Part shown: one piece after another, positions 1 to 54,218 of the stretch
Layout: every line of letters begins with the position of its first letter
Position numbering within the stretch: position 1 is the stretch's first letter
IMG/VR virus record: IMGVR_UViG_3300030098_004525
Coordinates: 1 to 54,218 of that record
Length of the DNA stretch: 54,218 nucleotides
DNA from: a virus
Direction: 5' to 3' (one strand)
Translations under genes and position numbers: made by a program
Notes under the pieces: generated by a model
Told to the model about the DNA's origin: nothing
What the model saw: the letters and a program-made list of their open reading frames with translations, nothing else
Database searches by the model: none

Positions 1-45
1 CAACAGGTCGCAGAGAATGTGAATGCACAGGTAGAGAAAGAGTAA
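1..45 (+). CDS. C-terminal end of an unseen rightward gene (partial)
   Basis: The first 14 codons of frame 1 read as an ordinary protein end (QQVAENVNAQVEKE) followed by TAA at 43-45. The composition is helical and acidic, as expected for a real C terminus. Nothing about function can be said. If the phage genome is circularly mapped, this could be the end of the long VWA-like gene cut at the other end of the window, but the join is not directly contiguous in frame, so that is only a guess. Confidence 0.4.
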   Translation, partial: QQVAENVNAQVEKE

Positions 46-57
46 AAACTTGCTGGC

Positions 58-81
58 TAGTCGGGCTGAGGTAGTCGGGCT
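58..81. repeat. Two direct copies of TAGTCGGGCT
   Basis: TAGTCGGGCT occurs at 58-67 and again at 72-81, and a partial copy (TAGTC) follows immediately. The related string GTAGTCGGGA sits just after the matching promoter near 50915. The position just upstream of a promoter-like element suggests a protein-binding site, but this is inference. Confidence 0.45.
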
Positions 82-116
82 AGTCAGCGAAGCTAGAGAA
101 GCTTGCAAGTGGTCGT

Positions 117-152
117 AATCATAGGGATTTTTCGGGCTGCTATGCTGGTATC
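117..152 (+). promoter_or_regulatory. Conserved promoter-like element P1
   Basis: AATCATAGGGATTTTT is followed by a TATGCT -10-like hexamer at 141-146 and GGTATC. A second copy at 50879-50914 keeps AATCA, GGG, the T-run, the same 17-base distance from GGG to TATGCT, and TATGCTGGT. Both lie about 50 bases before the first ATG of a rightward unit. A predicted hairpin at 156-176 (GCTGAGGG paired with CCCTCGGC, one wobble, loop ATTCC) would sit at the very 5' end of the transcript. No good -35 hexamer is visible. Confidence 0.6.
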
Positions 153-196
153 ACCGCTGAGGGATTCCCCCTCGGCACAACGATTGGATAGAGACA

Positions 197-736
197 ATGG
201 CGCGTAACAAGAAAATGGCAGCTAGCAGCGACTTCACCTCCATCAGCAGCACCGTCGACATCGGTGAACGGGCAGAAATCGAGGCCTTCCGAGGCGCTCC
301 CTCCCAGAAGTACCCGGAAGAGTCCTTCTTCCTGGCTTGTCGCAAGACTGGCACCCGTGGATCGTTCCTGAAGATTGATGCTGAGGGGCTGACGGACCTG
401 CGAAAGTGGGTGAACGGTAGCGAGTTCAAGGACCTGCTAGCTCGTGTTGAGGCCAGCGAGGCCGGTCGCCTTCCCACCGTCGCGGCACCGTCCCCAGGTG
501 CTGGCCTTGAGTCTACTGATGATCGGCTTGCTGCCCTTGTCAACGCTGGCTTTGCTGAGGATGCAGCTAGGGCCATGCTCGGTTTGACCGCTCCTACCGT
601 CCAGCGAGCACCGCACAAGACCAGCAAGGTCGATCTGGTTGCTGAATTGAGCCATGGTGACGCGGTGCTAGAGGCCGTGTTCGGTGCCATGACACACAAG
701 CAGCTGGTAGCCGCTGCCATTGCTGCCCGCGGCTAG
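197..736 (+). CDS. 179-aa protein of unknown function in its own transcription unit
   Basis: I do not recognise this protein. The start is ATG 197 with a weak purine-rich leader (GGATAGAGACA). Residues 1 to about 80 look like one small mixed alpha/beta domain. A Pro/Ala/Gly linker follows near 95-103, and then a helical region containing DRLAALVNAGFAEDAARAML, which resembles the short three-helix UBA-like pattern, though this is only a resemblance. The N terminus is basic (MARNKKM). The gene stands alone between promoter P1 and a strong terminator, an arrangement suited to high independent expression. It could be a DNA-binding or host-interaction protein. Confidence 0.8.
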   Translation: MARNKKMAASSDFTSISSTVDIGERAEIEAFRGAPSQKYPEESFFLACRKTGTRGSFLKIDAEGLTDLRKWVNGSEFKDLLARVEASEAGRLPTVAAPSPGAGLESTDDRLAALVNAGFAEDAARAMLGLTAPTVQRAPHKTSKVDLVAELSHGDAVLEAVFGAMTHKQLVAAAIAARG

Positions 737-756
737 CTGATAGCGCCCCGATAAGA

Positions 757-791
757 GGCCCGCACGGTTGACGCCGTGCGGGCCTTTTTTT
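757..791 (+). terminator. Rho-independent terminator
   Basis: A perfect 11-bp stem (GGCCCGCACGG at 757-767 pairing with CCGTGCGGGCC at 774-784) encloses a 6-base loop and is followed directly by seven T. It ends the single-gene unit that starts at P1 and insulates the following repeat region. Confidence 0.93.
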
Positions 792-851
792 GTGCCCGTC
801 TCGCTCCATGGTGGACCGCTGGGACGGCTTCCCCGCGTGAATAGGTCGGCC

Positions 852-1070
852 CCTGGTATCTGGTGTCGATGCTCAGCTCCTGCCCTCCTGGCTTGCCCTG
901 GTCTGGCCTGAACTGCGCTCGTCCTGGCTGCCCTGGTGGCGTCCCTGGTGGCTGCTAGTCGCTGCCCTGGTCTGCCGGTGGCTGCTGCCTCCTGGCTGCT
1001 ACTTCCCGCCCTGGTGGGCTGCCCTGGTGCCCTGGCTGGTGGGCTGCTGCTGTCCCTGGTGGGCTGGGTG
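852..1070. repeat. Cluster of twelve CCTGG motifs in A-poor DNA
   Basis: Counting by eye gives twelve CCTGG pentamers in about 220 bases, many inside a looser unit like GCTGCCCTGGTGG. The + strand has very few A residues. One copy creates GCTGGTGG at 1035-1042, identical to the E. coli Chi octamer. CCTGG is also the Dcm methylation target in enterobacteria. Spacing is irregular, so this is not a simple tandem array. Confidence 0.75.
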
Positions 1071-1128
1071 CCGTGCCTACGCGCGTCTAGCTGGAGCAGG
1101 ACCGGGCAGCAGAGCGATCGGTCAACCC

Positions 1129-1143
1129 ACCCCCCAGGGGGGT
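1129..1143. repeat. Perfect palindrome ACCCCCC-A-GGGGGGT
   Basis: Seven-base arms flank a single A. The centre is too short for an RNA hairpin loop of normal size, so a protein-binding site or cruciform is more likely. It separates the CCTGG cluster from the AT-rich stretch. Confidence 0.6.
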
Positions 1144-1299
1144 CCGTGCTTGTAAATATATTTCCCGCTACACAAACGTCGCTTTCTTTCCTGATTATAT
1201 CTTTTTATCCCTTTTTTGAATGTGGCGTTGACCTCCATTAGCCGCTTAGGTTACAACTTCACCTCGTTGGTTTTCAGTGGCTCTTTGGAGGGGCATTCA

Positions 1300-2397
1300 G
1301 TGGGTACATCGTGGGTACGTATAGACGTTGATTTCAGGGACGACCCTGAGTTGGTTACAGGTGGTTGGGAAGCGGTGGCCTTATGGCCCCAGGTCGTAGC
1401 GGCTCTTAAGCGGGCTGACGGGGCTTTAACGGATAGGGACCTAGAGGTGTTCCCTGTGGTGGAGAGGATCCCCCTTGATGTGTGGTCAAAGGTGTTGGAT
1501 CACTACCGCGACGTTGGGCTGATTGTAGAAGGCGCGTGTGTGTGGACGAGCCAGGGTAAGGGTGAAGGAGTGAACAAATCCAAGGCGGGTTGGGTTACTC
1601 CTAGACTCGCTGAAAAGGGCAATGGTCCCTCGCGGAGCACTTCTGAGATTATTGTTGGAAGTCATTTAATGTCTCCTAATCTCAGTAGAAGTGAACCTAA
1701 TAAAGAGAGAAGTGGAGAGAAAGAGGATAATATTTTTAATATTAATCCTCGCGCGTTGTCCCGTCCCGTATTGTCTTGTTCTTCTCCTGGGGAGAAGGGG
1801 TCTGGGGAAGAGGGAGTTTCCAGGGACAGCCTGATTGAGTACATGGAGGCTACCTGGGGAAGCCTCTGTCACAAGACGAAGAAGCCCCTGGAAGTGTGGG
1901 TGGCCGCACAGAGGGACCTACACCCAGGATTAGACCTTCTTGTCGAGGCGAAGAAGGCTCGGGCGTATGAGGAGTCGAAGGGCAAGAACTACAAGAACCC
2001 TCGCCTTGGCCTGAACAACTGGTTCAACAACGCAGAGAAGTTCAAGGCGCAGGACGATACGGACCACTGGTCAGGGCTGAGTAAGCGCGACCGAGAGCAG
2101 GAGATAGCTGCCGGGAATACGTCGTATCGAAGCAACGTGAATGGGGTGAGCCTGTGGCGGGATCTCAGGGACGGGAGCTACGTGCTGTCGGCACACGATG
2201 TCCTCAACCCAGAACTGCCCTACGGGAAGATTGTCCAGGGGCTTGCGCTGGAGGCTATCGACAAAAACAGCGACCCGTATGACCACCCCCAGTACGTCAA
2301 GGCATTGGCGAAGCGCGGCGCTAGGGTTGAAAACTCCCAGAACCTGACCTTTGCGATTGACCAAATCGTGGCTGAGGTGAAGGGTGGTGCGGCATGA
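1300..2397 (+). CDS. Replication initiator / helicase-loader-like protein
   Basis: This 365-aa protein starts at GTG 1300, which has a good ribosome site (GGAGGGG, 7 bases upstream); an ATG 84 bases earlier lacks one. The N-terminal 90 residues look like a winged-helix domain (WVRIDVDF, then ALWPQVVAALKRADGAL). A Ser/Lys-rich linker follows, and a C-terminal part with LGLNNWFNNAEKF resembles the tail segment of phage DnaD/replisome-organiser proteins. It ends in an ATGA overlap with the primase-helicase gene. Role inferred from architecture and position: recognising the origin and loading the helicase. The linker DNA (about 1670-1750) is notably AT-richer than its neighbours. Confidence 0.6.
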   Translation: MGTSWVRIDVDFRDDPELVTGGWEAVALWPQVVAALKRADGALTDRDLEVFPVVERIPLDVWSKVLDHYRDVGLIVEGACVWTSQGKGEGVNKSKAGWVTPRLAEKGNGPSRSTSEIIVGSHLMSPNLSRSEPNKERSGEKEDNIFNINPRALSRPVLSCSSPGEKGSGEEGVSRDSLIEYMEATWGSLCHKTKKPLEVWVAAQRDLHPGLDLLVEAKKARAYEESKGKNYKNPRLGLNNWFNNAEKFKAQDDTDHWSGLSKRDREQEIAAGNTSYRSNVNGVSLWRDLRDGSYVLSAHDVLNPELPYGKIVQGLALEAIDKNSDPYDHPQYVKALAKRGARVENSQNLTFAIDQIVAEVKGGAA

Positions 2398-4367
2398 CCC
2401 GGCTGGATGACGCCCTGACACGGGACATCCGAGGGGTGGCCGAAACGCTCGGTATCGCCCTGAGCAGGAACAAGAAGAAGGCGTACTGCCCAGAGCACAG
2501 TAGAGGGCCGGGGAAAGGATCGCCGTCCGTAAGCTTCTACGTCAGGGACGGCAAGTGGAAGTTCAAATGCCACGGGTGCCAGAAGTCCGGCGACAACGTG
2601 GACCTCGTGTCGTGGATGACTGACCGGGATGTGAACCAATCCGTCGAATGGCTGATGGGGCCAAAGCTGAACGGGATGAAAGTGGTGTACCCAGAAGCTG
2701 AACCAGAGCCGGAACCCGTGCCTACGCAGATGCGGATCGCGGCATGTTCGTCGTTTCTCGCTGCGCTGGGGGAGATGGATGAGTTCGGCTTTGAGTGGCT
2801 GGAGAAAGAGCGCGGGATAAAGCGGGACACAGCGAGCAAATACCGACTGACAGACATCAGCCCAGGCAAGGCTGACGAAGCCCTGGGTGCGGCCATACAC
2901 GCCACAAGCGTCGATACCTGCGTCAAACTGGGCCTAGCCAAGCGGTCGGCGCATAGCGACAAGCTGTACTGCCCCATGGGATTCGCCTACTTCATCGCCA
3001 TCCCGTACCTCACTGACCGTGGCTCCGTAGCGCACATACAGTTCCGCAGAGTGCATCGAGGAGAAGACAAGAGAGACGGGCCAAAGTACATGCACATCAA
3101 GGGCTCAGTGCCCATTCCGTTCAACCTGCCGTCTACAGCCAACCCAACAATGGGCGAAGATGGGCGAGGAAGATGCTTTCTTGCGGAGGGTGCGTTAGAC
3201 GCCCTGAGCCTAGCTCAGATAGGTTTGTGTGCTCTAGGTATACCTGGGGTAGGGTGGCTCAATAAAAGTCGCTTAGAGAGTCTTACAGCCCGCCTAGCGG
3301 GGGATACGAGGCCGGTGGTAGCGTTCGATGCGGATGGTCCCGGCAAAAAAGCCGCGCTGAAAGTAGTCGATGACCTTGCTGCGCTGGGCGCTGATCCTCT
3401 GTCGGTTGACTGGCCTGACAACTTTGACGGTGATTGGTGCGACTGGTTCCGAATCAACAAGGACGGAACGGCCCCAGAGATACGTGAGCCAAAGGTAGAG
3501 CTACTAGAAACGGAAGCTTGGATTGGCGATCTAATGCGTGAGGGCACGCAAGAGATTGTGGACATAGCGTCTGGCAACAAGGTGTCTAATCAGATTCAAA
3601 CTGGTTACTCAATGCTAGACAAAATGCTCGAGCTACAACCCGGCGATATGGTGGTTGTGGCGGCTAGGCCGAGTGTTGGTAAAAGCCACTTTGTTCTGAG
3701 CTTGCTACAGCGCATGGCAAAGAAGCATGACATGACAAGCCTCTTCATAAGCTTGGAGATGAGCAGGCCGTCCATCACAAAACGAATAGCGAAGGCTGAA
3801 ATGCAGCTAGGGCTGGATGTGAAGAAGTCCAACTCAATGCTGTCAATGTCTGCCGCCGCTGCAACCAAGTCGTTTGAGAACATCCCCATGCTGGTGGACT
3901 TCGGAAAGCCTGACCTAGACCGGGTGCTGGAAAGCTGCAAGTCAGGTGTGAAGAGGCATGGGGCTGGGATACTTGCTATCGACTATCTCCAGCTACTCAG
4001 GACAAAGGGAAGGACTAGAGAACAGGAGGTTGCTGCCTGCTCTAGAGCAATCAAAGCCATGTCCAATGAGTTGCTGGTGCCGGTCATCACCGTGGTGCAG
4101 ATGAATCGAGAGATTGAGCATAGGGCCAATAGAAGGCCACAGATGAGCGACCTGAGAGATTCAGGTCAGATTGAACAGGACGCCGACGTAATCCTGTTTG
4201 TGGACAGACCGTTCGCACATGACATGAACACTAGCCCCACTGACTTCAACGTGATTATCGCGAAGCAGAGGAACGGGACTACGGGTTCGTTGACCATGCA
4301 CCTTCCAGAGCCTTTTGGCTGGCTGGAGGACAGGGAGTTCCGGTTCTCGGAACAGGAGGCTGGCTAG
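2394..4367 (+). CDS. Bifunctional primase-helicase (DnaB-type helicase domain)
   Basis: At 657 aa it has the layout of T7 gp4-type enzymes. The N-terminal zinc ribbon has Cys32, His35, Cys59 and Cys62 (CPEH and CHGC). A Toprim domain follows, with the acidic FLAEGALDAL motif near residue 262 and FDADGPGK near 310. The C-terminal RecA-like helicase has Walker A ARPSVGKS near 424-431, Walker B LAIDYLQLL near 527, and the DnaB-type stretch DLRDSGQIEQDADVILFVDR. It unwinds the phage duplex and makes primers at the fork. It overlaps the preceding gene by 4 bases (ATGA), implying coupled translation. Confidence 0.95.
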   Translation: MTRLDDALTRDIRGVAETLGIALSRNKKKAYCPEHSRGPGKGSPSVSFYVRDGKWKFKCHGCQKSGDNVDLVSWMTDRDVNQSVEWLMGPKLNGMKVVYPEAEPEPEPVPTQMRIAACSSFLAALGEMDEFGFEWLEKERGIKRDTASKYRLTDISPGKADEALGAAIHATSVDTCVKLGLAKRSAHSDKLYCPMGFAYFIAIPYLTDRGSVAHIQFRRVHRGEDKRDGPKYMHIKGSVPIPFNLPSTANPTMGEDGRGRCFLAEGALDALSLAQIGLCALGIPGVGWLNKSRLESLTARLAGDTRPVVAFDADGPGKKAALKVVDDLAALGADPLSVDWPDNFDGDWCDWFRINKDGTAPEIREPKVELLETEAWIGDLMREGTQEIVDIASGNKVSNQIQTGYSMLDKMLELQPGDMVVVAARPSVGKSHFVLSLLQRMAKKHDMTSLFISLEMSRPSITKRIAKAEMQLGLDVKKSNSMLSMSAAAATKSFENIPMLVDFGKPDLDRVLESCKSGVKRHGAGILAIDYLQLLRTKGRTREQEVAACSRAIKAMSNELLVPVITVVQMNREIEHRANRRPQMSDLRDSGQIEQDADVILFVDRPFAHDMNTSPTDFNVIIAKQRNGTTGSLTMHLPEPFGWLEDREFRFSEQEAG

Positions 4368-4377
4368 GAGGCCATAC

Positions 4378-4713
4378 ATGAGCAAGTTTGGAAATAGCAT
4401 ACGGGAAGCTAGGAACGATATGGGCATGAGCCTAGAAGACCTAGCGGGGGTTATTGGAGTCTCTAAGGTCTACGTCTGTGACGTAGAGAGAGGGAAGAGA
4501 AAGCCCTTCACACAAAGAAGGATCCCCCTCGTAGCAGAGACATTGAACTTAGACCCAGTTGAACTGGCGAAGCAGGCCGCGATTGAGCGCGGTCATGTGG
4601 AACTGGCAGTGGTTAAACAAAGACCTAGCCAAGCTAGGTTGGCAGCGGCACTCGCGCATAGCTGGGATGCAATAGACGAGGATGCTGTCGATAAGTTGAT
4701 AGGAGCGTTGTAG
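4378..4713 (+). CDS. XRE-family helix-turn-helix regulator
   Basis: A 111-aa protein starting at ATG 4378; TAGGAGGCC just upstream overlaps the stop of the helicase gene and supplies the ribosome site. Residues 7-60 form a Cro/CI-type helix-turn-helix (SIREARNDMGMSLEDLAGVIGVSKVYVCDVERG). The C-terminal half is helical and has no recognised domain. It is probably a DNA-binding transcriptional regulator. Its place between helicase and SSB suggests regulation of the early genes; the operator is unknown, and the repeats at 50550-50744 or the palindrome at 1129 are candidates. Confidence 0.88.
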   Translation: MSKFGNSIREARNDMGMSLEDLAGVIGVSKVYVCDVERGKRKPFTQRRIPLVAETLNLDPVELAKQAAIERGHVELAVVKQRPSQARLAAALAHSWDAIDEDAVDKLIGAL

Positions 4714-4715
4714 CA

Positions 4716-5069
4716 ATGGTTGCTAGCATGAATAAGATTTTGATTATGGGTCGCGTCGAATCCGATGCAGACCATCGCCTAGTCGGAGACGGTCAGCGAG
4801 GGAAGCTGGGGTTCCGAGTACGCACAGAGCGCAAGTGGAAGGAACAGACCTTCTCTACCGTCCACCGTGTTGTTGCCTGGGGAACTATGGCAGAGCAGCA
4901 CAAAAACCTGAGAGCGGGAACCACCGTCTATGTCGATGGTCGGCTGGAGAACCGCAAGTATGAGAAGGACGGCGAGACGAAGTGGATCTCTGAAATCAGC
5001 GCAAACGACATCCAGACGTTTGGCGAGGTTGCCCATCAAAGCGAGGTGGAAGAGGAGATCCCATTCTAA
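4716..5069 (+). CDS. ssb: Single-stranded DNA-binding protein
   Basis: At 117 aa it is a compact SSB. The OB-fold pattern is clear: MNKILIMGRVESDA, then FRVRTERKW, VHRVVAWGTMAEQHKNLRAGTTVYVDGRLENR and KWISEISANDIQ. The C terminus EEEIPF is the acidic tip that bacterial SSBs use to recruit partners. AGGAG lies 10 bases before ATG 4716; ATG 4728 is an alternative start. Its stop overlaps the next start (TAATG). It coats ssDNA during replication and recombination. The leftward RecT protein ends in a similar tip. Confidence 0.93.
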   Translation: MVASMNKILIMGRVESDADHRLVGDGQRGKLGFRVRTERKWKEQTFSTVHRVVAWGTMAEQHKNLRAGTTVYVDGRLENRKYEKDGETKWISEISANDIQTFGEVAHQSEVEEEIPF

Positions 5070-5632
5070 TGTCGAGCCCGTACAACGTGGCACAACTGTT
5101 CTCTCCCACTAGGGAGGGGACAGACAACTCGCTCTGGGCCACGCCACCAGAGGTGTTCGACAAGATAAACGAGCGCTTCAATTTTGATCTAGACGCTGCG
5201 GCTACTAGAGAAAGTGCGAAGTGCTCGCTTTATTTTGACGAGATGATTGATGCCCTGAGCGTTCCGTGGGACCAGCCAGAGGTGGTCAGAGAGAAGGGAG
5301 ATGGGCCGGAAACGTGGACCAGCATTCCGGTAGACAAGATGAGGTCTGTGTTCTTAAACCCACCGTGGGGAAGGAACATAGGCAAGTGGTTGAAGAAGGC
5401 ATACGAGGAGTCAAGAAAGGGGGTGACGGTTTGTTGCCTGATCCCCGCATGCACCGACACCTTGTATTGGAGGGACTACGTATGGAAGGCAGCAGAGGTC
5501 ATGTTTATGACAGGGAGGGTTAAGTTCCTCCAGCCTGACGGGACCAGCAAGGGGCCTTGCCCCAAGGGTACAGCCCTAGTCGTCTTTACCGCTTGGTCAG
5601 AAGGACCGCCCATGTGCAAGATGGGCCTGTAG
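5069..5632 (+). CDS. Phage DNA N6-adenine methyltransferase (Dam-like)
   Basis: A 187-aa protein of the phage N6-adenine methyltransferase family (PF05869 type). Seen directly: WATPPEVF at 23-30, FDLDAAA at 39-45 and the catalytic-type FLNPPWG at 95-101. It transfers a methyl group to adenine in DNA. Likely roles are protection from host restriction or marking of phage DNA; specificity cannot be read from sequence, though GATC sites occur in the palindrome at 50802-50817. The last three codons overlap the 5' end of the tRNA gene, so stop codon and acceptor stem share bases. No restriction partner is adjacent. Confidence 0.9.
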   Translation: MSSPYNVAQLFSPTREGTDNSLWATPPEVFDKINERFNFDLDAAATRESAKCSLYFDEMIDALSVPWDQPEVVREKGDGPETWTSIPVDKMRSVFLNPPWGRNIGKWLKKAYEESRKGVTVCCLIPACTDTLYWRDYVWKAAEVMFMTGRVKFLQPDGTSKGPCPKGTALVVFTAWSEGPPMCKMGL

Positions 5633-5699
5633 CTCAGTTGGTTAGAGCACCCGGCTCATAACCGGATGGTCTTGGGTTCAAGTCCCAACAGGCCCACCA
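5623..5699 (+). tRNA. tRNA with CAU anticodon (Ile2 or Met)
   Basis: A 77-base cloverleaf. The acceptor stem GGGCCTG/CAGGCCC has 7 perfect pairs, the D arm is GCTC/GAGC, the anticodon loop is CTCATAA (anticodon CAT), the T arm contains GTTCAAG, and CCA is encoded. The GGG start and CCGG anticodon stem look more like tRNA-Ile2, where the C is modified to lysidine and reads AUA, than like elongator Met; this is a judgement by eye. It overlaps the methyltransferase end by 10 bases and a leftward gene by 22 bases. Confidence 0.95.
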
Positions 5700-5893
5700 G
5701 AAAGGCTTCGCCCTAGCGCAGACAGATGACGACCGTAATAGTCGTCGGGCAGGGCTTTGGAAGAACGAAGAAGCATGAGATTCTTCTTCGGCATAAAGCC
5801 AAGCTCTTCCACAGCTACGTCTTCGCTAGGGCGTCGCCGTGCATATTCCGGCTCGCCGTACAGCCGACTCAGCAGTTCGCTGTTGCTAGGCAC
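5678..5893 (-). CDS. 71-aa hypothetical protein
   Basis: It starts at GTG 5893, overlapping the stop of the upstream leftward gene by 8 bases, which suggests coupled translation. The protein is charged and has no membrane segment or recognised motif (PSNSELLSRLYGEPEYARRR, then a KNLMLLRSS stretch). Its last codons run antisense into the 3' part of the tRNA. It is the third gene of a small leftward cluster placed between the replication and packaging genes. Confidence 0.6.
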   Translation of the reverse strand: MPSNSELLSRLYGEPEYARRRPSEDVAVEELGFMPKKNLMLLRSSKALPDDYYGRHLSALGRSLSGGPVGT

Positions 5894-6545
5894 GGCTCTT
5901 ACTCAATTTGGAGAGACGCTGCTCAAGGCTTTGCCTCGCAAGGGCTCGACGGTTCTGGGCATCGGCAAGCCTTTGCTTCGCTGCGGGGCTTCCGTCAACT
6001 CGGTCGGCACCTGCTGCGATCACGCGCCGCTCTCCCTCTTGTCGCCCGCGATCATAGGATTCCTTAGCCGCGTTCTTGAGGTTGTTCATGCGCTCTTGAT
6101 CTAGCTCGCCCTCAAGCTGCTTTATTCTTCCAGAGTAGAGCCGTTGAAGTGCAGCCGCGCTTGGGGTTGTGGGCTGGAAGCCCTGCGACTCTGCGTAGAT
6201 TGGCGGCGCGGGTGGCTGAAGCCCCATCTTCTGATCGGTGGGTTGGGCCGCTTGGAATGGAGAGGGCTCGCCTTGCTGGTTCTGATTCTGAAGCTGTGCT
6301 AGCTGCTCTTTAGCACCAGCCATGAACCTCTGGATCTCAGCACTACCGGCAACGGTGCCCGCGCCTTGAGGATCGCTAGCCGCCTTCTTGGTTTGATAGT
6401 CAATGCCCTGCTGCCCGTATTGCATGAACTTATCTCGGGAGAGGCCGGTTGCCTGCTCGGCCATAACGAGGAACTGCTCAAGCTCCTCTTCGGTTCCGAA
6501 GTCTGCGGGCGAGGGTTGTCCCTGCGGTCTTTGTTCAAAAGCCAT
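5886..6545 (-). CDS. 219-aa coiled-coil protein, possibly virion-associated
   Basis: No recognised family. The protein is rich in Gln, Ala, Pro and charged residues: an N-terminal helical part (EELEQFLVMAEQATGLSRDKFMQYG), a Gln/Pro-rich middle near 90-135, and a C-terminal coiled coil with many Arg, Gln and Glu. Gln/Ala-rich coiled-coil proteins of this kind are common among minor internal virion proteins, so that role is possible. Its ATG overlaps the TAA of the upstream 41-aa gene (TAATG). Confidence 0.75.
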   Translation of the reverse strand: MAFEQRPQGQPSPADFGTEEELEQFLVMAEQATGLSRDKFMQYGQQGIDYQTKKAASDPQGAGTVAGSAEIQRFMAGAKEQLAQLQNQNQQGEPSPFQAAQPTDQKMGLQPPAPPIYAESQGFQPTTPSAAALQRLYSGRIKQLEGELDQERMNNLKNAAKESYDRGRQEGERRVIAAGADRVDGSPAAKQRLADAQNRRALARQSLEQRLSKLSKSRA

Positions 6546-6670
6546 TAGTACAAACTCTTCTTCCTGGCCTTGGCGGGCCGACTTCGCCTAGAGGCAGCTT
6601 TGGCTGGCTTGCGCTTTGAGACATACTTGATAACTGACCTCTTCTTTGATCCGTTCTTTTTCATCGGCAT
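6545..6670 (-). CDS. 41-aa strongly basic peptide
   Basis: The reading frame from ATG 6670 (MPMKKNGSKKRS) to TAA at 6545 encodes a peptide with about 17 Lys/Arg in 41 residues and almost no acidic residues, ending in RKKSLY. Its stop overlaps the next start as TAATG, supporting real translation. Such small basic proteins in phages may bind DNA or RNA or be packaged in the head. The alternative start at codon 3 would shorten it by two residues. The ribosome site is weak (AGGGGCTCCTC). Confidence 0.6.
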   Translation of the reverse strand: MPMKKNGSKKRSVIKYVSKRKPAKAASRRSRPAKARKKSLY

Positions 6671-6758
6671 GAGGAGCCCCTGCTGTGGTCGTTGTTTGTT
6701 AGTAGTTTAAGTTATGCTACCGTCGCCACAGGCTAAACTATATCAACAGGAGTGTGCA
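6671..6758. promoter_or_regulatory. Divergent intergenic region with TATGCT
   Basis: This 88-base gap separates the leftward trio from the rightward packaging genes, so promoters in both directions are expected. TATGCT at 6713-6718 matches the -10-like hexamer of P1 and P2, but the upstream GGG/T-run part is missing; TTGTTT at 6692-6697 gives a short 15-base spacer. No clear leftward promoter is seen. CAGGAG at 6747-6752 is the ribosome site of the next gene. Confidence 0.35.
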
Positions 6759-7067
6759 GTGTCTTTTGATCCAGGCGAGTATAGCGTCAAGGCGGCAGTA
6801 AAAAAGCTTGATGGCCTTTCTGTTGAAGACCTATCCGCAGTGTTGTCTTTAGAGCTAGACGGAAAGCATCGATCTTCCATGGTTGCCGAAATTGGCAAGG
6901 CTATCGACGCCCTCAAAACAGAGGCCGAAGAAGTGGTCGAAGAAGAAGTGGTCGAAGAAGAGGCCGCGCCAGAGCCGGTCACTATCAGTGCGCTTCAATA
7001 CAACAGGCTGCATCGCAACGCGAGGAAAAGCTGGAGCCGACTGCCAAATGGCAGATACTCCCAGTAG
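6759..7067 (+). CDS. 102-aa acidic protein with HeH/Rho-N-like helical domain
   Basis: I place the start at GTG 6759 because AACAGGAG lies 6 bases upstream; an in-frame ATG at 6714 has no ribosome site. Residues 8-50 (KLDGLSVEDLSAVLSLELDG, then KIGKA-like helices) resemble the small helix-extended-loop-helix/Rho N-terminal fold found in many phage head-associated proteins. An acidic Glu/Val repeat linker near 55-70 is followed by a short basic tail (NARKSWSRLPNGRYSQ). The stop overlaps the next GTG (TAGTG). Possibly a packaging or head accessory protein; function unknown. Confidence 0.7.
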   Translation: MSFDPGEYSVKAAVKKLDGLSVEDLSAVLSLELDGKHRSSMVAEIGKAIDALKTEAEEVVEEEVVEEEAAPEPVTISALQYNRLHRNARKSWSRLPNGRYSQ

Positions 7068-7714
7068 TGCCGAGAAACGACCGGGTAGGTGGGGTCAACT
7101 CTTGGCGACTTCCCGCCAGTAGAGATGGCGTATCGACCTACCGCCCGGTAAGGCGCGATCAAGACAGGACCGCCGACTCCCAAACCAACGTCAAGGTTCC
7201 AGAGTTTCAAGACGACCACGCTAGGTATGGGTGGGAGATGGAGCAGTGGAGGAACGCCTTCATCACAAAGATGAGGTGGACTAAGTGGTTGGGTGCAGAC
7301 GAGAAGTGGCACGTAGGCCCCCCTGTGCATCCAGACGCCCCGGTGTTCTGGGACAAGGTGGCACAGAGGGCCTTTAAGGCAGCGAACGAAGAGGGGTACG
7401 CAGCGCCCAGGCACGTTGCCGAGATGGTAGAGATAAGCCGGTATGAGGCAAAGCGCCTGATGGATGTGATGCACGGCCACATGCGACTGGCCTTTGTTCA
7501 GTATCCTCACAACAGGCTCACAAACACGATATGGAATTGTCGGATGCTTCACATTGACGATGTGATCGATCTGAGCCAAAACTTAGAAGAGTGGAGAACG
7601 AGGCTTAAGACCGCGTTCAAGGACAGAGCAATACCCCTTCCTAATCAGAAGATGAGGCAGAAGGGACTGATCTGGGATTACAATGGCAAGGGCTGGGAAA
7701 AAGTACGCGGATGA
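7067..7714 (+). CDS. Putative small terminase subunit (by position)
   Basis: A 215-aa protein directly upstream of, and overlapping, the large terminase gene by 32 bases. It starts with GTG 7067 overlapping the previous stop. The middle (HVAEMVEISRYEAKRLMDVMHGHMRL) could form a helix-turn-helix of the kind small terminase subunits use to recognise the packaging site. No family signature is certain, so the assignment rests on position and this helical pattern. The first 35 residues look disordered, and a later start cannot be excluded. Confidence 0.55.
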   Translation: MPRNDRVGGVNSWRLPASRDGVSTYRPVRRDQDRTADSQTNVKVPEFQDDHARYGWEMEQWRNAFITKMRWTKWLGADEKWHVGPPVHPDAPVFWDKVAQRAFKAANEEGYAAPRHVAEMVEISRYEAKRLMDVMHGHMRLAFVQYPHNRLTNTIWNCRMLHIDDVIDLSQNLEEWRTRLKTAFKDRAIPLPNQKMRQKGLIWDYNGKGWEKVRG

Positions 7715-9602
7715 AGCTACCGAGGAGCTAACCTCTGGGGCATACGACGACTTCATCGAGTTCGCTGAAAAGCACCTCAAGATTCAGACGAAGAGTGGCG
7801 AGTTCAAAGAGCTAGCCCTCAACCGCTCGCAGTTGCTGCGAGAGGGCCTGATCACAGAGATAGAAAACGCGAAGCTGCCGGTTAGGGTGTGGGAGGCAAA
7901 GGCTAGACAGCTTGGCTGCTCTACGCACGTTCAGGGCAAGATGTTCCACCGCTGCATAACCAACCACGATGAGGTGGCTTTGGTGGCAGCGCACACAGAG
8001 CCATCGGTTAGGAGCATCTTCACGAAGTGCAAGATGTTCTACGACTTCTTGCCAGAAAACCTTCGGCCACTAACCAGATACAACAACGTATACGAGTTGG
8101 ACTTCAGAGCGCCGTCTGGACCCGCAGGGCTGAGGTCTAGGTTTATCGTTATGACGGCAAAGTCTATAGACGATGCCCGAGGCTTTACAGCTAGGCAGGT
8201 TCATTGCTCGGAGGTTGCGTTCTACAAGAACCCAGAGGCTTTCTTCCTGGCGACTTTGCAGGTTGTCCCCGATGAGCCAGGGACCATGGTCTACGTAGAG
8301 TCAACGTGCAACGGAGCGGGGGACTTCCACCACAGTCAGTACCTGTCGGCAAACGTCTGGTGGGATGAGATCCCTCCGTGGATGTCGTTGAAGAGAAGGT
8401 ATCCAGGCCACCCAGACAGCACTTGGTATGCGCTGTTTACGCCGTGGTTCCTAATGGACGAATACAAGCGAAAGCTAAACGTGCCAGAGAAGGAGTTCGT
8501 AGCCAGCCTTGATGCCGAGGAGAAGTCCCTTCTTGAGAGGTTCGACAAGTGGCTCGACCTAGAGAGCTTGCAGTGGAGGCGCGAGACGCTGGTCAGCAAG
8601 TGCGGAGGAAGCCTTGAGCGGTTCAAGATGGAGTACCCATCTACGGACGAGGAGGCGTTCTCGGCAACCGGAAGCCCGGTCTTCGACCAGAAGCTAATCT
8701 ACGAGCAGGTAGAGAACAATGGGTGCTGGTGTGAGTTCTGTGCGCCCAAGTCTCAGAGGAAGGGGAAGGATAACGACTGCCCAGAGCACAAGTGGTACGA
8801 GCTTGTTGATAGGTCTGGAAACGAGGGTGGTCGGGCTAGGCTCTTTACAGGATACAAGCCAGCCATAGAGGAGACTATGGAGGGAGCGGGCAGGCTGTCT
8901 GTTTGGAAAAAGCCTGACCCAAAGAGGAGGTACGTGGTAAGTGCAGATGTTAGCAAGGGTGCAGCCAGTAGAGACTGGGATCACGCCGTTGTCATAGACA
9001 TTGCAAACATGGAGCAGGTTGCGGAATGGCGTGGGAAAGTGGATTTGGATGTACTAGCAGAGCAGATGCTGATGCTAGCCCTGTATTACAACAACGCGGT
9101 TCTTGCTCCAGAGGTGTCGGGACTTGGGGCTGGTTTGGTCGCAATGTTGAACCAAACGAGATACTGGAATCTATACAGACGACGATCTGTGGACACGATG
9201 ACCACGACCTCCGTGATGCTTGGGTGGGATACGAACAGGAAGAGCAAGTCCGCGATGGTCGGCCTAACTCAGAAGGCCCTTAAAGACGGATACATCAAGA
9301 TAAGATCGCAGGCGGTTCTGTCGGAGATGGCTGCGTATCGCCGCGTACTCAAGATGAGCCCAGACGGCAACGACGGCCATGCGAAGATGTCTGCACCAGC
9401 GGGCAAGAACGACGACGCCTGTGTCGCCCTAATGATCGCAAACGCAGTCGCCCACTACTGCCCAGGAAGTGGCGCAGACGTTCGTAAGGAGGAGGCAAGG
9501 GCTGCTTCTAGCGACCACAACAAGTGGTCGTCAGAAGACTGGGATGCCTACGAGAACTGGACCAGAAAGGCGAAGAGCAGGCTGCTTATGAAGGGGAGGT
9601 AA
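7683..9602 (+). CDS. Terminase large subunit
   Basis: At 639 aa it carries the packaging motor ATPase and the headful nuclease. The Walker A-like motif is AKARQLGCST at 72-81, the Walker B region VHCSEVAFY at 173-181, and the coupling motif VESTCNG at 205-211. The RNase H-like nuclease has SADVSKG with Asp422, LAPEVSG and DDACVALM with Asp577/Asp578. A Cys-rich insertion (CWCEFCAPK, then CPEH, about residues 346-365) may bind zinc. It cuts the concatemer and drives DNA into the prohead through the portal. Its 3' end overlaps the convergent leftward gene by 17 bases. Confidence 0.95.
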   Translation: MARAGKKYADEATEELTSGAYDDFIEFAEKHLKIQTKSGEFKELALNRSQLLREGLITEIENAKLPVRVWEAKARQLGCSTHVQGKMFHRCITNHDEVALVAAHTEPSVRSIFTKCKMFYDFLPENLRPLTRYNNVYELDFRAPSGPAGLRSRFIVMTAKSIDDARGFTARQVHCSEVAFYKNPEAFFLATLQVVPDEPGTMVYVESTCNGAGDFHHSQYLSANVWWDEIPPWMSLKRRYPGHPDSTWYALFTPWFLMDEYKRKLNVPEKEFVASLDAEEKSLLERFDKWLDLESLQWRRETLVSKCGGSLERFKMEYPSTDEEAFSATGSPVFDQKLIYEQVENNGCWCEFCAPKSQRKGKDNDCPEHKWYELVDRSGNEGGRARLFTGYKPAIEETMEGAGRLSVWKKPDPKRRYVVSADVSKGAASRDWDHAVVIDIANMEQVAEWRGKVDLDVLAEQMLMLALYYNNAVLAPEVSGLGAGLVAMLNQTRYWNLYRRRSVDTMTTTSVMLGWDTNRKSKSAMVGLTQKALKDGYIKIRSQAVLSEMAAYRRVLKMSPDGNDGHAKMSAPAGKNDDACVALMIANAVAHYCPGSGADVRKEEARAASSDHNKWSSEDWDAYENWTRKAKSRLLMKGR

Positions 9603-10245
9603 GGCGGTAGGTCTTTTCCGCCTCGCCCTTAGCTAGCCATCCCATCTTGATGCCGCTGATGATCCCGCCAAGAAGGCGCTTGGGCTCGCCGCCTGTGTCA
9701 TTAACGAGGTCTTGGTAGCTGAAGATGCCGCCGTTCTCGGTGGCGTATTGCTGAATGATCTCAGTAGGGCGTGGGCCGTCTTCCTTCTTCTTGGCCTTCT
9801 TGGCCTTTTTTTTAGCTGGCCTAATTGCCTTAGAGTCGAAGACGGTTGGGCGGTTCTTCTTAGACCTTTTTGACTTAACAACCTCAGTGCCGTCTGCCGA
9901 GTAGGTTGTTACGGCATGGTTCTTTTTTGGGTGAAGCCCCTCGTCGTCTTGAACTGCGACCCTGTTGATTGCAGCTAGCTGACGGTCGCGCTCTTGCTTG
10001 GTGTAGAAGTCTCGACCCTTTAGCTCGGGGCTTGCGTGCTTTCCCCAGGTGCCCTTGACGGTCAGGTTTTGAGGGGCAGAGTCGCTTGGGTAGAAGCGGC
10101 TAGATGAACCAAAGCTGCCACACCTCGTGCATCGAACGTCACGGAAGCCAGACTTCTTGCTGATCTCGTAAAGGTCGGGCTTGGTGAAGTAGTCAAACTC
10201 AGCCTCACATCGCTGAAACGAACATCTCATTGGGTAGAAGGGCAA
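9586..10245 (-). CDS. Zinc-ribbon, lysine-rich protein with winged-helix-like C terminus
   Basis: A 219-aa protein. The start is TTG 10245, served by GAGAGGA, which also codes for the end of the portal; an ATG five codons later has no ribosome site. The N terminus has a zinc-ribbon pattern (CSFQRC and CTRC). The middle is very Lys-rich (AKKKAKKAKKK). The last 60 residues (IIQQYATENGGIFSYQDLVNDT, then GGIISGIKMGWLAKG) look like a small winged helix. A nucleic-acid-binding role is likely. The gene follows the portal gene by 4 bases, so it may act at the packaging vertex. Confidence 0.7.
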   Translation of the reverse strand: MPFYPMRCSFQRCEAEFDYFTKPDLYEISKKSGFRDVRCTRCGSFGSSSRFYPSDSAPQNLTVKGTWGKHASPELKGRDFYTKQERDRQLAAINRVAVQDDEGLHPKKNHAVTTYSADGTEVVKSKRSKKNRPTVFDSKAIRPAKKKAKKAKKKEDGPRPTEIIQQYATENGGIFSYQDLVNDTGGEPKRLLGGIISGIKMGWLAKGEAEKTYRLTSPS

Positions 10246-10249
10246 TTCT

Positions 10250-12208
10250 CTATCCTCTCAATCTAGACATTAGAGTTGCGACATCGGCTGTTCCGCCAGT
10301 GCCGCTAGTTGTTGGTGGTCCCGCAAGGGGCTGTCCGTCAGCGCCCATGCCTCGACCCTGCACGCTCTCTGGCCCAACCGGACCAGCGCCACCACCGCCA
10401 CCACCAGCGGCGGCTGGAGTTGATGCCGCCTGTAAAGCGGCCAATGGCTCCATAAGCATCCTCTTATCTTGTTGCCAGATTGAGAATGCGCGGTCAACAA
10501 AGTTGGTAATCGTGTCGGGGCTTGAGATGCCAGCCTGAACGAGGGGGATCAAGGAGTTGACCGTTGAGTTGATCGTGTTGAGGAGGCCCATGAAAGCCTG
10601 CTGCTCTGTGCCAGGATCCTTTCCGATAGTGCTACCGGCCTCAACGCGAACGTCATACATGCCAGAGATGTCGCCAGGATTGAGCGTGACAAACTCGTTG
10701 TTTCCAGTGGGTCCAGACACTCGGAGGTACCGAGGCTCGTCCCAGTATTGCCTGATGATAGACAAGACTAGGCGACCGACATTTTCGATAAACCGCTCGA
10801 CAGTCCCAAGACGGATAGCCGCTCGGTTAGAAGACCCCTGTGCTGCAATGGCAACCTCTGTGGCTGTGGTTCCCTTTCTGCCGACGCCGCCACGCTGGTA
10901 AACGTCAACGCCGCTGATCTCGTACATAAGGCGCTGGAGCCCCTGCATAACGGATACGGTGGTTGACGGTGGAGGGGCTTCAGGCAGAAGCATGATTGCG
11001 TTTCTGATGTCTCCCACGTTGGCGGGGATCTCAGCAACCTCCATGTCGGCGTCAGAGGTAAGGAGTGCAGACAGGGAGCCGTCTTCAAGTATTCCCGGCA
11101 GGCCAACCCACTTCCTCTTTGAGGATATTGAATGGTGTCGAAGAAGCTGCGACCACTCCTGATTCAGCCTAGCCGAAATATCTCTTATGGCAGCTAGGTC
11201 AGACACCTGGGTGGAGTGCATTCGGCCAGGAATGCGGGTGAAGGAAATAGACCTGTATGGGTAGCCTCTGGTGTTCAGTGGGTCATTGATGTGCCTGATG
11301 ACGCACTCTTGCGGCTTCAAGAAGTCTTGCCCCTTGGTTAGCCACATAATACGACGGCGTAGCCCGGTCTTAGTCTTAGCCCAGTACCGCAATTCGTATA
11401 CCGTTACGAACTCAGGCTCCTTATCGTACTCGTGCATCCTGTCGTGTGCGGTTCCTGAGTAACCGTTCGGCAGAGTCTCGCTCAACCAAGCGTCAGGCTC
11501 TAGTCCCTTCGGGAGTCGGAACCTGTCGTCCATCTCAAGATCGTCAATGCGAACAGTAAGTCGTTCCGCAACCCACGGGCACTTCTGGATGTCGGAGTAT
11601 CCCGGTGGTGTGAGGAGGTTCCACGGCGGGACTCGTTCGATTGTGGGGTTGTCTTGCGGCCCCTCGTCAAACGGGATGTCTTCCTCAGCCATTATGCGGC
11701 GGAGTTCGCGGGCCTCAAACTCGTCCAGACCCTCTTCCTCTTCTGCATCAACGTGCTCTGGTCCGGTTTCATATTCCTCGTCTAGGAGGAATGCTCCAGA
11801 CGGATCGTACCCAACTTTCGCCAAGCCAAAGTTGAACATGAGCCCATCTAGAACAACGTCTTGAAGAACTGACTTAACGTCTATTTCTCTAAAGACGTAG
11901 TTGACCGCGCTCTCGGCTAGCCTTGCGCTGTCCTCATCCCCCGGCCTTCGTGGCAAGAACCTTACGTATGGTTCTGCCGAGATAATGTTAGGCACCAGCA
12001 CGTTTGCGGTGGCTAGCAGGAAGTTGAAGTTAACGCCCTCGTCGCCAGTAAGGCCAAGCTCGTCGTGCTCGTATTCAGCAACGTAGTCGCCCAACACTTG
12101 CTTCCAACGTGGCAGAAGGTTTTCTTCTAGTCGTTTTTCGGCGGCATCGATCCTCTGCTGCCATTCGACTATTTCATCGTCTTTAATTCGTATCTTTTTA
12201 GAGGACAT
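10250..12208 (-). CDS. Portal protein
   Basis: A 652-aa protein from ATG 12208 (MSSKKIRIKDDEIVEW). The pattern is that of podovirus-type portals: an N-terminal helical clamp region, NVLVPNIISAEPYVRFLPRRPGDE, an acidic insertion (EEEEGLDEFEARELRR), a central crown/stem region with GVDVYQRGGVGRKGTTATEVA, and a Gly/Pro-rich tail. Twelve copies would form the DNA channel at one capsid vertex. It is encoded on the strand opposite to both the terminase and the capsid genes, which is unusual. No strong ribosome site precedes the ATG. Confidence 0.9.
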   Translation of the reverse strand: MSSKKIRIKDDEIVEWQQRIDAAEKRLEENLLPRWKQVLGDYVAEYEHDELGLTGDEGVNFNFLLATANVLVPNIISAEPYVRFLPRRPGDEDSARLAESAVNYVFREIDVKSVLQDVVLDGLMFNFGLAKVGYDPSGAFLLDEEYETGPEHVDAEEEEGLDEFEARELRRIMAEEDIPFDEGPQDNPTIERVPPWNLLTPPGYSDIQKCPWVAERLTVRIDDLEMDDRFRLPKGLEPDAWLSETLPNGYSGTAHDRMHEYDKEPEFVTVYELRYWAKTKTGLRRRIMWLTKGQDFLKPQECVIRHINDPLNTRGYPYRSISFTRIPGRMHSTQVSDLAAIRDISARLNQEWSQLLRHHSISSKRKWVGLPGILEDGSLSALLTSDADMEVAEIPANVGDIRNAIMLLPEAPPPSTTVSVMQGLQRLMYEISGVDVYQRGGVGRKGTTATEVAIAAQGSSNRAAIRLGTVERFIENVGRLVLSIIRQYWDEPRYLRVSGPTGNNEFVTLNPGDISGMYDVRVEAGSTIGKDPGTEQQAFMGLLNTINSTVNSLIPLVQAGISSPDTITNFVDRAFSIWQQDKRMLMEPLAALQAASTPAAAGGGGGGAGPVGPESVQGRGMGADGQPLAGPPTTSGTGGTADVATLMSRLRG

Positions 12209-12295
12209 GGCGACAAGGATACTTGACAATGGTTGTGAAATGCAGCGACATAATGTCAAACCAATCGGCTACGCCGAGAAACGGGAGAGGTATTG
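12209..12295. promoter_or_regulatory. Divergent promoter region between portal and scaffold genes
   Basis: Leftward portal and rightward head genes diverge here. On the + strand TTGACA at 12223-12228 is a perfect -35 hexamer, but the nearest AT-rich -10 (CATAAT at 12249) is 20 bases away. On the - strand TTGACA occurs at 12260-12255. An 11-bp palindrome GACATAATGTC at 12247-12257 overlaps both. ACGGGAGAGG at 12281-12290 is the scaffold ribosome site. A shared operator at the palindrome would couple both directions; this is inference. Confidence 0.5.
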
Positions 12296-13111
12296 ATGCC
12301 AACAGATGCCACCGACACCCCAGATGATGGAATCCAGTATGAGGATAATCCGTCTGACGGGATCGGCGCTTCGGCAAACGAGGTCGTCGGAAATGAAGAT
12401 AGTGAAGAGCAGGAAGAGGTAGATTATTCTGCCAACCCACTCGCATACTTAGAGACTAGGGACGATATTCCCGATGATGTCAAGGGTGCGCTGAGTAAGG
12501 GATTTCTGCGCCACTCTGACTACACAAGGAAAACCCAGGCAATCGCAGATGAGCGACGACGCCTGGATGATCAGCGGTCCGTTGTTGATCAAATCATCCT
12601 TGAGAGGTCAGAGGCTAAGAAGGCTAAAAAGGAAGAACAGGCACCCCCGCCAAACTTGGCTAAGGGGGCAAAGCCGGAAGATGTCATCCTTTACTACGTC
12701 AACAAGCAGGTTGAGGCTCGTCTCGCTGACATGGGTCTTAATGATAAGTTGACTAGCCTTGAGCCAATGGCGCAACAGCAGAAGGTCGTTAGCTCTTACC
12801 AGCGATTCGCCAAGGAAAATCCCACCCTTGATCATGCCAATATGGCAGCAGAGGTGGGGCGCATTCTCGACACTGATCCCGATCTATCTGACCTCGCTGA
12901 GGTCAACCCTGATCGTGCCGTAAGACTTGCAGCAAAGATGGTTCAGTCGAGCCGGAAGGTTGCGAAGAATACGGCCAAGTCTAAGAAGCGAAAAGAAGCT
13001 GCTCCTGTTGCCACTAGGCAGGGTTCTGTTGTGAGGAAGAGTAGGCGAGAAAGCCCGCTTGAAGCTGCAACCAGGGCTCTAAAGGAGCAAGGTGTAAACT
13101 TTGGCAACTAA
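12296..13111 (+). CDS. Capsid scaffolding protein
   Basis: A 271-aa acidic, helical protein immediately before the major capsid gene. The start is ATG 12296, 5 bases after GGAGAGG; the TTG one codon upstream is too close. An acidic, disordered N terminus is followed by DVKGALSKGFLRHSDYTRKTQ, a stretch recurrent in phage scaffold proteins, then a long coiled coil (IADERRRLDDQRSVVDQ), a helical core and a Lys/Arg-rich C terminus (KNTAKSKKRKEAA) suited to capsid binding. It guides prohead assembly and is then removed. Confidence 0.85.
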   Translation: MPTDATDTPDDGIQYEDNPSDGIGASANEVVGNEDSEEQEEVDYSANPLAYLETRDDIPDDVKGALSKGFLRHSDYTRKTQAIADERRRLDDQRSVVDQIILERSEAKKAKKEEQAPPPNLAKGAKPEDVILYYVNKQVEARLADMGLNDKLTSLEPMAQQQKVVSSYQRFAKENPTLDHANMAAEVGRILDTDPDLSDLAEVNPDRAVRLAAKMVQSSRKVAKNTAKSKKRKEAAPVATRQGSVVRKSRRESPLEAATRALKEQGVNFGN

Positions 13112-13121
13112 GGAATAACTA

Positions 13122-14243
13122 ATGCCTACTACTACAATTAACGGTCTTGCACTGGATCGAGTCTATTCGACTACGATGCATGTGCAGCGGGACACCGTTG
13201 CCATGGAAATCGTCCAGGCAAACCCGCTCCTCTGGCACTTTTACCGACAGGGTGCTGTTCAGTACCAGGGCGGAACTGAGTGTCGTCTCCCCGTGGTCCT
13301 TTCAGAGTCTCAGAATGTTGGTGCCATTGGCACGTATGCGACGTTCTCGACTACTCCTGAAGACGGCCCTGATACTGCTCGATACCCGACTTGGTACAAG
13401 AACCGCAGTTCGGTGGTTGTGGACAACACGGAGCTTTCTCAGAACCGTGGTCCCCAGCAGATTGTAAACCTGCTTCAGGCCAAGTTGGCAATCGCCAAGA
13501 TCAGCATGATCAACGACCTGAACCGACAGCTTTACGCTGACGGTGGTGCTGCAACTGGCACCGCAGGAGCCAACACGCTGGAGCTTAACGGCGTGGCCTC
13601 GATGGTCGAGCAGATTGCTGCCACCGCCGCAGGCCAGGGAACTACTGGTCAGCAAGGTGTCGGTGGAATTGACAAGCGAGCGGGAACGACTGCTGCGTCT
13701 AACTGGTGGAACCAGTTTGGACAAATCAGCGCCTTCGGAACCGATGGCTTGGATGTTTGGGAAGAGATTTACATGGACTGCTCGACCAAGGGCACCCATC
13801 CCGACATCATTCTTTGCGACCCCCGAGTCTATCGCTTCTTCAAGCGACTGGTTGCTCCCAATCAGGAAGAGCGTGACAAGGCTCTCTGGGACCAGGGCTT
13901 CCAGAACCTTCTGTTTGAAGGCACCCCCGTCGTTCCTGACGAGGAGCTTTCTTCAGGTGAGGCTTACTTCTTGACCACTACGGGCAAGCGAGCGGTTAAC
14001 GACTTCAACTTGAAGCCGGAATACTTCTCGGTCCCTGGCAAGAACCCGCTTGTAAAGGGTGCCGCTACTGGTATCGGGATGCAGCTTGCTATCCTGTCCA
14101 ACGACGACTTCCGAATGACGGATTTTATGACTCCGCCTAACTCGGATGTTATCATCGCGCACACCTACTTCACGGCCATGCTCACTACGTCAAGCCTAGC
14201 TCGACAGGGCGTTACTAACTTCTCTGGCACTGTCCAGTTTTAA
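13122..14243 (+). CDS. Major capsid protein
   Basis: A 373-aa protein with a good ribosome site (AAGGA) before ATG 13122, between the scaffold gene and decoration-like genes. The sequence reads like an HK97-fold capsid subunit: RDTVAMEIVQANPLLWHFYRQG at the start, a central WEEIYMDCSTKGTHPDIILCDPRVYRFFKR, and a C-terminal domain with AILSNDDFRMTDFMTPPNSDVIIAHTYF. A Gly/Ala-rich surface insertion lies near 140-190. The identity rests on position and fold-like pattern. It forms the icosahedral shell. Confidence 0.88.
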   Translation: MPTTTINGLALDRVYSTTMHVQRDTVAMEIVQANPLLWHFYRQGAVQYQGGTECRLPVVLSESQNVGAIGTYATFSTTPEDGPDTARYPTWYKNRSSVVVDNTELSQNRGPQQIVNLLQAKLAIAKISMINDLNRQLYADGGAATGTAGANTLELNGVASMVEQIAATAAGQGTTGQQGVGGIDKRAGTTAASNWWNQFGQISAFGTDGLDVWEEIYMDCSTKGTHPDIILCDPRVYRFFKRLVAPNQEERDKALWDQGFQNLLFEGTPVVPDEELSSGEAYFLTTTGKRAVNDFNLKPEYFSVPGKNPLVKGAATGIGMQLAILSNDDFRMTDFMTPPNSDVIIAHTYFTAMLTTSSLARQGVTNFSGTVQF

Positions 14244-14264
14244 GCTGAGAAAGGAGACACTAAA

Positions 14265-14750
14265 ATGTCTGGAACTATGTTTGGTGGATCAGCTTTTGCG
14301 TTGGACATCGGGGCTAAGAATGACTCTGGTGGTTCGGTTAGCGTGGGCGAGATCCTTATGCTTGATTGTAGAGCGGCAACAGATGATGGCTTTCTTGCGA
14401 AATACCCAGAAATGGGTGGCACGGATATTGGCCCTCACGCGATCCAGGGAGTTGTCCTGGGTCCTGCTGGCATGACTTTTGGCAATGGGTCCGAGTTGCT
14501 CATCCGAGTTCTCGGGGTTGCAGATGTCATGGTAGGCACAGGTCTTACCGTGACTGCTGGTCAACTTGGTCGATGTGCTGACGAGGGCGCGGGTACTGGT
14601 TCGGGTCGGCTGCTCGGCTCTCTGGCAGCAGAGAACACAAGCAGCTATTCGGAGCGTCGTGTCACCTCTAAGTTTATTATCTTGGAGACGGTCGCTGACA
14701 CACATTCTACTGGCGGTTTGACTGCCAAGTGCCTGGTTAAGGGCATTTAA
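14265..14750 (+). CDS. Capsid decoration-like protein
   Basis: A 161-aa protein with AAAGGAG 8 bases before ATG 14265. It is Gly/Ala/Val-rich and almost entirely beta-type, with segments such as GGTDIGPHAIQGVVLGP and GLTVTAGQLGRCADEG resembling the small beta-barrel cement proteins that follow capsid genes. It lies 21 bases after the capsid gene and is probably co-transcribed. Function inferred from position: stabilising the expanded head. Confidence 0.65.
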   Translation: MSGTMFGGSAFALDIGAKNDSGGSVSVGEILMLDCRAATDDGFLAKYPEMGGTDIGPHAIQGVVLGPAGMTFGNGSELLIRVLGVADVMVGTGLTVTAGQLGRCADEGAGTGSGRLLGSLAAENTSSYSERRVTSKFIILETVADTHSTGGLTAKCLVKGI

Positions 14751-14765
14751 TAATTAACGTGTGTG

Positions 14766-14789
14766 CGGAGGGGGCTTATGCCCTCTCCG
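14766..14789 (+). other. Strong hairpin between head genes
   Basis: CGGAGGGGGC pairs with GCCCTCTCCG (10 pairs, one G-U) around a TTAT loop. No T-run follows, so it is not a classical terminator. Placed after the capsid and decoration genes, it may protect the upstream mRNA 3' end or partly reduce transcription of later genes, giving more capsid than tail. Confidence 0.75.
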
Positions 14790-14810
14790 TAACACAGCTA
14801 GGAGAATAAA

Positions 14811-15257
14811 ATGGCTGTAGCAGCACACGTTAGCCGAGTGTCGAAGGAGTACGCTCCTCACGGATTCTCGGTGGTGCAGGACATGACCGCAAGCATGGCT
14901 GTTCCTACTGGAACGACCGATGATTTTTACCTTCCTCTTGTAAATGCGTCAGATGGCGATATTTACCTTGAGGCCGTTCACTACGCCGCCATTACGGGGC
15001 TAGAGTCGCACGGCACGAACTACTGGACTATGGGCTTCGTGTATGGTGCTAGTGGTTTAGCAAGCGAGACTGCCATTCATAGCGGTCACGTTGGCGGGGC
15101 CAGCACAGTAGTAGGCATCAACACGCTGACTGCTGTGACTATCACAACGCCAGTGGTTCCGCAGGGGAACACTCTTTTTCTGAAGTGTGATGCCAATCAC
15201 GCAAGCTCACCGGCAGAAACGGTTGGCGCGACCGTCCGTTACCGCCGCAAGGCATAG
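14811..15257 (+). CDS. Beta-rich head or head-fibre protein
   Basis: A 148-aa protein with AGGAG 6 bases before ATG 14811. Thr/Ala/Val-rich beta strands (DDFYLPLVNASDGDIYLEAVHYAAITG, TAVTITTPVVPQGNTLFLKC) suggest a jelly-roll-like surface protein. It stands alone after the hairpin and before the connector gene. Possibly a second decoration or head-fibre protein; no family is recognised. Confidence 0.6.
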   Translation: MAVAAHVSRVSKEYAPHGFSVVQDMTASMAVPTGTTDDFYLPLVNASDGDIYLEAVHYAAITGLESHGTNYWTMGFVYGASGLASETAIHSGHVGGASTVVGINTLTAVTITTPVVPQGNTLFLKCDANHASSPAETVGATVRYRRKA

Positions 15258-15295
15258 TCGCGTACTGACCACGCGATGATTCTTGGGGGGTCGTT

Positions 15296-16759
15296 TTGAA
15301 CCTGTCGGATCTCAGGACGGCCCTCCAAGAGCGGCGCGAAGACTTCTCCCAGTCTAGCGCCAAGCTCAACAGGCGCATCAATCAGGCGTACCTAGACATA
15401 TGCTCTAGGCGTAAATGGGGCTGGCTGCGTAGAACGCACCTAGCCCAAACCTTTTCCTCTGAAACCTATGCCAGCGTTTCATGTACGCAGGACGCTACGA
15501 GGGTTGATGTTCCTCAGTCGGCAATGCCGACCACCAGACTCGGCTTCAAGGGCAGGCCGAGGGACAGGCGCGTGGAGATCAACGGGCATGCTTACCGTAT
15601 CGTTCGTGTTGAAGACACGGATGCTGTCACTGGAAGTCCAGTGGCCGGAACGTGTCGAGAAATCTGGTGGCTCGACCAGCCCTTCATTGCCTCGACAGGC
15701 AACTACACGGCGACGGTTTACAACGAAGAGATCGCGCTTCCTTTGGGCGCTGAAAGAGTTATCGAGGCGATAGTTGTTTCAGACACCAGGGATGTAGGCG
15801 CAACTAGAAGCGGCACCATTGGTTCAACCGGACTACAGTCGGTATCCCCGTCTGACATGACGATGCGGGACCTAACATCAACCGGCAGGCCCAGCGTTTA
15901 CTCGGTTGTAAGAAAGTCGCCAATCCCGCCGCCCAAGAACTCTGTGAAGCTTTTTGGGACGCAACCAAGCGACCATATTTACGCTAGGTTTTCTGGGTCG
16001 CCCGCTGTGTTTGACCCACAGCCTCCCGACTCAGCGCCCGTTGAGGTGTCATCCAAGTACACCTACTGGGTTTCTCACGTAGACGTTAAGACGGGTGCAG
16101 AGTCTGCTCTTGGCCCTCCCTTTGAGGCGGATAACTCGGCGCTTAGCCTTGGCCCTGGCGCGTTTGTGCTCGACTACGATCCAAGCCTATATGGTCTGGC
16201 GATTAGGGTTTATCGAAGCAGGGACGGGGAAAGCACGCCGTTTCACTTGCAGCTTGCTGGTGCCGCTGGTGGCTCCACCGAGCATTCAGACACCCTTATT
16301 CAACACCCGATAGGAAATGTTGATGGTGCCGCAGCGTTGATCGACAGTGACTTTACCGGAGGCTTGACCGATCAAAGGCCGGATCTTGACCTTGGTTATA
16401 GGGCTCCAGACAGTGCGTCTACTATGTACATCAAGCTCTGGCCCGCTCCATCGGCTAGATACCAGCTTAAGGTTCTCTATCAGTTGGAGGCCAAGCGACT
16501 GATAGAGGATGACGACATACCTTTATTTGACGCCACCTTCCACCACCTGATCTTGGACGGTGCGGAGGCTCTCATGCTTGAGGCGGAAGACGAGCAGGGT
16601 CGGGCCAATCAGGCTAGGCAGCGGTTTGAAATGGGAGTTGCTCGCATGATCCAGAACGACCGACTAGACGGCGACCACCGAGTTGTAATGGGCGGAAGGC
16701 CCAGAGTGGTTGGAAGGCCGCAGGCGTGGCACGGCTCGTGGGACGGAACGGGTCCTTGA
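15296..16759 (+). CDS. Head-tail connector / adaptor-like protein
   Basis: A 487-aa protein. The start is TTG 15296 after a GGGGGG ribosome site; no ATG is available nearby. The N terminus (LRTALQERREDFSQSS, LNRRINQAYLDICSRRKWGWLRR) matches the opening of many podovirus tail-tube/adaptor proteins. The middle (PVEVSSKYTYWVSHVDV, LAIRVYRSRDG) looks like a fibronectin type III-like insertion. The C terminus (MYIKLWPAPSARYQLKVLYQLEAKRL, FHHLILDGAEALML) returns to the adaptor pattern. It probably bridges portal and nozzle. Confidence 0.7.
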   Translation: MNLSDLRTALQERREDFSQSSAKLNRRINQAYLDICSRRKWGWLRRTHLAQTFSSETYASVSCTQDATRVDVPQSAMPTTRLGFKGRPRDRRVEINGHAYRIVRVEDTDAVTGSPVAGTCREIWWLDQPFIASTGNYTATVYNEEIALPLGAERVIEAIVVSDTRDVGATRSGTIGSTGLQSVSPSDMTMRDLTSTGRPSVYSVVRKSPIPPPKNSVKLFGTQPSDHIYARFSGSPAVFDPQPPDSAPVEVSSKYTYWVSHVDVKTGAESALGPPFEADNSALSLGPGAFVLDYDPSLYGLAIRVYRSRDGESTPFHLQLAGAAGGSTEHSDTLIQHPIGNVDGAAALIDSDFTGGLTDQRPDLDLGYRAPDSASTMYIKLWPAPSARYQLKVLYQLEAKRLIEDDDIPLFDATFHHLILDGAEALMLEAEDEQGRANQARQRFEMGVARMIQNDRLDGDHRVVMGGRPRVVGRPQAWHGSWDGTGP

Positions 16760-16760
16760 T

Positions 16761-19571
16761 GTGGCTAGGTCTAAGGGTAGAACAGAGTATTTTGAGCCGT
16801 CTAATACAGTAGGCTTAGACACGCGCATCTGGCAGCAGCGAGGCTCTGCCAACAAGATCCTTGGTGCCGTCTTCACGATGGCTGGTGAAATCGTCAAGGT
16901 TGACGGGTGTCGTCTTCTAATTAAGTGGGATGACGATCAGCGCGTGCAGAGCGAGGTCAGGAGGGGCATTGGCGGCGGTGCCGCTGGTGGCCCCAGTGGC
17001 GGCACACAGATCCGGCACAGGCTAGCCGAAAGCTCTAAAGGAAGCTCGGCAAACCCGCTCCAAGGGCCGAGCATTTATTCTCTTGAGACGACTACCGAAG
17101 AGACAACGTGGACTCGTTCGGACAACCCATTTTCAGAGCAGAACGCCAGAAACAAGATATTCACAATCGGCCAGTTTACCTGGGGAGAAACTGTGGAGAT
17201 CATGGTTGCCTGGGGGGATGAGGATACGATCAAGATAGGCGTTGTAGAGAGCAACAGCGTCAGGCTTTTGAAGACAATCGAAATACAAACAATGGACGTT
17301 AGGCCCAGGTTCTATCCCAGGTTTGTGGACGTTGGTCAGTTTGTAATCATCTTGGTCGGTGGTCACGCGGCGATGAAGTGGGACGGCAAGGTTCTGACGG
17401 ACCTGGGAATTAAGGCCCCTCCAGAGCCGATCAAGGCTACGTTCATTCGTGGGTCGAAGGAGATTTTCTTTAAAACCTCGTCCATAGGAATAGACGACGC
17501 AGCCTCGGTCAGACTTCGTTACTACCAGACGTATATCAACAAGTACGGACAGGAGTCGGAGCTATCAGCGCCATCAAACGAAATATACATGAATGAGTAT
17601 TTCGGCCTTACGATTGGCCTTGAAAGCGCCGACGATGCGGTGGGAACGATTGCGCGGGGTGGCGACGAGGCAGATCGAAGGTCTGGCTCTGGTGGCACGA
17701 GTCTCCTGTCCGCGAAAAGGGGGCGTTCAGCCGGGGGTGGGAGTGGGCTTAACGATCAGGGTGGTCAGGGCCGTGTTGACGCAGGCGCAGCTACAGGGAC
17801 CACCAATGTGGGAAGAAAGGTGGATCCTGGCGGCGCGTTGAAGTGGGCTGATCGTGCGGCGATGGTTTTTCTTGATCTTGGAGAAGAGCCTGCTCAGGAG
17901 GACATAGTAGAGCGTGCCTTGTATCGGAGCATCAACGGCCAGCTTCCAACAGCCCTCCCAAGGAGGCTTGGCCCGAAGTCAAAGACTCACTTTGACGTTA
18001 GGCGACCGTCGAACTCTTCAGTAGATCCAGCGCCAGCGCCGGGAGATAATCTGCCTCCCCCGATGGCGACTTGGGCGTTTGCCTTTCGGGGGAGGACTTA
18101 TTACGGCGGAATATCAAACGAGCCATCGATTCTTTACTATTCGGGGCTTCATAGTCCAGAGGCCGTTAGTTCGACATCGTTCATAGAGGTGAACGCAAAC
18201 GACGCAGACAGGCTTACTGGGTGGGGCATGGCTCAAGACTATGCGATCGTTTTTAAGAAAAACAGCGCCTACCTAGTAACCCACGACAGGGCGGAGTTTC
18301 CCGTTCTGACCCCGCTTCAGGCTACCTTTGGGGCCATTAGCGATAGGGCTGTGGTTAGCATAGACAACAGAACCTACTTCATGTCTGACGTAGGGGTTCA
18401 CGTTTTTGACGGAAGCAAGTTCACTAGAATATCGAAGATCCTAGATCAAATGGTTAGGAACCTTCCTGACTACTCTAGGGACAATGCGGTTATGTGGGCC
18501 AATGCGGCAGACGAGCGCGTTTACTTGGCGGTAAGCGCAAACCCAGGCTCTGAGAACAACGAGGTTTGGGTTATCCACACAGACACCGGGGCATTCAGCA
18601 GAATTGCTGGCAGGGAAGTGACGCACGGCATCTCGTACAAGGGAGAGTCGATAGTTGCCCTGTATAACAACGGAAGCGGGTTCCCAGACCTGTACCTGTG
18701 GGGTGGTGGTCATCAGGTAGACAAGGCCGCGCACACAGGAATACAGGGCGGCATTTGGTCGGTGGTGACTGAAACGATTGTTGAAACCGATCCATTTACG
18801 GGGATGTCTACGACAAGCACGGAAATAACAGAGGCTGGAGATCCTGTGGACCTTACAATCCCAGGAACACCAACCTGGGACGACTCATACCCGCCACAAC
18901 CGATTCCATACCTGCATGACTTTGCAGGCATTCGGTACGACATAGGTGGCCCAATACTCGGAGACTACGAAACTGAGTGGATGGAGGTGGGCGATCCGAA
19001 TACAGACAAAAGGTTCTACAAGATAGCTCTCTACTTTGTTCAAACAGGCAACGTGGACCTGAACGTAGAGTGGTGTCTTGATTGGGACGATAGGAAGGCG
19101 GCTGGATCGACCACCATCAATCTTCAGGCAGACGACGCCACAACATGGTCAATGCAAGACGAAAACGGCGAACACCAGTTGTGGGATGTGGACAGCGACA
19201 AGAAGTGGGACAAGAGGCGGGTTGTAACAAAGATAATCGACCTAAATGAGGCCCACGGAAAGTGCATTAGGTTTAGGTTTCACACAGGGTTTAGGCCGAA
19301 GGAACCGGTTACAGAATACGACGCGCCTTACATCATTGGAGAAACCATTTCCACGGTTCCGTTTAGCGATGGTGTGAACCTAGTGACGATGCCCAACGTG
19401 GCGCTTCTTGCTCAGTCAGGGACGACAATGACAGCCGCGCCAAACGACGCGGTTAGAGCCCCAGACAAGCCGAAGTATGAGCCGTGGAGGCTAGTCGGGT
19501 GGCACCTGTTCTTAGAGGATCATGGCGTTAGAAGCAGGGGGACTGACGGTATAAGAGAAACAAAGGTTTAG
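16761..19571 (+). CDS. Tail nozzle / tail tubular protein B-like
   Basis: A 936-aa protein. I start it at GTG 16761, one base after the preceding stop; an upstream ATG would overlap far into the adaptor gene. The middle (YAIVFKKNSAYLVTHD, FGAISDRAVVSIDNRTYFMSDVGVHVFDGSK) is the beta-propeller-like pattern of P22 gp10/T7 gp12-type nozzle proteins. Two Gly-rich, low-complexity stretches occur, at about 70-95 and 295-360; the second is unusual enough that a pair of compensating frameshifts is possible. The protein likely forms the tube through which DNA leaves the head. Confidence 0.75.
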   Translation: MARSKGRTEYFEPSNTVGLDTRIWQQRGSANKILGAVFTMAGEIVKVDGCRLLIKWDDDQRVQSEVRRGIGGGAAGGPSGGTQIRHRLAESSKGSSANPLQGPSIYSLETTTEETTWTRSDNPFSEQNARNKIFTIGQFTWGETVEIMVAWGDEDTIKIGVVESNSVRLLKTIEIQTMDVRPRFYPRFVDVGQFVIILVGGHAAMKWDGKVLTDLGIKAPPEPIKATFIRGSKEIFFKTSSIGIDDAASVRLRYYQTYINKYGQESELSAPSNEIYMNEYFGLTIGLESADDAVGTIARGGDEADRRSGSGGTSLLSAKRGRSAGGGSGLNDQGGQGRVDAGAATGTTNVGRKVDPGGALKWADRAAMVFLDLGEEPAQEDIVERALYRSINGQLPTALPRRLGPKSKTHFDVRRPSNSSVDPAPAPGDNLPPPMATWAFAFRGRTYYGGISNEPSILYYSGLHSPEAVSSTSFIEVNANDADRLTGWGMAQDYAIVFKKNSAYLVTHDRAEFPVLTPLQATFGAISDRAVVSIDNRTYFMSDVGVHVFDGSKFTRISKILDQMVRNLPDYSRDNAVMWANAADERVYLAVSANPGSENNEVWVIHTDTGAFSRIAGREVTHGISYKGESIVALYNNGSGFPDLYLWGGGHQVDKAAHTGIQGGIWSVVTETIVETDPFTGMSTTSTEITEAGDPVDLTIPGTPTWDDSYPPQPIPYLHDFAGIRYDIGGPILGDYETEWMEVGDPNTDKRFYKIALYFVQTGNVDLNVEWCLDWDDRKAAGSTTINLQADDATTWSMQDENGEHQLWDVDSDKKWDKRRVVTKIIDLNEAHGKCIRFRFHTGFRPKEPVTEYDAPYIIGETISTVPFSDGVNLVTMPNVALLAQSGTTMTAAPNDAVRAPDKPKYEPWRLVGWHLFLEDHGVRSRGTDGIRETKV

Positions 19572-19573
19572 TT

Positions 19574-19774
19574 GTGGCCGAGAGAGATGTTAAAAAGTTG
19601 GCGGGGCTGGTTTCCGAGACAGACCTTGGAATACCCATGTCTCTGATCACTTCAGACCTCCTTACTGCGACCAACAGGGCGCTGTCGTCAACGGGCTCGC
19701 CCAAAATAAGCGACCTAGAGGACGACGCTTCTGTTGCCAGGGCTGTGAGGGCGCTTGAAAGGGAGGTTGGGTAG
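19574..19774 (+). CDS. 66-aa small protein in tail operon
   Basis: It starts with GTG 19574, two bases after the nozzle stop, and its last codons contain GGGAGGTTGGG, the ribosome site of the next gene. The peptide is helical and charged (MAERDVKKLAGLVSETDLGIP, VARAVRALEREVG). No family is recognised. It could be an assembly chaperone or a minor tail component. Confidence 0.65.
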   Translation: MAERDVKKLAGLVSETDLGIPMSLITSDLLTATNRALSSTGSPKISDLEDDASVARAVRALEREVG

Positions 19775-19775
19775 C

Positions 19776-20474
19776 ATGCACTACAGGGCGAAAGAGTTTC
19801 CCCTTAGAGGTCACATCGCAGATGCCGACGCGCTAATGCGTGAGATGAACCGTGCGATGACCGCTGTTGATGGCGGGATTGATCAAAACAACATCCACGA
19901 CAGTTCAATATCCTACAACTTAATCCGCGACTCATACGGGCCAAACTACATGAGGTCGCCCTCTGTGGTTGGCTCGTCGGATAGCTCAACTGGTCTGTTT
20001 ACCCAGGTGCAGAGTGCGGGCTTTTCTCCCAGCCTAACGTCGGCAGTGAACTCTTATGACGGCCTTGAGGAGGAGGTCGATAAGAACGTGTCATGGGAGT
20101 GGTTTCATAGAACCGCCGCCATTCAAATGAACATAGAGTTGGAGCTTAGAGAAACGACTGTCCTGTGGCTTGTTATTAACGGACAGGTGCAGCTTCCAAA
20201 TCAGTCGGGCGGCACACAGGGTGTAAGGTCAATAAACGAGTATGACGTTAGGTTTATGGTGAACAACACGCCGCTAGATGAGATGGGGACATTCTCATGC
20301 ACGGTCAACGAGGGCTTTATGCCGTTTCACCTTCAAACATGCACCGTGGTTCGCCCAGGAATGAACAGGATAAAGGCGCAAATAAGAGACAGGTCTTATA
20401 GGGCAGTGTCGGCTACGACACCTGTGTTGAAGTACACGGGGACATACATGTACGCATACGGGTATGCAAGGTAA
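19776..20474 (+). CDS. Tail-appendage protein A (beta-rich)
   Basis: A 232-aa protein from ATG 19776 with GGAGG nine bases upstream. The N terminus (REMNRAMTAVDGGIDQNNIHDSSISYNLIRDSYG) is a helical anchor followed by a beta-rich domain (MNIELELRETTVLWLVINGQVQLPN; TCTVVRPGMNRIKAQIRDRSYR). The next two genes encode proteins of a similar plan, a short N-terminal anchor with an INxxHIxxG-like stretch and then beta strands, so the three may be paralogous or co-assembling spike/fibre parts. It ends in TAATG with the next gene. Confidence 0.65.
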   Translation: MHYRAKEFPLRGHIADADALMREMNRAMTAVDGGIDQNNIHDSSISYNLIRDSYGPNYMRSPSVVGSSDSSTGLFTQVQSAGFSPSLTSAVNSYDGLEEEVDKNVSWEWFHRTAAIQMNIELELRETTVLWLVINGQVQLPNQSGGTQGVRSINEYDVRFMVNNTPLDEMGTFSCTVNEGFMPFHLQTCTVVRPGMNRIKAQIRDRSYRAVSATTPVLKYTGTYMYAYGYAR

Positions 20475-21223
20475 TGCCGATAACACCAACAGACCACAAC
20501 CTGGGGCTAAAGCACCTAATCGAGCCAGGGGAGGATCTCAGCGCGGTCAAGGTGCGAGAGAATATAGATCGCATACGTGTTGCGACGAACACGATGGTGG
20601 ACTCTTCAATCGAGCCAGGGGCGATCAACACCCGCCACATTGACAATGGCGAGCCCTCCGAAGCCCACTCCGACGCATACTTCAAAACGATTTTTCACGA
20701 CGCCTCTGAAACTGATTTCGCGCTACCAAACAGCACCAGTTACACAGAGATATGGACCGTTGCGTTCGGCGGCACTACGCCAAGCGTGCCAAGCGCGCCA
20801 ATGTTTGTGGAAATCAGACTTTCTGTTGCGGATCAGAACGTCTATTCCGCAGCAGGCCCCACGGGACTTGATGCTAGGTATTGGTTCCAAGCCCAGGTGG
20901 CGTGCCCCCACTCTGGCTCGCTGGCCTTGCCGATTGTGAGGGACAGCAGCAGCGCAGGAATCACACAAAATCCAATTCGGTCCATCACCCTTTCGGCGTC
21001 AGACGAGCCACACGACACGGGTGACGCCTACTCTGGGTACCTTGAAAGAAAGCAGGTTGTGCTGGCGTTTCCATATGTGCCGTCGCCCGTTGGGCCAGAA
21101 TTAACGTCACTGAAGGTGTCAGTCTTTACAAAGACAACAAACTACGCCGGGACAGGGGCCGCAAACGCATCTACAGCTAAGATATTAAGCTCAGACATAA
21201 CGGTAAGGTGCATCAAGCGATAA
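20474..21223 (+). CDS. Tail-appendage protein B (beta-rich)
   Basis: A 249-aa protein whose ATG overlaps the previous TAA. The N terminus (LGLKHLIEPGEDLSAVKVRENIDRIRV, then SSIEPGAINTRHIDNG) resembles the particle-proximal part of phage spikes, with a long beta region after it (MFVEIRLSVADQNVY, ERKQVVLAFPY). No enzyme motif is seen. It probably forms part of the adsorption apparatus with the flanking genes. Confidence 0.65.
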   Translation: MPITPTDHNLGLKHLIEPGEDLSAVKVRENIDRIRVATNTMVDSSIEPGAINTRHIDNGEPSEAHSDAYFKTIFHDASETDFALPNSTSYTEIWTVAFGGTTPSVPSAPMFVEIRLSVADQNVYSAAGPTGLDARYWFQAQVACPHSGSLALPIVRDSSSAGITQNPIRSITLSASDEPHDTGDAYSGYLERKQVVLAFPYVPSPVGPELTSLKVSVFTKTTNYAGTGAANASTAKILSSDITVRCIKR

Positions 21224-22101
21224 TGTCCAAATACGTCCCACAAGTTACTGGCATATCTCGCGGTCGGGCCTTCTCACACAAGCCTGTAACCAACTGCTTT
21301 CTTGATCTTGAAAAGTCTATTAACGGAGAGGTCAACCAAGAGAACTTCGAAGAAGACAAGGTTCTAGGAATTAGAAGCCTGCACGAAAGGTCTTTGACAG
21401 AGACTTTTAGGTCGCGCCAGCTTATCTGGAACGAAGAGGCTGTGTGGGTGTTTGGGTTTAGGTCTGGAAGCACCACAAACTTTACCGATCATCTGGGCAT
21501 AAACAACAACCTCTATACCGTGGAGGAGGCTGCCACAAGGGTGCTTATCCCGCATAGCTGCGTAGTAGAGGTCCATTCACAAATACAAATCGACTCAATA
21601 CTGTGGTCGGCGTTAGATCAGTCCAATGAAGCTGGGGGAACCTCTTTGGCGGCTCTTGGAAAAAACGCTGGCGGTGCTATCGCTACAGCAGAAATGCCAG
21701 GGCTAGACTTAAAGTTCTGGCTTTACGCGGGCGACATAGGCGCAACCACGTATACCCTTCTGGACGAGGCGTATCTAAGCGTAAGAATGGACGAAACAAC
21801 GGACGCATCTTTCTCGGTTTCTAGACAAAAGCTGCGGCGGGGTCACACGGTTCATTTGAATGCAATCGAGACGGTTTCTGTGGACGACGACAGCGTTAGA
21901 GTCGGCAAGGCAAGGGACTATTTTGTTAGGGTTAGTGGCGTCTTTCAAGAGAGTGAGCAAGAGGACGGAACCGTTAGGGCGGCGGTAGATGTCGCTCAGC
22001 TTGCATACGCAACTGTAAGAAGCAAGGCTAGACACCTAACCGCAACCGCGTATTACGGAAGCAAGGCAGAGTCTGCGTCTTCAAAGATAGGTGCTCCATA
22101 A
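21223..22101 (+). CDS. Tail-appendage protein C (beta-rich)
   Basis: A 292-aa protein from ATG 21223, overlapping the previous TAA (TAATG); a GTG 15 bases upstream is less likely. An N-terminal helical stretch (FLDLEKSINGEVNQENFEEDKVLGIRSLHERSLTE) is followed by beta strands (EAVWVFGFRSGSTTNF, VVEVHSQIQIDSILW). It resembles the two preceding proteins in layout. No catalytic motif is seen. Confidence 0.65.
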   Translation: MSKYVPQVTGISRGRAFSHKPVTNCFLDLEKSINGEVNQENFEEDKVLGIRSLHERSLTETFRSRQLIWNEEAVWVFGFRSGSTTNFTDHLGINNNLYTVEEAATRVLIPHSCVVEVHSQIQIDSILWSALDQSNEAGGTSLAALGKNAGGAIATAEMPGLDLKFWLYAGDIGATTYTLLDEAYLSVRMDETTDASFSVSRQKLRRGHTVHLNAIETVSVDDDSVRVGKARDYFVRVSGVFQESEQEDGTVRAAVDVAQLAYATVRSKARHLTATAYYGSKAESASSKIGAP

Positions 22102-23138
22102 TGACAAAGGCTTACAAGGGATACGAAGACCTTCTTGACGACTTTCAGGGCGGAATAATGCCGTATGAGACGTTTAGTGCCGAGAGGGGGATGCGGCAAT
22201 ACGGCAAAGAGCTAGCGGCCCAGGCAGAGATGACAAGGCAGTTGAAAGATGCCGAGCCAGAGGGGGCTGTGTCCAGCTTCCGGTCGCCAGGAAGAAGGTC
22301 GCCATATCTTCACGGGAAGGATGTGGCAAGGTTTGCAAAGAGGCGCGGAAAGCTGGCCGGAATGAGGGCCAGGGTGTCTGGAGAGGCGCTTGGGGAAGAG
22401 CAGCTAAACAAGCGCAGGTATTTGTACGAGCAGATGCAGGACGAGATAGCTGCCATGCGTGCCGAGCAACAGGCGAAGAAGAAGAAGCAACAGCAGGTTA
22501 TCAAGGCGATTGGTCAGGTTTCGGCCATGGGAATCGGGATGATGACTCAGGCTGGGTCTATAGCCAAGAAGTATGACGCGCTGTCTCCCGTAAACGATGT
22601 AGTGGAAACAGAGGTTGATGAGTCGGCTGAGGCTGATGATGCGATTGTGGAGGCGCTGGATACAGACGCAGACGCTATCGAGGGCACTAGAGCTAGGCAG
22701 GATGAGGTTGTTAGCAAGAGTGAACTGGATCGGTCGGAAGACGATCCTTTAATGGGTGGCGCAGAAGAGGCTCTTGCGGATTTTTCGGAAGAGTATGGAG
22801 CGAGTATTTCGGGCCAGGGCAGGAAGGACCTTCTTCGCCCGCAGCTTGAGCAGGCTTCGCAACTAATAAAAGAAGCGAAGGCGGAGCTTGATGCGGCGAG
22901 GTCTGATTGGCTTAGTAGGGGGGTGGTTGGCGGAGAATCCGGTAAGAGGGCGGAAGAGGCGCTGGCTGCTGCTCAAGATAGGTACGACCGGTTGATCATG
23001 GCATACAAGTCGGTGTACCCAGAGGCGGGTGGCTATGAGGAATACTCTACGGTGGGTGGTTATGAAGAGTCTTTACAAGAAGTCTCGCCTTCTATGTTGG
23101 TGTGGGACGATGAACCATTTATAGCTGGGCAGCGGTAG
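22101..23138 (+). CDS. Internal coiled-coil virion protein
   Basis: A 345-aa protein, strongly helical and charged, starting in another TAATG overlap. Long coiled-coil segments lie at about 85-135 (YEQMQDEIAAMRAEQQAKKKKQQQ) and 245-300 (LEQASQLIKEAKAELDAARSDWLS), with an acidic stretch between (VVETEVDESAEADDAIVE). A short hydrophobic segment (IGQVSAMGIGMMTQAG) sits near 140. Position between spike-like genes and the large internal proteins suggests an ejected core protein. Confidence 0.65.
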   Translation: MTKAYKGYEDLLDDFQGGIMPYETFSAERGMRQYGKELAAQAEMTRQLKDAEPEGAVSSFRSPGRRSPYLHGKDVARFAKRRGKLAGMRARVSGEALGEEQLNKRRYLYEQMQDEIAAMRAEQQAKKKKQQQVIKAIGQVSAMGIGMMTQAGSIAKKYDALSPVNDVVETEVDESAEADDAIVEALDTDADAIEGTRARQDEVVSKSELDRSEDDPLMGGAEEALADFSEEYGASISGQGRKDLLRPQLEQASQLIKEAKAELDAARSDWLSRGVVGGESGKRAEEALAAAQDRYDRLIMAYKSVYPEAGGYEEYSTVGGYEESLQEVSPSMLVWDDEPFIAGQR

Positions 23139-23156
23139 GCAGAAAGGGAAGAGAAG

Positions 23157-24026
23157 ATGGCAAGAGGCAACGAAAGAACTTCAAGGGAGTCTCAGTACGA
23201 CGAGCGGCGAGAGCCCCAGCGAGAGCGTGAGAGGGTTTCGCGAGCGCGTAGTGAGGGTGGTGTGTCTCAAAGAATCTATGAGCGACAGATTTTGCCCGGT
23301 CAGGTGGAGGCGGTTGAAGAGCAAATGGGCGCTATGAAGAGAGCGTCTAGCATGGAGGAGGCTGCTGCCTCAGCGCGTGCTCGCGACATCTCAAGAGGCT
23401 TGAAGGGTACTGCCCCAGGAGGCTTTGAGGACACTCTTAGGGGGTCTATAACGCAAGAGGCTGGCGCGGCCCTTGGCTACGAGTCAGCCCTGCGAGGGGC
23501 GAAGGCGCAGCAGGAGGTTCAAGACCCGTCCAGAATGGCTCCTATCGTCGCACAACGTGAGAAGGAGTTGATTAAGCTGGAGGAGGAGATAGCCGATCAA
23601 GAGACTGCGGGTCAAGCCATTGCCACGGTTAGTGCAACTGCTGGTGGTGTCATGTTGGCTGGCGCGACGATTGCGTCTCTGGGTACTACTGCGGGTCCTG
23701 CCGCTCCTGTTGTGGCGGTGATAGGAGCGGTCGTGGCGATTGCTGGCGCGATTGCTGGGTTGGCGGCATCGGGCGAGGCTCGGCCTAGTAGAAGGGGTGC
23801 AATAAAAGAAGCCAAGGAGAAGTACGATCCCTCAAAGGTCAGGGAGGTTAACTTTGCTACCGCACTTGGCTCGTCACAACGCGGCGCAAGGGGTTATCTG
23901 GGGAGTCAATTTACGGGAGGCACTGCAACGGGAGCGGGTGTCGAATCGAGGATTTCCAACTTTGGCGGGAAGGCCCCCAAGGCAGAGGAAGCAGCGCCCT
24001 GGACCCAGTTTACCGGAGTAAGTTGA
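23157..24026 (+). CDS. Internal virion protein with membrane-spanning hairpin
   Basis: A 289-aa protein whose first 100 residues are Arg/Glu-rich and hydrophilic. A long Ala/Gly/Val stretch near 160-205 (TAGGVMLAGATIASLG; VVAVIGAVVAIAGAIAGLAASG) could form two membrane helices. The C terminus is Gly-rich. Podovirus ejection proteins often carry such segments, which enter the host membrane during infection. AGGGAAGAGAAG before the ATG serves as ribosome site. Confidence 0.65.
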   Translation: MARGNERTSRESQYDERREPQRERERVSRARSEGGVSQRIYERQILPGQVEAVEEQMGAMKRASSMEEAAASARARDISRGLKGTAPGGFEDTLRGSITQEAGAALGYESALRGAKAQQEVQDPSRMAPIVAQREKELIKLEEEIADQETAGQAIATVSATAGGVMLAGATIASLGTTAGPAAPVVAVIGAVVAIAGAIAGLAASGEARPSRRGAIKEAKEKYDPSKVREVNFATALGSSQRGARGYLGSQFTGGTATGAGVESRISNFGGKAPKAEEAAPWTQFTGVS

Positions 24027-24027
24027 G

Positions 24028-26307
24028 ATGGCCTTATACCTTCCAAGAGGCGGCGACTACGAGCGTGCGCTTAGATATGTAAGTCAGGCGAACGGCATAG
24101 CTGGTGCTATGGAAGGTGCCTCGCAGGGGCTAGCCCTTGTGATGAACATTCAGAAGATTGCAGACAATGCTCTTAATATGGAGATGAAGCAGGAGCAGTT
24201 CGCTGAAAACAGGGCGAAGGCGGCGGCGGATCTTTACGGAAGGTTGGATTCCCTTCAGGGTGGGCTGTCTGATGTGGTTGGTGATGACGGCGAAGGGTCT
24301 GTAGCTACCGGCAGGGCTGGCAGAAGGGCCGGGGGCCGTGCCGGGGCGACAGGTGGTGGCGAAAGGGACAAGCTGTCTAAGGCCGAGGCGTCGCAACTTG
24401 CCGAGGTGTTTCACTCCCTGGCCCAATACGAGGGCTTGAAGGCTAAGGCTGGTCCACTGACGAGAAGAAAGGCCACTGTTGGCACTGGCGGAATTGAGTC
24501 GGACGAGATCGGGCAACTGGCGCAGGAGCCAGCGGCTGAAGAGGAGTTTATACCGGGAGACTGGCAACCTACGGATCGAGAGCTAGCCGGTCGGAGAAGG
24601 GGGAGCCTTTCGGAGGAGGAGTGGTCTGCTCTTATGGAAAGGCATGCTGCTAGGGAGGATATTCCAGACAAGGGCATGGGTCCCCTGGAGGGAGACGGTA
24701 AGAGCGAGGTTATCAGGGCTCTTGAGGCTATGGGATTAGAGCCCGGTAGTGAGCGTGCTAGGGCGCTCTCTGGACTGGTGACATCTGAAGATTCTCCAGC
24801 GGAGTTTGAGGGTGGAGAGCAGATCAGGGAGGATGCTTTGATGGCTGCTCTCGGGGAGATGGGTCTGGAGAGAGGCCCAGGCATTACGGCCACAGGAGCA
24901 GACTTTCAGGCCCCAGCGGCTATGACGGAGGCTCCGTCTGTGGGAGGCCCGCTTGGCGAAGGGTTGATCAATCCGGCAGCGTCGATGGGTTTTGATGGCA
25001 GTACGGTTCTTGAACCGGTTGCTCAGATGCACCTAGCGATGTTGCACGAGAGGGGCAGCAGGCTACCCACTACCATCTCGCAAATGCTTGGCGTCGATAG
25101 AGACAAGCTGCTTGCCCCAGGTGCGGTGGCTGAGACGGCCAAGTACAGGAGCGATTTGGGCAGGGCTCTGACTCGATTCATGGGCGACAAGGAGGAAGAG
25201 GATCGTTCGGCCCTTGAGAGGGCCACATTTGCTCGACTCAAGTCGGCAGGCATTAAGGGGTTCTCGATAGAAGAGCTAACCGATCTGTCTAAAGACTTGG
25301 CACAGTTGAGTGAAGACGAGCGGCAGAAGGCCATTGCCGACCTTAGAAGCGTTCCTGATCACCTCAGACAGTTAAGGCTGGCAGACATACGGCGCAGGAC
25401 TATCCGAGTTAACACCCCAGACCCATTTGCTGCGCTAAAGCTGATGGACAGGCATGCGAGTGGCATTCGATCAAAGATGGTGTCCGCGCTGTCTAACTAC
25501 AACAGGTTGAAGGGGGATATTGCGGAAGCCATACCGGACGAGGTTACAGAGGAGCGCAAGGAGGGGGTTCAAAAGGCGCTTGATGTCTACAACGAGCTAA
25601 AGGAGCAGTACGACTCAGCGAGCGCCGACAGGCAGATTCTTTGGGACCAGTATAAGGAGTCTATGGGCTTGGATAGTTCTCCGGTCTATGAGGAGCCACC
25701 GCCAGACGACGAAGAGGTCGTCGTAGTTGAGGTCAACTCGGAGATGGTGGAGAAGATGGTAGGCAGTTACAAAAAAAGGGGGTACACCAGAGATGCGGTG
25801 ATAGCGGCTATTGCTGAAACGAAGGGCGGTGGCTGGAAGTACGGCGAGGGTGTAGAGGCGGCAATACTGGCTGAGTTTCCAGAGGTTGCCTCTGAGCCGC
25901 TGAAGGAGGCGAGGGCTGAACTAGAAGAACTTGAGAAGAAGCCCGTTTCGGTGTCTCAATCCCCAGGTGCAAAGAGGGAAAGAAAAAAACGCGAAAGAAG
26001 GCGGCGCTCTTTGGAGAGAACGATAGGAGAGCATGAGCGCCACGGAAAAGAGCTTAGAAGGTTTACATCTGCCGTGGACCGCGCAGAGGAGGTGTTGGCG
26101 AACCTTGGTGAAGGTAGACCCGTGTCAAAAGACGAAATAAGGTCGGCGCAACAAGAGGCTTTAGGCGCTATGAGGGCGATGAAGGTGGAGTATCAACTGG
26201 AGCCGGGTGCCGGGGCTGCCTACGACCGAGCCACAGGAAGGCGGGTCGGGGATGACATTGAAGAGTTGGAGTCGCTGGTGGACCTGCTGGGGGAGGCTCT
26301 TAGGTAA
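24028..26307 (+). CDS. Large internal / ejection-like protein
   Basis: A 759-aa hydrophilic, helical protein with many Glu, Arg and Ala. The N terminus (YERALRYVSQANGIAGAMEGASQG) is like that of other internal core proteins; a Gly/Arg-rich patch lies near 92-110. A coiled-coil region with a very basic run (GAKRERKKRERRRRSL) lies near 645-665. No catalytic motif is recognised. Its stop overlaps the start of the giant gene, so the two are probably made together and co-assembled in the head. Confidence 0.65.
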   Translation: MALYLPRGGDYERALRYVSQANGIAGAMEGASQGLALVMNIQKIADNALNMEMKQEQFAENRAKAAADLYGRLDSLQGGLSDVVGDDGEGSVATGRAGRRAGGRAGATGGGERDKLSKAEASQLAEVFHSLAQYEGLKAKAGPLTRRKATVGTGGIESDEIGQLAQEPAAEEEFIPGDWQPTDRELAGRRRGSLSEEEWSALMERHAAREDIPDKGMGPLEGDGKSEVIRALEAMGLEPGSERARALSGLVTSEDSPAEFEGGEQIREDALMAALGEMGLERGPGITATGADFQAPAAMTEAPSVGGPLGEGLINPAASMGFDGSTVLEPVAQMHLAMLHERGSRLPTTISQMLGVDRDKLLAPGAVAETAKYRSDLGRALTRFMGDKEEEDRSALERATFARLKSAGIKGFSIEELTDLSKDLAQLSEDERQKAIADLRSVPDHLRQLRLADIRRRTIRVNTPDPFAALKLMDRHASGIRSKMVSALSNYNRLKGDIAEAIPDEVTEERKEGVQKALDVYNELKEQYDSASADRQILWDQYKESMGLDSSPVYEEPPPDDEEVVVVEVNSEMVEKMVGSYKKRGYTRDAVIAAIAETKGGGWKYGEGVEAAILAEFPEVASEPLKEARAELEELEKKPVSVSQSPGAKRERKKRERRRRSLERTIGEHERHGKELRRFTSAVDRAEEVLANLGEGRPVSKDEIRSAQQEALGAMRAMKVEYQLEPGAGAAYDRATGRRVGDDIEELESLVDLLGEALR

Positions 26308-29300
26308 TGGCTAACGGGCAGCAGGCAGGAGAACACGACTGGTTGTTTGACGAGTTCGGCGGAGGCCGTCTTGGGGCCACGCCACCAAAGGCCCCCACAG
26401 ACCTTCCCGGCGTGCCTGAGCCTGCTGACGCCCCCTTAAGGGCTATCGCCAAAAAGAAGCCAAGGAAGGCCAGCGAGCACGACTGGCTTTTTGAGGAGTT
26501 TGGTGGTGGAGATGGCCGCGAGGCGGAGGCGGCCATTCCCCCAGGCTACGACGAGCCTCCTAAGCCCATAGTCCCAAGAGAGGTTCGACGGGCGTCGCCC
26601 AGCAAGATTTCCTCTATGCAGGAAGAGGAGGCGTTGCAGTACCTGCCCGATACGTTGGACGAGAAGCCGACGCCAGAGTTGCTTGAAGACGTTGACTGGC
26701 AAAGAGATCCAGAGGCTTTTGAGTTGGCTCACAGGAAGATGGTCCGTGATTATGGACGGGCTAGGTCTAAGAGCGACAAGGCCGAGATCATGCGCGACTT
26801 CACAGCAGAGTGGAACCCAGAGCTTCTGCAAAGGGCTGAAGAGGAGAGCGGCGTCTTCATGGGCACCCTCACCGGGCTAGCTGCGGTGATTGAGTGGGTG
26901 GATAGCTGGTCGGGAAGGCCGATTCGCGCCACGTACAAGTCCCTTTGGGGGTCTAGGAAGAGGGATCTTGAGGGTGGCGGCGACTACAATCTGGAAGAGT
27001 TTGAGGGCGCAATAGCAGACAACTACAAAACCTCTGATGGAAGCTTTGACGACGGCGAGGACACCCTAAAGAGCGTTATAAAGTACGTAACTGCGGCAAC
27101 GGGAACGCCGCTCGGCTGGCTACACGCTGAGGCTAGCGGGCAGGACTTTACCGAAGAGAACTGGCTTAGTTCGGTAGACGAGAACATCGACAAGATGTTC
27201 GATTACGGTGCCGACGCCATTCAGTGGGCGACTTGGACAGGGCTCGGTGTTCTTGATCAGGCTCTTCCGTTTGTTGGTGACAACTACAAGGGATGGGCTG
27301 AGTCCAGGGACAAGAAGATTGAAGAGGGCTCATCTTTCGGGCACGGAGCGCTTGGCTTTGTTGGCTTGATTTTTAGCGACCCCCTCAGCTTCCTTAAGCT
27401 GCCAAGGGCCTTTCAAATAGCTGGGGCCAAAGTTACCGACTCGGCAAAGAACGTCATTGATGACGCCATTCATTACGAGACGGCGGCTCAGGCAAGGCTG
27501 ATCAGAAAGGCTGCGGAAAAGACGGGCAAGTTCAAGGACGAGGCTGGCGTGCTGGATGAGGACAGGATCCTTCAGGAGGCGAAGGACATTGCAACGGCCA
27601 GGACTAATCTGGCTGTCGTTGATGCAGCAGACGTAGGCTTTAGGCACGGAGTGGATGTTCACGGCTGGCAGTCGGTGGAGCTTCTGAGGCAGTGGCGCGA
27701 AGGGATTGAGCACACATCACCCGCCTACTGGAAGGCCAAGTTCCCAAGCATGGCTGACGATGTGGTCGATGAGATGGCGGGCGAGTTCGCTATGGACAAG
27801 GAGTCGGCGGCTGTTGTGAGTAATGTGCTCAAACAGCTTGGCGTTGATCTTCCGACAAACGCGACACCCACAGTCAGGGTGGAGGAGGCTTGGGCTGCTC
27901 TGAACAAGGAGGCCAACAGGCGAAAGCGTCTCTTTGACATTGAGGTGAAGCTAACCGGCGAGGTTGACCCAGACACGGGCGAGGAGATCGTCAAGTCAAT
28001 CATTCACTGGGTAGACCCAAGGAGGTCGCTGGACGTTAATGGGAACATGATGTTCCGCCTGACCAAGGCGGAAGATGTAAAGCCGCACCTTGCAACTAAG
28101 GTTGGAGGGGCTGTTGGAAAGGCCATAGGTGAGGCCCTGCCAAAGACTAAGGCAGCGGCAGACGCCGCCTACGGCAGGGCAATAGACGAGGCTTTCCCAG
28201 GTACTAAGGTAGCGGCAGACGATGCGGCTAGGGCAGCGGCAGATGTCGCCTACGGCAGGGCAAAGATTTACGCAAAGTCAGACAATCGCAGGGTTCGCTG
28301 GGGAATGGCAGCGATGAAGTCGTTCCCTGGACTAGAGGGGTTCCGCCTTACGGCAGAGTCGATCATCGCCCTTGAAAAGGCCCAGCCTTACTTCAAGAAG
28401 GTGGGCGATCATTACCAGCCAATGAAGGTCCACCATCAGGCTATGTGGCGGATGTTTGAGCGAGGGGAGCTACAGGATCAGGCTAGAAGGACGTTGGACA
28501 AGCAGAGGCTAGCCAACCACATAGCTAAGATCGAGTCGCTTACTGACACCACAACGCCAGAGGGTCAGGATGTCCTTAAGCTGGCAGTGGTCTACAAGGA
28601 GCTTGGCAAGCACATACCTGCAACAGAGGCCCAGATAGAGGCTTTTGCCTGGATGACAAAGGTGAAGCAGGGCTTGCAGAACATTGAAGACGGCATAACC
28701 GACGACCTCCCAATAGAGGCGGTTCGCCCGCTGCTTCAGTCTTTGAAGGAGGGTAAGGCTTCTGACCTCATGGGGTCGCTTGAGCGGGATCTGAGGAGGA
28801 TCCACGAGGCAATCGGTCCAGAGCGAAAGGAGCTTATCAAGGCGTTCAAGCTGCACCTGAACGAGACAAGCTCGGTTCTGAAGAAGGTTCTCACAGACGA
28901 CTTCAGGGTTCAGGCTGAGTTCCAGACCATGAAGGATGTGGCTGGAAAGGTGGAGCACGCAAAGCATCTTCGCCACATGAAGAGCGAGCTTGAAAAGCTA
29001 GCTACTGAAAAGGGTTTCAGCGACGAGGACGGGCTTGAGGCTCTTCTTGAGCAGCTTCGTGCGATCAGCAAAATGCAGGACGAGGGCATAGACGCCATCA
29101 GGGAAGAGGTTCCTGACATGGCTCGTACCGAAGCCGAGTTCTTGCAGAAGATGAGGACCAGGGGGCTGATCCCAGAGGGGTCGTGGACGGACTGGTCTGC
29201 TCACAAGGGTAACTTGCATGGTCGTGTCAGGAACGCGCTGAGGGCTACTGGCGTTGACGAGTGGGAGGCGCAGGCTGATGGGGTTATGGCAACCATGTCG

Positions 29301-32300
29301 GCAAGGGCGCAGGCTTGGGCTTCTTGGAACGGGTTGCCAGCGGATTACGCCGACTCTTGGTTCACCAAATACAGCAAGGATATAGAAGAGGAGGTTTTGG
29401 GCAGAGCCGTAGAGATCGCACCCATAAGTTCCGCAGCGAAGAGAATAGAAGAGACTCTTGAGGGCGTGGAGGGCAAGCGCGTTCTTGAGGAGATGCGTAA
29501 GTCTGCCGTTACGCCAGAGATGGGCGAGGCGTATGCGCGTCTAGCAGCTTCTCGCGCCAACGCATGGGCTGTTGCCAACGACAGGCCAGCAGAAGAGTTC
29601 CTGGCTAGGCTGCACATACGCACGGCTAAGGACACTGACGAGGTGTTCGGAAAGCTAATCTACGAAATAGATCCAGACCTGAAGCCTGTCGAGATCATAG
29701 GCGGAACTGGAAAGCTGTCCGACCCGGCAAAAGAGGGTGGCCTTCCGTGGCAGTGGCAGGTAGCAACGCCAAATGAGCTAGACGACTTTATGGACCTGCT
29801 TGGGGGCAAGTACAGAGAAGACTATGTAAAGAAGGTAGCTGCTTCTAAACGTTCAAAGGACTACGAAAGAAAGTTTGCGGCATACGAAGAGCTGGAAAAG
29901 AGCGATAAGGCGTACAACGCTGCGTGGGACGCATACTACAAACAAAAGGAGGCGTTTGATGACAAAGTTGCATTAGGAGTGCCCTGGAGCCCAGAGCGGG
30001 TAAGAGCGGCGGCTAAGTCGGGTTCCAAGTTGCTGGATATGTCTGGGGCACACGCATACAACAAGACCGTTGATCGTTGGCAGGATATGCTGCGGTTCTA
30101 CGTCAGGACCGAAAGCGACGGAACGCTTAGGCTAGCTCTTGCGCCGAGAAAATACGCCAACCTAGACGCAGATGAGCTAATAGCAGGGTCTAAAGAGTGG
30201 ATAGCTAAGGCGGAGCTACATACGTTCAAAGATCCAGTGGGGAAAACTAAAGCCTGGAGGAGGGAGGAGGAGAAGGCGATAGCTCTTTATAAAGAGAAAA
30301 AGAGGCTGCACGAGGCTTGGGGGAGAGAGCGTGTCAGGATCTACAATTCCATTTTCCGCCCCGAAAAGCTGGAGACTACAAACGGATTCATAGTCTTTGG
30401 CGAGCAAGAGAAAGCAGCAATCTTCCTTCTTGAGTCGGCTAGGCCAGGAACATTGGGCCATGAGTTGGGCCACTTCTTCCGCAGGGATCTTCCGCAAGAA
30501 CTTCAAGATCGCGCCGCAGCATGGGCTGAGAGGGCTTCTGGCATAGGCAAGGTTGGTGACAAGTGGTCTATAGGTATGGAGGAAGCTTTTGCCGAAGCTT
30601 TTGAGCTTTATCTAAAGACTGGTGTGGCTCCAGCGGCCAGCGGAATGGCCGGGATCTTCGCTAAGTTCAAGGAGTGGATTAAGCAGATCATGACCCCCCT
30701 GATTCAGTCAGGGAAGCTCAAGAGGGTAGACGACGAGATACGGCAAGTCTTCGATGAGATGTTCGATTCCGGCGCTGTCAGGGGAGGCAGCGGAGATGCT
30801 GGGGCCGCAGCGGCGAGAGAGTCCAGGGAGATCGTCTCTGCGTTCCAGTCCCAGACGTTCCAGGGGATGATCAAGGGCGCTGGCCGAGTCTTTGCTAAGG
30901 ATCTGCCATCAAAGGACTACGACATAGCTTCGGACTGGATTAGGCGAGAGCTAGGCGACGCGGGCTTCCGAAAGAACGGAGATTGGTCGGAAGCAGGCTT
31001 GTCGGCTTGGGGGCAGGCGTTTGCCAACTGGACAAAGAGCGGCAGGGTTTCCAACCACGGGTTGCGAGAGGTGTTCGCCAAGTTCAAGGACTGGATCTTC
31101 AAGATGTACCGGGCGGTGTCTGGTCAGAAGGAGTACAAGTTCAAGATCAGCCCAGAGGTCGAGGACATCTTTGACAGGATCCTGACCAAGGACGGGTACT
31201 ACCAAGTACACCCAATGGCGCTGGACTTCGACGTTGCTTACCAGAACTACATCAAGAGCTACGGAGGCAACATCTCCGTACTGGGCAAGGCGATTCTTAA
31301 TGAGTCTCTAGAGTCCATGATGAAGGCGGCTAAGTATTCGCCAGACAAGATACGGTGGGTTCACGACAAGCTGTTTTCCGGCGACAAGATGGAAAGCATA
31401 GAGGCCCTGAAGTTCATCAAGGAAGAGGTGTCAGACAGGCTGGCGGCTAGGTTTAACCCACCGAAAGAGGGGTTCTCGATCAAGGCTCCTGGCTTTAAGA
31501 ACAACAAGACCTCTTTCAAGTCAGCAGTTGCCGACGCTCTTCAGGAGCACGCTGGCATGACAGGCGAAGAAGCCAGGGAGGTTTTGAGCCTCGCTGAGTA
31601 TGACGACATCGTTAAGTCAGCTATCCCGCAAGGCAGGTTTACCTACGACAAGGGCAGGACCAACTTCCAGAACATTGTTCTGGCGTTTGCAAAGAGGTTT
31701 GTGGCCCTGAATCCAGACAAGGCACCCGCCTACCCGCGAATGGGATACAAGATCCCCGGTCGAGCCGATGTTGATGCGGTGAACAACCTTGAAAAGACCA
31801 GAGCCGCGTGGAAGGGGAGAAGGCCATCAAAGAGTCTCGGCGGTGGGCTCGATTTTGACTACGAAAAGACGCAGGTCCGTTACTACAAGGCCGCCCTACA
31901 GGTTCTAAAGATGGCTGGCAGGCCAGACGCTGAGGCTCTAGCGGGTCGAATCATAGGATCCAATGTCAAGCACAGCGAGATGCTTGAGCTTGATGACGCC
32001 CTGAAGTCGGCTTCGGAAAGACTGAAGACACCAAGGTCAGAGCGCAGGGCGGAAGTAGAGAAGAAGATTAGGGTCTATGACACCGCGATTGGTGGGCTCA
32101 AGAAGCAGCTTAAGGACGCTGAAGAAGAGCTAGCTGGCATCAGGGCAGGCAAGCCCGCAGTCGCAAAGGAGGTTGCTGAGGAGGCTGAAGCGGAGTTCAA
32201 GCGCTGGTTCGGTGATTCTGATGTCGCAGAGGAGGCTGTGGGGAGGGCTCCCATCAAGCCGCTGAAAAGGGACGAGCACCGAATCCCAGTGACCCAAGAT

Positions 32301-35300
32301 GAGTGGAACAAGCTGCCAAAGGAGGAGCGCTTCGCCAAGGTTTCAAACGTATATGTGGAGGCAGAGGGTGGTTTGGTCAAGCTGACTAGGCCGCAGCTTG
32401 AGAAAGTGGCCGAAGGAGAAGACTGGATTGATGTCGGTAGGATGCTGGTGAAGACAGCCAAGGTAAGCGACAACAAGTGGAAGAACCTTCCTGCTGGCGT
32501 TTACGCCGACGAGTCTGGGCGGCTGGGTTCTGAGAAGGTTGGCGTCGAAGTCGTCGGCATGGACGACTTCGACATTGGTGTGGCTAAGGCGTTTCTTAAA
32601 AACCACCTCTACCGAAGGCCCACCCACGCCGCACCCAAGCCCTCAAGAGAGGCACCTGACCTAGTTAAAAAGGGCGCTGTCTATTACCCAAGAACCGAGA
32701 CGGGGATGATAGACGAGTCGGTTGCTCCAATACACAAGGCAAGCATAGGCGGCGAAGATAGGTATTTAACTTGGATTGAAATAGAGGGTTTAGGGAAAAA
32801 TTGGCTAGAGTACGGAGAAGAGCTTCCTGAGTTTGGAACGGGTGTTTACACAAAGAAGGAGTTGGTTGCGAAGCTGGAGAAGGAGGCGGCATCCGCACCC
32901 AAGCCCGCAGCCGCGCCCAAGCCAGTAGACATTCCAGACGACATATCTAGGCAGGCTGCGAGATACCAGCAAACAAGAAACATAGACCCCCACGACGACC
33001 TAGTTAGTGACTTTGCTTATCTATCCCCAGACAAGCCAGCGATTGTTGTTAAAAGGATTAAGAGGGTCGTTGAGGACAAGCTCAAGCGTGACCACGGAAT
33101 CAGCGAGGGTGCTGCAAAGAGGCTGATTAAGGACGAGGGGAGCGATTGGTCGGCAAGCTCCAGGGGCGACAAGGCATCCAGCGTGGCTAGAAATGTTCTT
33201 CGGGATCCTGTTAAGTGGATTTCGGAGCGCGTCGAGGAGCTTAGAAGGGCGGCTAGGCCAGACGACTATCTTTTCAACGTCAAGGCAGTAGAGGACTTCA
33301 TACAGGGCCGAGGCGGCGTGCTTCCCGATGTGGCAAACGCAGCGGTCAAGGCGCGAGGATTGATAGACGAGACGGGCGAAAAGATACGGGACCTCCAAGA
33401 GAAGAGAGCCGCCCTTGTGGAAGAGCTAAACGCACTGGACATCACTCCAGAGCAGGCTTCCATCGCTGAGGCGGGAGAGGTGTCAGCAAAAAGAAACCCG
33501 GTTTCAGAAGAAGCCAGGGACAGAGCCAAGGCGAAGACCAGTTGGCTTGAGGAGGAGATAGCCAAGCTTGACGCAGAGATTCAAGAGGAGTTTAGGGCTG
33601 CTCGATCTAGCGCCGACAACATGGCTCAAGCTGCGTTTGAAAAGGAGATGGAGCCCCTTGCTAGGTACGAAATTACCGAGAAGGGGAGGAAGCGCCGGGT
33701 TCTCGTGGGACGGGGCGAGGAGCAGGTTTCTGGGGCGATAGAGGACATCGAGAGGCGCATCGCTGAGGGCTTGACCAGGGGTCAGCCTGGGAAGCGAAAG
33801 GGTCCGATGGATATGCCTTCCATTGTGCCGAAGCGCCTTACGGAAAGCATGAAGAAGAAGATCGAGGCTCTTCCTGGGGCGAAGGAGGAGATGCTCGACA
33901 TAGCTAGGAAGCTAAAGTGGGACACCACGAACCCAGGCGAAATCTGGGAGAACATCGTCAACTACAAAAAGTATGCAAGATCATACGGCGACGCAGCAGA
34001 GGCGAATAGGGAGCTAGCTAGGCAGGCGATTTACGACTGGGAGCGGTTGCGAGAGTACAGCCGACTTCCAGAGGCAGAGAAGACTGTCATCATCAACCTC
34101 CTAAAAGACCCTCGCAAGTACAGCATTCCCCCAGGTGCCAGCAAGAAGGTTCGGGAAATGGGCGAAAGCCTGGGCATGTCGAGCCGTGGCAGGGAGGATG
34201 TCTTCATTCACTTGTCAGGCAAGCACATAACCAAGAGGTACGGCCTGGGTCCAGATGCTGGAAAGGTTAAGCGTGTACGCGCAGGCGATCACTTTACTGA
34301 CGAGGAGATGGAGCAGGCCCTCGCCATAGCCAAGGTTATGGAGGAGTTCCTAGAAGAGAAGCTGGTCAAGCTACAGAGGCACGGTCGCTTGGCCCAGTTT
34401 AGGGACAAGGCGGTGGGCGCACAGATAGACCTCATCAGGCGCAAGATTGCGGGCAAGGAGGAGCTAGCAGAGGGAGAAACCCGCGAGGGTCTGGAGGAGG
34501 CTCTTGAGGGGCTTAGGGAGAAGGAGTTCAGAGCGTGGACGAAGGAGGAGTTCCTCCGTCGTGTGAACGTAGCCAGCTATATCCCGCACATGATGCGAAT
34601 TGCAGCACGGCGCAAGATTGACGGAATGAAGGGCAAGAACCTTCTGCCAGCAAACTATGTGACCGGCTTTGAGAGGATGCGAACCAGGGCCAGCATCCTA
34701 GACGACATCAACGAGCAGGCTAGGAACGAGCTTGCCGAGGACATGCTGTACCACGATGTGACTAGCCTCATGTCTAACGGACCCAGGTTTCAAAGCGTGT
34801 TTGAGGGCAGGTCGCCGGAAGAGTTGGCCGCGATATATGACGCAGCTAACTCCCTGAAGCTGAGAGAGCACTTCGCCCCAGAAGAGTGGGACGCCTTGCT
34901 GAAGAGGAAGAGAGCCCAGGCCGACCTAGATGGTGTGTATGAGTTCTTTGAGACTGACTACTTCACCCTCATTAAGAGGTACAGCGAGTCTATTGATCGA
35001 AGCATTGCTGATCAGGTCTTTATCGAAGACATCCTTGAGATGTTCCCCATCGGCAAGGAGATGGGTCGGGACTCCCGCTTTGTTAACAACCCAGACCTAG
35101 CAAGGGAGTTCGGCTACGTCAGGCTTGGCAAGCGTGATCAGGTTGAGGCTATCGGCAGAATGAAGCTGCCGGATGAGATGACTGGCGACATAGAGGTGTT
35201 CGTAAACCAGCAACTTCAGGATGGGGCGACCATCCCAGAGGTTATGGCTGCTCTGCGTCGAAAGGGAGTCAACGTATCTCGCAATGTTGTCGAGCTTTAT

Positions 35301-37229
35301 GGTCGCATGCCAGAGGTGTTTGTCCCAGAGCCGGTCGCGGAGTACCTGAAGTGGATGCGAACCCCAGAGGTTCACAAGGGCGCGTGGGGTGCGGCGGTTC
35401 AGCTTGCTGACGGCCTCCACGCACTCGCCAAGACGATGACCACAGTGGCTAGCCTTGCCCATATTGGCATGAACTTCTCAGGAAACTACGCATCAATAGC
35501 TCAGAAGGTTGGCACTGATCTCTTCAACCCAAGGCACCACATGAACATGTGGACCGTGATGTTGAGCGACACGTTCCCAGAGCTAGAGAAGAAGATGATC
35601 ACGGTGGGTGCTCGTCGCCAAACCGTGGGTGAGTTGAAGCGTGAAATGGCAATCAACGGCATTGACGAGTCGCCTCGCTCTCTTGCCTTCCTTGAGGAGG
35701 CGCTAGGCAGGACCGAGGGTTCAGCAGCCAAGACGCCGCTTGCCCCCATGCTTCTGGGCTCTGGCATGGGCGCTACTGGTGGTTGGATTGCAGGCTCTGC
35801 CATAGCTGGTCCGTTGGGCGGTGCGGCTGGAGGCTTCCTTGGTTCGTGGGCTGGTGCCCTTGGAGGGGAGATTCTGGGCAAGAGTTGGCGTGCTGGGATC
35901 GATCCAAAGACAGGAAGGGCTGTGACAGGGCCGATCAGTTCAGGCGAGCTAGACGTTGGGCGTGGTGTTAGGAGCTATGCAAAGACCGAGGTCGGCAAGT
36001 TTGTAGAGGCTATTGCAGACGCCAAGAAGGGCAGGCTCAAGGAGGGCGTTCAGAGGGTTGGCGAGTTGGCAGTTGGCTCTGGCACCAGCGCCGTCATTGG
36101 ATCGGCTATGGGTGGTCCAGCCGCAGCGGTGGCTATGGCTATCGGAGGGCTGACCTTCCCCTCGTACATCAGGATGATGTCAGCCCTGAACCAAAGCGTG
36201 GAGATCCAGGCCAGACGCCTGCTTGCGTTGGCAGAGATGTCTCGTGGCAAGTCTATGGATGAGGTCGCGTTCAGCGTCCAAGACACCATGCGGAACTACT
36301 CCCACCTGACACCCTTTGAGAGGAATAAGCTTCGCAGGCTGTTCTTCTTCTACACCTGGGATGCAGGCAACGTCAGGTTCCAGCTTCGGCAGATGGTAGA
36401 CAACCCAAGGCAGGCGGTCATATTCCAGCAGTTTATGAACGGCGTTTACAACGGCCAGTTCACCGAGAGCGAGATCCAGTCGCTGCCAGAGTATCTTCGC
36501 TGGAAGGCGGTCGTTAGGGTTGGAGGCGCAAAGATATACGGATTCAGCGGCTTGCCGCAGCAGGCGGCTATCGAGCTAAGTCGTGGGTTTGGAACTCATG
36601 GCGGCAAGCCGATTGGCCTGTTCAGCCGGGGTCGTCCAGACGCAATGCTTTTGGTTGAGTGGCTTATGGGTAAAGAGTCGCTGTATTACGGCAAGGGCTG
36701 GAACGAGCTAACCAACGTGAGGCAGATGAAGAATGCGCCACCGGCACTGAAGGCGTGGGTGGGCTATCCAAGCAGGCCAGTCAGGGTGCCCGTTTACAAA
36801 AACGGAAGGGTTGTTGGCACAAGAGAAGACTTTAGGGCGAACAACCCAGACCGCTTTTACATAGCAAGCAGGCTTCCTGGCTGGCGAGTAATGATGGAGT
36901 ACATGAAGCTAGTTCAGGACACCTTCATATCGAGGGCTCTGGACTATGGCGACCCATCTGCCAAGGCCACTATGGAGGAGAGGATGCTTGCGTTCAGCGT
37001 AGGCACAAAGCCTTACTTTGTGGACTTTGAAAGTCAGAAGGAGTACATGGCCCACATGCTTGATCGCGCCCTTCAGGAAGAATGGGACCGCATCAACAAG
37101 AACTTCATGATCCAACAGAACTTCCTTAACAGGAACTGGGACTACAGACGGGGACACCTTTTGTACCCAGGAGATACCGTGGACTCAGAGCCAGCCGACC
37201 AGTATAGTCAGGACACAGAGGCCGAATAA
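26307..37229 (+). CDS. Giant 3640-aa polyvalent virion protein with metallopeptidase site
   Basis: One uninterrupted frame of about 10.9 kb. Seen in order: two copies of EHDWLF(D/E)EFGGG at residues 9-20 and 57-68; long helical regions; a zinc-peptidase motif HELGH at 1385-1389 with a downstream Glu-rich helix (MEEAFAEAFELYLKTG near 1424); a degenerate second copy of that downstream region near 1559-1640 without HExxH; FKRWFGDS near 1964-1971, a motif that precedes ADP-ribosyltransferase domains in polyvalent proteins, here without a visible catalytic part; YIPH near 2760; two Gly/Ala hydrophobic stretches near 3147-3190 and 3252-3295; and near 3330 a segment (NYSHLTPFERNKLRRLFFFYTWD) like the C-terminal LPD38-type domain. 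Polyvalent proteins are delivered with phage DNA; a role in envelope passage or host takeover is inferred. Confidence 0.85.
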   Translation: MANGQQAGEHDWLFDEFGGGRLGATPPKAPTDLPGVPEPADAPLRAIAKKKPRKASEHDWLFEEFGGGDGREAEAAIPPGYDEPPKPIVPREVRRASPSKISSMQEEEALQYLPDTLDEKPTPELLEDVDWQRDPEAFELAHRKMVRDYGRARSKSDKAEIMRDFTAEWNPELLQRAEEESGVFMGTLTGLAAVIEWVDSWSGRPIRATYKSLWGSRKRDLEGGGDYNLEEFEGAIADNYKTSDGSFDDGEDTLKSVIKYVTAATGTPLGWLHAEASGQDFTEENWLSSVDENIDKMFDYGADAIQWATWTGLGVLDQALPFVGDNYKGWAESRDKKIEEGSSFGHGALGFVGLIFSDPLSFLKLPRAFQIAGAKVTDSAKNVIDDAIHYETAAQARLIRKAAEKTGKFKDEAGVLDEDRILQEAKDIATARTNLAVVDAADVGFRHGVDVHGWQSVELLRQWREGIEHTSPAYWKAKFPSMADDVVDEMAGEFAMDKESAAVVSNVLKQLGVDLPTNATPTVRVEEAWAALNKEANRRKRLFDIEVKLTGEVDPDTGEEIVKSIIHWVDPRRSLDVNGNMMFRLTKAEDVKPHLATKVGGAVGKAIGEALPKTKAAADAAYGRAIDEAFPGTKVAADDAARAAADVAYGRAKIYAKSDNRRVRWGMAAMKSFPGLEGFRLTAESIIALEKAQPYFKKVGDHYQPMKVHHQAMWRMFERGELQDQARRTLDKQRLANHIAKIESLTDTTTPEGQDVLKLAVVYKELGKHIPATEAQIEAFAWMTKVKQGLQNIEDGITDDLPIEAVRPLLQSLKEGKASDLMGSLERDLRRIHEAIGPERKELIKAFKLHLNETSSVLKKVLTDDFRVQAEFQTMKDVAGKVEHAKHLRHMKSELEKLATEKGFSDEDGLEALLEQLRAISKMQDEGIDAIREEVPDMARTEAEFLQKMRTRGLIPEGSWTDWSAHKGNLHGRVRNALRATGVDEWEAQADGVMATMSARAQAWASWNGLPADYADSWFTKYSKDIEEEVLGRAVEIAPISSAAKRIEETLEGVEGKRVLEEMRKSAVTPEMGEAYARLAASRANAWAVANDRPAEEFLARLHIRTAKDTDEVFGKLIYEIDPDLKPVEIIGGTGKLSDPAKEGGLPWQWQVATPNELDDFMDLLGGKYREDYVKKVAASKRSKDYERKFAAYEELEKSDKAYNAAWDAYYKQKEAFDDKVALGVPWSPERVRAAAKSGSKLLDMSGAHAYNKTVDRWQDMLRFYVRTESDGTLRLALAPRKYANLDADELIAGSKEWIAKAELHTFKDPVGKTKAWRREEEKAIALYKEKKRLHEAWGRERVRIYNSIFRPEKLETTNGFIVFGEQEKAAIFLLESARPGTLGHELGHFFRRDLPQELQDRAAAWAERASGIGKVGDKWSIGMEEAFAEAFELYLKTGVAPAASGMAGIFAKFKEWIKQIMTPLIQSGKLKRVDDEIRQVFDEMFDSGAVRGGSGDAGAAAARESREIVSAFQSQTFQGMIKGAGRVFAKDLPSKDYDIASDWIRRELGDAGFRKNGDWSEAGLSAWGQAFANWTKSGRVSNHGLREVFAKFKDWIFKMYRAVSGQKEYKFKISPEVEDIFDRILTKDGYYQVHPMALDFDVAYQNYIKSYGGNISVLGKAILNESLESMMKAAKYSPDKIRWVHDKLFSGDKMESIEALKFIKEEVSDRLAARFNPPKEGFSIKAPGFKNNKTSFKSAVADALQEHAGMTGEEAREVLSLAEYDDIVKSAIPQGRFTYDKGRTNFQNIVLAFAKRFVALNPDKAPAYPRMGYKIPGRADVDAVNNLEKTRAAWKGRRPSKSLGGGLDFDYEKTQVRYYKAALQVLKMAGRPDAEALAGRIIGSNVKHSEMLELDDALKSASERLKTPRSERRAEVEKKIRVYDTAIGGLKKQLKDAEEELAGIRAGKPAVAKEVAEEAEAEFKRWFGDSDVAEEAVGRAPIKPLKRDEHRIPVTQDEWNKLPKEERFAKVSNVYVEAEGGLVKLTRPQLEKVAEGEDWIDVGRMLVKTAKVSDNKWKNLPAGVYADESGRLGSEKVGVEVVGMDDFDIGVAKAFLKNHLYRRPTHAAPKPSREAPDLVKKGAVYYPRTETGMIDESVAPIHKASIGGEDRYLTWIEIEGLGKNWLEYGEELPEFGTGVYTKKELVAKLEKEAASAPKPAAAPKPVDIPDDISRQAARYQQTRNIDPHDDLVSDFAYLSPDKPAIVVKRIKRVVEDKLKRDHGISEGAAKRLIKDEGSDWSASSRGDKASSVARNVLRDPVKWISERVEELRRAARPDDYLFNVKAVEDFIQGRGGVLPDVANAAVKARGLIDETGEKIRDLQEKRAALVEELNALDITPEQASIAEAGEVSAKRNPVSEEARDRAKAKTSWLEEEIAKLDAEIQEEFRAARSSADNMAQAAFEKEMEPLARYEITEKGRKRRVLVGRGEEQVSGAIEDIERRIAEGLTRGQPGKRKGPMDMPSIVPKRLTESMKKKIEALPGAKEEMLDIARKLKWDTTNPGEIWENIVNYKKYARSYGDAAEANRELARQAIYDWERLREYSRLPEAEKTVIINLLKDPRKYSIPPGASKKVREMGESLGMSSRGREDVFIHLSGKHITKRYGLGPDAGKVKRVRAGDHFTDEEMEQALAIAKVMEEFLEEKLVKLQRHGRLAQFRDKAVGAQIDLIRRKIAGKEELAEGETREGLEEALEGLREKEFRAWTKEEFLRRVNVASYIPHMMRIAARRKIDGMKGKNLLPANYVTGFERMRTRASILDDINEQARNELAEDMLYHDVTSLMSNGPRFQSVFEGRSPEELAAIYDAANSLKLREHFAPEEWDALLKRKRAQADLDGVYEFFETDYFTLIKRYSESIDRSIADQVFIEDILEMFPIGKEMGRDSRFVNNPDLAREFGYVRLGKRDQVEAIGRMKLPDEMTGDIEVFVNQQLQDGATIPEVMAALRRKGVNVSRNVVELYGRMPEVFVPEPVAEYLKWMRTPEVHKGAWGAAVQLADGLHALAKTMTTVASLAHIGMNFSGNYASIAQKVGTDLFNPRHHMNMWTVMLSDTFPELEKKMITVGARRQTVGELKREMAINGIDESPRSLAFLEEALGRTEGSAAKTPLAPMLLGSGMGATGGWIAGSAIAGPLGGAAGGFLGSWAGALGGEILGKSWRAGIDPKTGRAVTGPISSGELDVGRGVRSYAKTEVGKFVEAIADAKKGRLKEGVQRVGELAVGSGTSAVIGSAMGGPAAAVAMAIGGLTFPSYIRMMSALNQSVEIQARRLLALAEMSRGKSMDEVAFSVQDTMRNYSHLTPFERNKLRRLFFFYTWDAGNVRFQLRQMVDNPRQAVIFQQFMNGVYNGQFTESEIQSLPEYLRWKAVVRVGGAKIYGFSGLPQQAAIELSRGFGTHGGKPIGLFSRGRPDAMLLVEWLMGKESLYYGKGWNELTNVRQMKNAPPALKAWVGYPSRPVRVPVYKNGRVVGTREDFRANNPDRFYIASRLPGWRVMMEYMKLVQDTFISRALDYGDPSAKATMEERMLAFSVGTKPYFVDFESQKEYMAHMLDRALQEEWDRINKNFMIQQNFLNRNWDYRRGHLLYPGDTVDSEPADQYSQDTEAE

Positions 37230-37291
37230 TAAACCCCACAGACCCACTGGCTATGTACGCTTGGTAGCCGGACAAGGGGCAGGAGGAAGCG

Positions 37292-37675
37292 ATGAGTTAC
37301 AGCACTAAAGAGGTTTGGATTCCGACCGACGACAGCGGCGCTCTCGACATTGACGCTGGTGCAAATAGTGGGTATCTCCCGGTCAGAGCCGGTGGCGCGA
37401 ACATTTCAAGGGGCGTTTGCTACGGCTTTCGTCTTGTCGTTTCGGGCACAGACTCAAACAACAGCGCAATTCCAGTAAAGCTGTACGACGCCAGCGGCGG
37501 GAATCTGCTTTACAGCGCGACGGTTGACGCGAGGTCGCAGGTTGCAAACGCTGACTCGCTAGACACCCCAATACCGTTCTTTAACACCCCCTACTTCGTT
37601 ATAGGGAACATCCAGGGAGGGGCTAGTGCGTCCCTCACCTATACCGTTCAGTTTTACTTTAAGGCTATGGCGTAG
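37292..37675 (+). CDS. 127-aa beta-rich virion protein
   Basis: It has AGGAGG before ATG 37292 and follows a 62-base gap after the giant gene. The sequence (GYLPVRAGGANISRGVCYGFRLVVSG, NLLYSATVDARSQV, SLTYTVQFYFKAMA) is typical of a small beta-sandwich and resembles the 128- and 134-aa proteins encoded at 38910 and 39304. Perhaps a fibre tip, adhesin or decoration protein. Confidence 0.65.
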   Translation: MSYSTKEVWIPTDDSGALDIDAGANSGYLPVRAGGANISRGVCYGFRLVVSGTDSNNSAIPVKLYDASGGNLLYSATVDARSQVANADSLDTPIPFFNTPYFVIGNIQGGASASLTYTVQFYFKAMA

Positions 37676-37680
37676 GTTAG

Positions 37681-38715
37681 ATGACTGTAACGAAGCTAAT
37701 GCCGGGTGGTGATACTGTCACTAGGTTGGTGCCGGGTGGTGATACTGTCACTAGGCTTCAGCCCGGTGGCGACACGGTTACTCGGCTTCAGCCCGGTGGG
37801 GATACAGTCACCAGACTGAGCCCGTCGCCCAAGGCGCGGGGCGGAGCCTCTGATGCATTTCAGGAAAAGGTGGAGGGCACCACGGCAACAGATACTGCGC
37901 TCGTTGCATGGTGGTCGCCAAACGGAGCGGATGCTGGGAACCTGTCCACTGGCGACACAGTAATGCGGATGATGTCAACCACTGAGGAGAATCCAGACAT
38001 CAAGGCGCGGGTGAAGGATGCGGGGGACTGGAAGATTGTCGAGGACAACATCGGGAGTTCCACGAGCCTGACCTCTGCGGTCGAAGCCAACGAACAGAGG
38101 CGCGTGGAGTCGCCTTATGAGGACAGCTTTTGCGGCCTGGATAGCACCGTGAGCCTTGGCACCAAGCTGGATGAGATCCTTGGCGGAGACGACGGAGTGA
38201 CTCACAGTGGCTTCGTGTTTTTCAAGCCCGCAGCAAACGTATATTTCCAAGACATTTTGGTGTTTCGGGGGGACGATTCTTCGGGCCAGACGAGCAACTA
38301 CACGAGCACTTTTTCGATTCGATTTGTGGGCAACTCACCGTGGGACTCAAACAAGCCAGTGCTGTCCCTGGGGACAAACACAACTTTCAACAAGAGAATC
38401 GTCCTCCAAGACACGTTTGAGAGCGACAAGTGGTGGTACATCGCGTGGAGGATGACATCCCGAAGCGGCACATCTAGCGCCTTCACGATTTACGCAGTCA
38501 AGGCTGATGGGAATGACGACTGGAGTGATGTGGTTTCTGGTAGCCACACCTTTGACGTTGGCTTTGGGACCGGGCTGACCTTTGGTCACGAGTCGTCGCA
38601 CTCCGCAGACGATCAAGACGGTTGGCGCTGGGGTCCAATCGGCCTCTTCATGGGCGACATTGGCGTGGGCGACAGTGACACCACGTTGAAAACCATATTT
38701 GAGGCGATTGATTAG
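37681..38715 (+). CDS. Fibre-like protein with decapeptide repeats and LamG-like domain
   Basis: A 344-aa protein. Residues 2-50 hold five near-perfect copies of TVTRLxPGGD, an extended repeat probably used for stalk formation or attachment. The remainder (about 60-344) is beta-rich with a concanavalin/LamG-like look (TALVAWWSPNGADAGNLSTGD; SGFVFFKPA; WWYIAWRMTS; WGPIGLFMGDIGVGD), suggesting carbohydrate binding. A receptor-binding or adhesive role is likely. It lies between small beta proteins and the lysis genes. Confidence 0.7.
   Translation: MTVTKLMPGGDTVTRLVPGGDTVTRLQPGGDTVTRLQPGGDTVTRLSPSPKARGGASDAFQEKVEGTTATDTALVAWWSPNGADAGNLSTGDTVMRMMSTTEENPDIKARVKDAGDWKIVEDNIGSSTSLTSAVEANEQRRVESPYEDSFCGLDSTVSLGTKLDEILGGDDGVTHSGFVFFKPAANVYFQDILVFRGDDSSGQTSNYTSTFSIRFVGNSPWDSNKPVLSLGTNTTFNKRIVLQDTFESDKWWYIAWRMTSRSGTSSAFTIYAVKADGNDDWSDVVSGSHTFDVGFGTGLTFGHESSHSADDQDGWRWGPIGLFMGDIGVGDSDTTLKTIFEAID
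37701..37820 (+). repeat. Four 30-bp in-frame tandem repeats
   Basis: Units start at 37701, 37731, 37761 and 37791. The first two are identical over their first 25 bases, while the later two differ mostly at third codon positions, so some duplication is recent and older units have drifted. They encode the TVTRLxPGGD array. Copy number may vary between isolates by slippage or recombination. Confidence 0.9.
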
Positions 38716-38717
38716 TG

Positions 38718-38906
38718 ATGGACCTCTTCATCCAGTCTTGGCCCATCGTGCTGTCGGTGCTTACCTTTGCCGTTGGTGGTTCGATGTGGGCGGGCAAGGT
38801 TTTCTTTATGCTTCAGGGCATAGAGGCAAAGATAGATTGCATGTCACAGAACATAGCTACACACGAGCACGACTCCGAGGGCCGTGTTGTGATTCCGGCG
38901 AGGTAG
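38718..38906 (+). CDS. Small one-helix membrane protein
   Basis: A 62-aa protein with one clear N-terminal membrane helix (WPIVLSVLTFAVGGSMWAG) and a hydrophilic C terminus (EAKIDCMSQNIATHEHDSEGR). ATG 38718 follows the previous stop by two bases; a GTG one codon upstream is possible. Similar small proteins occur near phage lysis genes, where they can act as holins or regulators. Function not certain. Confidence 0.7.
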   Translation: MDLFIQSWPIVLSVLTFAVGGSMWAGKVFFMLQGIEAKIDCMSQNIATHEHDSEGRVVIPAR

Positions 38907-38909
38907 GCG

Positions 38910-39296
38910 ATGGCGTTTTCTAAGACAGACCAACTCAACCCCACAGCCACAAAGCTGATCACGGTGGAGTCCGAGCCCTCTACCGGGGCTAGGGTAGCCC
39001 AGCCCAACAACAACGTGACTGGGGCGGCCCCAGGCTTTGTCCATATGGTGGAGATAGACAATCACCTAAACGTCGAGGACACCTATGTGAAGTTTAGGTT
39101 CGACACCAGTGTGACCATCTCTGGGGGCGAGGCTCACATGCAGTTGCTGGCACCAGCTAGGGAGGTTGTGAACTACGCATTCCCTGGAGGGACTCGATAC
39201 ACGACTGGACTTAGCGTTTGGATTGTTACTGGAAACACAACGTCCGACACGACTATGCCAGCAAGCAAGGTCACGGTGAAAATCCTGGCGACGTAG
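38910..39296 (+). CDS. 128-aa beta-rich protein
   Basis: It begins three bases after the previous stop. The sequence is beta-type (ATKLITVESEPSTGARVAQ; VEDTYVKFRFDTSVTISGG; TGLSVWIVTGNTT), much like the small proteins at 37292 and 39304. No enzyme motif is seen. Probably a virion surface component encoded among the fibre and lysis genes. Confidence 0.65.
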   Translation: MAFSKTDQLNPTATKLITVESEPSTGARVAQPNNNVTGAAPGFVHMVEIDNHLNVEDTYVKFRFDTSVTISGGEAHMQLLAPAREVVNYAFPGGTRYTTGLSVWIVTGNTTSDTTMPASKVTVKILAT

Positions 39297-39303
39297 GTTA
39301 GAT

Positions 39304-39708
39304 ATGGCACTGACAGCAAACCTGAGCAGAGGAAACCCACTAGCCGTAGACATGGCTACGCAGACAGCCATTGGGGGTGGGGCTAGCGACGCAGACCAGA
39401 ACATCTTTATGACTGGTGGCAGGCTGTTTACGATAACGGCGATCAATAGCAATGCAGCAGTTGCAACTCTGAAGCTGTATGACGAAAAGAGTGTCACCGT
39501 AGGGACAACAGCGCCCGCTGTTGTGATCCCACTAAACGGAAGTAGCTACAACGGTGGTCGAACTACAGTGTCTATAGCAACGGGTCTTAAGTTCGGAACG
39601 GCCTTCAGTATGGCGGCAACGGACACCGAGGTGTTTGCCAGGACGACGGACCCTGACGACACAAGCCTTGAGGTCGTAGCGGTCTTCGCCAGAACAACGG
39701 ACATCTAA
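39304..39708 (+). CDS. 134-aa beta-rich protein
   Basis: ATG 39304 follows the previous stop after a few bases. The protein is rich in Thr, Ala and Val (RLFTITAINSNAAVATLKLYDEKS; GRTTVSIATGLKFGTAFSMAA). It may be paralogous to its neighbour at 38910 and to the 127-aa protein, with which it shares the TLKLYD/VKLYD strand. The stop overlaps the endolysin start (TAATG). Confidence 0.65.
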   Translation: MALTANLSRGNPLAVDMATQTAIGGGASDADQNIFMTGGRLFTITAINSNAAVATLKLYDEKSVTVGTTAPAVVIPLNGSSYNGGRTTVSIATGLKFGTAFSMAATDTEVFARTTDPDDTSLEVVAVFARTTDI

Positions 39709-40106
39709 TGCCCCGCTTCAGCAAAGCTTCGCTGGATCGCCTAGAGGGCTGTCACACAGACCTTCGCAAGCTAATGCTTGAGGTGATAAAGCACATCGAC
39801 ATAACGATTCTGTGTGGTCACAGGAGCGTAGAGGAGCAGGCCGAGTTGTTCCGACAAGGCAGGAGCAAGCTGGACGGATCTCCTGGGAAGATGTCTAAGC
39901 ACAACCACAGCCCCAGCCTAGCCGTGGACTTCAGTCCATACCCGGTTAAGTGGGATAGGGAGCGGTTTATAGCTGCCTCTTACTTTGCCAAAGGCATAGC
40001 CTCGCAAATGGGAATAAAGATAAGGCTTGGTTCCGACTGGAACTCGGATCTTATATTCTCAGAAAGCTTCTTCGACGGCCCCCATATCGAACTCGTAGAG
40101 GATTAG
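39708..40106 (+). CDS. Endolysin, M15-type L-Ala-D-Glu peptidase
   Basis: A 132-aa single-domain peptidase of the M15 (VanY/T5-endolysin-like) family. The zinc-site pattern is visible: GHRSVEEQAELFRQG at 37-51, then His67 and Asp74 (HSPSLAVD, matching HxxGxAxD with Ser in place of Gly) and DGPHIEL with His126. It cuts peptide bridges of peptidoglycan for host lysis. There is no signal peptide, so a holin is needed. The small membrane proteins that follow are candidates. Confidence 0.9.
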   Translation: MPRFSKASLDRLEGCHTDLRKLMLEVIKHIDITILCGHRSVEEQAELFRQGRSKLDGSPGKMSKHNHSPSLAVDFSPYPVKWDRERFIAASYFAKGIASQMGIKIRLGSDWNSDLIFSESFFDGPHIELVED

Positions 40107-40108
40107 TG

Positions 40109-40255
40109 ATGGCGTTGCGGCTGCGTCAGTCGCTGGTGCTCTTTGGGATTGCTCTAACAGTAGCCTCTCTGGTACTCGTCAACACAGTGAAGTCAGGGTG
40201 CGGTGCGCCCGATCTTCTAGACGATGACGACAGCGCGGAGGGCTCAGGTGGGTGA
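40109..40255 (+). CDS. 48-aa small membrane protein
   Basis: ATG 40109 starts two bases after the endolysin stop, and the frame ends at TGA 40255, overlapping the next GTG (GTGA). One hydrophobic helix (LVLFGIALTVASLVLV) is followed by KSGCGAPD and an acidic tail. The Cys resembles a lipobox, but Lys at position -3 makes lipidation doubtful. A holin-like or spanin-like role is possible. Confidence 0.65.
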   Translation: MALRLRQSLVLFGIALTVASLVLVNTVKSGCGAPDLLDDDDSAEGSGG

Positions 40256-40686
40256 AGGAAGAGAAGCCAGACGCGCCATGGGGCACCACCAGAACGATTA
40301 ACGTCGTCAAGGAAGCCGTACAAGACGCCATAGCAAAAGACCAAGCGCCTGGGATAGAGGAGGCTAGGCTCCCTATTAAGGTTGTTATTGGGCTGTGCCT
40401 GTTCCTTTTGACGCAGGCCCTTACCGTGGCTGGCGTATATTACGACCTAAGATCCGACGTTCGTAGTTTGCAAGAGTCTAGGGATGGGCTCGATGCTTTG
40501 GCCCAAACATCGGACTTAGATGCCTTGAAGGCTAGGATTGATGCTATGCAAAAGGCGCTAACAGAACTTGAATCAGAAATGAAAAGCCCACCAACAAGCC
40601 TTGATCACATGAGGGTGATCGGTGAAATGCGGGCCGACCTTAGACTGCTTGAGCATAGGTTGAAGTGGCTGGAGGAAAACAAATGA
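40252..40686 (+). CDS. Membrane protein with coiled coil (spanin- or holin-like)
   Basis: A 144-aa protein starting at GTG 40252. A cytoplasmic N terminus of about 45 residues is followed by one membrane helix (VVIGLCLFLLTQALTVAGVYY) and then a long coiled coil (LDALKARIDAMQKALTELESEM; MRADLRLLEHRLKWLEENK). One helix plus periplasmic coiled coil is the layout of inner-membrane spanins, although the long N-terminal arm is unusual. ATGA overlap with the next gene. Confidence 0.7.
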   Translation: MKEEKPDAPWGTTRTINVVKEAVQDAIAKDQAPGIEEARLPIKVVIGLCLFLLTQALTVAGVYYDLRSDVRSLQESRDGLDALAQTSDLDALKARIDAMQKALTELESEMKSPPTSLDHMRVIGEMRADLRLLEHRLKWLEENK

Positions 40687-41045
40687 GCGCGAGTGAATAC
40701 TTAGACCTTGCTGTGCGGCTGTCTATGATTGGAATGGGTAGCTATATACTGACTGGTCAGGTTGCAAAGCCAGCCATCCGAATGATAGCGAAGGCTTTGG
40801 ATGACGATGGCAAGCTGTCCAGGGGAGTGGAGGACTTCCTTCGCTGGCTGACCAGGGCTACGGCCATACTGTTGGGCGGTGCAATGGGGACCTTGCCCCT
40901 GTGGCCCGAGTGGTTTCAGGCAAACTGGGGTCCAATCCTTGGCGTTGTTGGTGGCTCTATGGCACCTGGGATTTATGCAGCCGTGAACAAGGCCCTGCCC
41001 AAGGCCGCTGCTAGGTTGATCAACGGGGCTGGAGTGAGGGACTGA
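40683..41045 (+). CDS. Holin-like membrane protein
   Basis: A 120-aa protein from ATG 40683. Hydrophobic segments near 13-30 (LSMIGMGSYILTG), 60-77 (ATAILLGGAMGTLPLW) and 85-103 (GPILGVVGGSMAPGIYAAV) suggest two or three membrane helices, with a basic stretch at the C terminus. Size, location after the endolysin and topology fit a holin; this is inference. Confidence 0.65.
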   Translation: MSASEYLDLAVRLSMIGMGSYILTGQVAKPAIRMIAKALDDDGKLSRGVEDFLRWLTRATAILLGGAMGTLPLWPEWFQANWGPILGVVGGSMAPGIYAAVNKALPKAAARLINGAGVRD

Positions 41046-41389
41046 TGGAGTTCGCGATAGTCTTGTGTGTGTTAGCTGCCGCTGGTGTCGGCGTGGCGGC
41101 ATGGAAGTTCCCAAAGCTCAGAGGCATGCTTGCTGCTGCCGCTGGCTCTCTGGCAGTGGTAGCTGGTGTTCTGATAGCTGTTGTGTCTTCTAAGGGTGAC
41201 ATCGAGCGCGTGAAGCGCGTTGTAAAGGCGAAGAGAAAAGAGAAGGTAGCTGCCAAGGAGCACAAGAAGGCGATGGCAGAAGAGAGCGAAAAGGTAGAGG
41301 AAATTGCCAAGGAGGTAGAGGAGGTTGCTTCGGCAGAAGAGGACAGCCTAGACCTTCAGGGCCTAGCAGATAAGTTCAACAACCGATGA
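41045..41389 (+). CDS. Two-helix membrane protein with charged coiled-coil tail
   Basis: A 114-aa protein starting in a TGATG overlap. Two hydrophobic helices (FAIVLCVLAAAGVGVAAW and LAAAAGSLAVVAGVLIAVV) are followed by a Lys/Glu-rich helix (VKRVVKAKRKEKVAAKEHKKAMAEE) and an acidic end. It could be a holin, an antiholin or part of a spanin complex. No family is recognised. Confidence 0.65.
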   Translation: MEFAIVLCVLAAAGVGVAAWKFPKLRGMLAAAAGSLAVVAGVLIAVVSSKGDIERVKRVVKAKRKEKVAAKEHKKAMAEESEKVEEIAKEVEEVASAEEDSLDLQGLADKFNNR

Positions 41390-41832
41390 AGATAGCAACA
41401 ACACTACTGATAGCGATCATCTCAACAGGGTGCGCCCACACCAACCACCCGGTCGATGCGTTCACCGAACCGTTCCCGAGGGTAGACTTCCCAGCGGTAG
41501 AAGAGGGGTTGGTGGAAGCTGGTTGGTGCGAGGAGGCGAAGCCTCTGGCTGCTGGCAGCGAGGCAACGTGCTTAGGCATCTTGCTGCCGCCCCACAAGCT
41601 AGACCTTCTTATGAGGGAGGCAGACCTGTTGTACTCGGCAGAGAAGGCGTTAGCCGCATCTTATGAGGGCCGAGAAGCAGACAGGCGGTATGCCGAAGAG
41701 ATCATAGCCACCAGGGAAGAGCAGCTAAGAATAGCCAAAGAGATGCAGCCAAAGATGTTTGCCGTAGGGGTTGGTGCTGGAGCGGGTGCAACGCTGTTGG
41801 CTGTGATAGCGGCGTTGCTGGGGACGAGGTGA
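41386..41832 (+). CDS. Candidate unimolecular spanin (u-spanin)
   Basis: A 148-aa protein with both anchors of a u-spanin. The N-terminal lipoprotein signal (MKIATTLLIAIISTGC) puts the lipidated Cys at 16. A C-terminal membrane helix follows near 125-146 (FAVGVGAGAGATLLAVIAALLG). Between them lies a periplasmic part with a helix (READLLYSAEKALAAS, YAEEIIATREEQLRIAKEM) and two Cys. T1 gp11 is the type example. It would join and fuse outer and inner membranes in the last step of lysis and implies a Gram-negative host. Confidence 0.72.
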   Translation: MKIATTLLIAIISTGCAHTNHPVDAFTEPFPRVDFPAVEEGLVEAGWCEEAKPLAAGSEATCLGILLPPHKLDLLMREADLLYSAEKALAASYEGREADRRYAEEIIATREEQLRIAKEMQPKMFAVGVGAGAGATLLAVIAALLGTR

Positions 41833-42530
41833 GCGTATGCGAAGTAAAGAGCGGCAACTACGCAATCCTTCTTGAGAACAGCAAAGTAAGGGTAGACCAG
41901 AAGACGCATGCCATTGACGACTGCCTGATTGGAACTGGCTCGGTTATAAGGATTTACAGCAACACGCCAACAGCGGGAGAGGCCGACCGCCTAGACCCTG
42001 GCAGGCCAAAGGCTAAAGCGAAGAAGGGCAAGGTGGAGCAAGATATGTCAGAGAAAACAGAGGAACAGCAGCCCACTCAGGAGCTAGTAGAGGTAGAGTC
42101 CGTCCCCTTAGAAGAGACTGTCTCGGAGCAGATACTTGTTCCAAGTGAAATAGAGCAGGCAGTAGCCACAGCTAACGAATTAGGTGGAGACTATGGACCC
42201 GTTTTGGCTGTTGTCCTGGCTGGTATTGCGGTCATGGGAGGCAAAAAAGCCTGGAGCTTCTACAGCCAAAAGGCAGAGCAGCGCCACGAGATGGAGATGA
42301 AGAAGCTGGAGATGGAGCAGAAGTCCAGCAACAGCGACGGACAGTCCCCGCCAGCTTGCCAAGCAGTCCACGCAAAGCTAGAGGCCGAGGTATCTGCGAT
42401 GCAGACCAAGGTCGGGCTGATGGAGAAGAAGCTCCTCGTCATGGACGACTTCGATCCAGAAGACCTTGAGCGCAAAGTGAAGAAGCTCAACAAGGCTGTG
42501 AAGTCTATTCGCGAGCAGATAGACGAGTGA
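41829..42530 (+). CDS. 233-aa membrane protein with coiled coil
   Basis: It starts at GTG 41829 inside a GTGA overlap. The N-terminal 60 residues form a small beta-type domain with two Cys. An acidic, disordered stretch (EKTEEQQPTQELVEVES) leads to a single membrane helix near 117-135 (GPVLAVVLAGIAVMGG), followed by a long coiled coil (EQRHEMEMKKLEMEQKSS; DLERKVKKLNKAVKSIREQ). It is placed in the lysis/membrane cassette; role unknown. Confidence 0.65.
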   Translation: MSVCEVKSGNYAILLENSKVRVDQKTHAIDDCLIGTGSVIRIYSNTPTAGEADRLDPGRPKAKAKKGKVEQDMSEKTEEQQPTQELVEVESVPLEETVSEQILVPSEIEQAVATANELGGDYGPVLAVVLAGIAVMGGKKAWSFYSQKAEQRHEMEMKKLEMEQKSSNSDGQSPPACQAVHAKLEAEVSAMQTKVGLMEKKLLVMDDFDPEDLERKVKKLNKAVKSIREQIDE

Positions 42531-42919
42531 ACCTGCTGAGGCTAGCTGCCTTGGCGGTCGTGCTTAGTGGCACCGCACGCGCCGAAGAGGACTGTGTAAT
42601 ACCACCAGGGCCACCGTGCTTAGCGTTTGATGATCCAAGGTGGGAGAATCCTGACTGCAAGGTTTCAGTGGGCTCCTGCTGGTATGTACTAACAGAGAGC
42701 GTCAAGGAGCCCCTAATAAAGGAGGCTACAGTAACCATAGTCCCAGTTTGCAGCGACCCATCGTCTCATGCGGCGCTAAAGGACGCAGCCTTCAAGCTAC
42801 TGTCAGGGCTGCCAGCGTATGAGATAGAGGTGACTGTGGTCACAGAGCCCTGCTCTAGCGACGGATATGCTGATATAAAAATAGGCCCCCCAAGCAAGAA
42901 CACTTGGGGGGCCTACTAA
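42527..42919 (+). CDS. Secreted Cys-rich periplasmic protein
   Basis: A 130-aa protein from GTG 42527 (GTGA overlap). A Sec signal peptide (MNLLRLAALAVVLSGTARA) should be cut before EED. The mature part has six Cys (DCVIPPGPPC, DCKVSVGSC, VCSD, PCSSD), suggesting disulfides in the periplasm. The last 12 codons coincide with a 13-bp hairpin that serves as terminator for the opposite strand. It could regulate lysis or act on the envelope (superinfection exclusion); not known. Confidence 0.7.
   Translation: MNLLRLAALAVVLSGTARAEEDCVIPPGPPCLAFDDPRWENPDCKVSVGSCWYVLTESVKEPLIKEATVTIVPVCSDPSSHAALKDAAFKLLSGLPAYEIEVTVVTEPCSSDGYADIKIGPPSKNTWGAY
42875..42915 (-). terminator. Terminator of the leftward operon, inside a rightward gene
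   Basis: A 13-bp perfect stem (42882-42894 with 42903-42915, arms TAGGCCCCCCAAG and CTTGGGGGGCCTA) with an 8-base loop. Read leftward it is followed by TATTTTTATATC, a U-rich tract, so it should end the leftward transcript that covers 42994-50510. Read rightward it lacks a U-tract but may still pause the rightward transcript. Confidence 0.85.
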
Positions 42920-42943
42920 AGGAGCCTTGCGGCGTGCGCTGGC

Positions 42944-42974
42944 GGCTGGCCTGAAGGAGGAGGGGGAGCCAGCC
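42944..42974. other. Second stem-loop between convergent genes
   Basis: GGCTGGC at 42944-42950 pairs with GCCAGCC at 42968-42974 across a 17-base purine-rich loop. It lies in the 74-base gap between convergent transcripts; no U-tract. Perhaps a back-up transcription or RNA-processing signal. Confidence 0.45.
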
Positions 42975-42993
42975 AGACAGTGGTGTCTGAACT

Positions 42994-43494
42994 CTACAGC
43001 CCTGTAGCAACAGGCGCAACCTCAAACAGGTAGGACGCAGGCTGCTCCAAAAGGACTGACAGGGGGAACACTATGCACCTCGGTCGCTCTAGCGACATGA
43101 AGGACATCCTTTCTGGGCGGGGAACGATTAACTTTATTGCGGTGGGCTCCATGGCGCAAAGCACTGGGCCGTTGTTTTTCTTTAGGATCAGCATTGGCAT
43201 CTTGCCTGCCGAATGAGCTTGCTTAGATGCCTGCTCCCAGAACCCGCTGAACGGGCCAGTGGCTGGAACTCTGAACAGTTGGCTGTAGTCAAAGGACTCG
43301 TGAGCCTTGCATTCGATGGCAAAGGGGAAGGTGTAGGGTCCTACTATCTCAAACTCTCCAGCCCCAGCCTTGCCATTCTGACGGTCGGTGGGGTTTCTCT
43401 TTACCTCCCAATCATCTCCAAGCCACTTTCTAAGTAGCCTAGCTACCTGTCGTTCAAAGTTAGCCCCCTTGTTCCTGCTTCCTCTGCCTCGCAC
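42994..43494 (-). CDS. Holliday-junction-resolvase-like PD-(D/E)XK nuclease
   Basis: A 166-aa protein starting at GTG 43494, four bases after GGAGG. The N-terminal KGANFERQVARLLRKWLG (Glu14) and GEFEIVGPYTFPFAIECKAHESF (acid at 47-49, Glu61 and Lys63) match the E...(D/E)...ExK core of archaeal-type resolvases. It would trim branched DNA before packaging, working with the RecT and exonuclease genes upstream in the same operon. The usual Asp of the core appears as Glu. Confidence 0.72.
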   Translation of the reverse strand: MRGRGSRNKGANFERQVARLLRKWLGDDWEVKRNPTDRQNGKAGAGEFEIVGPYTFPFAIECKAHESFDYSQLFRVPATGPFSGFWEQASKQAHSAGKMPMLILKKNNGPVLCAMEPTAIKLIVPRPERMSFMSLERPRCIVFPLSVLLEQPASYLFEVAPVATGL

Positions 43495-43495
43495 G

Positions 43496-43738
43496 CTACC
43501 TCCTCCAGTGATCGTTGAACTTGAACTTAGCGCTGGGCTTGCTCGACTTCCTAACTATATTCTTAAACCCGCAGTCGCACTCCTGCTCCCACATAGGTTC
43601 AAGCCTAAGAGAGGCTATGTAGTCCTCGTCGCTTAGCTCTGTCTTGGGGCTGACTGGGCTGCGAAGAAGCTTCCATGGACCGTACCTATGGAAGTGTCCG
43701 TCAGACCTGCCCCTCCACCTACCCATCAGACGAGCCAT
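43496..43738 (-). CDS. 80-aa basic protein
   Basis: Arg/Lys-rich, with CDCGFKNIVRKSSK near the C terminus that could hold part of a zinc site. It overlaps the upstream gene by 20 bases and has no clear ribosome site, so translation may depend on coupling; the codon-5 ATG is an alternative start. Its end (CACTGGAGGAGG) supplies the ribosome site of the nuclease gene. Confidence 0.6.
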   Translation of the reverse strand: MARLMGRWRGRSDGHFHRYGPWKLLRSPVSPKTELSDEDYIASLRLEPMWEQECDCGFKNIVRKSSKPSAKFKFNDHWRR

Positions 43739-43946
43739 CCACTGGGGAAGGAGGGCTTGCTCTCTCCGTTATCTCTGGCGCGTAAACGGCGGCGGCTAGG
43801 GGTGACATTGGAACCCGGTTCCTTCTTAGACAGTGGTCGCAAACAACGCGCCCGCTCTCCCTAGTTGCTGGCTTGTAGCTAATTGCGTCAAACGACTGAC
43901 CACAACCAGAACACCTAGCCTCGTATGATATATTTGCAATCTTCAC
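43719..43946 (-). CDS. 75-aa zinc-ribbon protein
   Basis: It starts at GTG 43946 with AGGAGG eight bases upstream. Two CxxC pairs (CSGC at 12-15 and CDHC at 36-39) define a zinc ribbon, followed by a disordered Pro/Ser tail. Such proteins commonly bind nucleic acid or act as adaptors; no specific role can be given. Confidence 0.7.
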   Translation of the reverse strand: MKIANISYEARCSGCGQSFDAISYKPATRESGRVVCDHCLRRNRVPMSPLAAAVYAPEITERASPPSPVDGSSDG

Positions 43947-44050
43947 TATCTCATCCTCCTCTGGTTAGTTGCCGGTTTGACCACCTTCAGGCAGGTGGCC
44001 CGTTCACCCTGTCGCGAACAATACAAAACGACCCCGGCAGGCATAGCCAC
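43946..44050 (-). CDS. Possible 34-aa basic peptide
   Basis: In the 178-base gap before the RecT gene, a frame from GTG 44050 (or ATG 44044) ends at TAG 43946, overlapping the next GTG, and its last codons hold the ribosome site of that gene. The peptide (VVLYCSRQGERATCLKVV, then NQRRMR) is basic. AGAGGG just upstream is a modest ribosome site. The evidence is only this overlap, so it is tentative. The rest of the gap has a hairpin CCACCT/AGGTGG at 43981-43998. Confidence 0.3.
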   Translation of the reverse strand: MAMPAGVVLYCSRQGERATCLKVVKPATNQRRMR

Positions 44051-44124
44051 TGAACCCTCTGAGATATGTACGCCGTGGGAGAGTGTTCGGTGGGCTGGGC
44101 TAAAGGATCCCCACGGGCATTACT

Positions 44125-45144
44125 TTAGAACGGCAAGTCCTCTTCGTACTCCGTTGCACTGTCTAGCTGTTGTGGCATCACGACATCAGGCTCCTTGGTG
44201 GAAATGATTCCCTCCACCCTGCTGATCATAGATGCTAGCTCTGCCTCTTTCATCTTAGTTATATGACGCCTGCCAAAGACCTCTCGGTACTCTCTTTCGT
44301 TAGACTCCTTTAGGTCCCTGGCTCTATTGACCAATGCCTCAAGGTCATACTTGGGCTCTTCTTTTTCCACAGCGTCTACGTCGATCACATCGTGGTCTTC
44401 ATGGTCTGCTGGGATCTCAGCAAGGGGTGATGCGGTGCGTCTCTTGCCAACCCACACCCGTCCTCTGGCTGTTTGCTCAAGGTGTGCTTCCTTTACCTGA
44501 ACAAAGAGAGGTAGCCTCTTAGCCAGCCTGTTGACCGCAGTCTTTCTACCCATCTCTGAGTACCACTCCTTCCAGGCAGGGCTGTTCCCAGACCTAGAGT
44601 TCTTGCGTACCTTCTCAATGTCATGCGCCCAGACCACCTCAACCATTGGGTTAGCCCAGTCCTTTGAGAACGCTACTGCGTAGCAGGCAATGACCGCGCC
44701 AGGATCTCCGCCGTCTTCTGGTCGCCACTCTGTGTGGTTAACCTCAGTTACGCCTGTCTTTCTCATAACCTCAAAGGAGTCTGACTCGTAGACGGCGAAG
44801 GTTTCTATGACGATCCCTTGCCTAGCAGCCATAGTGATCACACCGCCCCAGCCCCTAATGAAGGTGGCTTCGTTACCGAATGGGATGATGTATGCCTGAG
44901 AGCCTACCCCTGTTGGGTCTAATCCAAACTGCGCTGCCGTATATACAGAGCGAAGGAAGCTCGCCGGGGTGCATCTTTGCAGACCCGGTGTCTTGTGCCA
45001 TAGAGCCTTAGACAGATTTACCAACCTTTCCTCGTCTAGGTATTGAGTAGACACCGCCGCTAGCTTGCTCCTCCTTTCCTCTAGCATTGCTGGAACAGAT
45101 GAAGCGGGACTTCCTGGGGCATTTACCTTTTGAACTACACCCAT
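44125..45144 (-). CDS. recT: RecT-family single-strand annealing protein
   Basis: A 339-aa protein. RecT signature stretches are clear: ALWHKTPGLQRCTPASFLRSVYTAAQFGLDPTG, then AYIIPFGNEATFIRGWGGVITMAARQG, AHDIEKVRKNSRS and WYSEMGRKTAVNRLAKRLPL. It pairs complementary single strands made by the exonuclease encoded two genes upstream. The C-terminal third is acidic and ends in EEDLPF, resembling the tip of bacterial SSB and of this phage's own SSB. AGGAGAGATAGAAA precedes the ATG. Confidence 0.93.
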   Translation of the reverse strand: MGVVQKVNAPGSPASSVPAMLEERRSKLAAVSTQYLDEERLVNLSKALWHKTPGLQRCTPASFLRSVYTAAQFGLDPTGVGSQAYIIPFGNEATFIRGWGGVITMAARQGIVIETFAVYESDSFEVMRKTGVTEVNHTEWRPEDGGDPGAVIACYAVAFSKDWANPMVEVVWAHDIEKVRKNSRSGNSPAWKEWYSEMGRKTAVNRLAKRLPLFVQVKEAHLEQTARGRVWVGKRRTASPLAEIPADHEDHDVIDVDAVEKEEPKYDLEALVNRARDLKESNEREYREVFGRRHITKMKEAELASMISRVEGIISTKEPDVVMPQQLDSATEYEEDLPF

Positions 45145-45147
45145 TTT

Positions 45148-45423
45148 CTATCTCTCCTCACTGGGTGCTTCGCTAACAGCCAGGGCTCGGAGCGAGTCCC
45201 AGTCAACGCTTCTTCCACCTGTACGCATAGACTTCAGCGGGATGTCGTGCTTCCTGTATGCGTAGGCCCGCTGCCTAACAGCCATCCTTGTCATGCCAAG
45301 CACCTCGGCCACATCCTCAAGGCTGTCGCTCTTCTGCCAAGCAATGACAAACTCCTCTGGAGAGATTCTTCTTTGGCTCGCGCCGTTAACCTTTTCCTTA
45401 CCACTGTCTTTTTTACTAGCCAT
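45148..45423 (-). CDS. 91-aa helix-turn-helix protein
   Basis: Residues 20-60 (ISPEEFVIAWQKSDSLEDVAEVLGMTRMAVRQRAYAYRKHDIPLK) form a helix-turn-helix of the homeodomain-like/sigma region 4 kind. AAGGAGG six bases before the ATG lies in the end of the exonuclease gene, overlapping by 8 bases. It is inserted between exonuclease and annealing protein, so it may regulate this operon. Confidence 0.78.
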   Translation of the reverse strand: MASKKDSGKEKVNGASQRRISPEEFVIAWQKSDSLEDVAEVLGMTRMAVRQRAYAYRKHDIPLKSMRTGGRSVDWDSLRALAVSEAPSEER

Positions 45424-46609
45424 TGTCGGCCTCCTTCTTAGTTATGAATGACTGTCTGGTGGTTTCCTTTACTGCACCTTGGACAGCCTTTTTTTCCTTC
45501 TCTGGCAAAGCGTCGATCCAACTCTTTAGGCTCTTCCCTTTAACATCGAAGAAGTCAAAAACACTTAGCCCTGCCTCGGTAACACTTCTCATCACCTCAG
45601 CAAGGGCCTCTTCTTTCCTATCCTTAACCCAGCGATAGCCGCTGGTGTTGCTAGGCCCCAGCACGTAGCCTTCGTCTAGCTCTAGCACACTAGTCCTTTC
45701 TCTAGCTCTTTGTCTAAGTAGCGCCCTAACCTGAGAAGCCCTCTCATCCAGCATCTTGGAAAGCTTGTACAGCCTGTCGTCAGGCAGAGCCGCCTCGTTG
45801 GCAACCACCTTGATGTAGTCGCCGTCACCACTGTCTATAACCTCATACTGACACTCTTCTCTGTACTTGCAGGTGCCGCAGTGTCCACCAGCCCTGTAGT
45901 CTGCCTCTCTTTCTTCAGGGTCAACGTCGTCTATTGCCGCACAAGCCTCTGCTATGCGAAGGAACAGTGCGTTCCAGTGGCCTGACTCTCTCTCAATGCG
46001 ATGACCCAGCTTGAACCGCAGGTTCCACCAGTCAAAGCGAACAGGGTGATCATCAGGAAGCCCAAGGGCTTTTGGAACCCCGGCGCTGTATATGATTGCC
46101 TGGGTGTCTTTCTCAAGAGAGCTATCGCTCTTGATACCAAGCGTAGTCTTCCAGTCAGCTATGACTAGGCAACCGTCTTCAGGATCTATGTAGTAAACGT
46201 CAGGCTGGATCCTAAACATGGTTCCCTTAGCTCTGCCAGGATCCCACTTGTCTCCACGAATTGCCCAGTCAGGTGCTACCGACCACTCCTTCTTTCTCAT
46301 ATCGAACACAAAGCTCTGTTCGTAAACAGCGTCTTCAGGGATCGCTTTGTCGAACCCCATGTCCTCATAGTTAGAGAGCAGTCTAGTAGCGCCTGCCATT
46401 TGTGAAGGAGACAGCCTGCTATAAAGACCGTCTGCCTCCTTCGCAGACCCCTCATCGCCTGTTCTTTCTGCATGGATTGCAGCGTGAACGTAGCTGCCAA
46501 CCATATATCCAGGCCACTGCAAGCCGCCCGGTCTGTTTGTCCTTAGCCATAAGCCCTGCCTTGGGCAGAGATCATCGGCGTCTATTATCGTTTTGCTCCA
46601 TAGTGACAT
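45416..46609 (-). CDS. RecB/Cas4-like Fe-S exonuclease
   Basis: A 397-aa protein from ATG 46609 (AAGGGG eight bases upstream; an earlier GTG/ATG lacks this). PD-(D/E)XK nuclease motifs: His42 (GSYVHAAIH), Asp137 (RIQPDVYY), Asp152 and Lys154 (LVIADWKTT) and QAIIYSAG at 170-176. Cys15 plus Cys244, Cys247 and Cys253 (GGHCGTCKYREEC) match the Fe-S cluster Cys of AddB/Cas4-type nucleases. It probably resects DNA ends for the RecT protein. Length and lack of CRISPR genes argue against a Cas4 adaptation role. Confidence 0.88.
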   Translation of the reverse strand: MSLWSKTIIDADDLCPRQGLWLRTNRPGGLQWPGYMVGSYVHAAIHAERTGDEGSAKEADGLYSRLSPSQMAGATRLLSNYEDMGFDKAIPEDAVYEQSFVFDMRKKEWSVAPDWAIRGDKWDPGRAKGTMFRIQPDVYYIDPEDGCLVIADWKTTLGIKSDSSLEKDTQAIIYSAGVPKALGLPDDHPVRFDWWNLRFKLGHRIERESGHWNALFLRIAEACAAIDDVDPEEREADYRAGGHCGTCKYREECQYEVIDSGDGDYIKVVANEAALPDDRLYKLSKMLDERASQVRALLRQRARERTSVLELDEGYVLGPSNTSGYRWVKDRKEEALAEVMRSVTEAGLSVFDFFDVKGKSLKSWIDALPEKEKKAVQGAVKETTRQSFITKKEADNG

Positions 46610-46628
46610 TGCTAGCCCCTTTCTACGG

Positions 46629-46907
46629 CTAGCAAAGCTGCATTGGAGAAGCCCAAGGGCAAGCGGCGCAACCGGCATAGACACCGATGTCTGCTCCGTA
46701 CTCGTTCTCTTCTAGGTCTACCGTGACCCTGAACACTGTCTCTGTTCCGCAAGCTGGGCAACCGTCGTAGGTGTGTGTAACCAACTTGAAGGACTTATCA
46801 ACATCTTCTAGAACCTCTACCCTTGGAGCGCCCTTTACGTTTGGGCTGGCCCTGTTGCCGTGGGTTCTGTACTTCTGACTACTCTTCCTCATGCCAATTA
46901 GGTCCAT
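46629..46907 (-). CDS. 92-aa zinc-finger protein
   Basis: The start ATG 46907 has GGAGG eight bases upstream, inside the previous gene; overlap 29 bases. Two Cys pairs (CPAC and CAAC) suggest a zinc ribbon in a small beta domain (FKLVTHTYDGCPACGTETVFRVTV). No specific function. Confidence 0.72.
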   Translation of the reverse strand: MDLIGMRKSSQKYRTHGNRASPNVKGAPRVEVLEDVDKSFKLVTHTYDGCPACGTETVFRVTVDLEENEYGADIGVYAGCAACPWASPMQLC

Positions 46908-47139
46908 ATTCAAAACCTCCTTCCTTCATCCACTCGATGAAAGCTCTTCCGCAGCGTTCGCAAAGTACGCCGCCAATTATCTTGTCTCTCTTTACAGCCT
47001 GACCAATGGTTGACCAGTCTTCCTTAGCCTTGTTGATCCTCTCCCCGCACCGCATGCAGCTTCTTTCCCTACAGCAAGAGTTGTAGAAGGAAGAGATCGA
47101 GGTGCGTTTGAAGGTGGCTGACCTATGCTTCTGCTGCAT
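46879..47139 (-). CDS. 86-aa zinc-finger protein
   Basis: Cys pairs CMRC at 28-31 and CERC at 60-63 indicate a zinc ribbon; an extra CC lies near 22. The N terminus is basic. The ATG lies within the end of the upstream gene (17-base overlap). One of three small zinc proteins in this operon. Confidence 0.7.
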   Translation of the reverse strand: MQQKHRSATFKRTSISSFYNSCCRERSCMRCGERINKAKEDWSTIGQAVKRDKIIGGVLCERCGRAFIEWMKEGGFEYGPNWHEEE

Positions 47140-47485
47140 TGTTGATCCCAGGGGGGTCAGGAACTGTCCCGCCTAGCTCAGACTCAGGCATTGTAACGGT
47201 GCATGCCCTGAAGGCATCGAACCCAACGTCCAGCCAGATGGAGGTAAACTGCATGCCGCTTACCTCTCTAGCTCCAGGGTGGGAAACTTCGTCGTTGAGC
47301 TTGACCAGCCACTCAGTCCTTAGCTCAGAGTCGTTGTGAACCATGCTGAAGTTCATTACATGAACACCCTCTGGATCAATGGCTCTCTTGAGACTCTCCT
47401 CCTCTACGGACCTGTTTCTTCCTTTGGAGTCCTTTACAAGCTGCATTAGCCCCCTGCTGTTAGCCACCGTCACCTTTACACCCAC
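47123..47485 (-). CDS. 120-aa hypothetical protein
   Basis: It starts at GTG 47485 with AAAGGAGC six bases upstream. It is a mixed alpha/beta sequence (SMVHNDSELRTEWLVKLNDEV; GMQFTSIWLDVGFDAFRACTVTM) without a recognised motif. It overlaps the DUF3846-like gene by 10 bases. Confidence 0.68.
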   Translation of the reverse strand: MGVKVTVANSRGLMQLVKDSKGRNRSVEEESLKRAIDPEGVHVMNFSMVHNDSELRTEWLVKLNDEVSHPGAREVSGMQFTSIWLDVGFDAFRACTVTMPESELGGTVPDPPGINNAAEA

Positions 47486-47778
47486 TTCGCTGCTCCTTTC
47501 AGGTGAATGACATCACCCACAATGACCCCGCCATAAAGGCGGCTGGCCTCTTCGTTTAGTGGCAAGCCATTCAGCCTGCCCATTTCGTTAACAACTAGCT
47601 GTCCACCACTCTTGAGGTGAACAAGCTCCCAGTACCCACCGACAAACTCCCTAGCCTCTTCCGACGTAGGGCTCTCTTCCTCTGAGGTCACTGTCTTTAG
47701 CTTCGGCTCTTGCCCCGGCTCTGGCAGGGGTGCTTCAGGCACGTTGTCTGTTAGGTCAACTACAAAGTCGTACTTCAT
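47476..47778 (-). CDS. DUF3846-like protein
   Basis: A 100-aa protein. An acidic, Pro/Glu-rich N-terminal half is followed by a C-terminal stretch (GGYWELVHLKSGGQLVVNEMGRLNGLPLNEEASRLYGGVIVGDVIHL) that resembles the small DUF3846 domain common in phages and plasmids. Function unknown. Its ATG overlaps the stop of a 19-codon frame upstream (ATGA). Confidence 0.7.
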   Translation of the reverse strand: MKYDFVVDLTDNVPEAPLPEPGQEPKLKTVTSEEESPTSEEAREFVGGYWELVHLKSGGQLVVNEMGRLNGLPLNEEASRLYGGVIVGDVIHLKGAAKWV

Positions 47779-47834
47779 TTCAGCAACCCCATCACAGCAC
47801 TCAGGCTGGCTTCGTAAAATGTAATGCTAGTCAT
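47775..47834 (-). CDS. Possible 19-aa coupling peptide
   Basis: A 19-codon frame (MTSITFYEASLSAVMGLLK) begins 8 bases before the end of the upstream gene, with AAGGAG before its ATG, and stops in an ATGA overlap with the next ATG. It exactly fills an otherwise gene-free 48-base gap and would carry ribosomes across it. It may be a micropeptide or only a coupling device. Confidence 0.5.
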   Translation of the reverse strand: MTSITFYEASLSAVMGLLK

Positions 47835-48045
47835 CTCTATTCTCCTTCTTCAGTTTGTGAACCCTAGCCCACTCTTCTCTAACGAATGGGTGCCAGTGTG
47901 GCTTAGGATCTATGTCAGGTCTGTAGTTGTCCCATACCCACTGCATGAAACGGTCTTGCTCCTCGTCTGTTAGCTCCTCTGTTGGCTTTTGGTGTTTGTC
48001 GAATACCCTCTGGAGGATGGTCCCTATGTGCTCTAGCTCTGCCAT
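47827..48045 (-). CDS. 72-aa hypothetical protein
   Basis: A charged, helical protein (LQRVFDKHQKPTEELTDEEQDRFMQWVWDNYRPD, then HWHPFVREEWARVHKLKKE), starting one base after the previous stop. No recognised family. The His/Trp-rich segment could be functional, but nothing more can be said. Confidence 0.68.
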   Translation of the reverse strand: MAELEHIGTILQRVFDKHQKPTEELTDEEQDRFMQWVWDNYRPDIDPKPHWHPFVREEWARVHKLKKENRDD

Positions 48046-48046
48046 G

Positions 48047-48466
48047 TCACCTGTCCATCAGGGTTCTCATAAGAGGACCCCAGTGCTCTTCGTAGAAGTT
48101 GTAGCCACCACCGTCGATGCCTAGAACCTGCTCTCCCCTAAAGTCATAAAGCAGGAAGCCTGCCTTCGTTGCTTCCTCTGGCTTCACCGGGTAGTCAGGA
48201 AGAAAGGCAGTGCCCCAAGCAAAGGGGAAGGCATGCAGATGCTCCTCAGCCTCTTCCTCGCAATCTCCCTTGCAGTCAACACCGCCACACACCCTGTTGC
48301 AGATGGCTTCGTAGTCTGGTGGGTTCAGTCTCTCCCACTCTTCAAAGTCATGGTTGCCATCCTTGTCTGCAAGCAAGTCAAGTGGGACAGAGCTAAACGT
48401 CCTGTCCACCCACCTCCTTACCTTTAGCTCTAGATGGTATCGAATCTCTTCATCTGTTCTGCTCAT
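48047..48466 (-). CDS. 139-aa hypothetical protein with Cys cluster
   Basis: The ATG follows AAGGAGGAAGC in an ATGA overlap. Cys residues in CNRVCGGVDCKGDCEEE (near 56-69) may bind a metal. The C terminus is aromatic/Gly-rich (GGGYNFYEEHWGPLM). No family is recognised. Confidence 0.68.
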   Translation of the reverse strand: MSRTDEEIRYHLELKVRRWVDRTFSSVPLDLLADKDGNHDFEEWERLNPPDYEAICNRVCGGVDCKGDCEEEAEEHLHAFPFAWGTAFLPDYPVKPEEATKAGFLLYDFRGEQVLGIDGGGYNFYEEHWGPLMRTLMDR

Positions 48467-48765
48467 GCTTCCTCCTTTACTGCATCATTGACTAGCGCTG
48501 CGGCCCTTGCTCCTATGCCGGTGATCACGGACACGAGTTCCCACCTTTTTGCTTCGCCAGGGCTACAGAGAAGTGCGGCGACAGTCTCAGCGACCTCTGC
48601 CACTTCACGCGCCAGATCCAAAAGCTCAGGCGCTGCGGCTATGAGTCTGGCGTTGGCGCTGTCCGTCACACAAATAAGCTGAGAGCTGCCGGTTATTCTG
48701 GTGAGCAGGGGTGGCGGGTTGCCTCCTGTAGAGAGTGACCAGGGGCCAGGGGTGTGTTTGCTCAT
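48463..48765 (-). CDS. Conserved HTPGPW-type phage protein
   Basis: A 100-aa protein beginning SKHTPGPW and containing ANARLIAAAPELLDLAREV, a pairing of motifs seen in many tailed-phage early proteins of unknown function. Between them is a short beta region. It ends in KEEA with the next ribosome site overlapping its last codons. Confidence 0.75.
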   Translation of the reverse strand: MSKHTPGPWSLSTGGNPPPLLTRITGSSQLICVTDSANARLIAAAPELLDLAREVAEVAETVAALLCSPGEAKRWELVSVITGIGARAAALVNDAVKEEA

Positions 48766-49136
48766 GCTTCCTCCTTCTCTGGTGCCAGCTTCTCCTTGAT
48801 GGCCTTAGCTAGAGCACTGCTGCGAAAGCCCCTACCCATCTTCTGTCTCGCCTCTGTTGTGTCGGCATCAACGTGGACAGCCAGCAGTCCCATAAGGTCC
48901 AGTGCATAGATGCCCTCCATCTGAGGGACAATTTGACCGTCCTTCCAGATGCTCCCCTTGGGGGTGCCGTCTGACTTGTAGGTCCTTGTGGCCTTGCTCT
49001 TTAGGTCTTCTGGCATGTTGTCGAATAGCTCATCACTAGCGTCAAACACCGTCCAGCCATCGCCACCGATCTTCTCAACCAACTCCAATACGTGTTCAGT
49101 CTTCATCTCTATCTTCCTTTCTATTGTGTTGTTCAT
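48762..49136 (-). CDS. 124-aa hypothetical protein
   Basis: Start ATG 49136 has GAGGAGG four bases upstream; a second in-frame ATG at 49106 has its own AAAGGA site, so two forms could be made. The sequence (MKTEHVLELVEKIGGDGWTVFDASDELF; YALDLMGLLAVHVDADTTEARQKMGRGF) is helical, with no recognised domain. It ends EKEEA in the shared junction. Confidence 0.66.
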   Translation of the reverse strand: MNNTIERKIEMKTEHVLELVEKIGGDGWTVFDASDELFDNMPEDLKSKATRTYKSDGTPKGSIWKDGQIVPQMEGIYALDLMGLLAVHVDADTTEARQKMGRGFRSSALAKAIKEKLAPEKEEA

Positions 49137-49648
49137 GCTGCCTCCTCTGCATCCATCAATGCTCTGTGTTCCTCAAGGGCATCCACAAAGTTGTCCCTTG
49201 CTTGCTCTAGTGCTGACCATCCGTTGCCAGCAACCACCTCTTCGTCGTACTCCCAATCGCTACCGTCCCATGCGATGCCGGTTACGATTACCTTGCTTAT
49301 CCTTTCCCAAGGCTTGAGTTCTTCTGCCGCAAGTCGGTCCTTGTTTGAGGCCGAGTGGAACCTCCTGCCGTCACGCATCACAAGGAGCAAGCCGTCGTCG
49401 CAATACTTTTCAGTAGCTCTAAGGCATGAGCGAATGGGTGCCACACCAACCCAATCACAGTAAGAGTCAATGCTGTCATGCGCTGGCTCTAGGTCGTGCT
49501 TCTCGTAGCAGTCGGAGTCACCTATCTCGCCACACTTTGGACACTCAGGGCAGTCGCAGTTGTCTATGTGCTGGTGACAAACCTCGCACCCTTCTTCGTT
49601 CTGAGTGACGTATCTATCCCATGCTTCGCTTGGACATTCGATGTTCAT
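49133..49648 (-). CDS. 171-aa Cys-rich hypothetical protein
   Basis: ATG 49648 is chosen because GAGGAGG lies four bases upstream. The N-terminal part has many Cys (CEVCHQHIDNCDCPECPKCGEIGDSDC), consistent with one or two zinc sites; the rest is mixed alpha/beta (GLLLVMRDGRRFHSAS; WERISKVIVTGIAWDG). Function unknown. Confidence 0.68.
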   Translation of the reverse strand: MNIECPSEAWDRYVTQNEEGCEVCHQHIDNCDCPECPKCGEIGDSDCYEKHDLEPAHDSIDSYCDWVGVAPIRSCLRATEKYCDDGLLLVMRDGRRFHSASNKDRLAAEELKPWERISKVIVTGIAWDGSDWEYDEEVVAGNGWSALEQARDNFVDALEEHRALMDAEEAA

Positions 49649-49944
49649 GCTGCCTCCTCTTTGCCCTCTAGCTCGACAAGGCAATCAATTACGGCATCGG
49701 CACCAGTGAGTGTGATGATCTCCCACAGCAACTCCTTGAGGTGTCCGCCGTTGTCTATTGCCTCAGCTATGGTGTCGAGCTTGATCTCTGCGCTCTGTGG
49801 CTGAACGCACTCCATAACGTATTCGGTGTACACCGATATGTTGTGGTAGCCAGCGTCACCAAGGTCTATCTCGTGGTCAAAGTATTCGGTGTTAGTCTCT
49901 AGCTCGTAGTCATCAAACTCTGTGATCGTTATTACTTGTTGCAT
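49645..49944 (-). CDS. 99-aa acidic hypothetical protein
   Basis: AAAGGA precedes the ATG. Strongly acidic, beta at the N terminus (VITITEFDDYELETNTEYFDHEIDLG) and helical at the C terminus. Small acidic early phage proteins are sometimes DNA mimics that block host enzymes; this is only a possibility. It ends EGKEEAA. Confidence 0.66.
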   Translation of the reverse strand: MQQVITITEFDDYELETNTEYFDHEIDLGDAGYHNISVYTEYVMECVQPQSAEIKLDTIAEAIDNGGHLKELLWEIITLTGADAVIDCLVELEGKEEAA

Positions 49945-49945
49945 C

Positions 49946-50224
49946 TCAATCCTTTCCAGCTACCCCGTACCAGAGGAAGCCTTTGTGTTTGCACTCAGCT
50001 ACATAAAGACCCTTGCCAAGGCTTAGGTGTCTTACCGAGTGCTGTTGTTTGCATGGACAGGCTGAGTGGAACATCCTCTCAACCCTTCTTTTCCCACCAC
50101 CTAGCTGTGGTGGAAGCTCTACCCAGTCGGGGCTAGTGTCTCCAAAGACTACGCAGACAGATCCGTCTTCTTCTTGTGAGACTGGCCGCTCTCCTGGCTT
50201 GCGGTTAAACCACTTAATACTCAT
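49946..50224 (-). CDS. 92-aa hypothetical protein with Cys/His cluster
   Basis: The ATG lies within the end of the upstream gene (11-base overlap), without a clear ribosome site. CPCKQQHSVRHLSLGKGLYVAECKHKG near 55-82 could bind a metal. No family recognised. Confidence 0.66.
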   Translation of the reverse strand: MSIKWFNRKPGERPVSQEEDGSVCVVFGDTSPDWVELPPQLGGGKRRVERMFHSACPCKQQHSVRHLSLGKGLYVAECKHKGFLWYGVAGKD

Positions 50225-50510
50225 CAGGCATAAGGAAGGTGGTCGAGCTACGGTCTGCCTCCGTAATAATCCATACCTCCTTGCCGGTGCTTAGCTTGTA
50301 TACAGACATCAGCCTGCTTCCATGATCAAGAGCAGCTTGGTTTGTCTCTGCGTCTTCTTCGCAAACATCTCCCCAGTCTCCTGACATATGCCTTTCTAGC
50401 AGGGTGCCTAGCCCTATCCCTGCATCTTTAGTAGCTGAATCTGCTCCTGGGGTTGCTAAAAGTCTTCCTGTTTTGAACAAGTTTGTGCAGCTAGAACTAC
50501 TAGGTTCCAT
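50214..50510 (-). CDS. Conserved plasmid/phage hypothetical protein (GDWGD/TEADRS motif)
   Basis: A 98-aa protein, the first gene of the leftward operon, with AAGGAGG four bases before its ATG. MSGDWGDVCEEDAETNQAALDHGSRLMSVY followed by VWIITEADRSSTTFLMPDEY is a pattern I have seen in small proteins of plasmids and mobile elements with no known function. It is probably expressed earliest in this operon. Confidence 0.72.
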   Translation of the reverse strand: MEPSSSSCTNLFKTGRLLATPGADSATKDAGIGLGTLLERHMSGDWGDVCEEDAETNQAALDHGSRLMSVYKLSTGKEVWIITEADRSSTTFLMPDEY

Positions 50511-50549
50511 ATAGCCTCCTTACAATTAGTTATATTGGATAAGGCTAGC

Positions 50550-50582
50550 GAACTTCCGGTGAACTTCGTCGGAACTTTCGAT
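50550..50582. repeat. Three tandem 11-bp repeats (GAACTTC units)
   Basis: GAACTTCCGGT, GAACTTCGTCG and GAACTTTCGAT lie head to tail with an 11-bp period, one helical turn, so a protein could bind all three on one DNA face. They lie just downstream of the predicted leftward start site and upstream of the first leftward gene, a natural operator or leader position. Confidence 0.7.
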
Positions 50583-50594
50583 GCCTCGCCGGAC

Positions 50595-50624
50595 AGTGTA
50601 ACCCGACCGGCTAACGAAAGTCAA
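50595..50624 (-). promoter_or_regulatory. Sigma70-like promoter for the leftward operon
   Basis: Read leftward, TTGACT (50624-50619, 5 of 6 match) is followed after 18 bases by TACACT (50600-50595, 4 of 6 match). The predicted start near 50588 gives a leader of about 80 bases that contains the three 11-bp repeats. No other promoter is apparent for the 7.5-kb leftward operon. Confidence 0.65.
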
Positions 50625-50702
50625 GCCCGAAAAAAAACCGAGCGATTTCGCCGGGTTACGGCGGTCGGCGTCGGCGGGTCGGGTCGGTGAAAATCGGTGT
50701 CG

Positions 50703-50744
50703 CAACAGGTCGCGCCATTAACTAACAACAGTTCGCGCCATTAA
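50703..50744. repeat. Two 19-bp iteron-like direct repeats
   Basis: CAACAGGTCGCGCCATTAA (50703-50721) and CAACAGTTCGCGCCATTAA (50726-50744) differ at one base and start 23 bases apart, close to two helical turns. Likely protein-binding sites, for a repressor or replication initiator. Confidence 0.8.
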
Positions 50745-50801
50745 AAGGGGAGGGATTATGGCTATCCCTACTGCGTTATGAGCCTAGCTGCACGCACGCG
50801 A

Positions 50802-50817
50802 TGATCATACATGATCA
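50802..50817. repeat. Palindrome TGATCAT-AC-ATGATCA
   Basis: Perfect 7-base arms around a 2-base centre, with one GATC in each arm. If the phage methyltransferase or a host Dam enzyme acts on GATC, binding here could be methylation-sensitive. It lies next to AT-rich DNA. Confidence 0.65.
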
Positions 50818-50878
50818 CTAATACACTACCTTATATCTATATATACACCGAAACTGGCCGGAGTTCGTAACTCGCCGG

Positions 50879-50914
50879 AATCACCGGGGTTTTCGAGTCG
50901 GGTATGCTGGTTTC
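50879..50914 (+). promoter_or_regulatory. Conserved promoter-like element P2
   Basis: AATCACCGGGGTTTTCG is followed by TATGCT at 50903-50908 and GGTTTC. It shares with P1 (117-152) the AATCA start, the GGG plus T-run block, the exact 17-base distance to TATGCT, and TATGCTGGT. The first gene starts 51 bases after the hexamer, against 50 for P1. Confidence 0.6.
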
Positions 50915-50959
50915 GTAGTCGGGACATGCCGTTTCGACATAACAACGGGAGATTGAGAA

Positions 50960-51181
50960 ATGATGAAAGGTACAGAGACACCAGTTAGCTCATTACCTAA
51001 CTGTGACATTCCAGAGTGTAGCCGTAGAGCATATGCAGATGCAGCTATTCCAGCTTATGGATCTTCATGGGGATATGTCTGCAAAGGACACTTCCACACC
51101 CTGGGCTGCAAGCTTGGCCTTGGTAAGGGCCAGAAGCTTGTTGTTACCAACCCACCCTTTGAAAGCCTGGAGCAAGGGTGA
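50960..51181 (+). CDS. 73-aa Cys/His small protein
   Basis: First gene of the second rightward unit (GGGAGA upstream; ATG 50960 or 50963). NCDIPECSRRAYADAAIPAYGSSWGYVCKGHF has three Cys and one His that could form a zinc site, a pattern seen in small actinobacterial and phage proteins. Its stop overlaps the next GTG (GTGA). Confidence 0.72.
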   Translation: MMKGTETPVSSLPNCDIPECSRRAYADAAIPAYGSSWGYVCKGHFHTLGCKLGLGKGQKLVVTNPPFESLEQG

Positions 51182-51351
51182 CTACTACTAAGGATGCTGA
51201 TGGATTCAGGGGTCAGGAAGTCAAGATGACCTTTGACGAGCTTATGAACAAGGCTTTAGCCGCCTTTCCTGGGGCCTACGTTGAAGAGGCGTCAGATGGG
51301 GAAATTGTTGTCTACACAGGTCTTTACTCAGACTCTTTGGAGGAGTCTTGA
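51178..51351 (+). CDS. 57-aa acidic small protein
   Basis: A 57-codon frame from GTG 51178 (MTTTKDADGFRGQEVK, then FPGAYVEEASDGEIVVYTG). The GTGA overlap with the preceding gene and good coding character support it. Its end holds GGAGGAG, the ribosome site of the following tiny frame. Function unknown. Confidence 0.65.
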   Translation: MTTTKDADGFRGQEVKMTFDELMNKALAAFPGAYVEEASDGEIVVYTGLYSDSLEES

Positions 51352-51413
51352 TTCCAATAACCGTAACGATGCTGCTGGTCCTCGGGGTAGTGGCAATAGA
51401 AACATACAAATAG
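51348..51413 (+). CDS. Possible 21-aa membrane micropeptide
   Basis: TTG 51348 overlaps the previous TGA (TTGA) and is preceded by GGAGGAG. The frame encodes MIPITVTMLLVLGVVAIETYK, a single hydrophobic helix with a charged tail, ending at TAG 51411. It fills the gap before the AAA+ gene. A short hydrophobic peptide by chance cannot be excluded. Confidence 0.45.
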   Translation: MIPITVTMLLVLGVVAIETYK

Positions 51414-51426
51414 AGAGGATGAGACA

Positions 51427-52353
51427 GTGAACTTTTCACTACTAACACAGGAGCTTACTAACAAGCTGATGGGTGTTGGCTACATGCCTAGACGTTCCGA
51501 CGTTTTGGCACTAGCCGGTGCCCTTACAGCACCAACTGGTGCAGGACTTCGTGCTGTACTGCTAGAGGGGCCACCGGGAACAGGCAAGTCTGCTTTTGCA
51601 GAGGCTGTATCTGAGGTGATCAAGGGTGATGGACACCAAGTTGAGTTCGTAGTCTACCAGTGCCATAGCTGGTCAGATGCAGATGAACTGTTCGTTGGTG
51701 TCGATGTTTCTGCTGCCGTAGCTGGCGAGTCAGGCTCTGTTCGTCAGGATGGTGTGCTGGCTAAGGTAGCCAGAGCATCGGAGCGGGGCATGGTTGTGCT
51801 GTTGCTCGATGAGATCGACAAGACAATGCAGCGTACAGAGGCTCTGTTGCTGGACTGGTTGCAGTCTGGTCGTGTTCCTTTGCGACCCGGTGTGCAGATC
51901 AAGACAACGATGGACAACGTGCTTTGCTTTATCACCAGCAATGCACACCGTGAACTGTCTGATGCTCTTATGCGTCGAGTTCGCAGAGTAATGATGCAGC
52001 CCTTGCCGATAGCGCAGCAGGAAACGCTGCTGATTCGTCGTACTAGTCTGCCTCCTGGCTTTGTCAGAGTGCTGTGGAAGCTGGCAAGAGAGATTGCAGT
52101 GCATGAGGGTAACGAGGCACTGAGTCTTCAAGAGGGTGTCAGAGCGTTGCATGAGACTTTTGAGTTTGCCACCGACACTGGCGACATAGCACTAACCCTT
52201 CAAGGTTGGGCTGCCCGCAGCAACAAGGGTCGTGAATACGTAAGAAGCAATGTTGTTGGTAGCAGGAATCTATCTGCTGCTTGGTCAGAGTTGAGACGGG
52301 CTCGGCAGCGGGCTCGACAGCAGATGGAAAAGGAGTTGAGCAATGTCGGTTGA
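51427..52353 (+). CDS. MoxR/CobS-like AAA+ ATPase
   Basis: A 308-aa protein from GTG 51427 (AGAGG eight bases upstream). Walker A GPPGTGKS at 48-55, Walker B VVLLLDEID at 123-131, sensor-1 CFITSN near 167 and an arginine-rich DALMRRVRR near 180. Insert and helical lid place it with MoxR/CobS-type AAA_5 ATPases, which form rings and work with VWA-domain partners to remodel proteins or insert metal. A VWA-like gene follows two genes later. No cobalamin pathway gene is nearby, so a chelatase role is not implied. Confidence 0.88.
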   Translation: MNFSLLTQELTNKLMGVGYMPRRSDVLALAGALTAPTGAGLRAVLLEGPPGTGKSAFAEAVSEVIKGDGHQVEFVVYQCHSWSDADELFVGVDVSAAVAGESGSVRQDGVLAKVARASERGMVVLLLDEIDKTMQRTEALLLDWLQSGRVPLRPGVQIKTTMDNVLCFITSNAHRELSDALMRRVRRVMMQPLPIAQQETLLIRRTSLPPGFVRVLWKLAREIAVHEGNEALSLQEGVRALHETFEFATDTGDIALTLQGWAARSNKGREYVRSNVVGSRNLSAAWSELRRARQRARQQMEKELSNVG

Positions 52354-52852
52354 GAAGTTGTTGGAGAAGATTTCCTCGGGGCAGCTAAGTCCTGAAGAGG
52401 GAAGGGTGCTTATTGAGGCTATTGCTCAGATGGGCAAGATGCTTGATCTGGCAGAGCGCACCGCTGAGGCAATCAGGGCGGGTGCTTACGCCACTAACCG
52501 TGACGACCCTGGCTACTTGACCAAGGAGCAGGTTGTTATCAACCCGCCAGCCTTTGAGCAGATCGACCAGTCTGCTCGCAGCTTCTACATGGAGCATGTA
52601 GCTGAGGGTGATGTTTCATGGGTAGTGGATCGTATGACGTTTGAGTTCATTTCTTTGCCAGACGGCAGGCTGCGGGTGGTTTACCCAATGCTTGGTGGCG
52701 ACGGTGATTTGGACTTAGAAGCTGAGGTGGCACCCATTCACTGGGTAGGCGACATGGTTGCTGGATATGTAAATGCAGAGGACTGGTTTCCCGTAACGGT
52801 TATGGGGGACATGGCCGTGCTAACCGTCGCCCCTGGCGGCATAGACGAATAG
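52343..52852 (+). CDS. 169-aa protein between AAA+ and VWA-like genes
   Basis: AAGGAG seven bases before ATG 52343, overlapping the ATPase gene by 11 bases. A helical N terminus (LEKISSGQLSPEEGRVLIEAIAQMGKML) is followed by a beta-rich acidic domain (MTFEFISLPDGRLRVVYPMLGG; DWFPVTVMGDMAVLTVAPGG). Not recognised. Tight linkage suggests it is an accessory or substrate adaptor of the ATPase. Confidence 0.7.
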   Translation: MSVEKLLEKISSGQLSPEEGRVLIEAIAQMGKMLDLAERTAEAIRAGAYATNRDDPGYLTKEQVVINPPAFEQIDQSARSFYMEHVAEGDVSWVVDRMTFEFISLPDGRLRVVYPMLGGDGDLDLEAEVAPIHWVGDMVAGYVNAEDWFPVTVMGDMAVLTVAPGGIDE

Positions 52853-52864
52853 GAGACTAGGGAT

Positions 52865-54218
52865 ATGGGCAGCAGGAACAACAAGAGCTTTACTCTGCGA
52901 GACATTCGCAGGCTAGTTAGCAAGGCAGAGAAGCAAGGCGAGGGAATACATTTCCTTTCTCGGGCTATCTATGCCCACTACAAAGGCGACAAGGACATCC
53001 TGCTGCCCCACCTCTACAGCAGCACAGACGAGTACAAAGTATGGCGAGCAAAGAATCGAGGAGATAACAAGCGAGTTAGGCAATACAAAGCAAAGCTCGA
53101 CAACATGATCAGAGAGCATGGAGCCGACAAGGTGTTGTATTTGGACACCAACGACGAAGGCGAAGTGCAGTCTGCAAATTGGTCCTTTGAGGACCAGAAA
53201 GGAGAGAGTGTATGCGAGACAACTAAGGGAGGTCGGAAGGGACCTTCCGCTGCTCAGGGTAGCAGTGCGCCCACCAACACCAGTCTGACTAGCTTGCTCA
53301 AAGCTATGGGTAAGTCAGTGACGAAGGCTCGCAAGGAAGCTGGAGGAAACGGCAGTCAGGATCCACTTGCCGATCAGTTGGTCAATGGGGCACCGTCTAC
53401 TTCTGCTGCTCGCAAGAGTAGTGGTAGAGGACAAGCAGCGGGAGGCGATAAGCAATCAAGGAGTTTTCGGGAGCAAGCCCTCAGCGCAGAGGCAAAGCTA
53501 ACTGGGAACGCAAGATTGCTTGAGTCACCTCAACTCAAGACTGCCAAGACAGGCAGCAAAGGCGACAAGCAGGGTGTCGGCACCTCTGCGGCTACTTCGT
53601 TCCGGGGCACCGGGCGGCCTTTGCCTTCTCTCGGAAGTGGTCTGAAAACTAAGATGCCTAATGGATGTAGTACCGGGGATGTAGCCTCACCCGGTAATCA
53701 TCTCCCCCCTAGTCCCACCACCTATACGAACGGCAGTCCTCTAGGGGACATGGCCGATGGTGACTGGCACTGGGGGGGAGGCTACTCCTCTTTTGGTGCG
53801 GTAAACGCATATAAGGGGAGAAGCTATTACAACCCACACGGCAAGAGCTTATCTATGGGGTCCTTTGGATCCTTAGCCAGCGGCTTTGGCAAGAGCAGCA
53901 AGGCAATAAGTAGCTCGGCTGAGTGGACGGCAGAGACGGGCAGCATTTCTGTAGAGGATGCTTGGCGCAAGGATAATCCTGGCGGGATGGTCAATGCAGT
54001 AGAGGCTAGCTCAATGAGCAAGCGTCTAAAGAAGCAGGCAGCATCTATCCAGGCAAGCATGGAAGCCTGCTTGGTTGCTATGGACATTGGTGCAGGGCTT
54101 GACCCTTCGCCACGTAGGTCAGGCAAGAAGCTGGTCAAAGAGCTAGTTGGTAGCAGCTACAGGATGGCACGCTGCCAGAAGGAAGAGCTACAGACTGGAC
54201 TGAAGCTGATACTGGTGG
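52865..54218 (+). CDS. Long CobT/VWA-like partner protein (truncated by window end)
   Basis: A frame open from ATG 52865 to the last base, at least 451 codons. The N-terminal 100 residues are helical and basic (LRDIRRLVSKAEKQGEGIHFLSRAIYAHYKGDKD). About 110-340 is low-complexity, Ser/Gly/Lys-rich and probably disordered. From about 380 it resembles the region preceding a VWA domain in CobT-type proteins (MSKRLKKQAASIQ; GAGLDPSPRRSGKKLVKELVG; LQTGLKLILV), where a DxSxS metal site would come just past the window end. Inferred partner of the AAA+ ATPase. Confidence 0.7.
   Translation, partial: MGSRNNKSFTLRDIRRLVSKAEKQGEGIHFLSRAIYAHYKGDKDILLPHLYSSTDEYKVWRAKNRGDNKRVRQYKAKLDNMIREHGADKVLYLDTNDEGEVQSANWSFEDQKGESVCETTKGGRKGPSAAQGSSAPTNTSLTSLLKAMGKSVTKARKEAGGNGSQDPLADQLVNGAPSTSAARKSSGRGQAAGGDKQSRSFREQALSAEAKLTGNARLLESPQLKTAKTGSKGDKQGVGTSAATSFRGTGRPLPSLGSGLKTKMPNGCSTGDVASPGNHLPPSPTTYTNGSPLGDMADGDWHWGGGYSSFGAVNAYKGRSYYNPHGKSLSMGSFGSLASGFGKSSKAISSSAEWTAETGSISVEDAWRKDNPGGMVNAVEASSMSKRLKKQAASIQASMEACLVAMDIGAGLDPSPRRSGKKLVKELVGSSYRMARCQKEELQTGLKLILV

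Follow-up and report, generated by a model that had tools for sequence, protein, structure and literature searches.

What does a phage do with a MoxR-type AAA+ ATPase that is followed by a long protein resembling the run-up to a VWA domain? MoxR-VWA pairs are common in phages, yet a client is known for ATV tail development alone, and many of the pairs are labeled cobaltochelatase or "HNH endonuclease." The locus considered here closes a 54,218-nt stretch of a virus record (IMG/VR IMGVR_UViG_3300030098_004525), referred to below as the window. The initial annotation described an ATPase, an unrecognized 169-aa protein, and a VWA candidate that together would form an unusual chaperone-like machine, perhaps for virion maturation. 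Our analysis suggests that the locus probably encodes a MoxR-VWA machine of a mobile-element branch, which would use ATP to remodel a protein complex inside the cell.

The three open reading frames (ORFs) are present as that annotation gave them (Table 1), and the third is still open where the window ends. Because each is preceded by a purine-rich, RBS-like stretch, the ATPase and 169-aa ORFs share 11 nt, and only 12 nt separate the 169-aa and VWA ORFs, the three look like one operon. The window stops where it does because a scaffold gap interrupts the third gene: the full record has 55,133 nt, with 10 Ns at record positions 54219 to 54228, and the VWA gene resumes beyond them to reach a stop at record position 54693. 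A single codon base, a G such as begins the Asp codons, precedes the gap and reading restarts at codon position 1, so that the true gap length is 2 modulo 3 and not 10; since a run of 10 Ns throws the frame off, standard ORF calling cuts the gene in two. Two nearer relatives, G017 and G046, start at about window positions 1117 and 1513 and fall short of the gap. The 73-aa gene upstream of the module has a counterpart at the same place in relative L009/L099.

Table 1. Features of the ATPase-VWA locus (window positions, or residues of the ATPase where stated)
Feature	Position	Strand	Basis
73-aa cysteine-containing gene, upstream syntenic neighbor	50960..51181	+	phrog_23287, 3.5e-8
MoxR-clade AAA+ ATPase, 308 aa, GTG start	51427..52353	+	AAA_5, motifs
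Walker A GPPGTGKS	ATPase residues 48-55
Walker B VVLLLDEIDK	ATPase residues 123-132
Sensor-1 TSN (sensor-1 N kept)	ATPase residues 170-172
Two invariant arginines	ATPase residues 183-184
169-aa probable accessory gene, between ATPase and VWA gene	52343..52852	+	ORF; SHOCT-like sub-threshold match
VWA partner, visible part	52865..54218	+	ORF; runs over 10-N gap to record 54693
Final window base G, predicted codon start of the MIDAS Asp (DxSxS)	54218	+	alignment

The ATPase is as intact as was first proposed. It matches Pfam AAA_5 at 2.6e-14 (53.8 bits; cut-off, 22), and its Walker A and Walker B motifs, sensor-1 N, and both arginines are conserved across 12 relatives; judging from these motifs, it is a MoxR-clade AAA+ protein with an intact core. 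An insert in helix 2 defines the MoxR clade (PMC7159879), and a conserved segment, DELFVGVxVxAAVAG...GVLA, stands where this insert would be expected, its position being judged by sequence alone. The nearest PDB relatives of the ATPase profile are the midasin AAA modules (1.2e-21). In NCBIfam the top match is MadB_ATPase, at 44 to 55 bits against a cut-off of 475, a family on which our literature search found no paper. No LARA domain was matched in the 308-aa protein up to an E value of 1, and bpMoxR reached 19.1 bits, under its cut-off of 27.

The partner protein opens with a TLRDxRR domain (about residues 1 to 95), followed by a low-complexity linker of some 230 residues (about 100 to 330) that is rich in Gly, Ser, and Ala and 17% hydrophobic, in agreement with the disordered middle noted at the outset. 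The visible start of the VWA domain reaches strand 1 (LKLILV). Before the gap the protein ends in GLKLILV; after it the frame reads CSEIRDACYAAALAIADLDKDAVVVCHFNG...GVIAFGDGDAASLYALL..., the remaining half of a VWA domain. In alignment, the flanks GLKLILV and CSEIRDACYAAALAIAD correspond to GLKLILV-DISPS-CAAIRDACYAAALAIAD in a relative, and the 14 nt needed for a DxSxS motif fit exactly into the frames on either side of the gap. This metal site, which the initial annotation had proposed to seek in the continuation, stands at the gap position in each of the 17 intact relatives whose DNA can be read there (16 in the alignment and one later), followed by C or M; among the five nearest relatives the sequence is DISPSC in four and DNSGSC in one. 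The window record's own DxSxS would fall within the Ns and is predicted from the relatives and the reading frame, while the second metal-site Asp (GDGDA, after strand 4) is readable in the record.

The fold of this domain was modeled with AlphaFold2 on its equivalent in a relative (L101; 47% identical to the window VWA protein over the shared part), using a 15-row alignment. The model shows strand-helix alternation at a pLDDT of 76. In a Foldseek search its top PDB match was NorQD chain 9qhe_G (E = 7.9e-4), Rpn10 came next, and the VWA domain of CMG2 ranked fifth; upon realignment, the MIDAS domains of Rea1 and MDN1 were near the top with Z scores of about 6, which are not decisive alone. A VWA (Rossmannoid) fold is predicted for the partner on the strength of this relative, not of the window's own interrupted gene. 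The initial annotation had allowed for a continuation without a VWA fold; what follows the gap is the second half of such a domain, and the L101 model has the fold. At the level of sequence families the partner is divergent: a PDB sequence search with the VWA profile gave no match, and the relatives' VWA proteins reach no Pfam cut-off, the best being PF05762 at 18.7 bits in one relative. A linker motif, HGG[DN]xxSGE, occurs in 11 of 16 relatives (L012, L013, L014, L015, L017, L110, L111, L112, and L007 among them), in many cases some 25 residues past a GTDEVA-like stretch, and is absent from the window's own clade. It looks like a functional short motif, because the remainder of the disordered linker is unalignable.

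The 169-aa protein, which had been counted as a part of the machine, is probably a variable accessory and not a core component, because its slot is mostly empty or filled by unrelated genes. Most relatives with a readable ATPase-VWA junction have no gene in between. Genes are found there in the window, L009, L010, and L111, where the product is 308 aa long; no similarity was detectable among these genes, nor in direct comparisons of the 169-aa gene with the other three, and that of L009 resembles a gene upstream of the ATPase in L101 and L102 (hhalign, 64 to 77%). A single-sequence scan of viral contigs with the 169-aa protein found no relative. Its N-terminal hairpin is weakly SHOCT-like (18.6 bits; cut-off, 27) and is the only confident part of a structure prediction made without relatives (pLDDT 44). 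In-between genes also occur elsewhere (163 aa in Litunavirus, 62 aa in HVTV-1), and MoxR/VWA pairs are frequent in phages (PMC8651126, PMC7911831, PMC4124505), so the arrangement is less unusual than first thought. Small downstream genes, by comparison, are common to members of a branch, even between phage and plasmid, as seen for L112 and a Gloeobacter plasmid (41%, E = 7e-30) and for L016 and a Thermovibrio plasmid (42%, 8e-10).

Viral contigs scanned with single sequences (the ATPase and both VWA halves) gave no match, and phage records yielded nothing for the ATPase at 1e-5 and weak generic AAA matches alone up to an E value of 5. A CRP-603 match of the post-gap half (E = 3) was rejected as chance; it sits in a tail gene region. 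Plasmid relatives of the ATPase were found in Gloeobacter (38.6%) and Thermovibrio (30.6%), and profile scans seeded through them added at least 17 loci on viral contigs, with identities of up to 55%; these scans used short conserved peptides, and the relatives are mostly fragments from few lineages. Among the matches listed for bacterial and archaeal genomes, two small MAG contigs were close (L019, on a 3.6-kb contig, and L020, whose contig also carries a YqaJ-like gene), and the others, at 1e-13 or weaker, were generic MoxR proteins. When placed in one tree with 22 generic MoxR proteins, the 20 members of the family, which span tailed phages, the two plasmids, and the two MAG contigs, formed one clade with support of 100/100; a CRP-7 row had a very long branch, and no use was made of its placement. 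The clade is a distinct and unstudied MoxR-VWA branch, probably specific to mobile elements.

The ATPase and the VWA partner are a conserved gene pair. The VWA gene lies 3' of the ATPase gene in every relative with an intact ATPase and enough DNA, at odds with the possibility, raised at the outset, of an ATPase that always stands alone. The L104 and L019 contigs end inside the VWA gene with its TLRD start visible, and those of L114 and L020 do not extend far enough to show it. In a broken copy (L018, 381 to 797) the ATPase frame breaks off past the sensor-1 region; a methylase-like gene comes next, and no VWA gene follows. The pair sits in unrelated phages, since terminases differ among its carriers: a terminase is clearly shared with the window phage in L010 and L101 only (62 to 73%), and on the contigs of other carriers the terminase is a different one or none was found. 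No terminase match was obtained for either plasmid; that of Thermovibrio carries conjugation, Rad52-type, and ssb genes, and the Gloeobacter copy adjoins genes annotated as methyltransferase and Cas3. Among 31 further terminase relatives, the VWA gene was found in G026 alone and the ATPase in none, counts that are uninformative on absence because most of these are short contigs around the terminase.

Within the window phage, the module lies outside the structural gene block, between a RecT/PD-(D/E)XK block (44.1 to 46.7 kb) and a DnaB-type primase-helicase (2.4 to 4.4 kb). Single contigs of two relatives (L099 and G026) join the module to the replication genes found at the start of the record, in the order obtained by joining the two ends of the window record. 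A recT gene is present in the records of 7 of 16 relatives, about 3 to 9 kb from the module in all 7, and YqaJ lies within about 2 to 5 kb of the pair in 4 relatives. Such closeness gives weak hints of a link with replication or recombination; it is not a statistical result, because the lineages are few and early genes cluster anyway, and it may reflect merely where phages store their early genes.

Several features elsewhere in the genome merit mention in their own right. A DNA methyltransferase gene (5069 to 5632, plus strand; phrog_111, 1.2e-46) has a counterpart in L099 that is on the opposite strand and close to the module. The portal protein gene (10250 to 12259; phrog_1216, 9e-21) is on the minus strand between plus-strand terminase (7683 to 9602) and scaffold/major head genes (12293 to 14243), an unusual inversion within the head block. 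A single late-region ORF of 3,640 aa (26307 to 37229, plus strand) takes up about 20% of the genome and has no PHROG match at 0.01. Two near relatives with terminases 93 to 95% identical (L168, 4857 to 7106, and L169, 2365 to 4614) possess an additional gene (749 aa, opposite strand) that the window lacks (about 5700 to 5882); it is inserted just past the position of a tRNA-Met gene (5623 to 5699).

A working model can be drawn from the better-known families, in which MoxR proteins form an ATPase ring and the VWA protein presents a client for ATP-driven reshaping (PMC7159879, PMC4124505). By analogy, the window ATPase would assemble into a ring, on which the VWA partner would dock, possibly by way of the TLRDxRR domain at the partner's N terminus. 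An acidic residue of the client may then be gripped by the metal site (DxSxS together with the GDxD Asp) of the VWA domain on its tether, and ATP hydrolysis would pull on or reshape the client, as in midasin, NorQ-NorD, and RavA-ViaA. A distinct branch carried by unrelated phages and plasmids therefore probably does an intracellular job that is useful to mobile DNA. With less certainty, the client may be an intracellular protein complex important to phages and plasmids alike, the best candidates being a DNA replication or recombination complex or a host protein that is displaced at an early stage of infection.

Virion maturation, named in the initial annotation, has a viral precedent, since the ATV proteins p618 and p892 are a MoxR-VWA pair with virion clients (PMC4124505); in this role the pair would remodel tail or capsid proteins, and the window phage does have a very long late-region gene without assignment. 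We nevertheless regard a virion component as a less likely client, and virion maturation as an improbable function, because plasmids without a terminase match carry the pair and because the module lies among early genes, outside the structural block and adjoining replication genes; the pair also occurs in phages whose terminases are not shared with the window phage. More doubtful still is a phage cobaltochelatase that would boost host cobalamin synthesis together with host CobN, as put forward for the cobST pairs of tailed viruses (PMC8651126). The overall layout is alike, with an AAA+ protein and a protein with a C-terminal VWA domain, but the CobS equivalog (TIGR01650) scores only 18.7 bits in a relative (L010) against a cut-off of 558.55 and is not among the best 25 families listed for the window ATPase. 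Scanning the intact VWA proteins of the relatives against Pfam and NCBIfam gave no CobT model, no cobalamin gene was found, and the large proteins scanned included no ribonucleotide reductase or CobN-like match. The initial comparison with bacterial chaperone-like pairs thus stands as regards a MoxR-VWA pair with a likely remodeling role and fails as regards CobS/CobT identity.

The pair might instead serve counter-defense, conflict between elements, or host takeover, by disassembling a host defense or transcription complex with the branch-specific small genes as client adaptors. Predicted conflict systems are built around MoxR-vWA pairs (PMC7159879), the pair occurs on both phages and plasmids, small neighbor genes are shared within branches, and the methyltransferase and Cas3 annotations beside the Gloeobacter copy fit such a role. 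However, no third component of the kinds defining those systems was found (no VMAP, iSTAND, FtsH, or beta-propeller protein in the neighboring genes scanned), and PADLOC models gave weak AAA matches alone and none for the VWA proteins, so that we consider this reading rather unlikely, if the least so of the three. Intracellular remodeling for the benefit of mobile DNA remains the probable function. A more specific version, which we offer tentatively and think unlikely as it stands, is that unrelated phages and plasmids share an undescribed machine that remodels a RecT/Rad52-type recombination or replication complex through its disordered, motif-bearing linker, with branch-specific small subunits as adaptors. 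The terminase-less plasmid carriers separate the function of the pair from virion building and allow its client to be tested without any phage.

Phage MoxR-VWA pairs are already known from N4-like phages, haloviruses, ATV, and "cobST" phages, and the present locus is a divergent branch of them, because tests for CobS, DUF2201, LARA, and ternary systems fail and the VWA proteins stay under Pfam cut-offs. In haloviruses AAA and vWA genes are reported as neighbors, and "cobST" pairs are reported for tailed viruses whose hosts belong to eight orders (PMC8651126); like the window pair, the "cobST" pairs and CobS/CobT combine an AAA+ protein with a second protein bearing a C-terminal VWA domain. The MoxR-vWA ternary conflict systems resemble the window in having extra genes linked to the core (PMC7159879). 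RavA-ViaA differs by the LARA domain C-terminal to its AAA+ module, for which the window ATPase has no match. Also alike in layout are N4-like phages (Schitoviridae) and CRP-7: a MoxR ATPase gene is followed by a VWA protein gene, 764 of 50,697 phage records match the MoxR protein of CRP-7, and Litunavirus has a 163-aa gene in between, comparable to the window's 169-aa gene. Their VWA partner carries a metallopeptidase-like DUF2201_N domain, whereas the window partner does not; DUF2201 had no match in the window record or the relatives' VWA proteins, with N4-like controls positive. The window-family and N4-like profiles are distantly related (90.7% probability for the ATPase, 3.3% for the VWA protein). 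In all three N4-like relatives examined, the DUF2201 VWA protein is annotated as an HNH endonuclease (L130, 3396 to 4652; L131, 4017 to 5246; L132, 3479 to 4603). These genes encode metallopeptidase-like DUF2201 plus VWA (Pfam, 1e-30 to 5e-57), and the label is an apparent misannotation. In ATV, too, a virus encodes the MoxR and VWA proteins, and these interact, as proposed for the window: p618 ranks among the main components of the virion, and p892 binds to p618, whose ATPase activity it stimulates (PMC4124505). ATV is an archaeal spindle virus whose client is an extracellular tail, and the likeness to the window pair is one of description.

The PDB comparisons lead to two cellular machines. 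NorQ-NorD, solved as 9qhe and 9qhd and the best Foldseek match, is like the window pair a MoxR AAA+ protein with a VWA partner. NorQD matures nitric oxide reductase in bacteria; the window partner differs by its long low-complexity linker, and a nitric oxide reductase-type client gene was not found. Midasin (Rea1/MDN1), the best PDB match of the ATPase profile, has an AAA ring from which a MIDAS domain extends by way of a long, disordered linker. It is a single eukaryotic chain that remodels pre-60S ribosomes, whereas the window family consists of two separate small proteins carried by mobile elements.
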